From contig NC_015511.1 in assembly GCF_000212735.1 (NCBI RefSeq), positions 1-64,000 of the forward strand: a stretch of 64,000 bases of DNA, in the 5' to 3' direction. The position numbers and the translations under genes are program-made. The stretch comes from Haliscomenobacter hydrossis DSM 1100 (GTDB lineage Bacteria; Bacteroidota; Bacteroidia; Chitinophagales; Saprospiraceae). The notes beneath the pieces are model-generated. The model made no database searches, was not told the DNA's origin, and saw only the letters and a list, made by a program, of their open reading frames with translations. Of this stretch, positions 1-64,000 are shown piece by piece. Position 1 is the stretch's first letter; every line of letters begins with the position of its first letter.

Positions 1-623
1 AAACCAGTAAAATAGTGGCCATAGTTTAGCGCTTGTTCCTTTTTGCCTTGATGCAAAAAGGAACCAAAAAAATCAAGGCTGTATTGAAATCCTACGATTT
101 TGCAAAAGCTCCGGCGGCGCGAAAAAAACTCGCCCCTCCTGCGTCGGGACTCAAACAGTTTTTCGCTTCATCCGCCTTCACTTTCGCAAAATCGGGATTT
201 CAATAAGGCCATTCCCGCTTTGCTGTGCAGCTATTGTGTTAGCTAAGGTGCACATCAAGTACGTTAGCTGAAAAAAGCCTTCCGCGTCCTGCTGTGGTGC
301 AACAGGACGCTTCGGGCAACATAAAACGCACTCCAATACATGCCAGTCCTCTGGCGGTTTCGGTTCCGTCACGGGGATTGAACCCGTACAGGAGCGTTTG
401 AGAAGTTAAGAAAGGCACCAACCAGACGAATTTGATCATTGAGCAGTTGTCCAATCTGTCGACTTCCCAAAGCGCTGCCTGTTCCGGTTTTGGCGGAATA
501 ATTAACAACAACCCTTATAGCCGAACAATAAAGTCGCTTTGTTGAGGAGTGCGAATAAAGCAAACAAAGGCAGGAAATATACTTCTCGGTTTTTTGATCT
601 TGTACACACACGGTGTTACAAGA
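1..623. other. Non-coding start of window with hairpins
   Basis: No convincing gene is seen here; the short reading frames lack recognisable domains. The stretch holds a perfect 11-bp-stem hairpin at 35-64 (gttcctttttg / caaaaaggaac) and a larger imperfect inverted repeat whose arms lie at about 80-107 and 184-206 (attgaaatcc...gattttgcaaaa and its near complement). A 17-nt minus-strand segment at 371-387 could fold as a tRNA T-arm, but no matching acceptor strand was found. Confidence 0.6.
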
Positions 624-1166
624 CTATTTCCTTTTCAGTAGCTCAAAACGTTTGCGCAGGTGCAGCACCGCGTAGCGCTTACGAGAGAGCAGGGTATTGA
701 TCGGGATCCCGCTGCGAAGGCTCAGTTCCTTCATGGGGATCGCTTCCAATTCATGTTGGACGAACACTTCGCGTTGAGCGGGGGGCAGGCGGGCCAATTC
801 GGCCTGTAGTGCGTCCCAAAACTCTTGGCTTTCCAGTACGTCGCTGGGCAGCTCCGCGGAGGCCCAGGCATTGAAATACAAATCCAGGTTGGTAGCGACC
901 TCAGGAGCCAGTTGGCTGAAGCAAAGCGCCTTTTGCTTGCGTCGGCGGTCCAGCATGAGGTTGCGTGCTACGGTAAACAGCCAGTTGCGCAGGTGGCGGA
1001 TGGATTCCGGAGCAGGATGTTCGAGGAGTTTGGTCCAAACGTCCTGGAGGATGTCCTCCACTTGAGCGGCATCGGGGGTTTTGGAGCGGATGAAGCGTTG
1101 TAAGGCGGCTTCATGTGCTCCGATCCAATGGCTGATTGCATTGCTACTTTTGGTGTCTTTGGGCAT
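624..1166 (-). CDS. ECF-type RNA polymerase sigma factor
   Basis: A 180-residue extracytoplasmic-function sigma-70 factor that would direct RNA polymerase to a specific promoter set. Region 2 is visible at about residues 20-75 (ILQDVWTKLLEHP, then LRNWLFTVARNLMLDRRRK, the core-binding and -10-recognition helices). Region 4 is at about 125-175 (LPPAQREVFVQHELE and the helix-turn-helix MKELSLRSGIPINTLLSRKR). Length is typical of the family. No anti-sigma gene follows; the nearest neighbour upstream is a LytTR regulator in the same orientation 271 bp away, so a separate transcription unit is likely. Target genes cannot be predicted from the sequence. Confidence 0.93.
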   Translation of the reverse strand: MPKDTKSSNAISHWIGAHEAALQRFIRSKTPDAAQVEDILQDVWTKLLEHPAPESIRHLRNWLFTVARNLMLDRRRKQKALCFSQLAPEVATNLDLYFNAWASAELPSDVLESQEFWDALQAELARLPPAQREVFVQHELEAIPMKELSLRSGIPINTLLSRKRYAVLHLRKRFELLKRK

Positions 1167-1240
1167 AGGGTCCTTTTAGATGACCGAATGAGTTGAGGGA
1201 ATATTTTAAAAGGGGGTGTTTTTTTACCATAAATTTTTTT

Positions 1241-1404
1241 AACCGCTGAGTTTCGCAGAGTACACGCGGAGTTCCGCGGAGTTTAGGCCACCTGCGGTGG
1301 AAAGGAGGACACAGAGGCGCTTTGTGTGGAAGTCGCCAGTTGATGGTTATTTATGAATAGTGCTCTGTGTACCTCTGTGTGTACTCTGCGAAACTCTGTG
1401 GTAA
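1241..1404. repeat. Palindromic intergenic repeat (cgcagagtacacgcggag type)
   Basis: Left arm at about 1241-1270 (gtttcgcagagtacacgcgg) pairs with the right arm at about 1372-1404 (gtactctgcgaaactctgtggt). The middle part, gagtttaggccacctgcggtgg and following, recurs at 58530-58560. It lies between the sigma factor and the response regulator genes. Probably a REP/ERIC-like dispersed element. Confidence 0.7.
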
Positions 1405-1437
1405 AAAATAAACATTTCTGCGGTTAAGTGACATCTC

Positions 1438-2178
1438 CTACTTCAAGGCTGCCAGCACCTCAGCCTTTTGGCGGAGGGAGATGGGCACCAGGGTACCATC
1501 GGTCAGCAAGAGGCTATCACCGTCGCGTTTGAGGAGCGAGCGAACATACTTGCGGTTGACCAGGTGTGACTGGTGGGTGCGGATGAAGCCATAAGGGCTG
1601 AGCATGATGCTGAACTCGCGCAGGCTTTTGGTGACCAACATCTTGCTGCCATCAGCAAGGTGGACATAAGTATACGTATTGTCGGACTGGCAACGGATGA
1701 GCTGATCCGGCTCCACAAAATCGACCCGATCGGCGGAAGGCAGCGCAATTTTGGGTTGCTGCTGCGGGTTGCGCAGGTTTTCGAGTAGGAGTTGCAGTTG
1801 CTGGTTGCCGAGACGCGCCAGGATTTTTTCCTGCACCTTGGCCACGGCTGCAGTCAGGTCTTTGGGACTGACGGGTTTGAGCAGGTAGTCCAGGGCCGCA
1901 AAGCGGATGGCCTGGATGGCGTATTGGTCGTAAGCCGTCACGAAGATCACCTCGGCACGGAGCGGCTGGATGGACTCCAGGAACTGGAAACCATTGGTGC
2001 CGGGCATCTCGATGTCGAGGAAGATCAGGTCGGGACCGTATTGCTGGTACAAGGCCTGGCCTTCGGCGGCGTTGAGGGCTTGGCCGAGGATGCTGACCTG
2101 CGGACAGGTGGCGGCAAGGACACGGGCCAGCTCGCGGTGGTTGTGGGGTTCGTCGTCGATGTGGATGGCGCGGATCAT
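1438..2178 (-). CDS. LytTR-family response regulator
   Basis: A 246-residue two-component response regulator of the LytR/AlgR type. Residues 1-120 form a receiver domain: the acidic pair in HIDDEPHNH, the phosphorylated Asp in LIFLDIEMPGTNG (about residue 55), the Thr in VIFVTAYDQYA and the Lys in YLLKPVSP. Residues about 145-246 form the LytTR DNA-binding domain (CQSDNTYTYVHLADGSKMLV, FIRTHQSHLVNRKYVRSL). It lies 50 bp downstream of a sensor kinase gene in the same orientation, so the two are probably co-transcribed and form a partner pair. Its likely targets include the 21-bp-spaced repeats found upstream of both kinases. Confidence 0.95.
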   Translation of the reverse strand: MIRAIHIDDEPHNHRELARVLAATCPQVSILGQALNAAEGQALYQQYGPDLIFLDIEMPGTNGFQFLESIQPLRAEVIFVTAYDQYAIQAIRFAALDYLLKPVSPKDLTAAVAKVQEKILARLGNQQLQLLLENLRNPQQQPKIALPSADRVDFVEPDQLIRCQSDNTYTYVHLADGSKMLVTKSLREFSIMLSPYGFIRTHQSHLVNRKYVRSLLKRDGDSLLLTDGTLVPISLRQKAEVLAALK

Positions 2179-2189
2179 AAACCTGTTTT

Positions 2190-2227
2190 ACGTTTTAGGT
2201 TTTAGGTTTTAGGTTTTAAGTTTTAGG
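2190..2227. repeat. Tandem TTTTAGG repeat
   Basis: Short heptamer tandem (gttttaggttttaggtttta...) of about five units filling the spacer between the histidine kinase and response regulator genes. It may be a slippage-prone microsatellite that changes gene spacing; no function can be assigned. Confidence 0.75.
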
Positions 2228-2228
2228 T

Positions 2229-3863
2229 TTAGATGGGGATAGAAAGTTGGACGAGGGTGCCGGTCAAATTGGATTTGAGGCGGCGGCGGTCGACGATCTT
2301 GAGGGTAATCTTTTCCCGTTTGCCCTCGTTGAGCAAATCGATCCGTTGTTGGGTAGTCGCCATGCCCTGGTGACCACGGAGGTCGTTGTTGGCATTTTGG
2401 CGACGCTGCGCCTCTTCGATGCCGATGCCGTTGTCGAGGATGGAGACCCCGATGCGGTTGTCCCCTTCCGGCCAGATGCTGACCTTAAGTTCTTTGGCTT
2501 CCGTGCTGGGGCGCAGGCCATGCAAGATAGCATTTTCGATAAAAGGTTGAATCAGCAGCGTGGGAATCTCGGTGGTATTTTGGTTCAGTTCGGGGCGGAC
2601 ATCAAAACTGTACCCAAACGGCGTGCGCAGCGATTCGAGCGAACAATACTTCTCCAGGGCCTCCAGTTCCGCCGCAAGCGGGGTATACTCCTCTTTGGAG
2701 CTATCGACGACGTAGCGCAGCAGTTCCGCCATTTCATTAAAATAGCGGTTGGCCGCCGGTTTGTTGTCCTGATTGACCAGATCCTGGATGGAAGTCAAGG
2801 CATTAAACAGGAAATGCGGATTCAGTTGGGCGCGCAAGCCCGAGAGGGCCAACTGGGTGCGGGACTGTGCCCGTTGGAGGTTGTACAGGCGACGGCGGTA
2901 GAGGCCGTAGACCAATAGTGCAAAAAGGACGCTAAAAAAGATCCAGGTGTACGGAATCCTTATTTTGTCTGGTTTGGCCGTCTTAGTGCCTAACACAAAG
3001 AATGACTCTCGGAAAGTATTGTGGTTGGATGGCACGATCAGACTCAAAGTCCAGACATCTTTGTACAGGTCCATTTTTTCGAGTAAAAAATAACCGGGCA
3101 AACCAGATTTTTCCTCTACCGTAAACAAGCGGTAAGCACGGCGCCCCTTCATGAACGCCTCTCCGCGGGATTTGATCAGCCAGCGCCGCTTCATGGCGAC
3201 GATGGAATTTTGCCCCAAAGCGGCCAGGGTTTTAGTCCGCATGAAGCTGGATTTATTTTGTTCCACATATTCGCCGTACAATGGGTTCGGGATCATTTGT
3301 ACAGCCCTGCGCTCCCGCTGGGAGAGGAAATAAAAAGTTGGCTCCGTAAATTTTTCTTTGGAGAGTTCATACGCGTGGCAATTCGATTCACCCATGCGGG
3401 AGGAAGTATGCACCATGGCCAAAAGTTTGGTCAGCGCAGCCTCTTCGATTTGAAAAATGAGCAAACCTTGTAGTTCGAAGGCTCCCCTTACCCGATACAG
3501 GCGATTCTTGTAAAAGACATTGTGGGGGAACACATCGACCGCATTGCCGCTCGAGCTGCTCCAAAAACCACACCATTGCTGAGGAATTTGGGGTGAAAAA
3601 CGAGCCTGTTTCAGCCAGTTTTCGTCCAATGCCGCAAGGGGTTGGAGTATTTTTGCCCGACTAGAGGTGGAATCCTCCGCGATCAAGTCCCGCACCCAGG
3701 CCACACTATGGATGTGGGGGAGGAAAGGCCGACGTTGCGCCTCCAGGATAGAATCGGCTGGTGACAAGAGCGGATTGGTATTGGCACTCAGGCTGGAGCT
3801 TAAGCCCAGCAAGAGGATGAGGATTATGAGGTATTGTTTACAAAATGGTTTACCGTTTTCCAT
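2229..3863 (-). CDS. LytS-like sensor histidine kinase (first paralogue)
   Basis: A 544-residue membrane sensor kinase. An N-terminal signal or membrane segment (YLIILILLLGLSSSLSA) is followed by about 280 residues of periplasmic sensor with no recognised domain, one transmembrane helix near residues 300-325 (WIFFSVLFALLVYGLYRRR), then a His_kinase/HATPase pair. The phosphoacceptor His is in LNPHFLFNALTSIQDL (about residue 348); ATP-binding boxes are FIENAILHGLRP and LDNGIGIEE. The kinase would phosphorylate the LytTR regulator encoded 50 bp downstream. It is a paralogue of the gene 278 bp upstream: both have the same architecture and near-identical catalytic motifs but quite different sensor halves. 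The signal is unknown. Confidence 0.93.
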   Translation of the reverse strand: MENGKPFCKQYLIILILLLGLSSSLSANTNPLLSPADSILEAQRRPFLPHIHSVAWVRDLIAEDSTSSRAKILQPLAALDENWLKQARFSPQIPQQWCGFWSSSSGNAVDVFPHNVFYKNRLYRVRGAFELQGLLIFQIEEAALTKLLAMVHTSSRMGESNCHAYELSKEKFTEPTFYFLSQRERRAVQMIPNPLYGEYVEQNKSSFMRTKTLAALGQNSIVAMKRRWLIKSRGEAFMKGRRAYRLFTVEEKSGLPGYFLLEKMDLYKDVWTLSLIVPSNHNTFRESFFVLGTKTAKPDKIRIPYTWIFFSVLFALLVYGLYRRRLYNLQRAQSRTQLALSGLRAQLNPHFLFNALTSIQDLVNQDNKPAANRYFNEMAELLRYVVDSSKEEYTPLAAELEALEKYCSLESLRTPFGYSFDVRPELNQNTTEIPTLLIQPFIENAILHGLRPSTEAKELKVSIWPEGDNRIGVSILDNGIGIEEAQRRQNANNDLRGHQGMATTQQRIDLLNEGKREKITLKIVDRRRLKSNLTGTLVQLSIPI

Positions 3864-3926
3864 TTTTGTGTTGTTTTGGTGGTGCTACAAAGATGGAGCA
3901 CCGGGGTGTTGGAAGTGAGGGTAAAA

Positions 3927-3968
3927 AGGAATTCGCAGGGATTTTTGGTGAATTCGCGGGGTATTTGT
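3927..3968 (-). promoter_or_regulatory. Putative LytTR operator upstream of first kinase
   Basis: Two direct repeats, gaattcgcaggg and gaattcgcgggg, have ATTCGC starting at 3931 and 3952, exactly 21 bp apart (two helical turns). The same arrangement precedes the second kinase gene at 5839 and 5860. LytTR proteins typically bind pairs of direct repeats with this periodicity. The assignment is inference. Confidence 0.45.
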
Positions 3969-4053
3969 GATTTCCGGGGCATATCATCCGGGAAATGCCC
4001 TCCCGCGGTCTTCATTCAGCGCCCCGCCTGCGGCGGAAATTGATAAAGATGAT

Positions 4054-4135
4054 TTCACCACAGATTCCACGGATTTGCACAGATTTTATAGACATGACAT
4101 GAAAATCTGTGCAAATCTGTGGAATCCGTGGTGAA
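4054..4135. repeat. Palindromic repeat (AAATCTGTG hairpin)
   Basis: Long near-perfect inverted repeat: left arm ttcaccacagattccacgga and onward, right arm ending tggaatccgtggtgaa, with a loop of about a dozen bases. It lies between the two kinase genes just after the stop codon of the second paralogue, so it may also act in transcript termination. Related copies are at 10453-10534 and 60294-60365. Confidence 0.8.
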
Positions 4136-4140
4136 AAAAT

Positions 4141-5757
4141 TTAGATCGGAATATAAAGCCGGACGGTGGTACCCGATTGCTTGGACACCCGTTTCCGATC
4201 TTGAATTTCGAGTTCAATGGGGTCGCTTTTTCCCATATTGAGCAGCTCAATCCGTTGATTCGTTAAGTCCATGCCCTGGTGGCTGCGACCCGGAGAAAGC
4301 AGATGCGTCCGGCGGCGCGATTCCTCAATCCCGATTCCGGTATCTTGAATCGTGATGACCAGGAGCTTGGGGGTTTTCAATTTGAGCTTCAGCAAGAGTA
4401 CTTTAGGATCAGTACCTGGGCGCAGGCCATGCAAGATGGCATTTTCGACAAAAGGCTGCAAAAGCATGGTGGGGACCTCCGTATCGAGATCGATCCCGGG
4501 GTCGACCACAAAAGAATACTCAAAGGGGGTGCGCAGGGCCTCCAGGGAGCAATACTTTTCCAGGGCATTGAGTTCGTCCCTGAGGAGTACATAATCGTTC
4601 GACGCACTATCGACCACGTAGCGCAGCAGTTCCGCCATTTCTGAAAAATACCGATTGGCCGCGTCGAGGTTGTTTTGATTCATCAGATCCTGAATTGAGC
4701 CTAAGGTATTGAACAAAAAATGCGGATTCAGACGGGCGCGAAGTCCCATCAAGGCCAAATTGGCCCGATCCCGTTCTGCTTCCAACTTCCGATTTTTTCG
4801 CTCGGTGCGCCATCCAGATAAAAATTGCAGCACCAGGTAACTCAGGAATGCAAAATGCAAGTAGCGTCCTCGCAAGTGACGCGATTTGGCAAAAAATTGA
4901 AACTGGTAGTTGTTTTGGCCCAGCTTGTCACTTTGTTCCAAATGAAGGTTGAAGTGCCAAATCCTACCGTCTTTTTTCATGGTGAAATACCCGGGAATGC
5001 CATTTTTGTCAAAAGCCAAGATGCGGTACATCATTTTGTCGGTTTTACCCGGTACCTTAATCTCCTCCGCGGTGTACACCTTCCAGGTACGATCGAGGGC
5101 TTTGATCAAGGAGTCGCGAAAAATGGCGGGCGCTTCCGTACGCCAAACTTCAACAATGGATCTTCTGGTCGTAGAGATGTACTCCCCCTGTAAAGCGCGG
5201 GGCACCATTTTTTGGGTAGGCAAGAAATTAAATTGGGGTTTCTGATGGTTGGCGGGCCGGTTTTCACTCAAGGCCAGGAAGTGCTGCAGGTTGAGTTGAC
5301 CCTTGCTGCGGTTGAGGAGGATGAGGGTCGGATTTTCGGGCATATCCAGTCCTACAATGGCCTGATCACCCCGATGAAAAAAGTAAGCGACCTTAGACAA
5401 TTTACTCCAAAGATGCACGTACTCCTCAAACAGATCGATGGTCTCTTTTCGGGAAGCCGCGTGCCGGTAGCCTACCCAATCCGCAACCACGTGGGGGCTG
5501 AATTGCGCCTGTTGCAACCAGGCCTGATCGATGTCCAACAACAACTGTAGCCGGGCAAACTTTGCCGTATCCTTTTGGGTCGCCTGCCGCATCTTTTCCA
5601 ATTGAGCCAGGTGGGGCAAAACTTCCTGGACGGCTTTTTGGCGCAGCGCATCCAGATCGGTACGGGCGAGGGAAGGTGTGTTCCAGCTCAGCCACAGGAG
5701 CATCGGAAAAAGGCTGGTGAGGAAGGTTTTTTTGAAGGTGTTCATACCGTTGATCAT
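4141..5757 (-). CDS. LytS-like sensor histidine kinase (second paralogue)
   Basis: A 538-residue paralogue of the neighbouring kinase. An N-terminal signal/membrane segment (FLTSLFPMLLWLSWNTPSLA), a periplasmic region of about 280 residues, a transmembrane helix near 305-325 (LHFAFLSYLVLQFLSGW), a short coiled linker, and the catalytic part: LNPHFLFNTLGSIQDL (phosphoacceptor His, about residue 344), FVENAILHGLRPGTD and IQDTGIGIEE. The start at the fifth residue (MNTFKKTF, 5745) is equally plausible because it puts a Lys pair just before the hydrophobic stretch. Only one response regulator is nearby, so two sensors may converge on a single LytTR regulator. The signal is unknown. Confidence 0.92.
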   Translation of the reverse strand: MINGMNTFKKTFLTSLFPMLLWLSWNTPSLARTDLDALRQKAVQEVLPHLAQLEKMRQATQKDTAKFARLQLLLDIDQAWLQQAQFSPHVVADWVGYRHAASRKETIDLFEEYVHLWSKLSKVAYFFHRGDQAIVGLDMPENPTLILLNRSKGQLNLQHFLALSENRPANHQKPQFNFLPTQKMVPRALQGEYISTTRRSIVEVWRTEAPAIFRDSLIKALDRTWKVYTAEEIKVPGKTDKMMYRILAFDKNGIPGYFTMKKDGRIWHFNLHLEQSDKLGQNNYQFQFFAKSRHLRGRYLHFAFLSYLVLQFLSGWRTERKNRKLEAERDRANLALMGLRARLNPHFLFNTLGSIQDLMNQNNLDAANRYFSEMAELLRYVVDSASNDYVLLRDELNALEKYCSLEALRTPFEYSFVVDPGIDLDTEVPTMLLQPFVENAILHGLRPGTDPKVLLLKLKLKTPKLLVITIQDTGIGIEESRRRTHLLSPGRSHQGMDLTNQRIELLNMGKSDPIELEIQDRKRVSKQSGTTVRLYIPI

Positions 5758-6073
5758 TTAAAGTGAGCACAGTTTCAATTGTGCTGCTTGATGCTTCAAA
5801 GATGGGGTGTTGGGCAATTTGTTGTAGGAATAAAGTGGAATTCGCAGGGATTGGGGTGATATTCGGGGGAATTTTTAAAAATCCGCAAATTCAATTCCCA
5901 AGATAGTGCTTACAATTTTGTTCGTGCTACCAATACTTTCTGGAAATTGGAATACTACTGGAAGACTTTTGTACCTCAGGCGGGGTAAGGTATAGTGCTT
6001 CCTTAGGCTTGAAAAGCCCAAAAAAATGTTTAAATTGCTTGACTTTTACATTTATATAAAGCTATAGAAAACC
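5758..6073. other. Intergenic region between divergent genes
   Basis: No gene seen. It holds the predicted LytTR operator near its left end and an AT-rich stretch (ttgacttttacatttatataaag, 6038-6061) just before the start of the small plus-strand gene that could contain its promoter. Confidence 0.5.
5834..5873 (-). promoter_or_regulatory. Putative LytTR operator upstream of second kinase
   Basis: Direct repeats ggaattcgcagggatt and atattcgggggaatt have ATTCG starting at 5839 and 5860, again 21 bp apart. The first repeat is almost identical to that upstream of the first kinase, within otherwise diverged DNA. This suggests shared control, perhaps autoregulation by the LytTR regulator. Inference only. 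Confidence 0.45.
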
Positions 6074-6325
6074 ATGATTGAGGTAATTACCACTACTGGC
6101 ATCCAGCAGAAGTATCAGGATGCCACCGTGCGGGCTGAGATCCCGCAAGACAATTTTCTGGAACTAGCAAACATAGGGTATCCCTGGGAGTTAGTCCAAG
6201 AAACCGACTGGGGGTATCTGTGCATTTTGAGCATTACTGCTTTCAGAGGGAATACCGTACAACTGTACAGTGAGTTGAATGAGGATGTTTATGTGGAGTT
6301 GGAAGAGGTTTTGTCTCCACGGTAA
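6074..6325 (+). CDS. Small protein of unknown function
   Basis: An 83-residue acidic protein starting MIEVITTTGIQQKYQDATV with no recognisable family. It has no signal peptide or membrane segment. Mixed hydrophobic and charged content and codon use like its neighbours favour a real gene. A weak hairpin (gagcc...ggctc) about 10 bp after the stop could end the transcript. It stands alone between a divergent kinase gene and a convergent unknown gene, so context gives no functional hint. Confidence 0.5.
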   Translation: MIEVITTTGIQQKYQDATVRAEIPQDNFLELANIGYPWELVQETDWGYLCILSITAFRGNTVQLYSELNEDVYVELEEVLSPR

Positions 6326-6629
6326 ACAAAAAGAGCCATCGGGAAGGACGGCTCGTGTATAGAGAAAAACAACAAAAAACTGGTCAAGATGGTCAAGTAG
6401 GACTTGAGTCTTGATGCTACAAAAATAAGTAACAAAGCGTATATAATCAATTTTTTGTTTGACTTTATTTTAAGATTACGAATTCGTTGCCTTTATAAAA
6501 CGAACCAGGCTCAATGGTTCCGAGCACTAGCCAAAAAATCGATGGATGAGGTGCATTAATGAGATAGGCATCCGGCACTTTCATTGCGAAATTTCCATAA
6601 AAAATTATGTAGGATAGCCAGTAAATATC

Positions 6630-6668
6630 AATGCCTGATTTGCAGTAATTTTTTGCAAACCAGGCATT
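6630..6668. terminator. Hairpin terminator between convergent genes
   Basis: Inverted repeat aatgcctgatttgca / tgcaaaccaggcatt (15-bp stem with one mismatch, 9-base loop) just downstream of the 353-residue minus-strand gene and followed on the plus strand by a T-run at 6676-6683. It may act in both directions. The rest of 6326-6681 shows no gene. Confidence 0.6.
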
Positions 6669-6681
6669 AAACGTGTTTTTT

Positions 6682-7743
6682 TTAAAATCTGCCTTCTAAA
6701 GTGCCTATGAAATTGACGAGTGCAATTGTGGCAGAGGCACACAATGCTGCATCTTTCCTTGTCGCTGTTCTTTTGTGGGTTAATACGTTGGCTAAGTCAT
6801 TAGTCACTCTTGCATATTTCCTTAAAATTTCATTTTCACCTCCCGCAAGTTCAACCATGATATAAGATTCTAACATTCTCTTAGCATCAGTCTTACCAAT
6901 ACTAACTCCATCTATAGAAGGATGTTTAGCTTCAATATAAACGGCTTGCGCCAGAGTGATAATCGTTTCTCTGCATAATAACCCCACTACTTGAAACTGT
7001 TCCTCAGCAGAAGCCTCCTTTTGTCGAGAATTGATTTCTTTGATACTACGCTCAAGCCTTTCCCAGTTCGAAAGATCGATATTAACACTTTGGACTGGTG
7101 CCATATCTGTTTCAGAAAGTAACTCAATAGTTGACGTATGCATATCTCTGACAAATGAACGCCTATCTTTATATTGAGGTAAATCTCCAGAACTCCATTT
7201 TCCGTACCATTCCCAAAGGCTCTTGTACGGGTTTGGGTTAGAAACATTTAATCTTTTTAGTAAACTATCAACTCTTGCATAAGCCTTTACGTAATCAGCC
7301 TCAACATCATGAATTTTAGGTCCTCCAGTTGAAACTGAAATCATGGTGTCTTTAAGAAAATTGATTTCTTTAAGCAACCCCGATTGAGAAGTAACTCCCT
7401 GAAGAGAATCCCAATCAATCCTAGAAACTGCCTTAGGAATTAACAAAATTTTAGAGATAAACTCATTAGATTGCTGATAATGACGTGCGGCCAATTCTGC
7501 TTTCTCTAGGATTTCAGTCTCAATAGATTGCACCTCGTCCCGGATTTTAACAAATTCTGAAACCTCAAGTACAAAACTTAAAGCGTAATAATATGTTCCA
7601 CCGTTCCAATTATCGTAATGAGAAAGTTCAATACTCGATGAAATGGCCTTGGAAACAATATCAAACGCCCTACTTTGCTCAGCTTTGAGCAACTCTTTAA
7701 CAGTCGCAATCAAGGCTCTTGTTTCATTCTGGTTATCCAACAT
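6682..7743 (-). CDS. Unknown protein, possibly HEPN/Abi-like
   Basis: A 353-residue, mostly alpha-helical soluble protein. The C-terminal third (about 265-353) has the pattern RKYARVTNDLANVLTHKRTA followed by a helix ending LVNFIGTLEGRF, which resembles C-terminal helical domains of abortive-infection and HEPN-like proteins that end in a His-containing helix. No RX4-6H motif with the usual spacing was found, so RNase activity is not supported. There is no signal peptide or membrane segment. Its place next to defence-type genes fits an anti-phage role, but the assignment rests on fold-like resemblance only. Confidence 0.6.
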   Translation of the reverse strand: MLDNQNETRALIATVKELLKAEQSRAFDIVSKAISSSIELSHYDNWNGGTYYYALSFVLEVSEFVKIRDEVQSIETEILEKAELAARHYQQSNEFISKILLIPKAVSRIDWDSLQGVTSQSGLLKEINFLKDTMISVSTGGPKIHDVEADYVKAYARVDSLLKRLNVSNPNPYKSLWEWYGKWSSGDLPQYKDRRSFVRDMHTSTIELLSETDMAPVQSVNIDLSNWERLERSIKEINSRQKEASAEEQFQVVGLLCRETIITLAQAVYIEAKHPSIDGVSIGKTDAKRMLESYIMVELAGGENEILRKYARVTNDLANVLTHKRTATRKDAALCASATIALVNFIGTLEGRF

Positions 7744-7785
7744 ATTATGAACTGCTTTTACTCGATGAACTTTAAAATATAGTCT

Positions 7786-7952
7786 CTAGTGCATTAACTC
7801 ATAAGTTTCACCACCCTCTAGCTTGCTCTTTTGAGATCAGGCTTCGTTGAAAAAAACTTACAGAGCTTTGGCTATGCGCGTTTTTTTACGCCTCGCCTAA
7901 TCTCAAAACTGCTACGCTTTAGTGTAGTTCAACTTATGAGTTAATGCACTAG
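7786..7952. mobile_element. MITE-like palindromic element
   Basis: Perfect 22-bp terminal inverted repeats (ctagtgcattaactcataag... at 7786-7807 and its exact complement at 7931-7952) enclose about 123 bp. The inside is itself an imperfect palindrome (ttttgagatcaggcttcgtt against the complement of cctcgcctaatctcaaaa). It has no coding capacity. Short length, terminal repeats and internal symmetry are those of a miniature inverted-repeat element mobilised in trans; no parent transposase is in the window. Confidence 0.65.
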
Positions 7953-8228
7953 TTCCTCATGATAAAATAATTTTTTTGAAATGCTTCGCTTTGTCACTGA
8001 GATCATCGAGTTATTAAAGGTAATGGTGCTCAGTAAAAAATAAGACTGGCAAATAAAAATTCATAAACAACTATTTATCAGCACCAAAAACAAGTCTGGT
8101 CGTTTTCGTCAAACCTTCACCTACCTGTCCTTTTCTTTTTGGTGGAAGTAGATTTTCTTTGCGAGGGACTCCGAGCTTATTGGGTTAAGGCATAATCTGC
8201 CTTCGCCGTTCACCAAAAGCACGGAACC
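7953..8228. other. Intergenic region, no gene seen
   Basis: Between the MITE-like element and the small EAD gene. No open frame with domain support, no clear hairpin; presumably contains the promoter of the plus-strand EAD gene. Confidence 0.4.
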
Positions 8229-8507
8229 ATGTCAAGTGAAAAGATAGCCCTTTGGCTGAAAATAGGAAGACTGGTAAGTGAAGATCAAGCCGACGAGGCG
8301 CTTCAGATACTATGTGATTATTTGGAGCCTCAAAACCACCAACTGCTTGAGCAGTTATGGCTATTAAAGCATAGGCAAACCGTCTTAGACAAGGATTTTA
8401 TTGGCGGTATTATGTCAAGGGAAGAAGCAAGAATAGAATCGAGCCGAATCTGTAGTGGCATTCTAAAGCTGGTCAAAATGGTGAGTGAAGAAGAAAATAG
8501 TACTTAG
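8229..8507 (+). CDS. Stand-alone effector-associated domain (EAD) protein
   Basis: A 92-residue helical protein with the signature of a small effector-associated domain: a leading helix (ALWLKIGRLVSEDQADEALQ), a leucine-rich middle (HQLLEQLWLLKHRQTVLDKD) and the GIMSREEARIESSRICSGIL helix. In established comparative work such death-like EADs are usually fused to caspase, CHAT or STAND proteins and recruit effectors by homotypic contact. Here the domain is alone, about 3 kb from three caspase-like genes on the other strand. It could be an adaptor or a decoy for such proteins. Subtype (EAD11-like) is from memory of the motif and should be treated as tentative. Confidence 0.65.
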   Translation: MSSEKIALWLKIGRLVSEDQADEALQILCDYLEPQNHQLLEQLWLLKHRQTVLDKDFIGGIMSREEARIESSRICSGILKLVKMVSEEENST

Positions 8508-8531
8508 AGCAACAACAATAAAACCACTCCT

Positions 8532-8827
8532 TTAATGAAAACCCACATCAGGATGGTCAAGGGCTTTTTCAAAAGCCTGACGATATTCTTCTTCCGTAAT
8601 TGGCTCACCGATTTCATACAAACACCAGTTTACGGTAAGGCCATCGTTGTGTTCCACTTCTATTGCAGGAGGATCTGAGAGAAAGCGTTCTGCTAACAAA
8701 TGCCATCACGGGTTTTACCTGGCCCGCCATAAACCTCGTAATAATTATAGATGCCATTGCGCTAATGACGCTTGAACCAGGTGACTGGTCGCCCAGGTTT
8801 TTCCATCCATTCTGGATTTGTACCCAT
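8532..8827 (-). pseudogene. Broken small gene (stop plus frameshift)
   Basis: A coherent protein can be read only by passing two lesions. It starts MGTNPEWMEKPGRPVTWFKR at 8827, hits an in-frame TAG at 8762-8764, continues RNGIYNYYEVYGGPGKTRDG, and then needs a one-base shift near 8697 to continue HLLAERFLSDPPAIEVEHND up to LDHPDVGFH and a stop at 8532-8534. The intact product would have been about 98 residues. No family is recognised. It lies directly downstream of the KilA-N gene and may once have been co-transcribed with it. Confidence 0.6.
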
Positions 8828-8850
8828 AAAAAACGGGGCAGCAAGCCCAT

Positions 8851-9561
8851 TTACCCAATCACCTCTTTCAGTACGTCCTCATGGTAGGTTCTGACCTGGC
8901 CATACCGTTCATCGTGCGCGGCACCCGTGGGAATATCCTTCTGGCGGCTTAGTGCTGCTGCGGTTTTCCCCCATTCCTTGGCCTGGTGAAGAGGGCAGGG
9001 GATTTTATGCAAATTGCAATAGCCAGCGATGGTGTAATAATGGTCATCGACACTAATGATTTTGGACTCCAGCTCATCGAGGCGCTGGGCGGTCTTGTCC
9101 AATTCTTCCCGCACATTTTCATTGATATGTTCCTGTTTCTCCCACTGCTCGGCCAGGAGGCGCAAGGTCGCCGCAAAGCCAGAGGGGGGAATACCCTGCA
9201 GGCGGGTTACTCCGGTAGTAATGAGTTCCTGAATGCGATCATAGACCCATAACTCAAACTCAGGTGATAACCAGGCGGCAAACTTCAGTGCGAGTTTTTC
9301 ATCCATCCAGGTTCCCTGTAATTCAGGGACGCCACCCTTAATCACTCGCAGTACTTCCCGCGCCATTCCTCCGATATCGGAATCACGATATCGGGATTCC
9401 AGCAACAAAATATAGTCCCTTGTGCCTTGGAGAGCCAAAAAATGGCCGATCTGCTTTCGGAATGGCCGGGCCATTTCGGTAGCATTAATCATCTTGTTAC
9501 CATCAGCAAATTCAAAGCTGATTGTCTGGCCTCCGTAATCAAATTTAGTTACACCACTCAT
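8851..9561 (-). CDS. KilA-N domain DNA-binding protein
   Basis: A 236-residue protein. Residues about 1-110 match a KilA-N domain, a DNA-binding module common in phage antirepressors and large DNA viruses: FEFADGNKMINATEMARPF, then WMDEKLALKFAAWLSPEFELWVYDRI. Residues 130-165 form a coiled coil (EQWEKQEHINENVREELDKT... to LDELESKI). The C-terminal part (YYTIAGYCNLHKIPCPLHQA) resembles a small helical domain often found after KilA-N. It probably regulates a prophage or mobile element; no other phage genes are adjacent. A decayed small gene follows directly. Confidence 0.88.
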   Translation of the reverse strand: MSGVTKFDYGGQTISFEFADGNKMINATEMARPFRKQIGHFLALQGTRDYILLLESRYRDSDIGGMAREVLRVIKGGVPELQGTWMDEKLALKFAAWLSPEFELWVYDRIQELITTGVTRLQGIPPSGFAATLRLLAEQWEKQEHINENVREELDKTAQRLDELESKIISVDDHYYTIAGYCNLHKIPCPLHQAKEWGKTAAALSRQKDIPTGAAHDERYGQVRTYHEDVLKEVIG

Positions 9562-9780
9562 GCTGCAAAGTTACCATTCTTTGTGGAAAAGTGACCGGGA
9601 TTGCCCGGAAAAGGTGGCTTTAGATGCCTTACTTCCTACAATAAAAAGACCGGAAGCGCATAGCACCCCGGCCCTAAGTAAAACTAAACCCCAGTTAATA
9701 TTCTTGTTGCGGTAGGCGCCGATATTGTCCTGCCGCAACAATTCTATGGTAAGATAAATGTAATTCCAACAAATTTCAAA

Positions 9781-10623
9781 TTATTGTTCAAAAAAATGCG
9801 CCTTGGCCAGCAGCTCTGCCTCCAGTTCCCGCAACCGGTCCCGGAGCCGCTCTATGCCAGTCTCTTGTTCCATAAATGCTTTCCTTTTGCCGAGAAACTC
9901 TACTGGGCCGATGTTCTTGGCGGCCAGTTCCTGTTGCCAGTAGGAGAGGAGCTCGCGGTCGAGTTCCAGCAGCTGGAGGGCGGCGGCCAGTTCCCGTTCC
10001 GCGCTGCGGTGGCGCTCCAGGAGCGGGCCGAGGGCGGCTTTGTCGCGGCGGGCGGCCAGCTGGGCTTGTTCGAGGATGGCCAGGCGCTTGGCGGCGCGAG
10101 TCTGTTTGTCCTTCTTGGCCTGGTAGATGACGGTGGTGGAGTAGGAGAGGCCAGGGCGCGGGGCACCGGAGGGGGTGTAGGCCAGGCCGAGGGTGGGGAG
10201 GTACTTGAGCCAATTGCCGCGTCGGGATTCCTGGAGTTCGAGGAGATCGGCGCGGGCGGTGTAGGTGTGGAAGGTGTCGATGGCGGCGTGGAGGAGGGGT
10301 AGGGGAGGCAAGGTGTCCTGGTCGGGCTTGCCCTCCGGTTTTTTCCCACGACTAAAGTCATGGGGTGGGGCCAGCATTCCCTCCCAGGAATAAATTCCTG
10401 GGTTGGGAAAGGAAAGGTAATGGGCTGATGATGTTGCAATACACGACATTTTTTCGCCTGCAGATCGCGCAGATTTCCGCAGAAAAATCTCCTGGAGAAA
10501 AAATCTGTGGAAATCTGCGCGATCTGCGGGCGAACATGCCATACCCTCGTGCGCCGCAGGCGCTGAGGCAATGACCTCAAGGGATAAGAAACTCAGCAGG
10601 AGCAAAGCAACCCGTGTTTTCAT
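9781..10623 (-). CDS. Secreted TolC-like coiled protein of unknown function
   Basis: A 280-residue exported protein: signal peptide at the start (RVALLLLSFLSLEVIASAPA), then a low-complexity region, then helical segments (IDTFHTYTARADLLELQESR ... YLPTLGLAYTPSGA ... a long charged helix from about 185 to 275). The YLPTLGL and alternating long-helix pattern recalls outer-membrane efflux (TolC) subunits, but the protein is much shorter than that family. Residues about 30-57 are encoded by a palindromic repeat element (10453-10534), giving a Ser/Arg-rich insert just after the signal peptide. It starts within the stop codon region of the upstream lipoprotein gene (4-bp overlap), so the two are translationally coupled. 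Confidence 0.6.
   Translation of the reverse strand: MKTRVALLLLSFLSLEVIASAPAAHEGMACSPADRADFHRFFLQEIFLRKSARSAGEKMSCIATSSAHYLSFPNPGIYSWEGMLAPPHDFSRGKKPEGKPDQDTLPPLPLLHAAIDTFHTYTARADLLELQESRRGNWLKYLPTLGLAYTPSGAPRPGLSYSTTVIYQAKKDKQTRAAKRLAILEQAQLAARRDKAALGPLLERHRSAERELAAALQLLELDRELLSYWQQELAAKNIGPVEFLGKRKAFMEQETGIERLRDRLRELEAELLAKAHFFEQ
10453..10534. repeat. Palindromic repeat inside a coding sequence
   Basis: Arms ttcgcctgcagatcgcgcag... and ...ctgcgcgatctgcgggcgaa pair over about 33 bp. The element has the same core (agatttccgcag / ctgtggaaatct) as the intergenic copies at 4054-4135 and 60294-60365, but here it is translated in frame as part of the 280-residue exported protein. Confidence 0.75.
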
Positions 10624-10982
10624 GGGACGAGGCTTTCCGCGACCCGGAGGTCGATTTCAAAATCAAAAGCAGCGGCGTAGCGCTCTTCGTTGACATCGAC
10701 ACAGCCTTTGAGCAGGGTAGGGATGGGTCGCCAGATTTCGGCGTAATACCGGTAGCCGGGCATGCGGATGGCCTTCAGGTCGAGTCGAGTACTGCAGCAC
10801 CAGGTGGCGGATTCCATGTACTCGAAATCGAGCATGTAGTGGATCCACTCGTCGCCGGGACGCCAGGTGATGCCGTCGGCGGGGGACCAGTGGCCGTGGA
10901 CGGTGACGGGGATGAAGGGGGTGCGCTCCTTCATGCAGCTGAGGGGCAAAAGAAGCGTGAGTACAAGCAAAAGTGTTTTCAT
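10620..10982 (-). CDS. Small lipoprotein of unknown function
   Basis: A 120-residue predicted lipoprotein: the first 16 residues are a signal with lipobox LPLSC (Cys16), so it would be lipid-anchored in the envelope. The mature part is rich in aromatic residues (HGHWSPADGITWRPGDEW, MPGYRYYAEIWRPIP) and may be a small beta-fold; no family is recognised. It overlaps the start of the TolC-like gene by 4 bp and is presumably the first gene of that two-gene unit. Confidence 0.65.
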   Translation of the reverse strand: MKTLLLVLTLLLPLSCMKERTPFIPVTVHGHWSPADGITWRPGDEWIHYMLDFEYMESATWCCSTRLDLKAIRMPGYRYYAEIWRPIPTLLKGCVDVNEERYAAAFDFEIDLRVAESLVP

Positions 10983-11184
10983 AGCTAAAGCAAATTGAAT
11001 GGTGAATGGGTGGCCTGCTAGGTGCGGGTCTCATGCTTGCTTTGCTATAAGATTGGGTTGTGGTGGATTCGGAAGATCGAATCCGGTTTGCTTGCTGTAT
11101 GGTGGGTTGTGCGCCGAAAGGGCTGTTAATGGGGCAAAGGTATGGGGATTTTGGGAATGGGGCAAGGCGGGCTATGGCGTTTTG

Positions 11185-14100
11185 TCATGTTGTTGTGCTG
11201 ATGTAATTTTTATCAGGTTCCAGGCCACTGCGTGCTTCCGCTGTAGTTGCTTCCCACATAGCCTGGTCTTTTTCATCAAAGATAGCTCCATACTGCCTCA
11301 GCCGCTCTTTCTCTTCTTGAGTAAATACAGAATCTGGATGGCAATGGCTGAAATCGCAACCCTGAATCATCAAACCCGCCTCGTTATGGAGCGTTTGCAG
11401 GCATTCCCCGCTTTCCACCAACCATTCTTTCACCGTCCGGTCATGTGACACCGACAAGATCTTTTTACCGTCTGTGCTGTAACTCACGCTCTCAATCCCG
11501 CTGTCATGCCCCTGCAGTGTTTGCAGGCATTCACCACTTGATACCAACCATTCTTTCACCCTCTTGTCATATGACCCTGACAAGATTTTTTTACCATCTG
11601 GGCTGTAACTCATGCTCCTGACTTGTCTGTCATGCCCATTCAGCGTTTGCAGGCACTCCCCACTGGCCACCGACCATTCTTTCACCGTATGATCATCTGA
11701 CCCAGACAAGATCTTTTTACCGTCTGCGCTGTAACTCACGCTCTCGACCCTGTATGTATGCCCCCGCAGCGTTTGCAGGCATTCTCCGCTGGCCACCAAC
11801 CATTCTTTCACCGTCTTATCAGATGACCCCGACAAGATCTTTTTACCGTCTGCGCTGTAACTCACGCTCTCGACCCCATATGTATGCCCCTGCAGCGTTT
11901 GCAGGCATTCCCCGCTGGCCACCGACCATTCTTTCACCGTATGATCATCTGACCCAGACAAGATCTTTTGCTCGTTTGGACTATAACTCACGCTACTCAC
12001 CCCTCCGTCATGCCCATGCAGCGTTTGCAGGCATTCCCCACTGAGCACCAACCATTCTTTCACCGTCCGATCATCTGACCCCGACAAGATCTTTTTACCG
12101 TCTGCGCTGTAACTCACGCTTGATACTACGTTGTCATGCCCCCGCAGCGTTTGCAGGCATTCCCCGCTGGCCACCAACCATTCTTTCACCGTACCGTCAG
12201 CTGACCCCAACAAGATCTTTTGCCCATCTGGGCTGTAACTTACACTACTGACCCCATCGTCATACCCCTGCAGCGTTTGTAGACATTCCCCGCTGACCAC
12301 CAACCATTCTTTCACCGTACCGTCAGCTGACCCCGACAAGATCTTTTTACCGTCTGCGCTGTAACTCACGCTCTCGACCCTGTATGTATGCCCCCGTAGC
12401 GTTTGCAGGCATTCCCCGCTGGCCACCAACCATTCTTTCACCGTATGATCAGATGACCCCGACAAGATCTTTTTACCGTCTGCGCTGTAACTCACGCTCT
12501 CAATCCCGCTGTCATGCCCCCGCAGCGTTTGCAAGCATTCCCCGCTAGCCACCAACCATTCTTTCACCGTCTTATCAGATGACCCCGACAAGATCTTTTT
12601 ACCGTCTGCGCTGTAACTCACGCTTGATACTACGTTGTCATGCCCCCGCAGCGTTTGCAGGCATTCCCCGCTGACCACCAACCATTCTTTCACCGTACAG
12701 TCAACTGACCCCGACAAAATCTTTTTACCGTCTGCGCTGTAACTCACGCTCATAACCGGGTCGGAATGCCCCTGCAGCGTTTGCAGGCATTCTCCGCTAG
12801 CCACCAACCATTCTTTCACCGTACAGTCATGTGACCCCGACAAGATCTTTTTACCGTCTGGGCTGTAACTCACGCTCCAGACCCCGTAACCATGCCCATG
12901 CAGCGTTTGCAGGCATTCACCGCTGGCCATCAACCATTCTTTCACTGTCCCATCATTTGATCCCGACAAGATCTTTTTACCATCTGGACTGTAACTCACG
13001 CTATTGACCCAGTCCTCATGCCCCTGCAGCGTTTGCAGGCATTCCCCACTGAGCACCAACCATTCTTTCACCGTACCGTCATGTGACCCCGACAAGATCT
13101 TTTTACCGTGTGGGCTGTAACTCACACTACTAGCCCTGCGGTTATGGCCCTGCGAAAAAAGCAGTCTTCCTTTTAACAAAGCATTTTCCAATCGAGCAGG
13201 AAGGTAGCGGTAGTACTGCTGCGCGGATAAGGGGATGCCATTGAAGCGAACCTTCTGCAAATCCAAGTCCCGTAAATCCGCCCCCGCAAGGGTTTGTCGC
13301 CCGTCGGCGAGGGTTGCGACCAGATTCATCACGGCGGTTTGGGTCGGTTCGTCGTGAAAGGTTCCCCGGCATTGGTTGAGCAAAAGGGCGAGGCGGCTTT
13401 GGGCTTGAAAACCGGGCATAAGCCTGGCTGCTAACACTTTTTGCGGGTCGTAGTGGTGCTCGCCTTCAATTTGGGTCAGCATCCGACGCAGATACACAGG
13501 TAAGGCGCGTGTAGTCCAGTAGGGTGCTGCGATGCCCATCTCCGCCGTATTCAGCAGGTGGCAAGTCGCAAAAAAATCGCGGAAATTTTGGTGCAGGAAA
13601 CGGAGTTCGTCTTTTTCCAGCACCAGGAGGGTGAGTTTTTCCACCAAATATTCTCGAATGCGGCGGGAGCGTTGTTCGCGAGCATCTAAGTCAGTCATCT
13701 CTCCCAACCCAAGGAAAGTACGTTTACCTGCAAACTCTGGAAAAACATCTGTGAGCTCCTCTCTGTTAAGTTCTACGAAGGCTTCGTCCAAAAGAATTTG
13801 GAAGTTAAAATCAGGATTGCTCCGGCGTCGATAGGCCAGGAAAAAATCACCTTGCTCTTCCATGCGGTAGGCAATGTAAGGCAACAGGCAGCGCAGCAAG
13901 AAACGGTGCCAAATCTGCTCGTCGGGATCGTGGGCGTTGTCTTCGTAGTATTTGACCAATTGGGCTTGGGTGAAGTTCCAAAGCAGTTCACCGACTGACT
14001 GCGTTGGTAAAAAACGAAAGCGGTTATCAGAGGCATAACGTTGGGCGATCTGGCTGGAACCCCCGTAAATGGTGAGCATCATGGGGTTACCCAAGAGTTG

Positions 14101-15621
14101 GAACATGGCCTCGTCCTTGGGCAGAGGCAACCCCAACTTATTCAGATAGCCTTCTATCTTGTTTGTTGGTAGGGTTTGCAGTTCCAATATTTCGGATTGC
14201 TGCGCCCATTGGAAATTACGGATTTCAACATAACGCGAGGTGATGACCATTTGTACACCCTGTGCCTCCTGCGCCAGGCGATTGAGTTCGACTAGCAAAG
14301 GTGTGCGCTCGGCGCTTACTTCGTTGAAGCCATCGAGCAGCAGCAAGATAGATGGAGAACCATCAGGGTGCTGCCTGCGCAGGATGTTCCAGAGCGCATT
14401 TTTCCACTCATCGGTCAGGCTTTCCGCCAAGCCGCAGTTGCGGGCGATGCTGCGAAGTACGAAATCGGAGCGATCCGCCTCATTCAGAGCATTGTATTCG
14501 TTTAGGGCGATAAATACTGGTACGGGAGCAGTAGGACTGTCGGGCCAAGCTTCCCAGAGCCGCAGTAGAGAGACGGTTTTACCCGTACCGCCATCTCCAA
14601 ACACCACAGCATGGGATTGAGTCTGCCCCCATAGTGATTGCACCGCTTTTTGGAGAGGTGATACCTGCTCCTGGACTTTGACCTGGGTATCCACAAAATC
14701 CGGCAAGTTGGTCTCCGTCAAGAGCAGTTTTTCGATGCGCAGGTATTTGAAACGCCCAGCTTTCAAACGTTCGAGGTACTGTTTTGAGCCTAGCCGCATT
14801 CGGTGGGGCAAGGTTTCAGCACCCATACCCGGTTGGGGTGTTTGGACGGAGATGGGGGCAGGGCTTTGGCGGTAAAAGAAAAATTCCCCGCCGTCGAAAC
14901 GGTTTTCGGTGAGGGGTGCACACCAAGCGTTTTGCTGGCCACTTTCGCGCACACGTTCCATAACCCCGGCTCCAAGATTTATTATAGACAGTTTTGGGTT
15001 GCTATTGCTCTCTAACAAACTCCGTAAGGCTTCCGCAAAAGGGCTTTTATCCTTTACACGCTCCAAACGCCCGGAAGTCAGAGCCCAGCGTGATGGCTTT
15101 TCTTCGGGATTGTTGTCGTCACTTCCAAGCGGAACATCAACTGACATGCGGGCGAAGGTTTGTGGGAAACAGGCATCCACTATCAAGACGATGTGGTGCG
15201 CAGGTGTTTTAGACAATATTTTGGCGACTTCGCCAACAGAAATTAATTTTTTCAAATCAGAGGGGCGTTTGGGGATAGGAGCATCAACAGGTGCCCAGTA
15301 GCCTTCTTCATACCTTTTGTCCAAATGCCCATGCCCTGCAAAATAAATGATAAGATTCTCACTGGCACTAAGGACAGATGCTCCTAATTCATCTTTGTCT
15401 TTGAGACGATACAGTTCATCATAAATCATTTCTGTAGTCGCTTCCTCATCATATAGCGGTCGTTTGTCTTCATGAATCAGGTCAGCCTCCGAAAAGCCAT
15501 AATGGTTTTTCAATACCTCAAGGAACCCCTTGCAGTCACTTAACGGGTAGGATAAGTGTGGCCAATTTTGGTAGGCATCAATACCGATCAGCAGCAGGCG
15601 AGTTTTGCGTTGGCGTGACAT
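11185..15621 (-). CDS. Caspase-NTPase-WD40 conflict protein 1
   Basis: A 1478-residue NLR-like protein. Residues 1-250 are a caspase-fold (C14) protease with His97 in IIYFAGHGHLD and Cys151 in VLIVDACFPQ. A conserved linker leads to a NACHT/STAND-type NTPase: Walker A GDGGTGKT (342-349) and Walker B ILLLLDGFNEV (about 425), followed by helical regions and a short pentapeptide-like stretch (LAGADLRDLDLQKVRFNG). Residues about 825-1410 are 14 WD40 repeats of 42 residues, enough for two seven-bladed propellers. The tail (QGCDFSHCHPDSVF to RQYGAIFDEKD) is shared with its paralogues. By family logic the propeller senses, the NTPase switches and the protease executes, killing or halting the infected cell. 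It ends 33 bp from the next paralogue and is the last gene of the array. Confidence 0.93.
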   Translation of the reverse strand: MSRQRKTRLLLIGIDAYQNWPHLSYPLSDCKGFLEVLKNHYGFSEADLIHEDKRPLYDEEATTEMIYDELYRLKDKDELGASVLSASENLIIYFAGHGHLDKRYEEGYWAPVDAPIPKRPSDLKKLISVGEVAKILSKTPAHHIVLIVDACFPQTFARMSVDVPLGSDDNNPEEKPSRWALTSGRLERVKDKSPFAEALRSLLESNSNPKLSIINLGAGVMERVRESGQQNAWCAPLTENRFDGGEFFFYRQSPAPISVQTPQPGMGAETLPHRMRLGSKQYLERLKAGRFKYLRIEKLLLTETNLPDFVDTQVKVQEQVSPLQKAVQSLWGQTQSHAVVFGDGGTGKTVSLLRLWEAWPDSPTAPVPVFIALNEYNALNEADRSDFVLRSIARNCGLAESLTDEWKNALWNILRRQHPDGSPSILLLLDGFNEVSAERTPLLVELNRLAQEAQGVQMVITSRYVEIRNFQWAQQSEILELQTLPTNKIEGYLNKLGLPLPKDEAMFQLLGNPMMLTIYGGSSQIAQRYASDNRFRFLPTQSVGELLWNFTQAQLVKYYEDNAHDPDEQIWHRFLLRCLLPYIAYRMEEQGDFFLAYRRRSNPDFNFQILLDEAFVELNREELTDVFPEFAGKRTFLGLGEMTDLDAREQRSRRIREYLVEKLTLLVLEKDELRFLHQNFRDFFATCHLLNTAEMGIAAPYWTTRALPVYLRRMLTQIEGEHHYDPQKVLAARLMPGFQAQSRLALLLNQCRGTFHDEPTQTAVMNLVATLADGRQTLAGADLRDLDLQKVRFNGIPLSAQQYYRYLPARLENALLKGRLLFSQGHNRRASSVSYSPHGKKILSGSHDGTVKEWLVLSGECLQTLQGHEDWVNSVSYSPDGKKILSGSNDGTVKEWLMASGECLQTLHGHGYGVWSVSYSPDGKKILSGSHDCTVKEWLVASGECLQTLQGHSDPVMSVSYSADGKKILSGSVDCTVKEWLVVSGECLQTLRGHDNVVSSVSYSADGKKILSGSSDKTVKEWLVASGECLQTLRGHDSGIESVSYSADGKKILSGSSDHTVKEWLVASGECLQTLRGHTYRVESVSYSADGKKILSGSADGTVKEWLVVSGECLQTLQGYDDGVSSVSYSPDGQKILLGSADGTVKEWLVASGECLQTLRGHDNVVSSVSYSADGKKILSGSDDRTVKEWLVLSGECLQTLHGHDGGVSSVSYSPNEQKILSGSDDHTVKEWSVASGECLQTLQGHTYGVESVSYSADGKKILSGSSDKTVKEWLVASGECLQTLRGHTYRVESVSYSADGKKILSGSDDHTVKEWSVASGECLQTLNGHDRQVRSMSYSPDGKKILSGSYDKRVKEWLVSSGECLQTLQGHDSGIESVSYSTDGKKILSVSHDRTVKEWLVESGECLQTLHNEAGLMIQGCDFSHCHPDSVFTQEEKERLRQYGAIFDEKDQAMWEATTAEARSGLEPDKNYISTTT
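11395..13150 (-). repeat. Tandem 126-bp repeats encoding 14 WD40 blades (gene 1)
   Basis: Fourteen copies of a 42-codon unit (consensus SVSYSxDGKKILSGSxDxT then VKEW and GECLQTL). Units are nearly identical in DNA except at a few fixed positions after Gly-His and around GSxDxT. This indicates recent repeat expansion or gene conversion with diversifying change confined to the propeller surface. Confidence 0.9.
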
Positions 15622-15654
15622 ATTCAGGTGTATTTTTTTCTTTGAATCTTGCTT

Positions 15655-18600
15655 TCAATTTTTATCATCTTCCAAACCGTTCCGCGCCTCAGCTATCGCT
15701 GCTTCCCAGTCCTCTCGGTCTTTTTCATCGAAGACAGCTCCGTATTGCCGCAGGCGCTCTTTTTCATCCTCTGTGAAAACAGAATCCGGATGACAGTGGC
15801 TGAAATCGCAACCCTGCACAAGTAAACCAACTTCATTGTGCAAGGTTAAAATACATTCCCCGCATTCTACCGACCATTCTTCAACCTTGCTTAACCATAA
15901 ACTTAACAAGATCTTTTTTCCGTCAGGACTGTAACAGACATTCATGACCTCATTAGTATTAGTTTGTAGGATTGGTAGGTATTCGCCACTAGCTACAGAC
16001 CATTCTTTTATGGTATTATCAACTGAACATGACAAAATCCTTTTTCCATCCGGGCTATAGCACACACCACTGGAACTAGAATGCCCTATTAGGGTTTTCA
16101 GGCATTCCCCACTTGTAACCAACCATTCTTTCACCTTACTGTCTCGCGAACTCGACAATATCTTCTCCCCGTTTGGGTAGTAACTTACACTTAGGACACG
16201 GTTGTTATGTCCTACAAGGCTTAGCAAGCATTCCCCACTATCAACCGACCATTCTTTAATTATACCATCATTTGAACCTGACAAAATCTTTTTGCCATTT
16301 GGGCTATAACTTACGCAACTAACCCCAGCGAAATGCCCTTGCAAGGTTTGCAAGCATTCGCCACTTTCGACTAACCATTCTTTTATAGTCTTATCATTTG
16401 AACCCGACAATATCTTATTTCCATCGGGACTGTAACACACACTCTTGACCGAGGATGAATGTCCGTTAATGTTTTTCAAGCATTCACCACTGGCGACAGA
16501 CCACTCTTTCACGATACAGTCATCTGAACCTGACAAAATCTTTTTGCCATCTGAGCTATAGCAAACACTACTGATCCAGTCAGAATGCCCTTTTAGGGTT
16601 TGCAGGCATTTCCCACTAGAAACTGACCATTCTTTCAACGTGTCGTCCATCGATGTTGAAATAATTTTATTACCATCTGAACTGTAGCATGAACTTATAA
16701 CAAAGGAAACCTTCTTTTGCAAAGTGTTCAGACATTCCCCACTGGCAACCATCAATTCTTTAATTGTAAGGTCAGCTGAACCCGACAAAATCTTTTTCCC
16801 GTTCGGGCTGTAACTCACGCTCATGACCCACTCAGAATGCCCTTTAAATGTTTTTAAGCATTCCATACTTAGTACCGACCATTCTTTAATTGTCTTGTCC
16901 CTCGACCCCGACAATATCTTTTTTCCATCAGGGCTGTAACACACGCTCATGACCCAATTGTCATGCCCTTGTAGGGTTCGAAGACATTCTCCGCTGTCTA
17001 CCAACCATTCTTTCACTGTCTTGTCACCTGACCCCGACAATATCTTTTTTCCATCCGGGCTATAACACACGCTCATGACCCAGCTGTCATGCCCTTGTAG
17101 GGTTCGAAGGCATTCTCCGCTAGACACTAACCATTCCTTCACAGTCCTATCAACTGACCCTGATAAAATCTTTTTACCATCTGGACTGTAAATTACACTT
17201 ATGACCCTATTGCCATGTCCTTGTAGAGTTTGCAAGCATTTCCCGCTTTCCACTGACCATTCTTTCACCGTCTTGTCATCGGATCCTGACAAAATCTTTT
17301 TACCGTCCACACTGTAACACACACTACTGACACTATTGTCATGCTCTTTCAGCGTTTGCAAGCATTCCCCGCTAGATACTAACCATTCTTTCACCATCCT
17401 ATCATCTGACCCTGACAAAATCTTTTTACCATCTGGACTGTAACTCACACTATTAACGAAACCTGAATGCCCATGCAGCGTTTGCAGACATTCTCCACTT
17501 TCCACTGACCATTCTTTCACCGTCTTGTCAAAGGATCCCGACAAAATTTTTTTACCATCCGGGCTGTAACATATACTACTAACCTCAGCAGAATGGCCTT
17601 GTGCAAAAAGGAGATTTCCTTTTATCAAACTGTCATTTAACTGAACCTTAAGATAGTTGTATTGCCGCTGTGCAGAAAGAGGAATACCATTAAAATAAAT
17701 CTTTTGCAAATCCAGTACCTTCAGATTTACGCCAGCTAAAGTTTTTCGGCTATCGGCAAGAGTTCTAACCAAATTCATTACAGCCGTTTGAGTTGGTTCG
17801 TCGTGGAAGGTTCCTCGACATTGATTGAGCAGCAGGGCGAGGCGGTTTTGGGCTTGAAAGCCGAGCATAGGCGTGGCTGCCAATACTTTTTGTGGGTCGT
17901 AGTGGTGTTCGCCTTCGATTTGCCCCAGCATCCGGCGCAGATAGACAGGCAGGGCGCGGGTTGTCCAGTAAGGTGCAGGAATGCCCATATCTGCCATATT
18001 CAGCAAATGACAGGCCGCAAAAAAGTCGCGGAAATTTTGGTGCAGGAAGCGGAGTTCGTCTTTTTCCAGCACCAGGAGAGTGAGTTTTTCCACCAAATAT
18101 TCGCGTACGCGGCGAGCGCGTTGTTCTCGAGCGTCTAAGTCGGGTAGTTCGCCCAAGCCGAGCAAGGCGCGTTTGCCGGCAAATTCCGGAAAAATATCGG
18201 TCAGTTCCTCTCGGTTGAGTTCCACAAATGCTTCGTCCAAAAGCACTTGAAAGTTGAAATCGGGGTTGCTCCGGCGGCGATAGGCTAGGAAAAAATCTCC
18301 CTGCTCCTCTATGCGATAAGCGAGGTAAGGCAAAAGGCAGCGTAGTAGAAAACGATGCCAAATCTGCTCGTCGGGATCGTGGGCATTGTCCTCGTAGTTT
18401 TTAACCAATTGGGCTTCGGTGAAATTCCAAAGCAGTTCACCGACCGACTGTGCAGGTAAAAAACGAAAGCGACTATCCGAAGCATAATGTTGGGCGATCT
18501 GACTGGAGCCAGCATAAATGGTCAACATCATGGGATTCCCCAAAAGTTGGAACATGGCCTCGTCCTTGGGTAAAGGCAAACTTAGCTTATTCAAATAGTC

Positions 18601-20058
18601 TTCTATCTTGTCTGTTGGGAGGGCTTGTAGTTCCAATATTTCGGATTGCTGGGCCCATTGGAAATTACGGATTTCGACATAACGCGAGGTGATGACCATT
18701 TGTATCCCCTTCGCCTCCTGTGCCAGGCGGTTGAGTTCGATAAGCAAGGGGGTGCGCTCAGCGCTTACTTCATTGAAACCGTCGAGCAGCAAAAGGATGG
18801 ACGGCTCACTGTCCGGGCGCGGTTTACGCAGGATGTCCCAGAGGGCGTTTTTCCACTCGTCGGTTAAGCTTTCTGCCAAGCCGCAATTGCGGGCGATGCT
18901 GCGCAGTACAAAATCAGAGCGATCCGCCTCATGTAGAGCATTGTATTCGTTGAGAGCGATAAATACTGGGATAGCTGCGGCTTGGGTGTCTAGCCAATCT
19001 TCCCAGAGTCGGAGCAGAGATACGGTTTTGCCCATGCCACCTTCGCCTAATACTACTGCATGGGGTTGAGCCTGTCCCCAGAGTGATTGTACCGCTTTTT
19101 GGAGAGGTGATACCTGTTCCTGGACTTTGACCTGGGTGTCCACAAAATCCGGCAAGTTGGTTTCCGTCAGCAGCAATTTTTCGATGCGCAAGTATTTGAA
19201 ACGTCCAGCTTTTAAACGTTCGAGGTATTGTTGCGAACCTTGCCGCATTCGTTCGGGGAGGGTTGCTGTGGAGATGCCTGGTTGAGGTGCCTGATCAGTT
19301 CTAGTGGTGGGGCTTTGGCGATAGAAGAAAAAATCTCCACCAGCGTTGGTTTTGTCGGTCAGATGGTCACGCCAAGCTTTGGGAACCCGTTCTTTGATTT
19401 GTCCGCCAAGTACATCGATGGAGATTTTGGGATTTGGATTACATTCGAGCAAATCCCTCAGGTTTTCCGCAAAAGGGCTCTTGTCGGGCACGGGTTCCAA
19501 CCTGCCAGAGGTCAACACCCAGCGGGACGGCATTTCTTCGGGGTGATTGGGATCGCCATTTGACGGAAGATTTAAGGTCATCCGCGCAAAAGTCTGTGGA
19601 AAACATGCATCTACAATGAGGACGATATGGTGTGCTTTGATGCTGGATAAGATGGGCACGACTTTGCCTACCGAAATCGTCTTTTCTTCAAATTCGGATG
19701 GCTGCACTTTTTTAGGATGAGGGCCATCATACGGAATCCAATAACCTTCCTTTATTTTTTCGTCCAAATGGCCATGACCAGCAAAATAGATGATCAGGTT
19801 ATCATCAGGGCTAATGAGTGTTTTTCCCTGTTCGTCGATATCGGAAACCAGGCGATACAGTTCATCGTAGATATTGCTTTTGGTGGCCTCTTTATTGAAC
19901 AAAGGTTCGACAATCAAGTCAGTCTCCGAAAAGCCATAATGGTTTTTCAACACCTCGAAGAACCCCTTGCAGTCACTTACCGGGTAAGATAAACTTGACC
20001 AATGTTGGTAAGCATCAATACCGATCAGGAGCAGGCGGGTTTTGCGTTGGCGTGGCAT
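15655..20058 (-). CDS. Caspase-NTPase-WD40 conflict protein 2
   Basis: A 1467-residue paralogue with the same order of domains: caspase-fold protease (His95 in IIYFAGHGHLD, Cys152 in VLIVDACFPQ), NTPase with Walker A GEGGMGKT and Walker B ILLLLDGFNEV, pentapeptide-like linker, 14 WD40 repeats and the conserved tail (QGCDFSHCHPDSVF). The linker and NTPase parts are close to identical to those of the other two copies (for example KAGRFKYLRIEKLLLTETNL is unchanged), while the WD40 units are more degenerate here (units such as KELMVASGECLNTLQKKVSF). This may be the oldest or least homogenised copy. It lies 108 bp downstream of a small membrane-protein gene, probably in the same transcript. Confidence 0.93.
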   Translation of the reverse strand: MPRQRKTRLLLIGIDAYQHWSSLSYPVSDCKGFFEVLKNHYGFSETDLIVEPLFNKEATKSNIYDELYRLVSDIDEQGKTLISPDDNLIIYFAGHGHLDEKIKEGYWIPYDGPHPKKVQPSEFEEKTISVGKVVPILSSIKAHHIVLIVDACFPQTFARMTLNLPSNGDPNHPEEMPSRWVLTSGRLEPVPDKSPFAENLRDLLECNPNPKISIDVLGGQIKERVPKAWRDHLTDKTNAGGDFFFYRQSPTTRTDQAPQPGISTATLPERMRQGSQQYLERLKAGRFKYLRIEKLLLTETNLPDFVDTQVKVQEQVSPLQKAVQSLWGQAQPHAVVLGEGGMGKTVSLLRLWEDWLDTQAAAIPVFIALNEYNALHEADRSDFVLRSIARNCGLAESLTDEWKNALWDILRKPRPDSEPSILLLLDGFNEVSAERTPLLIELNRLAQEAKGIQMVITSRYVEIRNFQWAQQSEILELQALPTDKIEDYLNKLSLPLPKDEAMFQLLGNPMMLTIYAGSSQIAQHYASDSRFRFLPAQSVGELLWNFTEAQLVKNYEDNAHDPDEQIWHRFLLRCLLPYLAYRIEEQGDFFLAYRRRSNPDFNFQVLLDEAFVELNREELTDIFPEFAGKRALLGLGELPDLDAREQRARRVREYLVEKLTLLVLEKDELRFLHQNFRDFFAACHLLNMADMGIPAPYWTTRALPVYLRRMLGQIEGEHHYDPQKVLAATPMLGFQAQNRLALLLNQCRGTFHDEPTQTAVMNLVRTLADSRKTLAGVNLKVLDLQKIYFNGIPLSAQRQYNYLKVQLNDSLIKGNLLFAQGHSAEVSSICYSPDGKKILSGSFDKTVKEWSVESGECLQTLHGHSGFVNSVSYSPDGKKILSGSDDRMVKEWLVSSGECLQTLKEHDNSVSSVCYSVDGKKILSGSDDKTVKEWSVESGKCLQTLQGHGNRVISVIYSPDGKKILSGSVDRTVKEWLVSSGECLRTLQGHDSWVMSVCYSPDGKKILSGSGDKTVKEWLVDSGECLRTLQGHDNWVMSVCYSPDGKKILSGSRDKTIKEWSVLSMECLKTFKGHSEWVMSVSYSPNGKKILSGSADLTIKELMVASGECLNTLQKKVSFVISSCYSSDGNKIISTSMDDTLKEWSVSSGKCLQTLKGHSDWISSVCYSSDGKKILSGSDDCIVKEWSVASGECLKNINGHSSSVKSVCYSPDGNKILSGSNDKTIKEWLVESGECLQTLQGHFAGVSCVSYSPNGKKILSGSNDGIIKEWSVDSGECLLSLVGHNNRVLSVSYYPNGEKILSSSRDSKVKEWLVTSGECLKTLIGHSSSSGVCYSPDGKRILSCSVDNTIKEWSVASGEYLPILQTNTNEVMNVCYSPDGKKILLSLWLSKVEEWSVECGECILTLHNEVGLLVQGCDFSHCHPDSVFTEDEKERLRQYGAVFDEKDREDWEAAIAEARNGLEDDKN
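15838..17605 (-). repeat. Tandem 126-bp repeats encoding 14 WD40 blades (gene 2)
   Basis: Fourteen units of the same 42-codon type as in the neighbours, but less uniform: several have TIKEW, TIKEL or KVEEW in place of TVKEW. The number of units is nevertheless again 14. Confidence 0.88.
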
Positions 20059-20166
20059 GGTGTTATTTAGGTGTAGCTTTTATTTCTTCGAGCATTACGC
20101 TTTTCGAATTTACTACATTCAAGATCAATTTTGACAAAATGGTTGTTGAGCCAGATTGTAAATTTA

Positions 20167-20736
20167 TCACTGCCGGCTCAATTGAACACTTTCCTTGATT
20201 TCCACTTCACCATTGTTGTACAAGCGGACGGTACGGTACTGAGCCAAGAGGTTGATTGAAGCCCGCAGAGCATCTTCACTGATACTGGCATTAAACAGAA
20301 GTTGGTATTCTGCCGGAATGGTGCTGAGGTGGCACATGCTGCCGAGCTTATAGATGGTAAGCAGCACCTTGGCATCCTGTTCGTGGAATTCCTTTTTCGA
20401 GCTTTCCAGAAAAGCCTGTAAAAAACCGAGTAGCGCTAAGATGGTCGTTAGAATGGCACTACCCATGACTACCCCTGCTGCCGCTGGTAATATTTTGAGT
20501 AGCGACAAGCGGAAATTATTCTGCGAAAAATGCAGCAGGTTGTACACTTTGAAGGAACTGGCTTTGAGGCTGCCATCGGAGTACTGCTCAATGTCCACAC
20601 CGCGCTCCTTGTCGGAGGGATCGAGTGGTTTTTGGCCCAATTCGAGGTGACCTTCGAGCAGGGTTTGATCGATGGGAAGTTGGGCTTGTTGCGCGACTTC
20701 GAGGACATACGGGGTTGCTGAAATAGATTTTGTCAT
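20167..20736 (-). CDS. Small membrane protein inside the caspase array
   Basis: A 189-residue protein with no recognised family. The N-terminal 80 residues are polar and probably cytoplasmic or flexible (residues 40-52 are Asp/Glu-rich). One long hydrophobic segment spans about residues 83-110 (LPAAAGVVMGSAILTTILAL and onward). The C-terminal 80 residues look like a winged-helix fold: VLLTIYKLGSMCHL, ALRASINLLAQYRTVRLYN and a beta hairpin NNGEVEIKES. It lies 30 bp downstream of the third caspase gene and 108 bp upstream of the second, all same strand, so it is likely part of the system. It could be a membrane-acting effector, a caspase substrate, or a membrane-tethered sensor; the sequence cannot decide. 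Confidence 0.7.
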   Translation of the reverse strand: MTKSISATPYVLEVAQQAQLPIDQTLLEGHLELGQKPLDPSDKERGVDIEQYSDGSLKASSFKVYNLLHFSQNNFRLSLLKILPAAAGVVMGSAILTTILALLGFLQAFLESSKKEFHEQDAKVLLTIYKLGSMCHLSTIPAEYQLLFNASISEDALRASINLLAQYRTVRLYNNGEVEIKESVQLSRQ

Positions 20737-20766
20737 GTTGATATGCTGGTTGTGTATTGATGTTTT

Positions 20767-23700
20767 TCATTTTTTATCGTTTTCCAGTCCACTACGTGCC
20801 TCCGCAGTAGCCGCTTCCCACGTCTCACGGTCTTTTTCATCAAATATAGCTCCATACTGCCTCAGTCGCTTCTTTTCTTCTTTAGTAAATACCGAATCTG
20901 GATGGCAGCGGCTAAAATCGCAACCCTGAATAATCAAACCCACCTCGTTGTGTCTGGTTTGTAGGCTTTTCCCGCTTTCTACCGACCATTCTTTCACCGT
21001 CCGGTCTTCTGACCCCGACAAGATTTTTTTTCCATCCGGGCTGTAACACACGCTTGTGACCCTATGGGAATGCCCTCGCAGGGTTTGTAGGCATTCGCCG
21101 CTTTCTACCGACCATTCTTTTACTGTTTCGTCCCATGACCCCGATAAAATCTTTTTTCCATCTGAGCTGTAGCATACACTAGAGACAGAAGATGAATGCC
21201 CTCGCAGGATTTGTAGGCATTCCTTACTCTCCATCGACCACTCTCTCACCGAATTATCATGTGACCCCGACAAAATCTTTTTTCCGTCTGGGCTGTAACA
21301 CACGCTTGTGACCAAATGAGAATGCCCTCTCCGGATTTGTAAGCATTCCCCGCTAGCCGCTGACCATTCTACCACCGCTTGTCCTGGTCCCGACAAAATC
21401 CTTTTTCCATCTGGGCTGTAACTCACGCTATAAACCATCCCGGAATTCTGCAAATGCAGCGTTTGCAGACATTCTCCGCTAGCCACCAACCATTCTTTTA
21501 CAATTCCACCCCATGACCCCGACAAAATCTTTTTACCATCTGGGCTGTAACATACGCTATAGACATTGCCGTCATGCCCTTGCAACGTTTGCAAGCATTC
21601 GCCGCTGCTCACCGACCATTCTTTTACCGACTTGTCATCCGACCCGGACAATATTTTTTTACCATCCAGGCTGTAAAACACGCTATTCACCCTATCCGAA
21701 TGCCCTTGAAGGATTTGCAGGCATTCCTCACTTTTCACTGACCATTCTTTAATCGTCCTGTCCCATGACCCCGATAAAATCTTTTTACCATCTGGGCTGT
21801 AACATACGCTATGAACACAGTTGTCATTCCCTTGCAACGTTTGCAGGCATTCGCCACTGCCCACCGACCATTCTTTCACCGTCCTGTCCCATGACCCCGA
21901 CAATATCTTTTTTCCGTCGGGGCTGTAACAGACACTTCGGACCGCGCCGGAATGTCCCTGCAGAGTTTGCAGGCATTCGCCGCTTTCCGCCGACCATTCT
22001 TTTACTGTATCGTCCAGTGACCCTGACAATATCTTTTTTCCATCCGGGCTATAACTCACTTTATAATCCTGGGATTTCCCTGGCAGGGTTTCCAGGGTTT
22101 GCAAGCATTCTCCACTTTCTACCGACCATTCTTTCACTGTACTACCACTTGACCCCGATAAAATCTTTTTACCATCTGGGCTGTAACATACGCTTATGAC
22201 CTCGTACTTTACTTGCAACGTTTGCAGGCATTCGCCGCTACCCACCGACCATTCTTTCACCGTCTTATCAAAAGATCCAGACAATATCTTTTTTCCGCTG
22301 GGACTGTAACACACGCTTTTGACCCAATGGGAATGCCCTCGCAGGGTTTGTAGGCATTCGCCGCTTTCTACCGACCATTCTTTTACTGAATCGTCCCTTG
22401 ACCCCGATAAAATCTTTTTACCATCTGGACTATAACAGACACTTTGGACCTCGTCGGAATGTCCCTGCAGAGTTTGTAGGCATTGGCCGCTTTCCACCGA
22501 CCATTCTTTCACCGTCCGGTCATCTGACCCCGACAATATTTTTTTTCCATCTGGGCTGTAACAGACACTTTGGACCTCGTCGGAATGTCCCTGCAGAGTT
22601 TGCAGGCATTCGCCGCTGCCCACTGACCATTCTTTAATCATCCTATCATGTGACCCTGATAAAATCTTTTTTCCGTCTGGGCTGTAACACACGCTTGTGA
22701 CCCCGTTGTTATGCCCCTGCGAAAAAAGCAATTTCCCTTTCAATAAAACATTTTCCAATCGCATAGGGAGGTGCTGGTAGTGCCGCTGCGCGGATAAGGG
22801 GATGCCATTGAAACAAAATTTTTGCAAATCCAAGTCCCGCAAATCCGCCCCCACAAGGGTTTGCCGTTCGTCTGCGAGGGTTCTGACCAAATTCATCACG
22901 GTGGTCTGGGTTGTTTCATCATGGAAGGTTCCCCGGCATTGGTTGAGCAGCAGAGTGAGACGGTTTTGGGCTTGAAAGACAGGCATAGGGGCGTCTGCCC
23001 ACACTTTTTGCGGGTCGTAGTGGTGTTCGCCTTCGATTTGTGCTAGCATCCGGCGCAGATAGACAGGCAAGGCGCGTGTAGTCCAGTAGGGTGCGGCGAT
23101 GCCCATATCCGCCATATTCAGCAAGTGGCAAGCCGCAAAAAAATCGCGGAAATTTTGGTGCAGGAAGCGAAGTTCGTCTTTTTCCAGCACCAAGAGGGTG
23201 AGTTTTTCTACCAGATATTCACGTACAAGGCGAGCGCGTTGTTCGTGAGCATCCATATCAGAAAGCTCACCTAAACCAAGGAAAGCACGTTTGCCTGCAA
23301 AATCTGGAAAAATATCCATCAGTTCCTCTCGGTTGAGCTCTACAAAGGCTTCATCTAAAAGTATTTGAAAGTTGAAATCGGGGTTGCTCCGGCGACGGTA
23401 GGCAAGAAAAAAATCGCCCTGTTCTTCCATGCAGTAAGCAAGGTAGGGCAAAAGACAGCGTAGCAGGAAACGGTGCCATATCTGCTCGTCAGGATCATGA
23501 GCATTGTCTTCGTAGTGTTTGACCATTTGAGCCTCTGTGAAGTTCCAAAGCAATTCACCGACTGACTGAGCGGGTAAAAAGCGAAAGCGGCTATCAGATG
23601 CGTAGCGTTGGGCAATTTGGCTGGAACCGGCATAAATGGTCAGCATCATAGGATTGCCCAATAGTTGGAACATGGCCTGGTCCTTGGGCTGGGTCAAAGC

Positions 23701-25194
23701 CAAGTCGCGGAGATAGCCTGCTATCTTGTCGGTGGGGAGGGCTTGCAGTTCCAAAATTTCGGATTGCTGCGCCCATTGGAAGTTGCGGATCTCGACGTAG
23801 CGCGAGGTAATGACCATTTGGATGCCTTGGGCCTCTTGCGCCAGACGGTTGAGTTCGACGAGCAAGGGGGTGCGCTCGGCAGTCACTTCATTGAAGCCAT
23901 CGAGCAGCAGCAGGATAGAGGGAGAACCAGCAGGGTGGGGATGGCGTAGGATGTCCCAGAGCGCGTTTTTCCATTCGTCGGTCAGGCTTTCCACCAAGCC
24001 GCAGTTGCGGGCGATGCTGCGCAGCACAAAATCGGCGCGTTCCGCTGCGGGTAGCGCGTTGTATTCATTGAGGGCGATAAATACCGGAACAGCAGCAGCT
24101 TGGCTTTCGAGCCAATCTTCCCAGAGCCGTAGTAGGGATACCGTTTTGCCCATACCGCCTTCGCCCAATACTACTGCGTGGGGTTGGGCCTGCCCCCAGA
24201 GCGATTGCACGGCTTTTTGCAGGGGTGATATCTGCTCCTGGACTTTGACCTGGGTATCCACAAAATCTGGCAAGTTGGTCTCCGTCAGCAGCAGTTTTTC
24301 GATGCGCAGGTATTTGAAACGCCCGACTTTCAGGCGTTCGAGGTATGCTTGGGAACCCTGCCACATGCGTTGGGGTAGGGTAGCGGTAGAAATACCCGGT
24401 TGGGGGGCGCGGTCGGTGGCGGGGATAGGGCTCAGGCGGTGGAAAAATAATTCACCACCTCGCAACGCTTCATCAACAACGAGTTGGCAATCGGGTACCC
24501 ATTTCCCTTGAACTTTGTTTTCGACCTGTTGTCGGACTAAAGTATCCAAGGTTTTGACCGAAAGGCTGGCTTCAGCATTCTGGCTTAAAATGTTGCGCAA
24601 GGCTTCAGCGAAAAGGCTTTGATCCGGGACGGTTTCCAAACGGCCCGAGGTCATTACCCAACGAGAGGGTTTTTCTTCAATGCGTTCATATTTCAACAAT
24701 TGAATCTCTTTGGGCACCTCTATATTGGTAAAAGTGAATGATTGCCCAAAGCAGGCGTCCACAATGATTAGAATGTGCCGGGCTTTTACGTTTTTCAGCA
24801 AACGTTTTAAGCGGTCTATTGAAAACAATGATTGTGCATTATCAGTGTGGGGCTTTGCCCCTTCAACTGGAACCCAAAAACCTTCTTCCAGTTTCTGGTC
24901 GAAATGTCCATGCCCGGAGAAGTAGATGATGAGATCGTCATCGGCGCTTACTATGTCGCCATCTTCGTCTTTGTCTGATAAACGGTTGAGTTCGCTGTTG
25001 ATGTTCTGCCAATTTGCTTCTTCATTGAAAAGGGGGGCGGAGACAAGGGTGAAGCCATAATGCTTGTTCAATACCTCCAAAAATTCCTCACAGTCGCTGA
25101 CGGGGTATTCTAATGGTGTGAAGTTTTGATATGCACCGATACCTATGAGTAGTAAGTAGGATTTGGGTTGGTGAGGATTGCGTTTAATAAGCAT
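20767..25194 (-). CDS. Caspase-NTPase-WD40 conflict protein 3
   Basis: A 1475-residue paralogue. The caspase-fold domain is the most diverged of the three (start MLIKRNPHQPKSYLLLIGIG; His95 in IIYFSGHGHFD; Cys148 in ILIIVDACFGQ), yet keeps the catalytic pair. The NTPase (Walker A GEGGMGKT, Walker B ILLLLDGFNEV) and linker match the other copies closely. Fourteen WD40 units follow, two of them irregular (VSYSPDGKRILSGPGQAVVEW and a unit with insert ETLPGKSQDYK). The tail QGCDFSRCHPDSVF is conserved. It is the first of the caspase genes in the transcription direction and follows the FGE-domain gene after 173 bp, so all may be one long unit or have a promoter in that gap. Confidence 0.93.
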   Translation of the reverse strand: MLIKRNPHQPKSYLLLIGIGAYQNFTPLEYPVSDCEEFLEVLNKHYGFTLVSAPLFNEEANWQNINSELNRLSDKDEDGDIVSADDDLIIYFSGHGHFDQKLEEGFWVPVEGAKPHTDNAQSLFSIDRLKRLLKNVKARHILIIVDACFGQSFTFTNIEVPKEIQLLKYERIEEKPSRWVMTSGRLETVPDQSLFAEALRNILSQNAEASLSVKTLDTLVRQQVENKVQGKWVPDCQLVVDEALRGGELFFHRLSPIPATDRAPQPGISTATLPQRMWQGSQAYLERLKVGRFKYLRIEKLLLTETNLPDFVDTQVKVQEQISPLQKAVQSLWGQAQPHAVVLGEGGMGKTVSLLRLWEDWLESQAAAVPVFIALNEYNALPAAERADFVLRSIARNCGLVESLTDEWKNALWDILRHPHPAGSPSILLLLDGFNEVTAERTPLLVELNRLAQEAQGIQMVITSRYVEIRNFQWAQQSEILELQALPTDKIAGYLRDLALTQPKDQAMFQLLGNPMMLTIYAGSSQIAQRYASDSRFRFLPAQSVGELLWNFTEAQMVKHYEDNAHDPDEQIWHRFLLRCLLPYLAYCMEEQGDFFLAYRRRSNPDFNFQILLDEAFVELNREELMDIFPDFAGKRAFLGLGELSDMDAHEQRARLVREYLVEKLTLLVLEKDELRFLHQNFRDFFAACHLLNMADMGIAAPYWTTRALPVYLRRMLAQIEGEHHYDPQKVWADAPMPVFQAQNRLTLLLNQCRGTFHDETTQTTVMNLVRTLADERQTLVGADLRDLDLQKFCFNGIPLSAQRHYQHLPMRLENVLLKGKLLFSQGHNNGVTSVCYSPDGKKILSGSHDRMIKEWSVGSGECLQTLQGHSDEVQSVCYSPDGKKILSGSDDRTVKEWSVESGQCLQTLQGHSDEVQSVCYSPDGKKILSGSRDDSVKEWSVESGECLQTLRGHSHWVKSVCYSPSGKKILSGSFDKTVKEWSVGSGECLQTLQVKYEVISVCYSPDGKKILSGSSGSTVKEWSVESGECLQTLETLPGKSQDYKVSYSPDGKKILSGSLDDTVKEWSAESGECLQTLQGHSGAVRSVCYSPDGKKILSGSWDRTVKEWSVGSGECLQTLQGNDNCVHSVCYSPDGKKILSGSWDRTIKEWSVKSEECLQILQGHSDRVNSVFYSLDGKKILSGSDDKSVKEWSVSSGECLQTLQGHDGNVYSVCYSPDGKKILSGSWGGIVKEWLVASGECLQTLHLQNSGMVYSVSYSPDGKRILSGPGQAVVEWSAASGECLQIRRGHSHLVTSVCYSPDGKKILSGSHDNSVREWSMESKECLQILRGHSSSVSSVCYSSDGKKILSGSWDETVKEWSVESGECLQTLRGHSHRVTSVCYSPDGKKILSGSEDRTVKEWSVESGKSLQTRHNEVGLIIQGCDFSRCHPDSVFTKEEKKRLRQYGAIFDEKDRETWEAATAEARSGLENDKK
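20950..22722 (-). repeat. Tandem 126-bp repeats encoding 14 WD40 blades (gene 3)
   Basis: Fourteen units, mostly with SVCYSPDGKKILSGS and TVKEWSVESGECLQTLQGH cores. Stretches are near-identical between units (for instance those around 22430-22480 and 22550-22610). Variation sits after Gly-His and around the GSxDxT turn. Confidence 0.9.
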
Positions 25195-25367
25195 GCGTTT
25201 AATTCACTTTTTTTGTAGAACTACTGCATTATACTTTCTACTAGTTGTCTTTTGTGGTGTGTTTATGCTTGATCGACAAGCGATTTGAGCTTTTGTGATG
25301 AGTCGAGGGGATTTGAACAAAAATACCACACTAGGCCCACACTTTCAAATTTTCTGTGCTTGAATTT

Positions 25368-28300
25368 TTAGGTTTCAAGCTCAGGTTCCTCTTGCTTTTC
25401 GGGTGAGACTACTGACCTGGCCAGTCGAAAACCAAAGCGGTTGTCCGCGTATAGCGGATTGTAGTTGAGGCGAGTGGCAACGTGGCAAAGCTCTGCTTCG
25501 TTGAGCCACGACCCGCCCCGAAGTACCCGGCGAGAACCAGCACTCGGGCCTCGAGGATCATTGATAAAACTGTTGGGATAAGCGGCATGCCAGTCCCAGC
25601 ACCATTCCCAGACATTGCCAGACATATCAAAAAGGCCAAGTTCATTGGTTTTTTTTTGGCCAACCAGGTGGGTACTACCTCCTGAATTTTCAGAAAACCA
25701 GGCAACTTCAAGCACTTTTCTGCTTCCAGCATAGGTAAATCCTTGACTTTCTGATCCTCCACGAGCTGCATATTCCCATTCCGCTTCGGTAGGTAGTCGG
25801 TAACCATTGGCGCTCCAATTGGGGGTTACTTGCTCCATGTTGACATGATAAACCTGTTGAAGCCCCTCCTCTTGGCTGCGCCAATTGCAGTAATCTACGG
25901 CATCAAACCAATTGACATTGATAGCGGGACGATCGCCTCTACCCCAATTCCGGTCACTGGGTAATTCTCGGCTGGTCGCTTTGCAGAAAGCATCGAATTC
26001 GTCGAAGGTCAGTTGGCGCTTGGCGATAAGGAAATCGCTAAGCGTTACTTGATGGGAATTTTTTTTGACTTCTCCCATTTGAAAAGTACCTCCCTTGACT
26101 AGCACCATAGAGTCTTGCTTTTCCTGAATGATGGCAATTAAGCGTTGCGCTTCTTCTACAAAAGAGCTTTGTGGATTATCGCGAATATAACGCTCTAATG
26201 ATGATGGATCATTTTTAGGGACTATGTTCCAGGCTTCAAGCTCAAGCACCTTTTGATTTTCCTGGGAGATTACTGACCTGGCCAGCCGGAAGCCATAGTC
26301 GTCCCCTGCGCGGCGTGGAACATTGCGGTCGCGATGGGCAACGCGGCAGTAATCGGAGCTGTTAAACCACGACCCACTGCGCAGCACCCTGTACATGCCA
26401 AAATCAGGACCTCTGGGATCATTGAAAGCACGGTTGGAATAAGCTTCATACCAATCCCAGCACCATTCCTGGACATTGCCACTCATGTCAAAAAGACCTA
26501 GTTCATTGGCTTTTTTTTGGCCAACCGGTTGGGTTTTATTTCCTGAATTTGAGCCATACCAAGCTACCTCGTCTACATTATTACTCCCGGCATACTTGAA
26601 ACCCCGGCTACTCAACCCTCCTTTCGCCGCATATTCCCATTCCGCTTCGGTAGGTAAGCGGTAACCATTGGCACTCCAATCGGCGGTAAATCCATCTTTA
26701 CCACCATTATATACTGGTTTTAAATTCTCCTGTTGGCTGCGCCAGTTGCAGTAGTCGATGGCATCAAACCAGTTAACATTGATTACTGGGCGTGTACCTC
26801 GACCCCATCCTGCATCCTTGGTCAATTCTCGACCAGTTAATTTGCAGAAAGCATCGTATTCCTCAAACGTCAGTTGGTGGCTGGAGATATAGAAATCACT
26901 TAGCGTAACCCTGTGGGTATTTTTACCCTCCCTCATCTCATGAGCCCCCCCTTTAACCAGCACCATGGAGTCTTCCACTTCCTGAATGATGGCAATTAAG
27001 CGTTGCGCCTCTTCCACAAAAGAACTTTGGGGGTTATCGCGGATATAACGCTCCAATGATGATGAATCGTTTTTAGGGATTTTGTTCCAGGTTTCAAGTT
27101 CAAGTTCCCTTTGCTTTTCCGGGGCTACTGCCGCCCTGGCAAGACGGAAACCTTTGTTGCCGCTGCGGTCGCCCGGCGAGATGCGGTAGCGGAGGGCCAC
27201 GCGCGTGAAGATCGGGTTGCTGCGCCACGATCCGCCACGGAAAACACGGTCGGAGCCTCCGGTAGCACCCTGGGGGTCATTGCTGGCGCTGCTGGGGTAG
27301 GGACCATACCAATCTCCGCACCATTCCCAAACATTGCCACTCATGTCGAAAAGGTCAAGGGTGTTCGGAGAAAAGCTTCCCACTGGAAGGGTTTTCTGTC
27401 GGTACTCACCTACAACCGAATAGCGCTTTTTGTACCCAGATAAAGCATTAAAATTGATCTCCTGCGGATCGGCAATGTCTTTTCCATTTCCAAAGCGGAC
27501 TTTCTGTCCCCCTTGCCGAGCGGCGTATTCCCATTCTGCCTCAGTTGGTAGACGGTAGCCATTGGCGCTGCGGCTGGTGGTCACCTGCCATTGTTTGGTA
27601 TCGCTGGGGCTGCTGTTGTTCGAATCCTTAGTGTTCTTGTTGATGCTGTATACCGTCTGCAAGCCTTCCTGGCTACTGCGCCAGTTGCAGTACTCTATCG
27701 CATCGTACCAGTCTACATTGATCACCGGGCGCTTGCCACGCCCCCAGCCAGAATCATCAGGCAATTCTCGGCCCGTAGCTGTACAAAAAGCATCGTACTC
27801 CTCAAAAGTGAGTTCGTTTTTGGCCAAGAAGAAATTACTTACGGTGACGGTATGTACCGTTTCATTCTCATATTCTTTGTCCCCCATCACGTCTCCCATC
27901 TCAAATGTTCCACCTTTGACCAGTACCATGGAGTCTTGCACTTCCTGAATGGCGCCGATTAAGCGTTGCGCCTCTTCTACAAAAGGGCTTTGGGGGTTGT
28001 CGCGAATATATCGCTCCAATGATGATGGATCATTTTTGGGAATTTTGTTCCAGGTTTCAAGCTCAAGCTCTTTTTGCTTTTCCAGGTGGAGTGCCGGTCT
28101 GGCTATACGAAAACCACAGTTGCTGTTCGCGACGTTCGGATCGTTGTCGCTGCGAAAGGCAACGCGGCAACCATCTGCGTCATAGAACCAAGACCCACAG
28201 CGAAGCACCCTGATCGAGCCGGTATCCGGGCCTTTAGGATCCTTGGTGGCACTACTGGAATAAGCGCTGTACCAATCCCAGCACCATTCCCAGACATTGC

Positions 28301-31300
28301 CAGACATATCATAAATGCCCAGTTCGTTGGCTTTTTTCTGGCCAACGGGTTGGGTTTTAGCACCTGAATTTTCACTAAACCAGGCAACTTCGTCTACGTT
28401 ATTGCTTCCAGCATAAGTAAATCCTTGACTTTCTGATCCCCCTCTGGCGGCAAATTCCCATTCGGCTTCGGTAGGTAAGCGATAACCATTGGCGCTCCAA
28501 TTGGGCGTAACCTGCTCCTTGTTGACTTGATACACCTGTTGAAGCCCCTCCTCCTGGCTACGCCAGTTGCAGTAGTCGATGGCATCAAACCAACTGACAT
28601 TGATTACAGGACGTGTACCTCGGCCCCATCCTCTATCCTTGGTCAATTCTCGCCCAGTCGCCCTGCAAAAAGCATCGTATTCAGCAAAGGTCAGTTGGTG
28701 CTTGCCGATGTAAAAATCACTTAGCGTAACCGAATGGGTATTATTCTCTTCCCCCATCTCAAAAGTGCCCCCTTTGACCAGCACCATGTGATCGGGAATA
28801 GTCAAATCCGTATCATTATCTGCATCAAATGGCTGAATTGTTCTTTCCCCTGAGGCTAATGCCCTAGCTTGTTCTGCATCAAAATATGGGTTGTTCGAAA
28901 AGAGGCCATACGTACGACTGTTCCAATCAGATACCTGTCGGGTTAAATCCTGGAATACCCTAGGGCTATTGTGCGCTTCGTTAGGCAATGGTAAACTGTC
29001 CATATCAAAGGCCTGGGCATCAAAAGGCGTCTTACTGATGATTAGCTTTAGGTAGTTTTGTTCACCTGGCCAGCAGTATTCCTTGATATATCGATCGAGA
29101 ATGAAATCAAAGAAATTTCCTGCGTTCTTTTGATTAAGAGAAACGATAGCACCGGGCTCTAAAGCTCGCGGTTTATCCCAAATGGGATCAGTGGCAATGC
29201 CAAAACAATAATCAAGATACAACAATGAAATATAGACCCATTCCGGTGACCGGTTTTCGAGTTCGAAGCGTAAATCTTTGGTAGGCTTATCTTTGGTGAA
29301 TTCAAGCAGGAACTGTCCATTTACAGGGTAAATCCGGGTTTCAGACCCTTTGTCTAGCTCTTCAAAAATCCGGATTTCGATGGGCCAATCCTGATCAAAA
29401 GGGGAAGGAGTAGAATCAGTTGAAAAAGCATCAAGGTTTTTGAAATAGTGCCATTTCGCCATTTGTTTAAACCCCTCAAAAACGTTGTTGGCTCTATGAG
29501 CAAATATGCTATTGCCTTCTCTAAACTTTATGGGCAACAATAAAGGCCTTTTGTCAAAAGGCAATCGCGTGTACCAAACACCCTCCTCCGCATGCAAGAC
29601 ATAATCGGCTTGATGCTCATCGTTTACCAAGCGCAACCACTCAATGGTTAGATTTGGCGCCCAATCCAAGGTTGTTTTACCAGTCGCTTCAATGGCATAC
29701 TGGCGAGCCAGATCCACTCCATCCTGGTCTCCACTCAAATAGATGGCTAAAGGTGGATTGATTTTACGCGGTTGAATCGGTGTGATGGCTGGATTGGTTT
29801 TTGAGGATTCACCAACACTTGGTGGCTCAATAACAATGCTTGATCGCCAACTCTCCGGCACCACCAACTCCGTCCTTTTTGCCCCCCGTTCCAGCCGTTT
29901 AAACGTCACAAAATCCGCAGATTTGCCCGCCCTCAGGTACTGGTTGAATTCCTCTTCCAGTCTGGCCTTCAATTCAGCATCCTGTTCCAGCATCCACTGG
30001 TTGAAGACCAGCTGCATACGGTAATCGGCATAAGCCACTGAATCTGGTGGAGGAGCAGGAGCCCGGTTGAGCGATTCTAGCAACAAGTTGCGGATGCTCG
30101 CCTCCTCGCCCAGGACCTCCAGCCATTGGATCAATTCATCCCGGGCAACATCTGGAATGCGGCCTTCGATGAACCAGGGGAGGCGTGCCAGCTCCAGCAA
30201 GTTTTCAATCGATGTTAAGCTGGAGTGGCCGTATTTGGATTGCAACAAAGCCCCGAGGTGCAGGGTCAATTCCCAATGCAGGGTAGGATAAAGCGCACAA
30301 GCCGCGATCCACCTTTGTACAACCGGGTCCGGAAAATAGCGGTGAAGAGTTTCGATGAGGTCCCCCTGGTAGTAAATTGGTTCCGTTACCGCATCGGTGA
30401 TCTGAGCCAAGTAGTCCTCCCAATGTTTGGCTTCCTCCGCTTTAAACTCCTCGATCGCCGCCGCCAAGCCAAGGGGCGTAGCTGGAAGGAGGGTAAACCT
30501 TTCGGCCAATTTTTGTTCCATAGCACCCCAGTTCTGAGTAGGCAGGGGACTTAAGATGGCTCGATCCTGCCACTGCAAAAACACCCGGGTCCAGGGCGAC
30601 CAGGCATTACTGGAAGGACTGAACAACTCATAACCATAGGTGAGAATCAGCAGTCGGGCACTGCGGTTGAGGGCATAAAGCTGCGCGAGGGGAATACCGT
30701 AAGGAAAATCATCGTTGAAACACAATTTGGGGTCGGCACTAAAGTAAAAACGTTTTACGTCCACCTCATTGAATTTGAGGTACTCATAAAGCAGGTTAAA
30801 AATCCTGGCGCGGTGGTCATTTTGCGTGCGCTGGTCAATGAGCAGGAGGTAGCTCGGCGCTTGGGTCAATTGGCGGAAAAACAATTGAACCTGTCCGGGA
30901 TGGGTAGTCAACGCCACAACCGTTCGGGGGATGTCCAGTTCCTGCGCCTCGAGGAGCTGGCGGTCGTGCATGCGGTTGACCAATTGCCGAAGGTCTTCGG
31001 TACTGGTGAAGTCCCGTTCCGCCCCCAGCTCTACATTCCAGACATAAGGGGGTTTATCAAAAGACTGTAATTCAGCAACAAACGTTTCGTTGCGCTGAAT
31101 GGGGGGCTGGTTGGGGGTTAAAGGTTTTTCCTGGCTTTGAGCTGGGGTTTTCTCCTCTTCAGCTGTAGGTGTCTTTTTCTCCTCCTCAGCTGTAGGTGTC
31201 TTTTTCTCCTCTTCAGGTGGTGGGAAAAACTCCTTTTCCTTTGGCGCAGGCTCAATCCGATGGTGATCATCCTGAACATCCCACAAGATCGCCTCTTTAA

Positions 31301-31514
31301 ACCAGGTATGCAGCATAAGCTGGTCATCCACACTGTTCGCCAGGATGGGCGTGAGCACCAAAGGCAATTGCTCGCGAGCGATGCCCGCGGCATTGATTCG
31401 ATCCAATAACGTAAACAAACGCAAGTGCTGGTCGACAGAAAGGGTATGGCCTTTGTCGGCAAATCGGGTCAGCACCTGGCCGACAATAGAATAGATTTGC
31501 GTGCGATCCAGCAT
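25368..31514 (-). CDS. Giant protein with four FGE-sulfatase domains, MoxR-associated
   Basis: A 2048-residue protein. Residues 1-80 are helical; 90-135 are a Pro/Glu-rich linker with nonamer repeats (EEEKKTPTA). A central region includes a possible vWA-like domain (SYLLLIDQRTQNDHRARIFN, about 215-330), then unclassified helical and beta regions to about 900. Four FGE-sulfatase (C-type-lectin fold) domains start at about 910, 1196, 1517 and 1803 (MVLVKGGTFEMG; YRLPTEAEWEFAARGG; DMSGNVWEWCWDW; LRGGSW ... GFRLAR), joined by near-identical 60-residue linkers (NDPSSLERYIRDNPQSSFVE). Such domains can act as binding scaffolds rather than enzymes. The gene follows MoxR (5-bp gap) and CHAT genes, matching the three-part MoxR/protease/scaffold conflict systems known in Bacteroidota. 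Variable cores in each domain suggest target diversification. Confidence 0.88.
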   Translation of the reverse strand: MLDRTQIYSIVGQVLTRFADKGHTLSVDQHLRLFTLLDRINAAGIAREQLPLVLTPILANSVDDQLMLHTWFKEAILWDVQDDHHRIEPAPKEKEFFPPPEEEKKTPTAEEEKKTPTAEEEKTPAQSQEKPLTPNQPPIQRNETFVAELQSFDKPPYVWNVELGAERDFTSTEDLRQLVNRMHDRQLLEAQELDIPRTVVALTTHPGQVQLFFRQLTQAPSYLLLIDQRTQNDHRARIFNLLYEYLKFNEVDVKRFYFSADPKLCFNDDFPYGIPLAQLYALNRSARLLILTYGYELFSPSSNAWSPWTRVFLQWQDRAILSPLPTQNWGAMEQKLAERFTLLPATPLGLAAAIEEFKAEEAKHWEDYLAQITDAVTEPIYYQGDLIETLHRYFPDPVVQRWIAACALYPTLHWELTLHLGALLQSKYGHSSLTSIENLLELARLPWFIEGRIPDVARDELIQWLEVLGEEASIRNLLLESLNRAPAPPPDSVAYADYRMQLVFNQWMLEQDAELKARLEEEFNQYLRAGKSADFVTFKRLERGAKRTELVVPESWRSSIVIEPPSVGESSKTNPAITPIQPRKINPPLAIYLSGDQDGVDLARQYAIEATGKTTLDWAPNLTIEWLRLVNDEHQADYVLHAEEGVWYTRLPFDKRPLLLPIKFREGNSIFAHRANNVFEGFKQMAKWHYFKNLDAFSTDSTPSPFDQDWPIEIRIFEELDKGSETRIYPVNGQFLLEFTKDKPTKDLRFELENRSPEWVYISLLYLDYCFGIATDPIWDKPRALEPGAIVSLNQKNAGNFFDFILDRYIKEYCWPGEQNYLKLIISKTPFDAQAFDMDSLPLPNEAHNSPRVFQDLTRQVSDWNSRTYGLFSNNPYFDAEQARALASGERTIQPFDADNDTDLTIPDHMVLVKGGTFEMGEENNTHSVTLSDFYIGKHQLTFAEYDAFCRATGRELTKDRGWGRGTRPVINVSWFDAIDYCNWRSQEEGLQQVYQVNKEQVTPNWSANGYRLPTEAEWEFAARGGSESQGFTYAGSNNVDEVAWFSENSGAKTQPVGQKKANELGIYDMSGNVWEWCWDWYSAYSSSATKDPKGPDTGSIRVLRCGSWFYDADGCRVAFRSDNDPNVANSNCGFRIARPALHLEKQKELELETWNKIPKNDPSSLERYIRDNPQSPFVEEAQRLIGAIQEVQDSMVLVKGGTFEMGDVMGDKEYENETVHTVTVSNFFLAKNELTFEEYDAFCTATGRELPDDSGWGRGKRPVINVDWYDAIEYCNWRSSQEGLQTVYSINKNTKDSNNSSPSDTKQWQVTTSRSANGYRLPTEAEWEYAARQGGQKVRFGNGKDIADPQEINFNALSGYKKRYSVVGEYRQKTLPVGSFSPNTLDLFDMSGNVWEWCGDWYGPYPSSASNDPQGATGGSDRVFRGGSWRSNPIFTRVALRYRISPGDRSGNKGFRLARAAVAPEKQRELELETWNKIPKNDSSSLERYIRDNPQSSFVEEAQRLIAIIQEVEDSMVLVKGGAHEMREGKNTHRVTLSDFYISSHQLTFEEYDAFCKLTGRELTKDAGWGRGTRPVINVNWFDAIDYCNWRSQQENLKPVYNGGKDGFTADWSANGYRLPTEAEWEYAAKGGLSSRGFKYAGSNNVDEVAWYGSNSGNKTQPVGQKKANELGLFDMSGNVQEWCWDWYEAYSNRAFNDPRGPDFGMYRVLRSGSWFNSSDYCRVAHRDRNVPRRAGDDYGFRLARSVISQENQKVLELEAWNIVPKNDPSSLERYIRDNPQSSFVEEAQRLIAIIQEKQDSMVLVKGGTFQMGEVKKNSHQVTLSDFLIAKRQLTFDEFDAFCKATSRELPSDRNWGRGDRPAINVNWFDAVDYCNWRSQEEGLQQVYHVNMEQVTPNWSANGYRLPTEAEWEYAARGGSESQGFTYAGSRKVLEVAWFSENSGGSTHLVGQKKTNELGLFDMSGNVWEWCWDWHAAYPNSFINDPRGPSAGSRRVLRGGSWLNEAELCHVATRLNYNPLYADNRFGFRLARSVVSPEKQEEPELET
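25434..25505 (-). other. Variable core of FGE domain 4
   Basis: Exactly 24 codons between the Trp of GGSW and the Gly of GFRLAR. Residues LNEAELCHVATRLNYNPLYA and onward; 18 of the 24 codons end in a pyrimidine. Flanking codons are conserved with the other domains while most residues here differ. Confidence 0.6.
26295..26366 (-). other. Variable core of FGE domain 3
   Basis: Exactly 24 codons between the Trp of SGSW and the Gly of GFRLAR. Residues FNSSDYCRVAHRDRNVPRRA and onward; 21 of 24 codons end in C or T, as expected if codons derive from AAY positions of a retroelement template. Confidence 0.6.
27153..27224 (-). other. Variable core of FGE domain 2
   Basis: Exactly 24 codons between the Trp of GGSW and the Gly of GFRLAR. 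Residues RSNPIFTRVALRYRISPGDR and onward; 18 of 24 codons end in C or T. Only RVA, R and P positions are shared with the other cores. Confidence 0.6.
28116..28187 (-). other. Variable core of FGE domain 1
   Basis: Exactly 24 codons between the Trp of CGSW and the Gly of GFRIAR. Residues FYDADGCRVAFRSDNDPNVA and onward; 21 of 24 codons end in C or T, including several AAC and GAC codons. Confidence 0.6.
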
Positions 31515-31519
31515 CCTGA

Positions 31520-32440
31520 TTATTTGTCCAGCAGTTGATACAAAGCCTGGAGGTCTTCCTGGGTTTTGGCCAACACCGAGTAGCTCTTTTTGAGCAAGTC
31601 CTTTTGAGCAGGCTTCAGTTTATTAATATCCTTCAAGGCCTGCGGGTCAAATTTCATTTTTGCCAATAAATCTGCCCAAAGCAGTAGTTCGGAAGTCGCG
31701 GGCTTTTTGCGCAAGCGCGATTCATCTTTGCGCAGTCCATCAAAATGATCTACCAAAGGTTGGAGCGCATCTTTGGGGAAGCCTGTGAGTTTTTTGCCCA
31801 GGATGTCCAGCAACTCCAGTTTGGTTGGAAACTGAATATGGTAATACACCACCCGGCGCAGAAAAGGGTCGGGCAGGTTTTTTTCGGAATTGGAAGTGAC
31901 AATGACAATCGGCGTATTGGCCGGATCACTTTTAAAGTGTCCCTTGATTTCAGGCACCTCAAAAGCCATGCGGTCGAGCGCGGTCAGGATGTCATTGGGG
32001 AGATCGCGGGGTGCTTTATCGATCTCGTCGATCAGCACAACCGTTCTTTGGGCTGATCGAATGGCCTGGCCAATACCTTGATAGGAAATGAAGCGGTCTT
32101 CCAGTTCCGCGGGCCCAAGTAAATCCTTGCTGTGCTGGTTGTGTTGAAAATGCCCCAACGCATCGTAGCGGTAATACAAGTCTTTGGCCACGCTGGTCGT
32201 TTGAACCGGTACCACAGCAGGTTTACCCAGTTTAAAATACCAGGCGATGTGATCCGCCAGTTGCGACTTGCCCGTACCTGGTTCGCCCGTCAGCAGGAGT
32301 GGTTGACCCAGCGTTAAAGCAACATCGACGGCAGCGCGCAGTCCGGGGCTGGCGACGTAGAGCTCGGGGTCGTTGAGTTTCTCATTGAGTTGCAGCGCGG
32401 GGAGAGGAGTATCTGGTTTGTTGTCGGAGTACCAATTCAT
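31520..32440 (-). CDS. MoxR-family AAA+ ATPase
   Basis: A 306-residue AAA+ ATPase of the MoxR type. Walker A is GEPGTGKS (52-59), Walker B VVLIDEID (134-141), with a sensor-like Asn in PIVIVTSNSEKNLPD and an arginine-finger region DPFLRRVVYYHIQFP. MoxR proteins remodel protein complexes and normally work with vWA-like partners. Here it sits between the CHAT protease gene (2-bp gap) and the 2048-residue FGE protein (5-bp gap), so the three are surely one operon. In the three-part conflict systems of this type the ATPase is thought to couple sensing to effector activation. That role is family knowledge plus context. Confidence 0.93.
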   Translation of the reverse strand: MNWYSDNKPDTPLPALQLNEKLNDPELYVASPGLRAAVDVALTLGQPLLLTGEPGTGKSQLADHIAWYFKLGKPAVVPVQTTSVAKDLYYRYDALGHFQHNQHSKDLLGPAELEDRFISYQGIGQAIRSAQRTVVLIDEIDKAPRDLPNDILTALDRMAFEVPEIKGHFKSDPANTPIVIVTSNSEKNLPDPFLRRVVYYHIQFPTKLELLDILGKKLTGFPKDALQPLVDHFDGLRKDESRLRKKPATSELLLWADLLAKMKFDPQALKDINKLKPAQKDLLKKSYSVLAKTQEDLQALYQLLDK

Positions 32441-32442
32441 GG

Positions 32443-34089
32443 TCAGATTGTTTTTTGGATTTGGCGGCCCTGGTTCCAGAGTTCTTGCATAAAGGTACTG
32501 GCATCGGCCATGTCCAGTCGATCATCGGGCGCAAAACCTGAGCGCACCTCGTTTTTTTTGCACCAAATTTCAAATAAAGTTCGGCGCTTTCCCCCTTCAA
32601 GCAATTTATCGAGCCAGGTTTGCACATCCCTAACCTCGACCTGGGGCAATTGGTCAATGACCAGGGTATCTTCAGCATGCAGCGTAGCTAGTTCCTGGAT
32701 GCAATTCACCAGCCCCATTTCTGTCAAAGAAAGACTGTTTTTGCAATGGATGGAGTCTATGTTGAGGATAAAGAAAAAAAGACATTGAGGCCCCGCACTG
32801 GCTTTAGTAGAAAAACACTGTAGCCAGTTTTTCAGAAGGAGTTCAAATCGGTCCAATGGCCAATCACCCGCAAAAAACTCGTACCCAGCAGCCAGGTAAT
32901 CGTGCTTTAGTTGAGGAAGCTCCACTTCCAGGAATGCAGAGAAGTCTTGACTGCTCTTTTGTACCTGAGCCAACCAGTCGCGTTGGAGCCATTCAACTTT
33001 ACGCCCAGCTTCAACAATCTGTATGGCCATCCGGCGTGCGCCATCAAATTCCTGGATGCGTTTGTACTGAATTGATCTTCTTGCTGTATCCTGATCAAAT
33101 TGATCCAGAATGTCAAAAATATACCGTTGCACCAGACTACGTGGATGTTGGCTGGGGCAAGACAAGATGAAATAAAACTGATGCCCGGGGGATTTTTCCC
33201 GGTGGTCTTGCATGTCGAGGAGCTGATGCGTGCGGTCGCAGTTGACGAGGTAAAGTTCCGAAGGAGGGCTTTGTTTGTAGCTGAGTTTGGCCAAGGTGTC
33301 CAAAAACTCATCAGTATGTTGCGGTACAAGCGGTGCGGGTGCAAGGCCATAGTTGTTGATGACGCTTACCGTAGAGTTGTGCAGGTTTTGAAAGGCATTG
33401 ATCCCTGAGCCAGCAATATCCTGGGTATTGGTAGTGACTGAAAGTTCTGCCGCAATTTCCTGCAGTTTCCAGTCCAGCACCTCATCATTGGTCACATACA
33501 ATCGCCAAGACAGCTCCGGTAGCGGTTGATTTCGCAAACGTACCCCCCGCAAATTCACAATCTCCTCGCCTGCGGGTCCCACCTGGGTCAGTTTCATGGC
33601 CCCGGTGGCCAATTGAAAGGCTTCTTTGAGGGTATGCCCGGCAACGAGCCCGGTATAAAAAGTCTCAGCAAATTGTTTTGCCTGGCCATCGGCCACTGGG
33701 CAAGTAGTGGCAATGACCGCAGGGATTCCAAGGTCCAGGTATTGTGCCGCCTGCGCCTGGGTATTGCAGCCGTTGAGAAACACGAGTTTCAACTCAGGAT
33801 GCAAGGCAAGAAGTTGAGCAAGTCCTAGTACATGGCCACCTGCGTCGTCGAAGTACAGTTGACTCCCATCAGCGTGGCCACCAAAGTGGAAGATGAGGAG
33901 TTCATCTTTGAACTGAGTGAGCATACCGACCAGTTGTCTGGTTTTGGCACTCGGTAAATCCAGGTGTTGCAAATAGGGGAGGGGGGCGAGAATCTGCTGC
34001 AAGCGGTCGCGCTCTTGAACCAGTTCAGCGAGGTAATCCGCTTCAAGGGAGTTGGCAAAAGCAGTGAGGACTACCGGGCGTTCGGGCAT
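32443..34089 (-). CDS. CHAT-domain protease with inactive-STAND-like region
   Basis: A 548-residue protein when started at MPERPVVLTAFAN (34089); a longer start at 34146 adds 19 residues unlike the family. Residues 1-190 form a CHAT (caspase-like) protease: His72 in LLIFHFGGHADG and Cys108 in LVFLNGCNTQA. A short bridging segment (LHNSTVSVINNYG) leads to a region of about 290 residues that looks like a STAND NTPase without a Walker A motif (LYLVNCDRTHQLLDMQDH, FYFILSCPSQHPRSLVQRYI), a form described as inactive STAND. It is the first gene of the CHAT-MoxR-FGE operon and is the probable executioner. Its substrate is unknown; the neighbouring proteins are candidates. Confidence 0.9.
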   Translation of the reverse strand: MPERPVVLTAFANSLEADYLAELVQERDRLQQILAPLPYLQHLDLPSAKTRQLVGMLTQFKDELLIFHFGGHADGSQLYFDDAGGHVLGLAQLLALHPELKLVFLNGCNTQAQAAQYLDLGIPAVIATTCPVADGQAKQFAETFYTGLVAGHTLKEAFQLATGAMKLTQVGPAGEEIVNLRGVRLRNQPLPELSWRLYVTNDEVLDWKLQEIAAELSVTTNTQDIAGSGINAFQNLHNSTVSVINNYGLAPAPLVPQHTDEFLDTLAKLSYKQSPPSELYLVNCDRTHQLLDMQDHREKSPGHQFYFILSCPSQHPRSLVQRYIFDILDQFDQDTARRSIQYKRIQEFDGARRMAIQIVEAGRKVEWLQRDWLAQVQKSSQDFSAFLEVELPQLKHDYLAAGYEFFAGDWPLDRFELLLKNWLQCFSTKASAGPQCLFFFILNIDSIHCKNSLSLTEMGLVNCIQELATLHAEDTLVIDQLPQVEVRDVQTWLDKLLEGGKRRTLFEIWCKKNEVRSGFAPDDRLDMADASTFMQELWNQGRQIQKTI

Positions 34090-34410
34090 GGTGCTTGGGT
34101 TGTTTGCTTGGATGGTAAATATGGGAAAAATTTGGGAGGTGTACAAATTGCTTTTTGAAAATCCGATAAGCTCCCAGATTTTTGGTTTCAGGAATCATGA
34201 TCGTTTGAAAAATAAATAGGTTGATTGTTATAAAACTGCAATCTACTTGCTAAATTTACCAATATGGCATGTCGCATCGCATTACTTAGGTATGTGGATT
34301 TAAGCGTTTTGGGGAGTATGCGAGCAGCTATAGGCTATAGATATAAAATTAGGTGTCGCTTTGGTTTAGTCATAGTAGCACAGTGTTCAGTCAAATAACA
34401 TCCGATATAA

Positions 34411-34941
34411 ATGAAAATTTCTCTCAGTATTTTGATACTCATTCCACTGTCTGTCTTATCATGCGGCAAGAAAGGCAACCCTAATCCAGTAAGTGGTTAC
34501 ATCATTGAACAAACCATAAAAAGTAGCCCCGGCGCAGACCATCTAGTTGGGGGTATTATTCGAGCGGTTGACTGTGGTTTGGGGGGCATTGCAGAAGGGA
34601 TCTTTCACGAAGGAACAAATAGATTGATAGATCTCGAAACAAGAAAACGAGAAAACGAGAGTTACATCCGTAATAACCTTGATCAGGATGACTGGTTTAT
34701 CCCTAATTGGCTACCAGGAACCAACGATTTTAAACTGAGAAAAGCACGCAATCAGAACGTTAAACTGGTTGCCATGATTCAAAAGCAATCCGTAGAAGTT
34801 GATAAAATGAAAAAGTGTTGGGAAATATTACGAATGAATTCCGGTTCAGGCGATTTTAACGGTACAGATGGTCGTTCAAATCATAAGCCTGATACTGTAT
34901 CTATATACACTGGGAGTGGACGAATAATTTTGTTCCAATAG
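34411..34941 (+). CDS. Predicted lipoprotein of unknown function
   Basis: A 176-residue predicted lipoprotein with signal MKISLSILILIPLSVLSCGK and lipobox LSC (Cys18). The mature part has no recognised family; it includes a Gly-rich amphipathic stretch (VGGIIRAVDCGLGGIAEGIF) and a charged helical region. It is divergent from the CHAT operon; the 320-bp gap between them probably carries promoters for both. A relation to the conflict locus is possible but unproven. Confidence 0.6.
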   Translation: MKISLSILILIPLSVLSCGKKGNPNPVSGYIIEQTIKSSPGADHLVGGIIRAVDCGLGGIAEGIFHEGTNRLIDLETRKRENESYIRNNLDQDDWFIPNWLPGTNDFKLRKARNQNVKLVAMIQKQSVEVDKMKKCWEILRMNSGSGDFNGTDGRSNHKPDTVSIYTGSGRIILFQ

Positions 34942-34957
34942 TTACATCGTTAAAACA

Positions 34958-35048
34958 CAGATCTAGCAAGACGAAAACCAATAAAGCTTTAATAGCCATC
35001 GGTATACATTCCGCTTGAGAAGCAACCGTTGCATTAACGCAGGGCTTA
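34958..35048 (-). pseudogene. Decayed FGE-sulfatase C-terminus
   Basis: On the minus strand one frame reads NGCFSSGMYTDGY, stop, SFIGFRLARSVF, stop. The ending GFRLARSV is the conserved terminus of the FGE domains in the adjacent giant gene, and the preceding residues fit the variable-core position. Two in-frame stops and no upstream domain show a relic left after loss of the rest of an FGE gene. The remaining DNA in 34942-35212 shows no gene. Confidence 0.5.
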
Positions 35049-35212
35049 ATTATCGGTAAAATTTTTCCTGTCCCATAATTTTTCTTATGTTAAGTAGAGT
35101 TGTTTTCTGCCCTCTCCCATTATTTTTTCAAACATCCAAAAAACAAAAATCTAATTCAATCAGTAAAATTAAACACAAAATATTTTAAATTTCCCACCCA
35201 TTACAACATACT

Positions 35213-35716
35213 ATGCAAAACCGAGGCTCTGTCCCCTCCAGCGGCCTCACAAAGAAAACAACCATCAGTAGCACCAAAGGTGAAGCGGACACACGTGTGC
35301 CCGTCATTGAAATCAGCCACATCCACAGCAACCTGCCCTACTTCCAATCGGTCCCAGCGGGTTTCCCCTCCCCTGCCGACGACTACGTAGAAGAAAAGCT
35401 CAATCTCGACAAGTACCTGATCAAAAACCCGGCAGCGACTTTCTTTGTCCGGGTATCGGGTGACTCCATGACCGGGGCCGGTATCTACCCGGAAGACATT
35501 CTGATTGTAGACCGATCGTTGTCCGCAAAAACCGATGACGTGATCATTGCCCTACTCGACGGTGCATTTACGGTCAAACGCCTTGTGTATGAACAAGGGC
35601 GCTACTGGCTCAAGCCTGAGAACCCGCAGTTGGCCCTCATTGAAGTCATGGCAGAAAGCGAGTTTTTGGTATGGGGCGTAGTCACAAGCGTCATACATAA
35701 GCCGTATGTGTTGTGA
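35213..35716 (+). CDS. umuD: UmuD-like S24 peptidase (SOS mutagenesis)
   Basis: A 167-residue LexA/UmuD-type self-cleaving protein. The S24 motif SGDSMTGAGIYPEDILIVDR carries the nucleophilic Ser and FTVKRLVYE the general-base Lys. The Ala-Gly cleavage site is probably in VPAGFPSPADDY (about residues 48-49). The first 45 residues are longer than in E. coli UmuD and low in structure. It would be processed under RecA stimulation and join UmuC to form an error-prone polymerase. umuC follows after about 120 bp, interrupted by an intron. Confidence 0.93.
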   Translation: MQNRGSVPSSGLTKKTTISSTKGEADTRVPVIEISHIHSNLPYFQSVPAGFPSPADDYVEEKLNLDKYLIKNPAATFFVRVSGDSMTGAGIYPEDILIVDRSLSAKTDDVIIALLDGAFTVKRLVYEQGRYWLKPENPQLALIEVMAESEFLVWGVVTSVIHKPYVL

Positions 35717-35721
35717 GCGAA

Positions 35722-35832
35722 TAGCTGAAAGCTAAAACAGCAAACGGTGGAATTCAAATCGTGTACCTAAGCATTATACTGAATACTATTCGCTTTTAGC
35801 TATTCGCTTTTCACTATTCGCTTTTAGCTCAT
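35722..35832. repeat. Tattcgctttt repeats between umuD and umuC
   Basis: The spacer holds three copies of actattcgcttttagc-like units on the right (35787-35831) and a reverse-complement copy (gcgaatagctgaaagctaaaa) on the left at 35720-35740. Together they can form a hairpin in the umuDC transcript. Confidence 0.55.
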
Positions 35833-35837
35833 AAGCT

Positions 35838-35870
35838 ATGACCTATCTCCTCGCCGATTGTAACAATTTC
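35838..35870 (+). CDS. umuC: umuC exon 1 (first 11 codons)
   Basis: Reads MTYLLADCNNF, the normal N-terminus of UmuC-type Y-family polymerases, and stops exactly where a GUGCG group II intron 5' end begins. The second exon resumes in frame with [12 protein letters not shown]. Splicing therefore restores an uninterrupted 420-residue UmuC. Confidence 0.9.
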
Positions 35871-36472
35871 GTGCGACATGCAAAGTCGCTTACTGTACTG
35901 TTTTGCAGGGGCAGCCCTGACAAAACCAGTCGTTCCACCGACTGTACCTTAGGAAGAAATGCGAGGAGGTAACGAATCGTATAAAGCCTTCTGACAATGT
36001 ACCGAAATCCACCGAAGCCGTGAGGTAGAAGTGGTTCTGTTAGCATCCAACGGAATAGGGCTAAGGTGAGTGGTATGGCTAACCTAGGTGAACTTCTGAT
36101 AAACGCCGTTATTGCAGAAAGAGCCAAAGATGCTGATAGGCTTTAACCAAAATGGTAATGTGGCTGGAATTGGAGCTGAATGTTTCTCCAATCGTGGACA
36201 ACAACGCCACCGGTGAAAAGGAAGAGCCTAACCCATTCTTTTGTACAGTTAAGCGAAACATGGTAAACCCGTAGCATTCCTCTGTAAGGAGGTAGGGAAG
36301 TTGTAAGATTGTCCCAAAGATGCTGCGGGCAAAGGATGGTGGAGAAAGCGAAAGCCTTCTTGTAATGAGAGGGATAGAGGTTGAAACATGATCTCACGCG
36401 AAAGCGGGCAGACTTCCACCTGGTCTCTAATCACGAAAAAACTTGGCAAAAATGTTGAAGGAGACAAAGCAG

Positions 36473-38182
36473 ATGACAGATGAAATTCCTATTTCTAATG
36501 GTGCAGTTTCCTACGAAGCAGCGGGCTGGTATGCTATTGACTGGCAAAAAGCCCACCAGAACGTAAAACGACTCCAAGCGCGTATCGTGAAGGCAACACA
36601 GGAAAATAGATGGGGTAAAGTTAAGGCATTACAACATTTGTTAACCCGCTCTTACAGTGCCAAAGCATTGGCAGTCAAAAGAGTGACTGAAAACACAGGA
36701 AAACGTACTAGCGGGGTGGACAAGCAATTGTGGGACACCCCTAATCGCAAAGTAACCGCTATCCAAGAACTCCGACAAAGAGGTTACCAATCTGCGCCAC
36801 TACGCAGAATCTACATTCCGAAGAGCAATGGAAAGCAACGTCCGCTGAGCATTCCAACCATGAAAGACAGAGCAATGCAAGCGCTGTACTTAATGGCGCT
36901 GGAACCAGTGGCGGAAACAAACGCTGATCCAAATTCTTATGGTTTTCGGAAGGAACGTGCGACCATTGACGCGGTAGAAAGTTGTTTTAAATACCTTAGT
37001 CAACGTTACGCTCCACAGTGGATTCTGGAAGGAGATATAAAATCCTGCTTTGACAAAATCAGCCATGAATGGTTGCTGCAACATATCCCTATGGAAAAGT
37101 CCATTTTGCGGAAATGGTTAAAGGCCGGGTTTATGGAAAAAGGGATGCTGTTTCCAACTCAAGAGGGCACTCCCCAAGGCGGCATCATATCTCCTGTATT
37201 GGCAAATATGGCCCTAGATGGATTAGAAAAGGCGCTCAAAGGGCATTTTACCAAAAACAGAGGTATTTGCCCTAAGGTCTATGTAGTCCGATATGCCGAT
37301 GACTTCATTGTCACAGGTGTTTCCAGGGAATTATTAGAGCAGCATGTCAAACCTTTTATCGAAGCTTTCTTGAAAGAACGAGGACTGGAGTTATCACAGG
37401 AAAAAACGAAACTTACCTCTATTCAGGAAGGGTTTGATTTCTTAGGAAGAAATTTCCGTAAATACAACGGAAAACTTATTATTAAGCCTTCCAAAAAGAA
37501 CTTCCAATCCTTTTTAGATAAAGTAAAAAAGGTTATTAAGCACAACAAAGCAGTTTCTAGTGCCGACCTCATTGCTTATCTAAATCCCAAAATAAGGGGG
37601 TGGTCAGTTTTTCATCAACACACCTGTAGCTCTAAAACCTTTCGAACGGTAGATGCTCAAATATTTTGGGCTATCTGGAAATGGGCTTTACGCAGGCATC
37701 CAAGGAAAGGCAAGCGATGGATTAAAGCAAAATATTTTCGTCCTTATGCTAATCGCCAATGGGTGTTCACTGGACAGGCCACAAAGCGGGATGGCAGGAT
37801 AATTTATCCACGAATCTATTTTGCCAGCGATGTGAAGATTAAACGGCACATCAAAATCCGAGGAGCAGCCAATCCCTTCGATCTCACGTGGGAAGTCTAT
37901 TTTGAGAAAAGGATTGCAGATAAAATGCGAAAAGCCCTGCAAGGACGTAAACAGTTAATTTATCTGTGGAACGAACAAAAAGGGATATGTCCTATCTGCC
38001 AACAGCGAATTACAACCGAAACCGGATGGCATAACCACCACATTGTATGGAGAGTACACGGCGGGAAAGATACTTCTGACAACCGTATTCTCTTACATCC
38101 AGATTGCCACCGCAAAGTACATCAGCTTGGATTAACAGTCGTGAAGTCGCGTCGCTCCCAAAGCGGCGTTATAGAGGCTTGA
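36473..38182 (+). CDS. ltrA: Group II intron reverse transcriptase-maturase with HNH
   Basis: An intron-encoded protein of 569 residues from the ATG at 36473, which has a good ribosome site (aaggaga) at 36458-36464; an in-frame ATG at 36443 would add 10 residues. Reverse-transcriptase blocks are clear: [46 protein letters not shown] and the catalytic YADD in [12 protein letters not shown] maturase (X) region follows, and a C-terminal HNH endonuclease with two Cys pairs ([29 protein letters not shown]). It acts in intron splicing and retrohoming. The stop codon overlaps the start of domain V. The GTPQGG motif marks it as a group II, not a DGR, enzyme. Confidence 0.95.
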
Positions 38183-38214
38183 GCCGTATGAGGGGAAACT
38201 CTCACGTACGGTTC
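38181..38214 (+). ncRNA. Group II intron domain V
   Basis: Thirty-four nucleotides gagccgtatgagg-ggaaa-ctctcacgtacggttc fold into the catalytic domain V hairpin with a GGAAAC cap. The branch-point domain VI (38217-38255) follows at once. Confidence 0.9.
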
Positions 38215-38255
38215 TTAGAGGGGTGGAGCGTGGCAACACGCTCTACCTACTCGAC

Positions 38256-39485
38256 TACGCCAGCTGTGAGCGGGTCTTCAACCCCAAGCTCCGGGGGCGG
38301 CCCATTGTGGTGCTCTCCAACAACGACGGTTGTGTGGTAGCGCGCAGCAATGAAGCCAAGGCGCTGGGCATCCCGATGGGGGAACCCTTTTTCAAGATCA
38401 GGGCCTTGGTCAAAGCGCAGCAGGTGGAGGTTTTTTCCAGCAATTACACCCTGTACGCCGATATGTCGGCGCGGGTGATGAGCATCCTGCAAGCCCACTG
38501 CGCGGAAACCGAAGTGTACTCCATCGATGAAGCCTTTCTCCAGCCCAATCGCTACGGCGCCAAGGTAGCAGATAACCTGGACTTTGCCCTTGGGCTGCGC
38601 GAAACCGTGCTACAATGCACTGGCATTCCCATTTCCGTGGGGCTAGCCGACACCAAAACCTTGGCCAAGTTGGCCAATCACCTGGCGAAAAAACGCAGTC
38701 CCAATGGCACCTACCACCTGGAAGCCAGCAGCCCGGAACTTGCGGAACTCGGCATCGAGGAGCTTTGGGGCGTGGGGGCCGCCTACCAGCGGCGACTGGC
38801 CGCAGTGCGCGTCAAAACTGTAGCCGACCTGGCCCGGGTATCTGAGGGTTGGATGCAAAAGGAATTTGGGGTGGTGGGATTGCGGCTGCTCAAGGAAGTG
38901 CGGGGTGAGGCTTGTTACGGGCTGGAGGCTCCAGTGGAAAGTCGGAAGTCGATGATTGTATCCCGATCCTTTGCGCAGGATGTGTTGGAGTTGCCAGTGC
39001 TGAGCGAGGCGGTGGCGAGGTATGCTACGCGCTTGGGGGAAAAGTTGCGGCGCTATGGGCAACAGACAGAGACGATCACGGTCTTTGTATGGGCCAATCG
39101 TTTCAAGCCGCAGGAGAATATGCCCTTGCAGTGTAGTGCCTTGAGTGTGGAGTTGCCGCTGGCGAGTAGCAATACCAATGAGTTGATTCACTGGGCTGGG
39201 CTACTGGTGCGCAAGTTGTACCAGGCGGGGGTGCGGTACAAAAAGGCGGGAATCATGGCCACGGCGCTACGGCCGCAGACTAGTGTCCAAATGAATTTGT
39301 TTGTGGATGAAGGGGCGTCGCTGCGCTCGGCGCAGTTGATGCAAGCGCTGGACGGGATCAACCGGAAAATGGGGCGCAATACGGTGTATTTCGCGGCTTG
39401 CGGGAATAGGCCGGAGTGGGGGCCGAAGGCGGAGAGACGGTCGGGGAGGTTTACGACACGGTGGGGGGAGTTGATGAGGGTGTGA
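38256..39485 (+). CDS. umuC: umuC exon 2, Y-family DNA polymerase
   Basis: Residues 12-420 of UmuC, the catalytic subunit of the error-prone polymerase acting with UmuD in the SOS response. Visible motifs: [40 protein letters not shown], and the catalytic acidic pair in VYSIDEAFL; helix-hairpin-helix regions ([20 protein letters not shown]) and the little-finger domain follow. The length with exon 1 is the usual one. The open frame reaches upstream into intron DNA (an ATG at 38223), but the true start is exon 1 at 35838. Function depends on intron splicing. Confidence 0.93.
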
Positions 39486-39502
39486 AGGGAAATTCATCAT
39501 GC

Positions 39503-42500
39503 CTAAACCTCAGCCCCAAATAATGACTCCCGCATAAAAAAAGCCAATGAAGACCCTTTTTCAACCATCAAGTCCAGTATAGCCATTAAACTCTTTAATA
39601 GGTCAGGTTTTTTCCTAATACTGGGCGCATGAAAAACCCAAACGCGATTTAATAAACGTTCCATGTCGTGGATTTTGACCTGCTCTATACCTCGCTTTTG
39701 GAGTATCTCATACAGCCATACCAGACCATCTGGTAATAAAATATCCGAGCCAATACCTGCCAATAAGCGAACAACTGAGTTGGGCGCATGCTCACCCATC
39801 TTTTGCATGATCTCAATGAAGAGAGCTTTGTTGTCGCGAATGGGTTGCCAATCGGTGACATAATCATGCAAATAGGGAGATTCTAATAAAAGTTTGGCGC
39901 TAAAGTATTTATTATTGGCAGCTATTGATGCATTAAGTAGGTGTTTCCAATAAAAACCAAAGATTTGAGTGCTCAGGTTATTATTCTGAGCCATAGCCCT
40001 TATAATTTCCTCTACACTTCTTTGAACAAATTTAAAAATGGATTGGTCATCAGGTTTGGCCTGCAATATAGTGTGAAGGAGCTGGTCAAAAAGTGGTAAT
40101 GCCACATCTTTGCTCTGAACAAAAATGAATTTTGCAAAATACTCGGCAAAAAATTGGCGAGATGTATCAAATTCAGTAAGACTGTCCCAATCAGATTCAT
40201 CATGTACATGAGTTTTCAGCAGCAGATTGAGATGGTTTCCAACAAATTTTCTACACTCATCATTTTGAGTATGGACGGGTAAAATTTTAAGGGCTTTGTC
40301 GTACCACCAGTGGCTTCTTTTATCTAAAACATCTGGCAGCTTTTGCAATGAAATGGTTTGATCCAGCACACTTTGAATTAACTTCGCTTTTTCTTGTTCG
40401 AACTTTTTGGCCTCTTTCTTTGAGGCAGGAAACAAAGGTGCATCATAACTATATCTGGGGTACTTTCTCCAAAGGGAGGCATAATTAATCAACCCTACCC
40501 AATAAGTATAAGCAATGTCTGGGGCTATAGTCCATAAGTTGTCTCGAACATAATCAAAGAGCTTATTTTTCAGATTATCAGACAATTCTATAAAAAGCAA
40601 AGCCTCAAAAAGTAAAACTATTACATCCGGACGCAGTTTGGAATTGTGTTGCTTTCTCAATAAAAGTACTAAACTTAAAAGAGACGGAACATCTCCAAAA
40701 AGACTTTTTACGATACTTAAATCAGGATACATCTGACGAGCAGAATCTACCTCTATTTTAGCCCTGGCCAGTAGACTATTTTCGCACCAGTCAAGTTGTT
40801 CTGCATTCAATTCATCTAATCCATCACGAATTGCAATAGCAGCAAGCAAAGCCGGAGAAAAGAAAAATCCTTCTACTCTTTCAAACTTTAAATGTTCAAT
40901 ACTTCGAATATGATTATAATGTGCTGCCCAATTTTCAAAAGTAAAATGAACACCATTTTCATAATCAAATACTTTTTGTGCCCAAACGCACCCAGCAGCA
41001 ATAGCGTCGTTTTCTTTTTGTTGTTTTCGTGCTTCTTCAACCATAGGAAGAAGATCATCTTCTATTTTGGGTTGTAGCTCTATAATGTATTTCCCATCAG
41101 ATTCTTCAATGTTGGTACGCTCCCATTTCCTAGTATCCATACGATTTAAATAAATACGCCATACTGCCTGACTCACTAGCGTGTCTGCCCAAAGTTGATC
41201 AAGTATTTCGAAAAACTTGCCCTGAAACGCTAAATCTTTAAAAGATCGATTAATAACATATTCTTCCAATCTAATTTTACGATGAGGCATCTGCTTAGCT
41301 TCCCACCTTTCTTTTGAGTAGTGCCAGCCATATTCTACTCCTCCTATTGGATTTAAGGCTGACTGTTCCTGATTCTGTCGATCCATATCCCAATCAAAAA
41401 TTGCAAGATTGGTAAGTAAGGGGTAAATCTCCTCTCCTACTTCCTCTGAGTGCGCAATAGCAACACTTACCAAAACAGAGGTAGTTGCGACTGTTTTGCT
41501 TTCTTCCAATAGTTTTCTAAAAGATAGACGAAGCAATTTTCGGCTTGACTCTTCTTTACATTCTGCTAATTCAAAAAGCCATTTTTCTAGTGCCATCAGA
41601 ATAGACTGTAACAAATAAGGGGTTACTCGACGAGTACCTCTAAACATCTGATAAAGAGTGGAGTTTCCAAATTGTTTTATTTTTGTTCCATCATTTAGTC
41701 TAAGTTCTATTTCCAGTATATCATCATTTTTGTCATTTTTTGAAAATTCAGACTCCAGATATTTTTGTGTACAATAGTTCATTAAATCAATGATCCAATC
41801 AAGAGCTTTCTTGGGATGGAATCTAAGTAACCACAGCGTTGGAGTTTGCCAAGCACTCGCAGGGAAATCATCCAACTCGTTTTTCAGCCCAAAATCGCGG
41901 TTGACATCTCTCCTTGGCCGATGTTCTGATTTTTTGTCCTTAATCCAGCGTAGCTTAGCCGTTTCAATAATTAAGTCTGGGAAATATCGACATAACTCGC
42001 TACAATGAAAAGAGAAAAGCATTTGCTTCCATATTAACTCAAAATCTCCTTGCAGCCTTTGGCTTTTCCCTTTTGCAGATTTAATTTCATTAAGTGTTTC
42101 TTCCAATATCGTTTTAACCTCAAATTCAAGCACTTCAGTCAATCGAAAGACCAAACGCAGTATCTCCTCTTGAATCTCATTTTGGGGATCCCATAAACCT
42201 TCCCTATGACTGTTTCTCATCCGCTGAAATACAGTTAAAAGAATCAATCCAGCATCACGAGCCTCTGAAGGAAAGGGGTTATTCCACTCTAATTTGTTGC
42301 TCCAATCTTTGACAAATAGGTACAAGCCATCATTGTTTTTGATTTCACTCAAGTGCTGATGCAAAAAATGCATTAAAGTAGACCACCCATTTCCAACAGG
42401 AATAAAACTAGAGCTATATAATTTCCAGGTATCCTTTAAATCCGTAGGCGCCGCATCTGGCTCTTTGCTGGCTACTCTGAACAGGTGAACAAAACGCAGC

Positions 42501-44476
42501 AACAAGCGGGCATCGTTGGCCAGCAACAGCGTTTTGTTTTCGTTTAAAAAACGCTCTCCTTCCTCTGATTGCACCATAACCGTGAAGGTTTCATCCTTCC
42601 AGTATTGAGCAATCGTACCATCCGCAATACAATGTGTGGCAAAGCGCACTACCTCGCTGGGATCATGCTGTACTTCTTCCTGTAACCAAAAACGGAACCC
42701 TCGGCGAATGGCATATGCTGAGCCTAGATGCTGAAACAAGTCAGCAGGTAAACCATGATCTTGAAAAGTAGAGCGAACATGTCTAACTAGAGCCCAATCT
42801 TCAAAAATATCGTGAGCTGGAGCAAAACGATTAGTATCCTTTTCCCGAACCAGGATATGTTCACTCTCCAATTGTTCTACTACTTCAAAATCCGCTTTAT
42901 CCACCCTGACGTACAATGCCATTTCGGTTGCGCGTTTTACTACGAGGTCGGTAAAAACTAATGTGCGGTCTAAATTTCTGGTTCTTCCTGCTATAGCCAA
43001 ACGCCAAATCTCTTCCCTGAAAGTAAATTCATCCAGTTCTTTGCCCGCTTCGGTTAACTCATTCAGCAGCACTGCATAGTTGAGGTAAAAGGGTACCCTG
43101 AGTAAACGGCGTAACTTTGGATTGTCTAAAAAAGATCGGGCTGCTGGAAACTGTTGCCCGATCAGCTTTTGTTCTTCGAGTGAAAGTAAGGGGACTTCAT
43201 AAACATGAAAGCGGCGGGTAGTATTCAGCACCAATAATCTGAAATGCTCCAGCGCATATTTACGGATGGTAATGACAATTCTCAAGGAAGAGAATTCAGC
43301 TGTTAGCCGAATCAAGTCAATCAATGCAGCAGTTTGATTGCGCTCGATGCTTTTTTCAGCACCATCTACCCAAATCACCACTGGCTCTTTGAGTAAGGGG
43401 CTTGTCAACAAGGTTTTCAGATCAACATCCGTCCCAGTGATTGATTTGAGGGTTGTGTGTAAACTCTCTGCACAAATCTGTTCACCTTTGATGGCAAAAA
43501 ACCGCTGCTTTCCATCTACAAGACAATTTTTAACTGCCGCAGATTTCCCGGCACCAGCCTCTCCATGTACGATCACTACCGGGTTTATTCCGATAGTTTT
43601 TGTCAAATCGTTGATTAGTTGCTCTCTAGGCAGGTAATGTTTTCCACCAATCGTCGACTTAACGCGATCGAGTACCTCTGTTTTAGAATTGGTATCCAGT
43701 TTTTTGATTGCTGTTTTTACTTCTGGTCGCACTTCAGGTTCACAAAAAACAAGGGGAAGTAGCTGCTCTTTACCATTGATTAAGCTTTCCAAAAAGTTTA
43801 TTTTTTCCCCTAAGAATCGATTGAAAGGGCCAAATTTTGACACTATTCCCAGGAGGTGAACTTCCTCATCGTTGACTAAAAAAACACCACTACCTGAAAA
43901 ACCCCGTACATTTTCATAAGCGGTTCTGGAAGCATTGGAAATCCAGCGATCAGCAAGAGATTGAGAAACTTCCCATTCAAACTGATGAAGCGAACCCTTC
44001 GTGCCCTCAGTTATAGTTCCTTCCATTCGAATAGGCTCTTCCGTTTCGTAAGCCTCTGGAAACCCTCTGAAAAGGCAATTGGTCAGGCCATGGGTTTCTC
44101 GAGCTAAAGTCAGGATGGGCAATGCTCCTGTAAGCTGTTCAATAGCTGCTGAAGGCACCACCAGGGCGGCAAAATCTTCTGGGGGGTTATCAGAGACCAG
44201 AATCAAGTCACTAGCTTGCAGTTGATACTCAAAATAGCTATTCGTATTCGGATTTAATAGAAATTTCAGGGCAACTTGATCAGGCGAAACATCTTCAGGC
44301 AGTCCATTTTCTCCCAATAACACATGGCGAGCAGTTAATACGAAAACAAAAGGAGATGTCGGGGAAGGTTTGTACAAAGTACCACTGCCCACTTCAAGAG
44401 GTGAAGTTACTTTGACCGTAGTTTTACGCAGCAATCCGTTTATCTCAATGTGTTCAAAAAATCTAGGCATCAGCAT
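39503..44476 (-). CDS. Trypsin-like protease-STAND NTPase (AVAST type I-like)
   Basis: A 1657-residue defence protein. Residues about 15-235 are a trypsin-like serine protease with His51 (LTARHVLL), Asp101 (EDFAALVV) and Ser196 (GFSGSGVF). A STAND NTPase follows with Walker A GEAGAGKS (304-311) and Walker-B-like VVIWVDGAEKS. The remaining 1100 residues are mostly helical, as in the C-terminal sensor of Avs proteins, which bind phage proteins directly. It overlaps the upstream metallo-beta-lactamase-fold gene by 14 bp; that pair is the hallmark of AVAST type I as I know it. The protease is the likely killing effector. A start at 44470 is also possible. The gene is convergent with umuC, 17 bp apart. 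Confidence 0.88.
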   Translation of the reverse strand: MLMPRFFEHIEINGLLRKTTVKVTSPLEVGSGTLYKPSPTSPFVFVLTARHVLLGENGLPEDVSPDQVALKFLLNPNTNSYFEYQLQASDLILVSDNPPEDFAALVVPSAAIEQLTGALPILTLARETHGLTNCLFRGFPEAYETEEPIRMEGTITEGTKGSLHQFEWEVSQSLADRWISNASRTAYENVRGFSGSGVFLVNDEEVHLLGIVSKFGPFNRFLGEKINFLESLINGKEQLLPLVFCEPEVRPEVKTAIKKLDTNSKTEVLDRVKSTIGGKHYLPREQLINDLTKTIGINPVVIVHGEAGAGKSAAVKNCLVDGKQRFFAIKGEQICAESLHTTLKSITGTDVDLKTLLTSPLLKEPVVIWVDGAEKSIERNQTAALIDLIRLTAEFSSLRIVITIRKYALEHFRLLVLNTTRRFHVYEVPLLSLEEQKLIGQQFPAARSFLDNPKLRRLLRVPFYLNYAVLLNELTEAGKELDEFTFREEIWRLAIAGRTRNLDRTLVFTDLVVKRATEMALYVRVDKADFEVVEQLESEHILVREKDTNRFAPAHDIFEDWALVRHVRSTFQDHGLPADLFQHLGSAYAIRRGFRFWLQEEVQHDPSEVVRFATHCIADGTIAQYWKDETFTVMVQSEEGERFLNENKTLLLANDARLLLRFVHLFRVASKEPDAAPTDLKDTWKLYSSSFIPVGNGWSTLMHFLHQHLSEIKNNDGLYLFVKDWSNKLEWNNPFPSEARDAGLILLTVFQRMRNSHREGLWDPQNEIQEEILRLVFRLTEVLEFEVKTILEETLNEIKSAKGKSQRLQGDFELIWKQMLFSFHCSELCRYFPDLIIETAKLRWIKDKKSEHRPRRDVNRDFGLKNELDDFPASAWQTPTLWLLRFHPKKALDWIIDLMNYCTQKYLESEFSKNDKNDDILEIELRLNDGTKIKQFGNSTLYQMFRGTRRVTPYLLQSILMALEKWLFELAECKEESSRKLLRLSFRKLLEESKTVATTSVLVSVAIAHSEEVGEEIYPLLTNLAIFDWDMDRQNQEQSALNPIGGVEYGWHYSKERWEAKQMPHRKIRLEEYVINRSFKDLAFQGKFFEILDQLWADTLVSQAVWRIYLNRMDTRKWERTNIEESDGKYIIELQPKIEDDLLPMVEEARKQQKENDAIAAGCVWAQKVFDYENGVHFTFENWAAHYNHIRSIEHLKFERVEGFFFSPALLAAIAIRDGLDELNAEQLDWCENSLLARAKIEVDSARQMYPDLSIVKSLFGDVPSLLSLVLLLRKQHNSKLRPDVIVLLFEALLFIELSDNLKNKLFDYVRDNLWTIAPDIAYTYWVGLINYASLWRKYPRYSYDAPLFPASKKEAKKFEQEKAKLIQSVLDQTISLQKLPDVLDKRSHWWYDKALKILPVHTQNDECRKFVGNHLNLLLKTHVHDESDWDSLTEFDTSRQFFAEYFAKFIFVQSKDVALPLFDQLLHTILQAKPDDQSIFKFVQRSVEEIIRAMAQNNNLSTQIFGFYWKHLLNASIAANNKYFSAKLLLESPYLHDYVTDWQPIRDNKALFIEIMQKMGEHAPNSVVRLLAGIGSDILLPDGLVWLYEILQKRGIEQVKIHDMERLLNRVWVFHAPSIRKKPDLLKSLMAILDLMVEKGSSLAFFMRESLFGAEV

Positions 44477-45506
44477 GAATGATTAAAGCATTACTCTCGG
44501 GATCAGGAAAATGGACTGAAAAATTCAAACGCTCAAAAACATCCTGACCGTCAACATCAAATATACGGTCTAATTTATTATTGCGATGGTTGAAAAACAA
44601 TTTGATGTGCCTGGTGAAGTCCCTTTGTGGATGGCAAAGAATGTGTGCAATGGTCTCTTTATCGGGCAATTTAAGTCGCGTTGATGCATCGGCAGTAAAA
44701 ACATACTGATCGGTCTCGATCAGGGCCAGTAATGCGTCTGAAATATTCCGTTTGCTCCCATGGTGGGGAACCTTGATCCAATCAACTTGTAATGGGCGTT
44801 GGGGTGAATAACCCAATTTTTGAAGTTGCTCGACCAGGTCAAGCGGGCTTGCATCCGCCAGGAGTAGCATCCGATAAGTTCCGGCTTCGAGCAAAAAAGC
44901 AATGCTGTTGCGATTTGCCAGGCTACGGTCAAGGTGTGAAGGTAGATGGAGCAGTGCCTCAAGCCTTTGCTGATGATCCCATTCCTTAGCTCCTAAAGGG
45001 AAACGCGTCTGCATTTTGGAAATGGCCTCTCGATAAATTTCAGGAGGAGGAGATAGAATAGTGAATTTCAAGCCTAATTCATCAATGATCGGGTTTTCGG
45101 TGGTGATGATCGGAGCAGGTATACCCAACTCATCCTGTAGCATATCACGCAGTAAGGCCCCCTCTTTCAAACCTGTCCAGCCTGAAGTCGACCCTGAGTT
45201 GCGGGGCATTCGATAATTGGCATTGAACCAAACCTGTTTGATAGGCAAGCGAGACCGAATGTCGTTATCCTGCAAAACCTTGATGATTCCGCAGATGTGG
45301 TCATTATCCCAATGAGAAATGACCCACAGTCCAATTTCTTCAGCTCGATCCGCGATGGCCAATAACTCTGGGTGAAGCAGGTCATAAGCAGCTTCCGTAC
45401 CACTGTCAATAAAGATGTGCTGTGATTTTCCTGTGATGTCCTTAAAACTTATGGAAATCACATCAGCGCATCCAGCTGAAAAAAACTTACATGTGAAGTG
45501 GAGCAT
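44463..45506 (-). CDS. Metallo-beta-lactamase-fold hydrolase (AVAST type I-like)
   Basis: A 347-residue metallo-hydrolase, ComEC-like in sequence. The metal motif is SHWDNDHICG (His65, Asp67, Asp69, His70), with later ligands in LLLADAS and VPHHGSKRN. There is no signal peptide, so it acts in the cytoplasm. It lies 2 bp after the SLATT gene and overlaps the protease-STAND gene, so all four genes of this group are one operon. In AVAST type I, such a hydrolase accompanies the STAND protein; its substrate is unknown. A role in degrading a signal nucleotide from the neighbouring CD-NTase is an attractive but untested alternative. Confidence 0.88.
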   Translation of the reverse strand: MLHFTCKFFSAGCADVISISFKDITGKSQHIFIDSGTEAAYDLLHPELLAIADRAEEIGLWVISHWDNDHICGIIKVLQDNDIRSRLPIKQVWFNANYRMPRNSGSTSGWTGLKEGALLRDMLQDELGIPAPIITTENPIIDELGLKFTILSPPPEIYREAISKMQTRFPLGAKEWDHQQRLEALLHLPSHLDRSLANRNSIAFLLEAGTYRMLLLADASPLDLVEQLQKLGYSPQRPLQVDWIKVPHHGSKRNISDALLALIETDQYVFTADASTRLKLPDKETIAHILCHPQRDFTRHIKLFFNHRNNKLDRIFDVDGQDVFERLNFSVHFPDPESNALIIHADA

Positions 45507-45508
45507 AG

Positions 45509-46096
45509 CTAAGATTCATTTGATGATTGCCCTACAGTTCCCCGTTTCAATTCTGCTGGTAAAAAACGATCAATTTCCTCATCTGACAAAGTCAATTCTT
45601 CATTGACTTTGAGTGCCTTACTAGCTTTTTGGTAGGCCTTGTTCCGGGTGCGCGGGGAACCTTTGTAACAATTACCAAGTTGCCCTAATAATAAATCTCT
45701 TTGTGCTCGAATTTCGTCAAGATCAAGCGTACCCATTTTCAAATCCACCAAAAGCGAGAAGTATTTTTCGCGCACAAGCCATAAATCACTAGCCGCATCG
45801 GCATGCTTTTTAGCGATTTCGCCAAAGTCATGCCCCTTTACAAACAGGTTGATGGCGAACAACGAAGCGGAAAGCAAAGCGCTGATTATGGTTACCCATT
45901 GCAATTTTCCAAACACATTAATGAGCAAACTTGTAGTAGTTACCCCAGATAAAATGACTTGCCATAGTTTAATCGCGTTGTGCTTTGCAAACATAATGTC
46001 TGCGCATTTCTCGTGGGTTTTGTGTGTCCAGACTACGCGGGCGAAGCAATCGCGCAGTTGACCTTCAAGAACCTTAAGCTGGGAATTTGTTTCCAT
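45509..46096 (-). CDS. SLATT-domain two-helix membrane effector
   Basis: A 195-residue protein when started at METNSQLKVLEGQ (46096); the open frame extends upstream to 46297, but that part is a shadow of the nucleotidyltransferase gene. The N-terminal helix is followed by two transmembrane segments (LWQVILSGVTTTSLLINVFG and TIISALLSASLFAINLFV) and a charged helical C-terminus, the layout of SLATT proteins. These are predicted pore-forming effectors activated by nucleotide signals. The gene overlaps the CD-NTase gene by 23 bp, matching CBASS operons in which a membrane protein kills the cell on cyclic-oligonucleotide binding. Confidence 0.85.
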   Translation of the reverse strand: METNSQLKVLEGQLRDCFARVVWTHKTHEKCADIMFAKHNAIKLWQVILSGVTTTSLLINVFGKLQWVTIISALLSASLFAINLFVKGHDFGEIAKKHADAASDLWLVREKYFSLLVDLKMGTLDLDEIRAQRDLLLGQLGNCYKGSPRTRNKAYQKASKALKVNEELTLSDEEIDRFLPAELKRGTVGQSSNES

Positions 46097-46970
46097 AGAT
46101 TTGTCTCCATTTGGTGTGAGCAATGCGAAATTTCTCCTTTTCAATCGCCTCCAGGGCCAGGTTATAACAGCGTTTGGCTTTGTGTTCAAATAGACCAGTA
46201 CGTTCAACGTGTTGGCGACTGCCCAGTGCCAGCCAATAACTTTGCTCCTGGTTTTGTTCGGATAAGAACTTAAAAAAGTCACGACAAGCATGGTCATAAC
46301 GGACTTTAGCGCCAGATTTAGGTTTCCACTGGTTCAAGAAGTTATACACCAAAGTATCGATGAGCAAGCCACTGATGGGAACATTCCATTCTTGTTTCCA
46401 GGCCCTGGTCATGCGGCATAAGTTTTTCATCAAGCCGTTGGTTTTCTTATCCATTGCATTTACGGCTTCAATTTCTGGGCGAGGATCGGTCTTGTGCCAC
46501 GAACCGCCTTGGTTGGTATCTGGGTAAATGAAACTTTTATCCGCCTGTTCGAAACAAGGAACAATCTCAAAGCGCACTTTGTCATTGAAGGGTGCTACCA
46601 CCACTTGCCCATCTGCCCGCAAAGAGGTACTGGTATACGTACGCTTTATAGACTTTTTAAGATCTTGTAATAGGCCCGATGCACCATTGGTGATCCGATC
46701 TTGGTAGCGTGCTAGCCTGGCTTTAGGCAGCCAAAACAACACATCGATGTCACTGACCAAAATATCTGTGTCGCGGCCATAAGACCCTACGTAGAGGCAG
46801 TGAGCAACAGGTTCAGGTTGACCCCAAAAGTCTTTGTTGAGCTGTTTGACAATGCGTTGGTAGCGTTGTTGGATTTTCTTGATGGTGGCGGCGGGGAGAG
46901 TGATGTTCTGGCAGAATTGGTGGAATGCTGTCTCGACGGTGGTGGTTTTATTTACAGTGCTGTTCTTCAT
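46074..46970 (-). CDS. CD-NTase (SMODS nucleotidyltransferase, CBASS)
   Basis: A 298-residue cGAS/DncV-like nucleotidyltransferase. The polymerase-beta motif is GSYGRDTD with catalytic Asp74 and Asp76 in VSDIDVLFWLP, and a third acidic residue, Glu135 instead of Asp, in VRFEIVPCFEQ. The C-terminal helical domain (MTRAWKQEWNVPISGLLIDTLV) is typical of SMODS proteins. It would make a cyclic or linear oligonucleotide on phage infection and signal to the SLATT effector encoded next. It is the first gene of the four-gene operon; its promoter should lie in 46971-47165. No Cap2/Cap3 ancillary genes are present, so the core is a minimal (type I-like) CBASS. Confidence 0.9.
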   Translation of the reverse strand: MKNSTVNKTTTVETAFHQFCQNITLPAATIKKIQQRYQRIVKQLNKDFWGQPEPVAHCLYVGSYGRDTDILVSDIDVLFWLPKARLARYQDRITNGASGLLQDLKKSIKRTYTSTSLRADGQVVVAPFNDKVRFEIVPCFEQADKSFIYPDTNQGGSWHKTDPRPEIEAVNAMDKKTNGLMKNLCRMTRAWKQEWNVPISGLLIDTLVYNFLNQWKPKSGAKVRYDHACRDFFKFLSEQNQEQSYWLALGSRQHVERTGLFEHKAKRCYNLALEAIEKEKFRIAHTKWRQIYGNKFPA

Positions 46971-47165
46971 TAATTGGCGAAGCGGTTTAATTTAAACAAA
47001 AATTTTAACGCAAATTATTAAATATCCAACAATAAACACAAAACAAAACCTATTAATTTATCCACATTTTATTCACAGGGAGATAAAAAATATTTGACTT
47101 TTTCGGTAATTATTCTAGTCAGTTGATAAACCGCTTTAGGCAAGTAATAATCTAACATACTTTAA
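46971..47165. other. AT-rich promoter region of the CBASS/AVAST operon
   Basis: About 195 bp of very AT-rich sequence upstream of the CD-NTase gene, ending where the 829-bp duplicated segment begins. No gene is seen. Confidence 0.5.
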
Positions 47166-47226
47166 AAAAATCAAGTCCACCAAGCAGCTAAGCCTTTGTT
47201 CGGTTTAAAAATGATTTTTGAAAAAG

Positions 47227-47257
47227 TTTGCAAATTCAAAACTATAATGTAATTTTG
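47227..47257 (+). promoter_or_regulatory. Bacteroidota-type promoter, copy A
   Basis: TTTG at 47227-47230 and TAATTTTG at 47250-47257, separated by 19 bp, match the Bacteroidota -33/-7 consensus (TTTG, TAnnTTTG). It lies about 90 bp before the 117-residue gene and is conserved in copy B. Confidence 0.65.
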
Positions 47258-47349
47258 TAAACGAAATCAAAACCCATTCAAAAATGGAGCACAGCATCCA
47301 CGAAAGAAACATTGGTAACGGTTTTATTTGAAGCCAAACGCAAGCTACC

Positions 47350-47703
47350 ATGAGAACAAGAGAAAAGGTAATTGAGCTATTTATGTTTGAGCCACGCGGT
47401 GCAAACAATGATGTTTATTTGTTGTCTTATAAGTGGCGAAAACAAGAGTATAAGGAAGATAAGCCCGTACTGGACGAATTGATAAAGGAAGGATTGGTAA
47501 CTGTTGTTGAAAAAGATTTAAAAACAATTCTTTTTCGATATCAACCACCAAAGCAAGGCGGTAAAAGAAAAGGAGCAGGTCGCACACCAAAGTTTAAGGA
47601 AGCAACCACTACTTTTTCATGTCGAGTGCCGGTGTCAAAAAAACAAGAGCTAACAGATTATGTCAACGCTAAGCTGGCGGAGTGGTCGCAAGGTAGTGAA
47701 TGA
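47350..47703 (+). CDS. Small wHTH/RHH-like protein, copy A
   Basis: A 117-residue basic protein. The N-terminal half (MRTREKVIELFMFEPRGANN to VLDELIKEGLVTVVEKDLKT) looks like a winged helix; a basic linker (QGGKRKGAGRTPKF) follows; the C-terminal segment (TTFSCRVPVSKKQELTDYVN) resembles a ribbon-helix-helix strand-helix. It is likely DNA-binding and may regulate its own operon or act in the mobility of the duplicated unit. Almost the same protein is encoded at 56628-56981. The 82-residue gene follows 42 bp later. Confidence 0.65.
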   Translation: MRTREKVIELFMFEPRGANNDVYLLSYKWRKQEYKEDKPVLDELIKEGLVTVVEKDLKTILFRYQPPKQGGKRKGAGRTPKFKEATTTFSCRVPVSKKQELTDYVNAKLAEWSQGSE

Positions 47704-47745
47704 CGGATTGATTCAATTCAAGCTCAAATCAAAAACACACCAAAA

Positions 47746-47994
47746 ATGGAAGATCAAAAGGAAATTTCACCCTACATCGTGGAAATGATTGTCGAGTGCA
47801 TCCGCCGCGAACAAAGACGGGTAACTATGGAAGAAAGCAAAAAACAAGCAGCCATGCTTATAACTATGGCTGAACAAACTGAGGACTGGCGAAAACTGAC
47901 TGAGAAGGAGCAAAATGCATTCATCGAAGGGGCCTATGCATTATATAACCTGAAAAAAGAGTTTGAACTCTATTTAGGGCCACTTGAAAAATAG
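47746..47994 (+). CDS. Small helical protein of unknown function, copy A
   Basis: An 82-residue protein that is probably all helix (EISPYIVEMIVECIRREQRR ... WRKLTEKEQNAFIEGAYALY). No family is recognised. It is nearly identical to the product of 57024-57272, differing at one residue (Ile or Val in MLITM). Its fixed pairing with the 117-residue DNA-binding-like gene suggests a shared role. Confidence 0.65.
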   Translation: MEDQKEISPYIVEMIVECIRREQRRVTMEESKKQAAMLITMAEQTEDWRKLTEKEQNAFIEGAYALYNLKKEFELYLGPLEK

Positions 47995-48147
47995 CTCGCT
48001 GCGAGTAATCACTAGGAAAAACCTATATATTCCTTTATCTGCAAGTATAAACACAACCACGCCCCAAGGTTGGTTGAAAAATTTAAGTATTTGCTTAAAT
48101 AAGCAATAAAATAATAACTTTGCTACTTTCTTTACTAAACGTGAAAG

Positions 48148-48531
48148 ATGGATAGGAACCAAGAAGACCATACTTGTATTCGGCTACTTGCAGACCCTGT
48201 CCAAATTCAGACGTGCAAGAAGCATCTGATCGACACGGAACAGTCGCTCGCTAGCCTTGCCCAAGTGCTGAACCTGGCGGGAAATGAAGTAAGGTTAAAG
48301 ATTATATACTTGCTTAATCGTGAAGGAGAACTTTGCCCTTGCGATTTATCAGATATTTTGGGAATGACCATACCAGCCGTATCGCAACACCTACGCAAAC
48401 TCAAAGACGCAAACATCATTCAGTTTCGGAAAGAAGGGCAGACAATTTTTTACGCCCTCAAATCCAATCATGCCGACATCATCAATCCATTATTTCTTCA
48501 CATTCAACAAAAAAAAGAATTGATAGTATGA
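48148..48531 (+). CDS. ArsR/SmtB-family metal-responsive repressor
   Basis: A 127-residue winged-helix repressor. Metal-binding motif ELCPCDLSD (Cys63, Cys65) lies in the recognition-helix region, as in ArsR/CadC-type sensors; MTIPAVSQHLRKLKDANII is the DNA-binding helix and KEGQTIFYALK the wing. Extra Cys residues at 10 and 23 may complete a site for Hg(II) or another thiophilic metal. It precedes the mercury transporter gene with a 4-bp overlap (ATGA), so it most likely controls this operon. Confidence 0.93.
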   Translation: MDRNQEDHTCIRLLADPVQIQTCKKHLIDTEQSLASLAQVLNLAGNEVRLKIIYLLNREGELCPCDLSDILGMTIPAVSQHLRKLKDANIIQFRKEGQTIFYALKSNHADIINPLFLHIQQKKELIV

Positions 48532-49133
48532 AGCAGCCTTTTTCACTACCGAATTTGGGCATTTTGACCGCATTGGCGAGTTCACTTTGCTGCATCATGC
48601 CCGTATTGGCAATTTTAGCCGGGACAAGTGGACTGGCTTCCACTTTTTCATGGCTTGAACCTGCCAGACCTTATTTTATAGGTTCGACAGTCTTGATATT
48701 GGGCTTTGCTTGGTACCAAAAATTGAAACCACAAGCTAACGACGATTGTGGGTGTCCTGTGCCGATAAAGATGCCTTTCATGCAGTCCTCAACCTTTTTG
48801 GGTATCATTACCATTGTCTCAGCCTTGCTTTTGTCCTTTCCGAGTTACGCTCATATTTTTTTCCTAAAACCCGAAACTCAAAAAGTGGCCAGCTCTAGCG
48901 CAACCGTTCAAAAAATAGAGGTTCAGATACAGGGAATGACTTGCACAGGTTGCGAAGAACACGTCAAATCAGAAATAAACAAGCTAGACGGCATAACTAA
49001 CTTAGCCGTTTCCTACGAGAACGGAAATGCAATAGTCGGTTTTGACAGTCAAAAGACGGGCATTGGCAAAATAACAGAAGCTATAAACAAGACAGGTTAT
49101 CAAGCCGTCAACCATAAAATAATAAAACAATGA
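48528..49133 (+). CDS. merTP: MerTP mercury(II) transport fusion
   Basis: A 201-residue fusion of a MerT-like membrane transporter and a MerP-like metal-binding domain. Residues 1-115 hold about three transmembrane segments with the Cys pair 21-22 (SLCCIMPVLA) and CGCP near 74-77. Residues about 128-201 form a heavy-metal-associated domain with GMTCTGC (Cys139, Cys142). The start at 48528 overlaps the arsR stop; the longer frame from 48333 only shadows the regulator. It would bring Hg(II) into the cell for detoxification, although no mercuric reductase gene is in the window. It overlaps the next gene by 4 bp. Confidence 0.93.
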   Translation: MKQPFSLPNLGILTALASSLCCIMPVLAILAGTSGLASTFSWLEPARPYFIGSTVLILGFAWYQKLKPQANDDCGCPVPIKMPFMQSSTFLGIITIVSALLLSFPSYAHIFFLKPETQKVASSSATVQKIEVQIQGMTCTGCEEHVKSEINKLDGITNLAVSYENGNAIVGFDSQKTGIGKITEAINKTGYQAVNHKIIKQ

Positions 49134-49441
49134 AGAAAGATAATTTCAGCCAATTTTCAGGTGCAATAAATGCCGAAATCTTTGGAAACACAAAGGAGGG
49201 TATTGTTGAGAACGAACAACCCTCAAAATCAGTCCAACTAGTTTTGGCTTCAACCATTACTTGCCCGAATTGTGGACATTGTAAAGAAGAAACCATGCCG
49301 ACTGATGCTTGCCAATACTTTTATGCGTGCGAAAACTGCAAACAAGTGTTGAAACCTAAGCCTGGAGATTGTTGTGTGTATTGCAGTTACGGCACTGTAC
49401 AATGCCCTCCAATACAAGCGGGAAGCAAAAATTGCTGTTGA
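49130..49441 (+). CDS. GDCCVxC-family metal-binding protein
   Basis: A 103-residue protein of the GDCCVxC family, often found beside MerTP in Bacteroidota. The signature is GDCCVYCSYGTVQCPPIQ, followed by a terminal CC. Further pairs occur at CPNCGHC and CENC, giving a Cys-rich putative zinc or mercury site. Some relatives have selenocysteine in the motif; here both positions are Cys. The N-terminal 35 residues are poorly conserved and may be an addition. It overlaps merTP by 4 bp and belongs to the same operon. Confidence 0.88.
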   Translation: MKKDNFSQFSGAINAEIFGNTKEGIVENEQPSKSVQLVLASTITCPNCGHCKEETMPTDACQYFYACENCKQVLKPKPGDCCVYCSYGTVQCPPIQAGSKNCC

Positions 49442-49514
49442 TAAGTAAAATTTGTCACCCAAAGCACAGCTGCAGATAGGAATAGAAGATTTGTGAAAAT
49501 TACAGCAATAAGAT

Positions 49515-50114
49515 ATGGAGTTTATCGAAGAAAATGGAGATCATCCCATGCAGCAATTATTGAGCTATTTGCATACGTTCCAAGTCCTCAATCAAGATAG
49601 TCAGGCTCAACTCCTCGCCATCTCCACGCCCCTACGGCTCAAAAAAAACGACATCCTCCAACCGATTGGCCATACCTGCAAAACCATCTACTTTGTGCAA
49701 AAAGGCATCGCCCGCATTTTTTATTACAAAGACGGGATCGACATCACTGAGTGTTTTGCTGCTGAAAACCAGATCATTGCCAGGGTAGAAAGCCTGTTTA
49801 CCCAACGCCCCTCTCAAAAGGGCATCCAAATCATCGAAGACGCGGAATTGGTGGCCATCAATGCCACGGTGCTGTTTGGATTATATGACCAGTATCCAGG
49901 TATAGAACGGCTGTTTCGCAAGATTTTTGAGCAGGGATATGTGGATACGGTGAATCGCTTGGAAAGCTTGCAATTTTACAGTGCGGAGGAGCGCTATACC
50001 AGGTTATTGGAAGAAATGCCTGAACTTTTGCAGCGGGTGCCGCTCAAATACATTGCATCTTATTTGGGCATTACGCAGGTGAGCTTGAGTAGGATTCGGG
50101 CAGGAGTGAAGTGA
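49515..50114 (+). CDS. Crp/Fnr-family transcription regulator
   Basis: A 199-residue regulator with a cyclic-nucleotide-binding-like beta barrel (LKKNDILQPIGHTCKTIYFV, KGIARIFYYKDGIDITECFA) and a C-terminal helix-turn-helix (VPLKYIASYLGITQVSLSRI). It resembles the large Bacteroidota group of Crp-like regulators that lack the residues needed to bind cAMP. The start might be MQQLLSYLHTF (11 residues later). It lies 73 bp after the mercury genes and 58 bp before an AraC regulator; targets are unknown. Confidence 0.92.
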   Translation: MEFIEENGDHPMQQLLSYLHTFQVLNQDSQAQLLAISTPLRLKKNDILQPIGHTCKTIYFVQKGIARIFYYKDGIDITECFAAENQIIARVESLFTQRPSQKGIQIIEDAELVAINATVLFGLYDQYPGIERLFRKIFEQGYVDTVNRLESLQFYSAEERYTRLLEEMPELLQRVPLKYIASYLGITQVSLSRIRAGVK

Positions 50115-50172
50115 AATTTTATAGAAATCAAACCCATAGAGATGCGTAAATTGCGCTAAACCTAAGGCACAA

Positions 50173-51219
50173 ATGACTATCCATTCAAGCATAGATGTGT
50201 TGCGTTTTATAGCTTTGTCTCATATTGTAGTGATTTTGTACTTGTTTTGGAAACAGCGTAGGAACCCTATGGCAGTGGTATCCATTTTTTTCGGGTTGTG
50301 CGTTATTGGGTATTTGCTGGCGGATTGGGCTTATTTGCAAAAGTTTCCGGCGATTCATATCCCCATTCTTTTATTCCCTTTTACCGTACCCACCCTATTT
50401 TGGCTGTTTAGCAAAGCGCTGTTTGATGACCAATTTCGTTGGCACAATGGTCTTGTTCGACTTTTGATTGCTGTGGTTTTGATCCATTATTTGGTTTATT
50501 TTCAATATAAATACCATTTCATCCCACTAGCAGAAAGTGTTGACCTTTTGCTTGGGCTATTGGTCCAATTGTTGTCCTTAGCCTTCATCATGTTGGGCAT
50601 ATTTGAAGCGATCCACAACAAGGCAGCAGATTTGATTTCGGAACGGCTGCAATTTCGCAATGTATTCGTTGTGGTGGCTGCATCTTTGATGGCGATCACC
50701 GTGCTTTCAGAGGTCTCTTTAGCTGGGGCTAGCCCACCTCTTTTTTTAAACCTTTTTCAAAAAATAGCCATTGCAGGATTGACCTTGTTTTTCTCCTTGA
50801 ATTTGCTGGCATTCAAAGCAGGTTTTTTTCCCGATTTGGAAGTAAAAAATACCATCGATCAGCCCCCTGTTCCTATAGATGAAGCACTCGTGGAGCGCCT
50901 CAAGGACTATATGGAGGTTCAACAGCATTGGCGCTCTGAAGGGCTGAGCATCCGTAAGCTTGCCGAAAAACTGGAGGTAAAGGAATACCGTCTTCGACAA
51001 ACCATCAATCAACACCTGGGTTACCGCAATTTTAATGAATACATCAATGGGTTTCGCATCCAGGAAGCCTGCAAAATTTTGGCCGACCCAGCGAAGCAAC
51101 ACTTAAGCATCCTAGAAATTGCATATGACCTGGGTTTTGCCTCATTGGCACCGTTCAACAAGGTATTTAAGGAAACAACGGGAATGCCCCCTAGTGAATG
51201 GCGGCGTTCCAAGCCCTAA
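50173..51219 (+). CDS. Membrane-anchored AraC-family regulator
   Basis: A 348-residue protein. About seven transmembrane segments fill the first 215 residues (FIALSHIVVILYLFW, AVVSIFFGLCVIGYLLADW, HIPILLFPFTVPTLFWLF and others), and an AraC-type double helix-turn-helix occupies the last 110 (LSIRKLAEKLEVKEYRLRQT; IAYDLGFASLAPFNKVFKET). This class senses a membrane or external signal and controls transcription directly. It precedes the sterol desaturase gene by about 95 bp and may regulate it. Confidence 0.93.
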   Translation: MTIHSSIDVLRFIALSHIVVILYLFWKQRRNPMAVVSIFFGLCVIGYLLADWAYLQKFPAIHIPILLFPFTVPTLFWLFSKALFDDQFRWHNGLVRLLIAVVLIHYLVYFQYKYHFIPLAESVDLLLGLLVQLLSLAFIMLGIFEAIHNKAADLISERLQFRNVFVVVAASLMAITVLSEVSLAGASPPLFLNLFQKIAIAGLTLFFSLNLLAFKAGFFPDLEVKNTIDQPPVPIDEALVERLKDYMEVQQHWRSEGLSIRKLAEKLEVKEYRLRQTINQHLGYRNFNEYINGFRIQEACKILADPAKQHLSILEIAYDLGFASLAPFNKVFKETTGMPPSEWRRSKP

Positions 51220-51314
51220 AAACCTCCTCCTTTTTAAAATCAAGTAGCATTTTTCATTTTCCAGTAGATTTCAAACCCTTTGCAACAGCAGATTTGCCAT
51301 AACATTAAAATCTG

Positions 51315-52904
51315 TTGACCATGCAAACTTTATCTTTTACTGAGTTTTTTCCAAAAGCGCTATTGGTAGATTTCCTTCGGTATGCGCTAACGACTGGAAT
51401 AATTTACCTTATTTTTTGGGTTCTGTTTTTTAAAAAATGGCAGCATCGCGTCATTCAAAAAAAGCCATTGCAACTTGCGAAAATGTACACTGAATTCGCT
51501 TTTTCGCTGAGTACAGTATTTGTTTTTGCACTAATCGGTACAGGCATTGCTCTGGCCAAAAGTGCTGGACACACGCTCATTTACGATGATTTTGGGGAAA
51601 GAGGCTGGGTTTGGTTTTTCGCCAGCATTGGGTTGATGATTGTACTGCACGACGCCTATTTTTATTGGACTCACCGCTTGATGCACCACCCACTTGTTTT
51701 TCGCCATGTTCACCTCGTTCATCATCGTTCAACGAATCCTTCACCTTGGGCAGCCTATGCTTTTCATCCGCTAGAAGCCGTTGTTGAGGCAGGTATTTTT
51801 CCGCTCCTGGTGTTTACCATTCCCTTACATGGGCTGGCCTTGTTCGTTTTTTTGGTGTACATGATCGTCCGCAATGTGCTGGGGCATTTGGGGATTGAAT
51901 TTTTGCCCAAAAACTTTCTCTCCAACCCTTTGATTAGTTGGCATACCAGCACCACCCACCACGATTTGCACCACAAAGATTTCAACCACAACTATGGACT
52001 GTATTTCACCTGGTGGGATAAATGGTGCAAAACCGAGCATCCCAACTACACAGAAACCTTTGAAGAAGTGACTACCAGGGAAAAAGCACAAGGTAATGGA
52101 ATCAAAACCCTGCTGATGCTATTGCTAGCTTCACAGGCTGTTTCGGCTCAGTCCGTAGCAGGGCTATGGCAAACCTATCACGATAAAAGTGGGCAACCTT
52201 TATCAATGATTCGCATCCAGGAAAAAGAGAGCGGCATCGAAGGGCGGATCGAAAAAATTTTCTTACAAGCCTGGGAAGGAGAAGATCCCATTTGTGAAAA
52301 ATGCCCGGGAGACTTTCAAGGCAAAAAAGTAATTGGCATGCAGTTTCTGTGGGGTTTTAAAAAAGCAGGCAGCACTTGGAATGATGGGCGTATTCTCGAT
52401 CCGGTCAGTGGTGAAATCTATCAGAGTAAGCTGTGGCTGGAAAAACCCAAGGTATTGAAAGTAAAAGGTTTTTGGGGACCATTTTATCGAACCCAAACCT
52501 GGCAGCTTGAACAAGATAATCAAGACAACAATCCGGTCACTGGAACCTGGAAAACGATTGATGATAAAAGCGATAAAGCCAAATCGTTGGTCAAAATCTC
52601 CGAACAAAACGGGGTTTTATCCGGGCAAATTATAAAAATTTATCTGCAAGCTTGGGAGGGCGAAGACCCCATTTGTATCCAGTGCCCAGCACCCAAAAAG
52701 GATACAAAAATAGTCGGCATGACCATCGCCTGGGGTTTCACCAAAAAAGAAAAACAATGGGAGAATGGCAAAATCCTAGACCCAGGAAATGGCAAAACCT
52801 ACCTCTGTTCCATTTGGCTTGAAAATGAAAACACCCTTAAAATTCGAGGTTACTGGGGGCCTTTTTTTCGTACTCAAACTTGGAAAAGAATAAAATCGGA
52901 GTAG
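51315..52904 (+). CDS. Sterol desaturase fused to two DUF2147 domains
   Basis: A 529-residue protein. Residues 1-255 are an integral-membrane fatty acid hydroxylase/sterol desaturase with the His boxes HDAYFYWTHRLMHH, HLVHHRS and HHDLHH that hold two irons. A second hydrophobic segment (IKTLLMLLLASQAVSAQSVA, about 260-280) looks like an internal signal peptide. Two DUF2147 repeats follow (LWQTYHDKSGQPLSMIRIQE and WKTIDDKSDKAKSLVKISEQ), each with an AWEGEDPIC.CPG-type Cys pair and a closing GFWGPFYRTQTW motif. The fusion would place DUF2147 in the periplasm. It may modify membrane lipids; the substrate is unknown. The adjacent genes on the same strand suggest one unit. Confidence 0.9.
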   Translation: MTMQTLSFTEFFPKALLVDFLRYALTTGIIYLIFWVLFFKKWQHRVIQKKPLQLAKMYTEFAFSLSTVFVFALIGTGIALAKSAGHTLIYDDFGERGWVWFFASIGLMIVLHDAYFYWTHRLMHHPLVFRHVHLVHHRSTNPSPWAAYAFHPLEAVVEAGIFPLLVFTIPLHGLALFVFLVYMIVRNVLGHLGIEFLPKNFLSNPLISWHTSTTHHDLHHKDFNHNYGLYFTWWDKWCKTEHPNYTETFEEVTTREKAQGNGIKTLLMLLLASQAVSAQSVAGLWQTYHDKSGQPLSMIRIQEKESGIEGRIEKIFLQAWEGEDPICEKCPGDFQGKKVIGMQFLWGFKKAGSTWNDGRILDPVSGEIYQSKLWLEKPKVLKVKGFWGPFYRTQTWQLEQDNQDNNPVTGTWKTIDDKSDKAKSLVKISEQNGVLSGQIIKIYLQAWEGEDPICIQCPAPKKDTKIVGMTIAWGFTKKEKQWENGKILDPGNGKTYLCSIWLENENTLKIRGYWGPFFRTQTWKRIKSE

Positions 52905-52983
52905 CAGCATTATTTATCAAATGTAAAAGGATTCCATTCCAAAAGCACTGAGCTTTGCAGCATCATTCACCAAAGCTCAGCGC

Positions 52984-54093
52984 ATGGAATCCGTAAAAAC
53001 CATTGATGCACACACCCTGAACGCCTGGTTGTCCTCTGGCCAGCCAATTTCCCTCCTGGACATCCGCCCCATGAAGGAACGGATGGAATGGCGCATTCCC
53101 CCTAGTTTGCACATTGACGCCTACGATCAACTTAAAGCAGGGAATGACGAAAGTTTGCAAGCCCTCTATCTCGATAAAAAGACCCCAGTTGTCACTTTTT
53201 GTGCAGGAGGAAAACTTAGCTTATTTGCAGCCGAAATATTGACCCAAAGGGGCTACTCTGTATTTTCTTTGGAGGGAGGTATGAAAGCCTGGAACTACGC
53301 TTGGAATACCGCAGAAATGCAAGTGGGCGAAAACCTGAGCATCATTCAGGTACGCAGACTTGCCAAAGGTTGTTTGTCTTACCTGATTGCTTCGGAAGGT
53401 GAAGCAATGGTCATTGACGCCAATCTTGACCCCGAAGTTTATTTACAACTTGCACAGGAAAAAGGCTGGAAAATCCGTCATGTCGCGGATACACATGTCC
53501 ACGCCGACTATGTTTCCCGTACCAAGGAACTGGCACTGGCCAGTGGTGCTACCCATTACATGCTGGAACAAGCCCAGGTGGAGTACCCTTTTACGCCGTT
53601 AAAAGATGGAGAAGGCATTGAATTGGGCAGCAGCCGAGTAGTAGTCCTGCACACGCCTGGCCATACCGATGAAAGCATTTCCTTTTGGCTGGAGCAAGGT
53701 GTACTTTTTACAGGAGACACCCTGTTTACGGATGGTATCGGACGCCCTGATTTAAAAGCAGATGAACAAAAAGCGCGTCAAAAAGCCAAGGCTTTGTTCA
53801 TGTCTTTGCAAAAAATCCTGTTGCTCGACCCGGCTACAGTAATCCTGCCTGCCCATCTGGCTACTTCTCTCGGTCTCCATCAGGGTTTGGTTGCGGAGCG
53901 TTTGGACAATTTGGTTAACAAAATCCCTGCACTTGAATTGACCATTGAAGAATTTGTCCAAACCTTATTGGACAAACTCCCGCCCACTCCCCCCAATTAC
54001 CTGGCCATTTCAGCCATCAACCGCAGCGGCGATCATGCCAATTACAATTTGGCAGATTTAGAAGCGGGTGCCAACCGTTGCGCCATTCAATAA
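52984..54093 (+). CDS. Rhodanese-metallohydrolase, persulfide dioxygenase-like
   Basis: A 369-residue fusion. Residues 1-110 are a rhodanese domain with active-site Cys73 (VVTFCAGGK). Residues 115-360 are a metallo-beta-lactamase-fold domain of the ETHE1/glyoxalase II group with THVHADYVSR (His171, His173, Asp175), LHTPGHTDES and FTGDTLFTDGIGRPD. Proteins of this kind oxidise glutathione persulfide or transfer sulfane sulfur. Rhodanese usually comes after the hydrolase in such fusions; here it is first. It probably handles reactive sulfur, which fits a cluster that also deals with thiophilic metals. The MFS gene follows after 9 bp. Confidence 0.9.
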   Translation: MESVKTIDAHTLNAWLSSGQPISLLDIRPMKERMEWRIPPSLHIDAYDQLKAGNDESLQALYLDKKTPVVTFCAGGKLSLFAAEILTQRGYSVFSLEGGMKAWNYAWNTAEMQVGENLSIIQVRRLAKGCLSYLIASEGEAMVIDANLDPEVYLQLAQEKGWKIRHVADTHVHADYVSRTKELALASGATHYMLEQAQVEYPFTPLKDGEGIELGSSRVVVLHTPGHTDESISFWLEQGVLFTGDTLFTDGIGRPDLKADEQKARQKAKALFMSLQKILLLDPATVILPAHLATSLGLHQGLVAERLDNLVNKIPALELTIEEFVQTLLDKLPPTPPNYLAISAINRSGDHANYNLADLEAGANRCAIQ

Positions 54094-54102
54094 CCGTAAG
54101 AC

Positions 54103-55305
54103 ATGGAAAACATAAAACTTGGGCTTAGAGAAAATAGTGCCCAGTTCACCCTCTTGGTCATCATCAACGCCTTCGTGGGGGGGATGATTGGCCTAGAGCG
54201 TTCTATTTTACCCCAGTTGGCTGAAACGGCTTTTGGCCTATCCTCCAAAACAGCGATGTTGTCCTTCATTGTTGCCTTTGGGGTAACCAAAGCCATTTGT
54301 AATTATTTCACGGGGAGGCTCGCCAATCGACTAGGCCGCAAAAAACTGTTGATCATCGGCTGGTTGTTTGCTTTACCCGTACCCTTCATCCTGATTTACG
54401 CCCCCTATTGGAACTGGGTAGTTGCTGCTAATGTACTTTTGGGCATCAATCAAGGTTTGAGCTGGAGTGCTGCGGTGATGATGAAAATTGACCTGGTGGG
54501 CGAAAAAAGCCGGGGTCTGGCGGTGGGGATTAATGAGTTTGCAGGTTACCTGGCCGTAGGTTTGGTCGCCTTTTTGACGGGTTGGATCGCTTCGGAGTAC
54601 GGGGTGAGGCCTTATCCTTTTTATTTGGGGATTATTTTTGCGGTAGCAGGTCTATTTTTAAGCATTTTTTTCCTGAAAGATACCCACCAACACGTGGCGA
54701 AAGAACAGGAAAACAACCAACGCCTGAGTTTAAAATCGGTGTTTTGGGATACCAGCTTTCGGCATCCTTCCCTCGGGGCGGTCAGCCAGGCTGGGCTCAT
54801 CAACAATCTCAACGATGGGATGATTTGGGGTTTGTGGCCAGTTATTCTGGCGGCCAAAGGATTTAGTTTAACGGAAATCGGGCTTTTGAGTGCCATCTAC
54901 CCCACTACCTGGAGCTTCAGTCAATTGTTAACGGGGCGCCTGTCGGATGTTTACTCGAAAAAAGGTTTGCTATTTTGGGGCATGTTACTACAAGGTTTAG
55001 CCATTGTTGGCTCCATTTGGGCAGAAGGCTTTTATGCTTTTGCCAGTATTGGATTGCTATTGGGCTGGGGTACGGCAATGGTTTATCCGACCTTTATCAA
55101 TGCCATTTCCGATTTTACTTCGCCGATGCAGCGTGCCGAAAGTTTGGGTGTTTTCCGTTTTTGGCGGGATTTGGGTTATGCCTTGGGGGCTTTATTAACG
55201 GGAGTTTTGGCTGATTGGTGGGGTATTCCTGGTGCGATACTTGCGATTGGTGTGCTAACCCTGTTTTCTGCTGTGGTGATCCAGATTCGTTATACCAACC
55301 ATTGA
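54103..55305 (+). CDS. MFS transporter
   Basis: A 400-residue major facilitator superfamily permease with about 12 transmembrane segments. The conserved loop 2-3 motif is seen as GRLANRLGRKK, and a second copy as GRLSDVYSKKG in the second half. The substrate cannot be told from sequence. Its place between the persulfide-dioxygenase-like gene (9 bp) and a sterol desaturase gene (11 bp) suggests export of a sulfur or metal-related compound, or of a lipid precursor; this is inference. Confidence 0.92.
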   Translation: MENIKLGLRENSAQFTLLVIINAFVGGMIGLERSILPQLAETAFGLSSKTAMLSFIVAFGVTKAICNYFTGRLANRLGRKKLLIIGWLFALPVPFILIYAPYWNWVVAANVLLGINQGLSWSAAVMMKIDLVGEKSRGLAVGINEFAGYLAVGLVAFLTGWIASEYGVRPYPFYLGIIFAVAGLFLSIFFLKDTHQHVAKEQENNQRLSLKSVFWDTSFRHPSLGAVSQAGLINNLNDGMIWGLWPVILAAKGFSLTEIGLLSAIYPTTWSFSQLLTGRLSDVYSKKGLLFWGMLLQGLAIVGSIWAEGFYAFASIGLLLGWGTAMVYPTFINAISDFTSPMQRAESLGVFRFWRDLGYALGALLTGVLADWWGIPGAILAIGVLTLFSAVVIQIRYTNH

Positions 55306-55316
55306 ACAAGCTTGAC

Positions 55317-56195
55317 ATGAACAAATACATCGAGATCATCGTCCAATCCTATCAAGGTTATGCGGGCTACCTGCTGCACGAAATCATCAGCCCCTCCTGG
55401 GGAAATTATTTTTACTGGCTGATTGGCATTTCTTTGTTCTTTTTTGGTCTGGAATGGTGGATCCCCTGGCGCAAGTCCCAAAAGTTGCTCAGGAAAGACT
55501 TTTTGCTGGACGCGTTTTATATGTTTTTCAATTTCTTTTTGTTTTCGCTGATTGGTTTTTACGCCCTATCCAATGTATTTGTGGAGTTTTTTAATGGCTT
55601 TCTTACCAATGTTTTGGGCATCACCAACCTGGTGGCGATTTATCTGGGTGGCTTACCCTCATTAGTGCAATTGGCCATCCTGTTTGTGTTGAGAGATTTT
55701 ATCCACTGGAACATTCATCGCCTCTTACATCAGGTACCCTTCTTATGGGCGTTTCACAAAGTGCATCATTCGGCCAAAGAAATGGGGTTTGCCACGCATT
55801 TGCGGTACCACTGGATGGAAAATGTAGTGTATAAAGTCTTGGAGTATCTGCCATTGGGCATGATTGGATTTGGTATTCAGGATTTCTTTTTTATTCACCT
55901 GCTAGCCACTGCCATTGGTCATTTCAATCATTCCAACATCAAAGTACCTTTGGGTCTGCTAAAGTATATTTTTAACAACCCTCAAATGCATACCTGGCAT
56001 CACGCCAAAGTGCTGCCAGATGCGTATCCGAATGGAGTTAATTTTGGTATTTCACTCAGTATATGGGACTATGTATTCAAAACCGCTTATGTGCCCCACG
56101 ATGGGGACAGCATTGAACTCGGGTATCCGGGCGATGAGGAAATGCCCCAAAATTTTTCTGGACAGGCCATTTTCCCTTTAAAAAAAGTGGGTTAG
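55317..56195 (+). CDS. Sterol desaturase/fatty acid hydroxylase
   Basis: A 292-residue integral-membrane di-iron oxygenase, started at MNKYIEIIVQSYQGYAGY (55317); the longer frame from 55215 shadows the transporter gene. His boxes are RDFIHWNIHRLLHQ, HKVHHSAKEMG and MHTWHHAK. Its relation to the fused desaturase 2.4 kb upstream is distant: spacing and loop residues differ. Last gene of the cargo unit. It likely hydroxylates or desaturates a membrane lipid. Confidence 0.92.
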   Translation: MNKYIEIIVQSYQGYAGYLLHEIISPSWGNYFYWLIGISLFFFGLEWWIPWRKSQKLLRKDFLLDAFYMFFNFFLFSLIGFYALSNVFVEFFNGFLTNVLGITNLVAIYLGGLPSLVQLAILFVLRDFIHWNIHRLLHQVPFLWAFHKVHHSAKEMGFATHLRYHWMENVVYKVLEYLPLGMIGFGIQDFFFIHLLATAIGHFNHSNIKVPLGLLKYIFNNPQMHTWHHAKVLPDAYPNGVNFGISLSIWDYVFKTAYVPHDGDSIELGYPGDEEMPQNFSGQAIFPLKKVG

Positions 56196-56443
56196 GTAAA
56201 ATACGGATGACGGAAAAAGACGCAAAACAGGCGCTCTGGGACAGTGTTTTTGCATCCAAAACGCTGGAATAAAGGACTTGGTATGGATCTACACCGAGCA
56301 TCGCCCTCGATTTATTATGGCCTCGGTTTCACTTCCGCCCAAAAAATAGCACCTCTTAGTTTAAGAATTAGCAAGCTTGATTGTGACAGTGTTTTGTTTT
56401 AGGCCTCTCCCTCAAAAGCTTGACTGAGCACGATTAATAGCGT
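56196..56443. other. Intergenic region at the end of the cargo
   Basis: No clear gene. A 21-codon frame at 56207-56272 (MTEKDAKQALWDSVFASKTLE) may be a small remnant. The region ends at the start of copy B of the 829-bp duplication. Confidence 0.4.
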
Positions 56444-56504
56444 AAAAATCAAGTCCACCAAGCAACTAAGCCTTTGTTCGGTTTAAAAATTATTTTTGAA
56501 AATG

Positions 56505-56535
56505 TTTGCAAATTCAAAATCTCAATTTAATTTTG
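56505..56535 (+). promoter_or_regulatory. Bacteroidota-type promoter, copy B
   Basis: TTTG at 56505-56508 and TAATTTTG at 56528-56535 with 19 bp between them, as in copy A. The spacer differs at several bases while the two boxes are unchanged, which supports function. Confidence 0.65.
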
Positions 56536-56627
56536 TAAACGAAATCAAAACTCCTTCAAAAATTGAGCACAGCATCAACGAAAGAGACATTGGTAACGAT
56601 TTTATTTGAAGCCAAAAGCAAGCTACC

Positions 56628-56981
56628 ATGAGAACAAGAGAAAAGTTAATTCAGCTGTTCATGTTTGAGCCACGCGGTGCAAACAAAGATGTTTATTTGC
56701 TGTCTTATGAGTGGCGAAAACAAGTGTATAGGGAAGACAAGCCCATACTGGACGAATTGATAAAGGAAGGATTGGTCACGGTTATTGAAAAAGATACAAA
56801 AACAATTCTTTTTCGATACCAACCACCAAAGCAAGGCGGTAAAAGAAAAGGAGCAGGTCGCACACCAAAGTTTAAGGAAGCAACCACTACTTTTTCGTGT
56901 CGTGTGCCTGTCTCAAAAAAACAAGAACTAACGGATTATGTCAACGCTAAACTGTTGGAGTGGTCGCAAGGTAATGAATGA
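56628..56981 (+). CDS. Small wHTH/RHH-like protein, copy B
   Basis: A 117-residue paralogue of the product at 47350-47703. Most differences are conservative and lie in the N-terminal half (for example LIQLFMFEPRGANKD); the basic linker and C-terminal strand-helix (TTFSCRVPVSKKQELTDYVN) are unchanged. Both copies remain open and intact, so they are probably functional. Likely DNA-binding. Confidence 0.65.
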   Translation: MRTREKLIQLFMFEPRGANKDVYLLSYEWRKQVYREDKPILDELIKEGLVTVIEKDTKTILFRYQPPKQGGKRKGAGRTPKFKEATTTFSCRVPVSKKQELTDYVNAKLLEWSQGNE

Positions 56982-57023
56982 CGGATTGATTCAATTCAAT
57001 CTCAAATCGAAAAAACACCAAAA

Positions 57024-57272
57024 ATGGAAGATCAAAAGGAAATTTCACCCTACATCGTGGAAATGATTGTCGAGTGCATCCGCCGCGAACAAAGACGGGT
57101 AACTATGGAAGAAAGCAAAAAACAAGCAGCTATGCTCGTAACTATGGCTGAACAAACTGAGGACTGGCGAAAACTGACTGAGAAGGAGCAAAATGCATTC
57201 ATCGAAGGGGCCTATGCATTATATAACCTGAAAAAAGAGTTTGAACTCTATTTAGGGCCACTTGAAAAATAG
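57024..57272 (+). CDS. Small helical protein of unknown function, copy B
   Basis: An 82-residue protein identical to copy A except for one Ile/Val change (MLVTM). The gene pair and spacing (42 bp) are conserved. No family recognised. Confidence 0.65.
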   Translation: MEDQKEISPYIVEMIVECIRREQRRVTMEESKKQAAMLVTMAEQTEDWRKLTEKEQNAFIEGAYALYNLKKEFELYLGPLEK

Positions 57273-57284
57273 GAGCAAGGAATC

Positions 57285-57404
57285 ATAGTTGATCGAACCA
57301 AAGCCGGGTTAAGTGCTACTCGTGCCAGAGGCCGGGTAAGTGGTCGCCCCAAAGGGCTTTCTCAAAAAGCCCCGGACAAGGCGATCATTGCAGCTGTGCT
57401 CTAA
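57285..57404 (+). pseudogene. Serine recombinase C-terminal remnant
   Basis: Reads IVDRTKAGLSATRARGRVSG then RPKGLSQKAPDKAIIAAVL and a TAA stop at 57402-57404. This is the region joining the catalytic domain to the helix-turn-helix of resolvase/invertase proteins (RTKAGL.AARARGR.GGRPKG). There is no start codon or catalytic domain before it, because copy B of the duplication abuts it. It marks a break point of a past mobile element. Confidence 0.75.
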
Positions 57405-57411
57405 ACATGAT

Positions 57412-58281
57412 CTACTCCACAATCTCCTCTTTTGATTCCCCATCGAGTAACTTTTGTTTCTGTTTTGCCTCAGCAATTTGCGCTTTGAAATTCTTCGCGG
57501 AGACGACCTTTTTGCCCGTTTTTTCTTCATAAGTAGCCAATGCAGCGCCAGCCGCGGTGCCCCCATCAATAGCAGCTTCTTTATTTTCCTCAAAACCCAA
57601 GGCATCTCTATCGACAGCTTCCTGTCTGGTTGTTTCCTCGCCCAGCATGGTAAATATCAATTCCAGGGGATTCATGTGGTCGCGCAGGTTTTCGTGCTTA
57701 AGCCCCTTAACCTTTTTATGTTCACTGGGGGCTAATCCAAAAGTAGCTTTAGCGATTTCTGCCGTGAGGATAGAAAATTCAAGGCCTTCTTTAACCCCTC
57801 TGTCTTTCCACTCGTCGGTAAGTCTTCCCCGGGTGTCAATCGACTTTAAGCGGGTATCAATCCAGGCCTCATCATAGCCCAGATCCCGGTAGTATTGGCG
57901 GGCGCGTTCGGCGGCTAGTTCCGGGTTTTCTATTTCCTGAATGCGTTCGTAGCCAACTTTGGCCAGCCATTGTTTGAAAGGTTCGGCTTTAGGTGAGGGG
58001 ATGGACTGGATGATGCGGAATAAGGTTTCCGTATTGGCACAGTCGGTAACCCGCATTTTACCGTCCGCCGCCTTTAATTTCAAACCGTTACATTTTGTAA
58101 CGGTTTGGTTGGAACCTTCATCAAGTAAGCGTTTTTTGAGCACACGCCAATAAACGGAAGGGTTTGAGCTTTCTGTGAGCACCTCGATAACATCCATCAC
58201 AGCGAACCACCATTCCTCATTGTGCCAAATCCGGCGAACTTGTTTAGATTCAAAAACTACGATTTTATCCTTTGGTTCCAT
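57412..58281 (-). CDS. BRO-N family phage antirepressor-like protein
   Basis: A 289-residue protein with an N-terminal BRO domain (FESKQVRRIWHNEEWWFAVM, DVIEVLTESSNPSVYWRVLK, and TETLFRIIQSIPSPKAEPFK), a module used by prophage antirepressors to bind DNA or repressors. The middle and C-terminal parts (EHKKVKGLKHENLRDHMNPL; AAIDGGTAAGAALATYEEKT) follow the DinD/antirepressor pattern. It points to a phage- or plasmid-derived segment. It converges with the recombinase remnant 8 bp away. Confidence 0.88.
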   Translation of the reverse strand: MEPKDKIVVFESKQVRRIWHNEEWWFAVMDVIEVLTESSNPSVYWRVLKKRLLDEGSNQTVTKCNGLKLKAADGKMRVTDCANTETLFRIIQSIPSPKAEPFKQWLAKVGYERIQEIENPELAAERARQYYRDLGYDEAWIDTRLKSIDTRGRLTDEWKDRGVKEGLEFSILTAEIAKATFGLAPSEHKKVKGLKHENLRDHMNPLELIFTMLGEETTRQEAVDRDALGFEENKEAAIDGGTAAGAALATYEEKTGKKVVSAKNFKAQIAEAKQKQKLLDGESKEEIVE

Positions 58282-58780
58282 AAGTTGTATTTTATGCTAC
58301 AAAATAAGGATTTTATTTTTTAATTAAAACAAAAAAGATAAAAAATTACTCATTTGACAGCAAGTTTTTGAGTAACAAAAAATCCAGAAATCCAGGCGTG
58401 AAACTGCGGTGTGTTTTCCACATTTCGGGAGCAGGTCTCCCCTACCCTATGTCTATAGTCCATTAACTCCATTGAGCGACATTTTTTTACCGCAGAGGGA
58501 AAAGAGTACACGCCGAGTTTCGCGGAATTTAGGCCACCTGCGGTGGAAAGAGGACACGGAGGCCGCCTTTGGGCAGAGGTTTCGGATATGTTGAAGCACT
58601 TGTTTCGTTTGCTAAGATTGGCAATGCCGCACTGCGCATAAAGCCCATGATCTTTTCCGTAATCTCTTCTTTTGGTTGTGTCAACACAAAGGAGGGTACA
58701 AATTGTACCCCCCTTTAAAAAGTTCGGGGGTTTAGGCTTCGCGTTTCCTTGATCTTTGATCCCATAAGCCGTATTTTATG
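58282..58780. other. Intergenic region with a repeat copy
   Basis: No gene seen between the BRO gene and the methyltransferase gene, both on the minus strand. It contains a partial copy of the palindromic repeat of 1241-1404 and a GC-poor leader for the BRO gene. Confidence 0.5.
58490..58566. repeat. Partial copy of the 1241-1404 repeat
   Basis: The string gtacacgccgagtttcgcgg, then aatttaggccacctgcggtggaaagaggacac, matches the left half of the element at 1241-1310 with few differences. The right arm is missing or degraded. Confidence 0.7.
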
Positions 58781-60217
58781 CTAAACAAACTCCTCGCTCA
58801 ACCACCCCTTCTTTCCCCACACAAAACGATTCAACTCCCGGTGCAATTCCACATCCTTAAAGACCAGGTGCAAGGTCCCCTTTTTAAAGTACCGAATTTT
58901 GAAAAAAGCACTCTCTGCCTCCCGGCAAGCATCATCCCTGAACGCCTCGCGCAAAGCATCGACGATGCTCAGAATCTCCTCCAGTCGCTGGCCGGTCAAC
59001 ATACAAAGCGCCTTGTCTACATCATTAAGCCAGACATCGCGGCGATGGTAGGACAAACTAAAAGACTGGTTGTACTTAGAACATTCCACAAAACCCGGTA
59101 AAATCACTTTGCGGCGAACCTCGTACTTATCATTGGTTTTCCAGCCCTCGCGGTATACCCGATTGTCGGCGCTGTAGCGGCACATCGTATCAAACACATC
59201 CAGGACACATTGCTCCAGGATAGACTTTTGGTTGCAGATCAGCAGCTCCAGCAAGGCCCGAATGTTCTCTTCCGAAAACACCTTTTGTCCCTGCAACTGG
59301 CGATGTTTTACAAAGTTCTCCTGCATCCGGGCCGTCAGCACCTTTTGAAACTGGGTCTGTTGGAAAAGGCTCTGCCAAGCCAGGTCGGTTAGGGCCAAAT
59401 TAAACTCCGTCACTTTCAACGCCGGAATCCGCTCCTTGAGTGCCGACTCGACCATGCTGGTCAACTTATACACACAATCCTGGAGCAGCGGCTGGATGTA
59501 GTAGCTCAGGCGCTCGTAACATTTCACCAGTTCCTGAAAAGCCGCCACAGCATTTTGTTGCCAACCCACCATATCGCGGATAAAGTCGGGGCACTCCAGG
59601 GCCATTCCCTGGCTACGCTCCGAAAACCAGGTCTGGAGGTCGTAAACCGGAGCTTGTGCCTGTTGCTTCAGTCCCTCCATAAAATCAAAATGACAAGCCA
59701 CTTGGACCTTGCGCAAGTGAACCAAGGCAACATCAACGGGCGTTTGCCGTTCCGCATCCGCAAAAGCACGCGGGTAAAACTGCACCTGGCCACTATCGGC
59801 AATGAGCTTGGTCAATAGTTGCCGTTCCTCGGAATAAGGATTGCGGATGGTCTCCGCGTTCAGCAAGCAAAGGATTTCCCCTTCACTAATGATGTTCCAG
59901 GCATGCAGCAAATGCTGCACCCCCTGGGAAAAAGGCGGGTTCATCACCACCAGGTCGAAGTAGTACCCTTGTGCCGTAAAGCTGAGAAAATCATCGTTGA
60001 GGATGGTCACTCCCTTGCCATTGAGGATCATTTGCAATTCTGGATCGATCTCACAGCAATAAATCCGGGGTCGGTGCATTTTGGAGCGAATCACCTCGAT
60101 GATGTCTCCTTTGCCCGCGCTGGGTTCGAGGATCGAGTGAACGGAGCGCAAGTTCACCAGGGACAACATTTCCTCGGTCAACCATGCTGGAGTTGGGAAA
60201 AATTCAGCGTTGAACAT
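58781..60217 (-). CDS. DNA adenine methyltransferase-like protein
   Basis: A 478-residue class I methyltransferase. The SAM-binding motif is EPSAGKGDI (31-39), and the catalytic motif IV is NPPF (93-96) in VVMNPPFSQG, which is typical of N6-adenine enzymes. An N-terminal TPAWLTEEML and C-terminal 250 residues of DUF4942-like type complete it. Proteins of this kind occur on plasmids and ICEs without a partner endonuclease, where they protect incoming DNA. No restriction gene is nearby. It heads the minus-strand block that includes ArdC. Confidence 0.85.
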   Translation of the reverse strand: MFNAEFFPTPAWLTEEMLSLVNLRSVHSILEPSAGKGDIIEVIRSKMHRPRIYCCEIDPELQMILNGKGVTILNDDFLSFTAQGYYFDLVVMNPPFSQGVQHLLHAWNIISEGEILCLLNAETIRNPYSEERQLLTKLIADSGQVQFYPRAFADAERQTPVDVALVHLRKVQVACHFDFMEGLKQQAQAPVYDLQTWFSERSQGMALECPDFIRDMVGWQQNAVAAFQELVKCYERLSYYIQPLLQDCVYKLTSMVESALKERIPALKVTEFNLALTDLAWQSLFQQTQFQKVLTARMQENFVKHRQLQGQKVFSEENIRALLELLICNQKSILEQCVLDVFDTMCRYSADNRVYREGWKTNDKYEVRRKVILPGFVECSKYNQSFSLSYHRRDVWLNDVDKALCMLTGQRLEEILSIVDALREAFRDDACREAESAFFKIRYFKKGTLHLVFKDVELHRELNRFVWGKKGWLSEEFV

Positions 60218-60293
60218 GTGGAATGAATTGGGTAAAAAAATGGGTTAAGTGGGTCTCCCCCACCCGCTGCCTTTGGGGTTTTTAGTAACATTT

Positions 60294-60365
60294 TTCACCA
60301 CAGATTCGCGCGGATTCACACAGATTTCTTCCTAATCCGTGCGAATCCGTGTGAATCTGTGGTGA
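60294..60365. repeat. Palindromic repeat (AATCTGTGTGAATC hairpin)
   Basis: Arms ttcaccacagattcgcgcgg... and ...gtgtgaatctgtggtgaa pair over about 32 bp with a short loop. It shares ends with the copy at 4054-4135. It lies between two minus-strand genes. Confidence 0.8.
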
Positions 60366-60381
60366 AAAAATATTCACTACA

Positions 60382-61029
60382 TCAAGCCGCTGAAGACAAG
60401 CTCACCGGTGTCTCAGCGGTGCCCACCTGGTTGCAAACCTCCACCGGTGGATTGAAATTATAGCTCAGGATGGGTTCCGCGTCGCCGGTGAGGGTATCCT
60501 CGCGCCAAAGCGGCATGCCCTTAAAAACTGCCTCTTGGGTAGCGATTGCCTCGGCGCTCAGGCGTTTGAAGCTGAACTCCGCGATAAAAAAGCGGCTGTT
60601 GTTGGCCTCGGGTGCCTTGCTGGTCCGCTCGGCGGGGGTGATGGTCAACTCAATTTGGCAGAGGTTGACCTTTTCATAAAAAATCTCCTCGTTGAGGTCC
60701 ATCAGGTTGTCGACGCTGTAGCCGTGCAGCAGCAGGTTACAGACCTGGTTCCCCTGATTGAGGAAAAAGAATTCCGCCCAACGTTTGGTACTTTGGCCCA
60801 AGATACTGTCGCGAAAAATCCGGAAAGCAACGGGAATAAGGGTTAAAGATTCCTTGGGTTTGGTGATGGGGGTCTCCCCTTTCAGGTTGAACATGCCCCG
60901 GTTGGCATCGAAGCGGTACTGGCGGGGGCGACCGGGCAGGTAAGCGATTGGCGCGATCTCCGCAGTTTCAGCGTTGAGTAATTGAGCAATACCTGTCGAA
61001 GGTAACGGCAATAACGTTGCTGTTTTCAT
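60382..61029 (-). CDS. Unknown protein next to ArdC
   Basis: A 215-residue soluble protein with no family recognised. Motif-like stretches are FNLKGETPITKPKESLTLIP and VAFRIFRDSILGQSTKRWAE. It resembles ssDNA-related or plasmid-maintenance proteins only in its context, directly downstream of the ArdC-like gene. It probably belongs to the same operon (gap of 48 bp). Confidence 0.6.
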   Translation of the reverse strand: MKTATLLPLPSTGIAQLLNAETAEIAPIAYLPGRPRQYRFDANRGMFNLKGETPITKPKESLTLIPVAFRIFRDSILGQSTKRWAEFFFLNQGNQVCNLLLHGYSVDNLMDLNEEIFYEKVNLCQIELTITPAERTSKAPEANNSRFFIAEFSFKRLSAEAIATQEAVFKGMPLWREDTLTGDAEPILSYNFNPPVEVCNQVGTAETPVSLSSAA

Positions 61030-61077
61030 TGTTTTAGGTTTTTATAAATGAGAAAATATAGACTGAGTAAAAGAAAA

Positions 61078-61953
61078 TCAAAGGCAAATTTCTTGTGGTT
61101 GCAAGAGCAGATCAGCCGCCTTTTGCGCCTGTGCGGCAGCATTGAGGATTAGCTTGGGGTCGCCTTTCAGCTTGTTGATCCAAGCCTGGAGGTAGGCTGC
61201 ATTGTTGGCATCCAGCTGCGGCGAATCAATCTGGCAATGTGCGCAGACAAAAGCCGAACACAGTTCCGACACCAGTTCCTCCCGGCTGTAATCCGGGCTA
61301 CCAAAAGCGGGGATTGGCTCCCCCTCCGGGAAACGATTGAGGCGGGACGGGTGACCAGTCCAATGCGCCAGCTCGTGAAACAGCGTCGCATAATAGTCTT
61401 CCGGGCTGTTGAACTGTTGCAGCTCCGGCAAGCGGATAAAGTCCTGGAACGGATGATAAGCCGCTGAATTTCCAGCGTGAATAATGTTAGCACCAGTACT
61501 TTTGACCAGTTCCTCGCAGTGTTCAATCCGTTCATGAGCTGTAAACAGTTCGTTAGAAGGATACACAAAATCGATGCCTTCAATATCGGTTGCATTGAAC
61601 ACGTGGTAAAAACGCGGCTGGGGAATGCGCACTTTGGCGAGAGCTTCCTCCTGCACCTTCTCGCCCTGGGCATCGAGGTAGAGCCAGTTCCAGAAAAAGA
61701 CCAGGTCAGCTTTGGCCCCCTTGCGGATACGGCCGCCGCGATCCTGAACCTGTTTGAAGGTCATGAAGTAAGGATCCTTATAAAAGTAGCTCAGGTAAAG
61801 CTGGTTGAAGCCTCGGTAAGGCGTACGGGTGGCGTAGTTCATGGCGGGCAGGTACAATTTGTCGGTCCAGGACTTGCGCCAGGGGGCCACCCCTTGTTCC
61901 AGGAGGGTGAGGATTTTTTGGGTGGCAATTTCGTAGACGGATACGTTTTTCAT
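61078..61953 (-). CDS. ArdC-like antirestriction protein
   Basis: A 291-residue protein started at MKNVSVYEIATQKIL (61953); the longer frame from 62046 has no support. Residues 1-110 are the ssDNA-binding ArdC N-terminal domain (QGVAPWRKSW, MNYATRTPYRGFNQLYLSYF). Residues 150-280 are a zinc-dependent metallopeptidase with HELAHWTGH (193-201). Such proteins protect single-stranded DNA entering by conjugation from restriction and cleave or chaperone as needed. This is a strong sign of a conjugative element. It lies 32 bp after the preceding small gene. Confidence 0.92.
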   Translation of the reverse strand: MKNVSVYEIATQKILTLLEQGVAPWRKSWTDKLYLPAMNYATRTPYRGFNQLYLSYFYKDPYFMTFKQVQDRGGRIRKGAKADLVFFWNWLYLDAQGEKVQEEALAKVRIPQPRFYHVFNATDIEGIDFVYPSNELFTAHERIEHCEELVKSTGANIIHAGNSAAYHPFQDFIRLPELQQFNSPEDYYATLFHELAHWTGHPSRLNRFPEGEPIPAFGSPDYSREELVSELCSAFVCAHCQIDSPQLDANNAAYLQAWINKLKGDPKLILNAAAQAQKAADLLLQPQEICL

Positions 61954-61985
61954 GTGAATGGAATGGATGGTGAAGGAATAAGAGG

Positions 61986-62219
61986 CTACCGCTGGGTAGC
62001 CTCGAAAGGAAGTGCAACTCCGGCCGATTTTGTCAGTACCTGACAATGTACCCGGCCATTGATTTTAAGATAATCGGCAATCGTGCAGGCAGTATAAAAG
62101 GGATGACGATCTGGGCCATTGTGGCGCAAATAGCGGCGATAAGCACGGTTTAGTTCCAGTTCAGATACAGTACACTGAGGGCCCAGCTGCTGCCGGACCT
62201 GGTCTTTGATGGCTTTCAT
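61986..62219 (-). CDS. Small basic protein of unknown function
   Basis: A 77-residue protein (KAIKDQVRQQLGPQCTVSEL, LNRAYRRYLRHNGPDRHPFY) with no recognised family. It is mostly helical, basic, and possibly DNA-binding. It lies 32 bp upstream of the ArdC-like gene and 42 bp downstream of the next gene, as part of one minus-strand operon. Confidence 0.6.
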   Translation of the reverse strand: MKAIKDQVRQQLGPQCTVSELELNRAYRRYLRHNGPDRHPFYTACTIADYLKINGRVHCQVLTKSAGVALPFEATQR

Positions 62220-62261
62220 AAGTGAATGGTTGAGGAGGTTGAGAAAGTTGAGGAGGTTGAG

Positions 62262-62759
62262 TTAAGCGCAATGTTGCGGGACGTAGATAGGAAGAATCGG
62301 TTCCCTGGCTACCCGGCCAGGCAGGGCCGTGCTGTAGAATTTCCGCTTGACTTGCTGCCGCAGCAATCGGTAATTAACCAAGGCCATGTGCGCCTCGATG
62401 CGGGCGGTGGTCAGTTCGAGCTGGGCTTTTTGGTAATCCAATAAAAGATCACAAGCGCGGAGCAGGTGGTTATGATCGTCGAAGTCATTGCAAGGTAGAA
62501 ACAGCGACAGGGCAATGGCCTGATCTTCGAGCAAAAGTGCGCGAATATCGTGTTCTTGATTGAGGTAAATGGCAATTTCCCGTTTGGAAAGGGTGACGGG
62601 TTCGGGGAGGAACAAAGTCCATTTGTTCAACCCATCGTGCCCCAGATTAAAATCATTTTTGGGCTGGTATTCGTTTTGCAAACGATCTTCCCAGTATTGA
62701 TCCAAGGAACGGTGCAAGGCGGAATAATAGCTGTTTTCGATGAATGTGTCCGGTGTCAT
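62262..62759 (-). CDS. Unknown protein, first gene of the ArdC operon
   Basis: A 165-residue protein started at MTPDTFIENSYYSALHRSLD (62759); an ATG at 62801 would add 14 residues but falls within the putative operator, so the later start is preferred. It is helical and acidic (DIRALLLEDQAIALSLFLPC, LLDYQKAQLELTTARIEAHM), with no recognised family. It is divergent from the 48-residue gene across an AT-rich gap and begins the operon that leads to ArdC. Confidence 0.6.
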   Translation of the reverse strand: MTPDTFIENSYYSALHRSLDQYWEDRLQNEYQPKNDFNLGHDGLNKWTLFLPEPVTLSKREIAIYLNQEHDIRALLLEDQAIALSLFLPCNDFDDHNHLLRACDLLLDYQKAQLELTTARIEAHMALVNYRLLRQQVKRKFYSTALPGRVAREPILPIYVPQHCA

Positions 62760-62797
62760 AACGTACAGTGTTTTTGTTGCTTTTCTTTTATAAATAT

Positions 62798-62930
62798 ACA
62801 CATTTTGTGTTTAAATTCAAAATTTTATGCAACATTTTTTAACTATTTTTTACACTAATATTCAACAAAATAAACAAAATAACAGCATAAAAACTTATCA
62901 AAAAGCTTGCAAATATAAAACAAAATGTGT
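62798..62930. promoter_or_regulatory. Divergent control region with inverted motif
   Basis: The palindrome acacattttgtgt at 62798-62810 and the inverted copy acaaaatgtgt at 62920-62930 flank an AT-rich gap between divergent genes. They are about 39 bp and 23 bp from the respective start codons. Probably operator sites of one shared regulator. A TAtaTTTG box (minus strand, 62910-62917) could be the promoter of the ArdC operon. Confidence 0.4.
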
Positions 62931-62952
62931 AATTTAAAGAAAAAACACCGAC

Positions 62953-63099
62953 ATGGACAACAAACTACAACAACTGACCGAGGCGCTGGCTACCGGTACT
63001 TTGGAACAACTCCTGAGCCTCCACGAAGAAGCCCTAAACGACCTGGAGGGTGACACCGAAAAACTGTACACAGCCATAGTCCAATACCTGGAGCAATGA
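62953..63099 (+). CDS. 48-residue acidic protein
   Basis: A short gene reading MDNKLQQLTEALATGTLEQL through EKLYTAIVQYLEQ. It is helical and acidic with no family recognised. The stop codon overlaps the start of the DUF2493 gene (ATGA), so translation is coupled; this supports it as real despite its size. Confidence 0.6.
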   Translation: MDNKLQQLTEALATGTLEQLLSLHEEALNDLEGDTEKLYTAIVQYLEQ

Positions 63100-63491
63100 A
63101 ACTACTGATCACGGGCAGCCGCCGGGCCACTGCGCAAGACTACGCAGGCCTGGCGGCTGCCATCCAAAAATATGCCCCCCAGGCCAGCGAGATCCTCCAC
63201 GGCGGAGCGATGGGCGCTGACCAACTGGCAGAACAATACGCCCGGGCGCAGGGACTACCCGTGACCGTGATCCGGCCTGACTATACCCAATGGCCCGCCA
63301 AAGTGGCCCCGCTGAAAAGGAACCACGACCTGGTGGCCCTGGCCGATGGGGTAATTGCGCTGTACAAAGGTAAGCGCAAAGGGGGCACCGCCTATACCGC
63401 CCGGCTGGCGCAGGATGCCGGTAAACTACTGGTGGAACTGCACGACAGCGGAGAATATAAACCTGGTGAGCAACTGAGCATGCCCATATAA
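63096..63491 (+). CDS. DUF2493/SLOG-family nucleotide-binding protein
   Basis: A 131-residue Rossmann-like protein of the SLOG superfamily. It has the starting motif LLITGSRRATAQDY, then ILHGGAMGADQLAEQYARAQ and KRKGGTAYTARLAQDAGK, which are the nucleotide-binding loops of the DUF2493 (YspA-like) group. It is thought to bind or process nucleotide-derived signals; its role on plasmids is unknown. It follows the 48-residue gene with a 4-bp overlap. Confidence 0.85.
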   Translation: MKLLITGSRRATAQDYAGLAAAIQKYAPQASEILHGGAMGADQLAEQYARAQGLPVTVIRPDYTQWPAKVAPLKRNHDLVALADGVIALYKGKRKGGTAYTARLAQDAGKLLVELHDSGEYKPGEQLSMPI

Positions 63492-63663
63492 GCACAAACT
63501 AGACTGCCCAACCCCGCACGCTGCTACGAGGGGGGAACTGCAATAGGGGAAAAAATCCCCCCCTGCTAAAAATAAAGTGGCGAAGCCGCCGCTTTGCCTT
63601 TCTCCCGACCGCAAGCTGCCCGCTGCGGAACTGCACTAGTACGAAAACTCCCCCCGGAAAAAA
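63492..63663 (+). other. Intergenic region, no gene seen
   Basis: GC-rich DNA after the SLOG gene with short frames that lack domains. It leads into the long inverted repeat. Confidence 0.4.
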
Positions 63664-63832
63664 GGCCAAGCAATGTGCAGCCAGTGCCGGGCATAGATGC
63701 AAGGTGGAGCGCCCGCAGTGAGCGATTTTTTTTTCTGGTGCGTAGCTTTAGCGGAGCAAACCAGAAAAAAAAACGCGAGCGAGGACGTACGACCTTGCAG
63801 CGATGACTGGCACTGGCTAACTTGCTTTGGCC
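63664..63832. repeat. Long imperfect inverted repeat
   Basis: The arms (ggccaagcaatgtgcagcca... to ...tttttttctggtg at 63664-63742; complement at 63755-63832) pair over about 75 bp with mismatches around a short loop. A T-run follows on the plus strand. It could be a strong terminator after the SLOG gene, a nicking-region hairpin (oriT-like), or a mobile repeat. The remainder to 64000 shows no gene. Confidence 0.65.
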
Positions 63833-64000
63833 CTTTTTTGTGGGGGTTTTTGAGCTAGTGCTGGTATGGTGGTGGAGGGGGAATGTTTATCAATTCTAAA
63901 GCAAGATCGAAACCAAATTGTTTTTTATTCCCAAATTATACACTTAAATTTGTTCACAAGGGGTGTTTAAGCCTTTTCAAAAGTTTATGTCGATGGATGA

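What the first reader, a model, noticed from the sequence alone, without database searches (positions are those of the whole stretch)
39503..46970. CBASS module fused in one operon with an AVAST type I-like module
Four genes run CD-NTase, SLATT membrane protein, metallo-hydrolase, protease-STAND on one strand, with overlap or gaps of -23, +2 and -14 bp, so they are co-transcribed. The first two form a minimal CBASS; the last two match AVAST type I. Each is known separately; a tight four-gene fusion could be a single system in which the STAND sensor is tuned by a nucleotide signal, or in which the hydrolase removes the signal. The CD-NTase third acidic residue is Glu rather than Asp.
Basis: partly seen in the sequence, partly recalled or inferred. 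Interest (0 to 1): 0.85.

Follow-up and report, generated by a model that had tools for sequence, protein, structure and literature searches.

The report
Two antiphage modules sharing an operon
Four tightly packed bacterial genes turn out to be two ready-made phage-defence modules, a two-gene CBASS and a sensor with a protease-activated nuclease, set end to end; each half is found elsewhere without the other, so they look like co-transcribed neighbours rather than one new machine.

Summary
In detail: four minus-strand ORFs (46970-46074, 46096-45509, 45506-44463, 44476-39503), junctions -23, +2, -14 bp. Genes 1-2 are a minimal type I-like CBASS (SMODS CD-NTase, SLATT_4 effector). Genes 3-4 are not AVAST type I: the sensor is Avs4-type (PDB 8dgf, E 3.5e-71) with an N-terminal trypsin-fold protease, and the hydrolase is a ComEC-like MBL with two low-confidence loops, matching the published pro-nuclease that a partner protease activates (PMC12799240). 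The four-gene order was seen nowhere else in the samples searched: 0 of 80 MBL relatives have this CD-NTase or SLATT_4 nearby, 0 of 11 opened CD-NTase relatives have MBL/STAND. MBL + protease-Avs4 occurs without CBASS in two other genomes; 9 of 11 CD-NTase relatives adjoin SLATT_4, 7 with the exact 23-nt overlap. The Glu is normal (9 of 11). Only the SLATT-MBL junction is new; there SLATT has an extra tail. Best reading: two independent abortive modules on one transcript, one hitting the membrane, one DNA. Signal removal by the hydrolase is unlikely; cross-talk is untested and lacks genomic support. A new combination of known parts.

The parts
46074..46970 (-). CD-NTase (SMODS; 298 aa; G62-S63, D74, D76, E135)
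   Evidence: Pfam SMODS E 3.2e-41; PADLOC Cyclase PDLC00786 E 1.3e-122, residues 11-297; PDB nucleotidyltransferases 6p82, 6p8u, 6p8j; residues checked
45509..46096 (-). SLATT_4 CBASS effector, two-TM family (195 aa, start METNSQ, overlaps CD-NTase by 23 nt)
   Evidence: Pfam SLATT_4 E 3.2e-70; PADLOC 2TM effector E 2.1e-76; start supported by 7 relatives with the same overlap
45507..45508 (-). SLATT-MBL junction (2 bp), not seen in any other locus examined; window SLATT carries 10 residues after LPAELKR, where the 8 aligned relatives carry 1-4
44463..45506 (-). ComEC-like MBL, predicted gated pro-nuclease (347 aa; H65, D69, H70, D218, H248, H249; low-confidence loops about 101-110 and 161-180)
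   Evidence: PADLOC LmuA E 2.1e-65; those residues invariant in 44 aligned MBLs; AlphaFold2 mean pLDDT 92.8; Foldseek top hit ComEC MBL domain 9ic4 E 1.2e-13
39503..44476 (-). Trypsin-fold protease fused to Avs4-type STAND sensor (1657 aa)
   Evidence: PDB 8dgf Avs4, residues 284-1652, E 3.5e-71; PADLOC Avs4 E 5.5e-157
43697..44476 (-). Protease domain, about residues 1-260; triad H51, D101, S194
   Evidence: invariant in 22 of 22 aligned sequences; 16, 17 and 16 of 17, where one row had been mis-trimmed; AlphaFold2 mean pLDDT 83.1; Foldseek list is trypsin-fold proteins, best E 4.6e-9
43541..43564 (-). Walker A of the STAND NTPase, residues 305-312, GEAGAGKS
   Evidence: G305, A307, G308, G310, K311, S312 invariant in 3 of 3 protease-Avs4 proteins

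Best explanation
Two independent abortive antiphage modules are probably transcribed together from upstream of 46970. Module 1 is a minimal type I-like CBASS: infection switches on the CD-NTase, its (unidentified) cyclic nucleotide activates the SLATT_4 membrane protein, and the membrane is compromised. Module 2 is an Avs: the Avs4-type STAND/sensor part binds a phage protein (most likely portal), oligomerises, and so activates its N-terminal trypsin-like protease, which cuts the gating loop or loops of the MBL pro-nuclease; the nuclease then degrades DNA. The modules came together by juxtaposition at the SLATT-MBL junction and share expression, not signals. Shown here: gene layout, domain identities, intact catalytic residues, the two-loop architecture, the existence of each half without the other. 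Inferred from relatives: all activities, triggers and products. Inferred only from layout and comparison: co-transcription and independence.
For: Domain calls; ComEC-like fold with two low-pLDDT loops; trypsin fold and triad; published mechanism for MBL + trypsin pairs in Hachiman and AVAST (PMC12799240). Separability: 0 of 80 MBL loci with this CD-NTase or SLATT_4; MBL + protease-Avs4 without CBASS in L011 (Chitinophaga varians) and L107; CD-NTase relatives 0 of 11 with MBL/STAND, 9 of 11 with SLATT_4. Relatives of both cassettes also sit against other defence genes: MBL-Avs4 after HsdS, HsdM and GmrSD genes in L107 and a CD-NTase relative (without SLATT_4 match) after HsdM and HsdS in L112, CD-NTase-SLATT between an N-6 methylase gene and a helicase gene in Microcystis.
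Against: The +2 gap is tight, and neither the strict nor the loose Bacteroidota-type promoter pattern (recalled) matched between SLATT and MBL, so the Avs half may depend on the CBASS promoter, a dependence that could be selected. The surveys are samples and capped lists. The published Ile cut sites could not be placed in this MBL. No expression or phage data.
Confidence: 0.8

Rival explanations
1. One integrated system: the CD-NTase product or the SLATT protein tunes the Avs sensor, or the Avs protease cuts CD-NTase or SLATT, so the four genes form one circuit.
For: Tight same-strand packing with a +2 junction and a C-terminal tail on SLATT at the junction that 8 aligned relatives lack.
Against: Order not found elsewhere; each half occurs without the other; the family scans of the STAND protein listed no ligand-binding domain for a cyclic nucleotide.
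Confidence: 0.07
2. The MBL hydrolase degrades the CBASS cyclic nucleotide as an off-switch.
For: Some MBL-fold enzymes cut nucleotide signals (recalled: phage anti-Pycsar Apyc1; of PMC9117128 only the title and start of abstract were seen); MBL structures bound to GMP or AMP (3md7, 3qh8) appear lower in the fold list.
Against: The best fold match is the ComEC MBL domain; this CD-NTase was near none of 80 MBL relatives (other CD-NTase clades were not searched for); a protease profile hit was in 49 of the 80 loci.
Confidence: 0.04
3. Selected layered back-up: independent modules kept in one operon because phages that block CBASS signalling are caught by the Avs half and vice versa. This is compatible with the best explanation and adds selection for the pairing.
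For: Two different effectors (membrane, DNA) and two different inputs on one probable transcript; relatives of both cassettes lie against other defence genes.
Against: Seen once only, so selection for this pairing cannot be inferred.
Confidence: 0.2

Closest known systems
Type I CBASS with CD-NTase and SLATT/2TM effector
   Same: SMODS CD-NTase plus adjacent SLATT_4 effector, no ancillary genes; exact 23-nt overlap as in 7 relatives
   Different: Followed at +2 bp by an Avs module
Gated MBL nuclease-protease pairs (PMC12799240: in AVAST, Hachiman, Lamassu, DRT)
   Same: [quoted passage not shown] two loop insertions; ComEC-like fold
   Different: Sensor is Avs4-type; 'Avs4' does not occur in that paper's main text (supplements not read). 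The Ile cut sites reported there could not be placed; position 185 in loop 2 is Leu
Avs4 (AVAST type 4; PDB 8dgf)
   Same: STAND NTPase and C-terminal sensor, residues 284-1652, E 3.5e-71
   Different: NCBIfam calls Avs4 a nuclease and matches here only from profile position 159 on, at 582.5 bits against a cut-off of 1500; here the N-terminus is a protease beside a separate MBL gene
AVAST type 1 (Avs1a, Avs1b, Avs1c; gene plan recalled)
   Same: MBL then protease-STAND gene order
   Different: MBL below the Avs1a cut-off, no Avs1b match listed, no third gene downstream

Membership tests
Type I CBASS | CD-NTase with GS and DxD...(D/E) nucleotidyltransferase motif | tested here: met
   SMODS E 3.2e-41; G62-S63, D74, D76, E135; Glu in 9 of 11 aligned, window included
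Type I CBASS | Adjacent effector gene (SLATT/2TM) | tested here: met
   SLATT_4 E 3.2e-70, 23-nt overlap
Type I CBASS | No Cap2/Cap3, HORMA or TRIP13 ancillary genes | tested here: met
   No other ORF of 100 aa or more lies between 39503 and 46970; the flanking genes scanned are unrelated or without match
Type I CBASS | Makes a cyclic oligonucleotide that activates the effector and protects from phage | not testable with these tools
   needs biochemistry and phage challenge
AVAST type 1 (Avs1) | MBL reaches the Avs1a equivalog cut-off | tested here: not met
   152.5 bits against 420
AVAST type 1 (Avs1) | STAND protein is Avs1b | tested here: not met
   No Avs1b model among the families listed at E up to 0.1; best is Avs4
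AVAST type 1 (Avs1) | Third gene avs1c downstream | tested here: not met
   The next gene is a convergent umuC-like gene ending 17 bp away
AVAST type 4 (Avs4) | Avs4 STAND and sensor region | tested here: met
   PDB 8dgf E 3.5e-71 over 284-1652; PADLOC Avs4 E 5.5e-157
AVAST type 4 (Avs4) | Equivalog-level match including the N-terminal nuclease part | tested here: not met
   582.5 bits against 1500, profile 159-1578 only; the N-terminus is a trypsin fold
AVAST type 4 (Avs4) | Triggered by phage portal protein | not testable with these tools
   recalled trait of Avs4; terminase and portal named for Avs1-Avs4 together in PMC12931631 (passages)
[quoted passage not shown]
Gated nuclease-protease pair | ComEC-like MBL with two disordered insertions near the active site | tested here: met
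   mean pLDDT 60 at 101-110 and 68, 75 at 161-180 against 92.8 overall; 9ic4 top hit. Distance of the loops from the active site was not measured
Gated nuclease-protease pair | Conserved isoleucine cut site in each loop | tested here: inconclusive
   In 82 MBLs the best column inside the loops is Ile in 33 of 82 (Met100 in the window); position 185 is Leu 47, Phe 17, Ile 12; the column of Ile134 is Ile in 47 of 82 but lies in a well-ordered part
Gated nuclease-protease pair | Protease cleaves MBL and so switches on a DNase | not testable with these tools
   needs biochemistry

The most novel reading that the evidence does not exclude
A two-input, two-output immune operon in which an Avs4-type sensor and a CBASS cyclase on the same transcript cross-regulate each other, for example with the Avs protease also cutting the CD-NTase or the SLATT tail, so that either trigger can launch both membrane damage and DNA degradation.
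Probability: 0.06. Interest if true: 0.85.

Novelty: new variant of a known kind. Interest (0 to 1): 0.35.

Why it matters
It puts the gated MBL-protease effector on an Avs4-type sensor, extending the sensors known to carry it, and it is a clean natural example of two self-contained defence cassettes packed into one operon. It is a ready test of whether co-transcribed modules merely add up or back each other up. If the halves did cross-talk it would be a new kind of layered bacterial immunity, but the present evidence does not favour that.

Tried and rejected
Four-gene order elsewhere: sought with the CD-NTase, the MBL and the STAND protein in sampled genomes, genome contigs, plasmids, phages and viral contigs; not found in the loci opened. 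Searches found no relative. Of the plasmid records only 4 of 1074 with a CD-NTase match, 1 of 38 with a STAND match and 1 of 55 with an MBL match were opened; the 3 phage records with a CD-NTase match were not opened. One search kept the best 80 of 162 MBL relatives. CD-NTases of other clades were not searched for in those 80 loci.

Rejected: AVAST type I membership; hydrolase as signal eraser; Glu as an oddity. A composition break between the halves: GC 46.3, 42.9, 45.6 and 40.3% for the four genes, all below the neighbouring umuC-like gene (59.1%), so no clean break at the junction. Repeats: none that looks like an insertion scar at the junction or the operon ends. Promoters: the strict Bacteroidota-type pattern (recalled, no shuffled control) hit once, inside the STAND gene; the loose one also at 47270-47237 upstream of the CD-NTase; not relied on. 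Ile cut sites: not resolved; an attempt to place the HamM sites by Ile pairs 100 residues apart in six Pseudomonas MBLs failed. Literature: no title or abstract start listed describes this combination (open-licence PMC only; two searches listed no paper). The original AVAST papers were recalled, not read.

Full report
What is there. The window is the first 64,000 bases of a 164,019-base contig in an 8,771,651-base, four-contig genome. From memory these sizes fit Haliscomenobacter hydrossis DSM 1100 and one of its plasmids (lineage); no call names the genome. Four ORFs lie on the minus strand at 46970-46074, 46096-45509, 45506-44463 and 44476-39503, with junctions of -23, +2 and -14 bp. A 379-bp gap, 70% A+T, lies upstream, and a convergent umuC-like gene ends 17 bp downstream.

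First half. The first ORF is a SMODS CD-NTase (Pfam 3.2e-41; PADLOC Cyclase 1.3e-122; solved chains 6p82, 6p8u, 6p8j, which I recall as CdnD enzymes). The second is a SLATT_4 protein (3.2e-70). Eleven relatives of the CD-NTase were opened: seven sampled genomes, which are all the non-self hits (2 of 395 and 6 of 394 other genomes, one shared), and four plasmids out of 1074 matching records. SLATT_4 is adjacent in 9 of 11, and MBL or STAND is present in 0 of 11 within the DNA held. In 7 of those 9 the overlap is exactly 23 nt, as in the window; the other two, L094 and L111, have a longer CD-NTase frame and no overlap. L112 and L113 had no SLATT_4 match. A GGAG stretch, inside the CD-NTase codons, precedes the SLATT start in 7 of the 8 sequences, window included (not in L110). 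So the CBASS half is an old, self-contained, mobile unit. The third acidic residue is Glu in 9 and Asp in 2 of the 11 sequences aligned, window included.

Second half. The large protein matches solved Avs4 (8dgf) over residues 284-1652 with E 3.5e-71, the only PDB sequence at E up to 0.01, PADLOC Avs4 at 5.5e-157, and NCBIfam Avs4 at 582.5 bits, below its cut-off of 1500. Residues 1-260 form a trypsin-fold domain (AlphaFold2 mean pLDDT 83.1 for residues 1-270; Foldseek list of trypsin-fold proteins, best E 4.6e-9) with H51, D101 and S194 invariant in 22 aligned sequences. The MBL is predicted at mean pLDDT 92.8 with two dips, residues 101-110 (60) and 161-180 (68 and 75). Its best fold match is the ComEC MBL domain 9ic4 (E 1.2e-13, TM 0.58 by query length). 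This is the anatomy described in PMC12799240 (I saw the abstract, parts 1 and 2 of 6 of the text, the figure legends and found passages; [quoted passage not shown] The published cut sites are isoleucines. In the 82 MBLs aligned here (window, 79 of the 80 with L056 lost, L107, L120) no column inside the two loops is mostly Ile: the best is 33 of 82, and position 185 is Leu 47, Phe 17, Ile 12 (Leu in the window). The column of Ile134 is Ile in 47 of 82 but is well ordered in the model. The cut site is unresolved.

Modularity of the second half. In genome contigs 162 MBL relatives were found and the best 80 kept. None of the 80 has this CD-NTase or SLATT_4 by tblastn or by profiles built here from the same clade; 70 of 80 hold at least 3 kb upstream and 59 hold that on both sides. 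A hit to the profile of the protease-STAND protein, mostly to its protease part, occurs in 49 of the 80 loci, against 21 by tblastn. Of these 49, 27 were scanned with PADLOC together with the window, L107 and L120: all 30 hit the LmuA model whose match covers the protease, 24 hit one Avs2 model, 10 hit five further Avs2 models, 5 hit Avs1b weakly (best E 9.2e-9) and 3 hit Avs4; the three are the window, L011 and L107. L011 (Chitinophaga varians) and L107 are thus MBL + protease-Avs4 pairs without CBASS, with overlaps of 4 and 23 bp by longest frames. The STAND searches found relatives in 2 of 394 and 3 of 394 other genomes. In L117, L118, L119 and L121 the sensor matched but not the protease, and L108 matched only from residue 512; none of these five had CD-NTase or SLATT. 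L065 (Tissierellales) has a protease-STAND protein with weak similarity to the window's sensor, no PADLOC Avs4 match, and the MBL downstream.

How the halves met. Relatives of both cassettes lie against other defence genes: the L107 pair follows HsdS, HsdM and GmrSD genes, the CD-NTase relative of L112 follows HsdM and HsdS, and CD-NTase-SLATT of Microcystis lies between an N-6 methylase gene and a helicase gene. The SLATT-MBL junction of the window is the only one of the three not seen elsewhere, and there SLATT runs ten residues past LPAELKR where the 8 aligned relatives run one to four. This would fit a recombination that brought the MBL start to 2 bp from a new SLATT stop; that event is inferred.

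Mechanism and limits. I conclude that two abortive modules probably share a transcript: a cyclase-triggered membrane effector, and an Avs4-type sensor whose protease frees a DNase. Avs1-Avs4 are reported to sense terminase or portal among others (PMC12931631, passages); that Avs4 senses portal in particular is recalled. All activities are inferred from relatives. Sharing of signals is not excluded but has no genomic support; removal of the signal by the MBL is unlikely. No title or abstract start in the paper searches describes this combination, but the library holds only open-licence papers and the supplements were not read. The surveys were samples, so they show rarity, not absence.

Noticed in passing
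window 35838-39485 (+): A group II intron (Rfam D1-D4-7 at 35926-36061, gpII at 38179-38255; RT-maturase-HNH ORF 36443-38182) sits near the 5' end of the umuC-like gene, downstream of an S24-peptidase (umuD-like) gene.
   Followed up: partly
window 25368-34146 (-): Tight three-gene set: CHAT peptidase (34146-32443), AAA_5 (MoxR-like) ATPase (32440-31520) and a 2048-aa FGE-sulfatase protein with four matched stretches (31514-25368); perhaps another conflict system. PADLOC gave only weak ATPase hits, to the AAA gene.
   Followed up: no
L030:9992-14006 (Spirosoma profusum): MBL gene, then a protease domain fused to an Argonaute-associated (Aga, PNTD) region, then a gene matching PADLOC pAgo_I over its full length: the nuclease-protease pair apparently taken up by a short-Argonaute system, a context not among the four named in the main text of PMC12799240. 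Pfam gave no match to the two proteins (one paper search).
   Followed up: partly
L093, L095-L098, L109, L110 and window 46074-46096: A 23-nt CD-NTase/SLATT overlap is exactly conserved in 8 of 8 sequences tested, from Bacteroidota to Cyanobacteria and Bacillota, with a GGAG stretch in the CD-NTase codons in 7 of 8; two other relatives, L094 and L111, lack the overlap.
   Followed up: partly
L013, L014, L019-L022, L024, L028: In these loci the protease-STAND gene precedes the MBL gene, the reverse of the order in the window; they are probably Avs2-type (one search gives counts, not rows).
   Followed up: no
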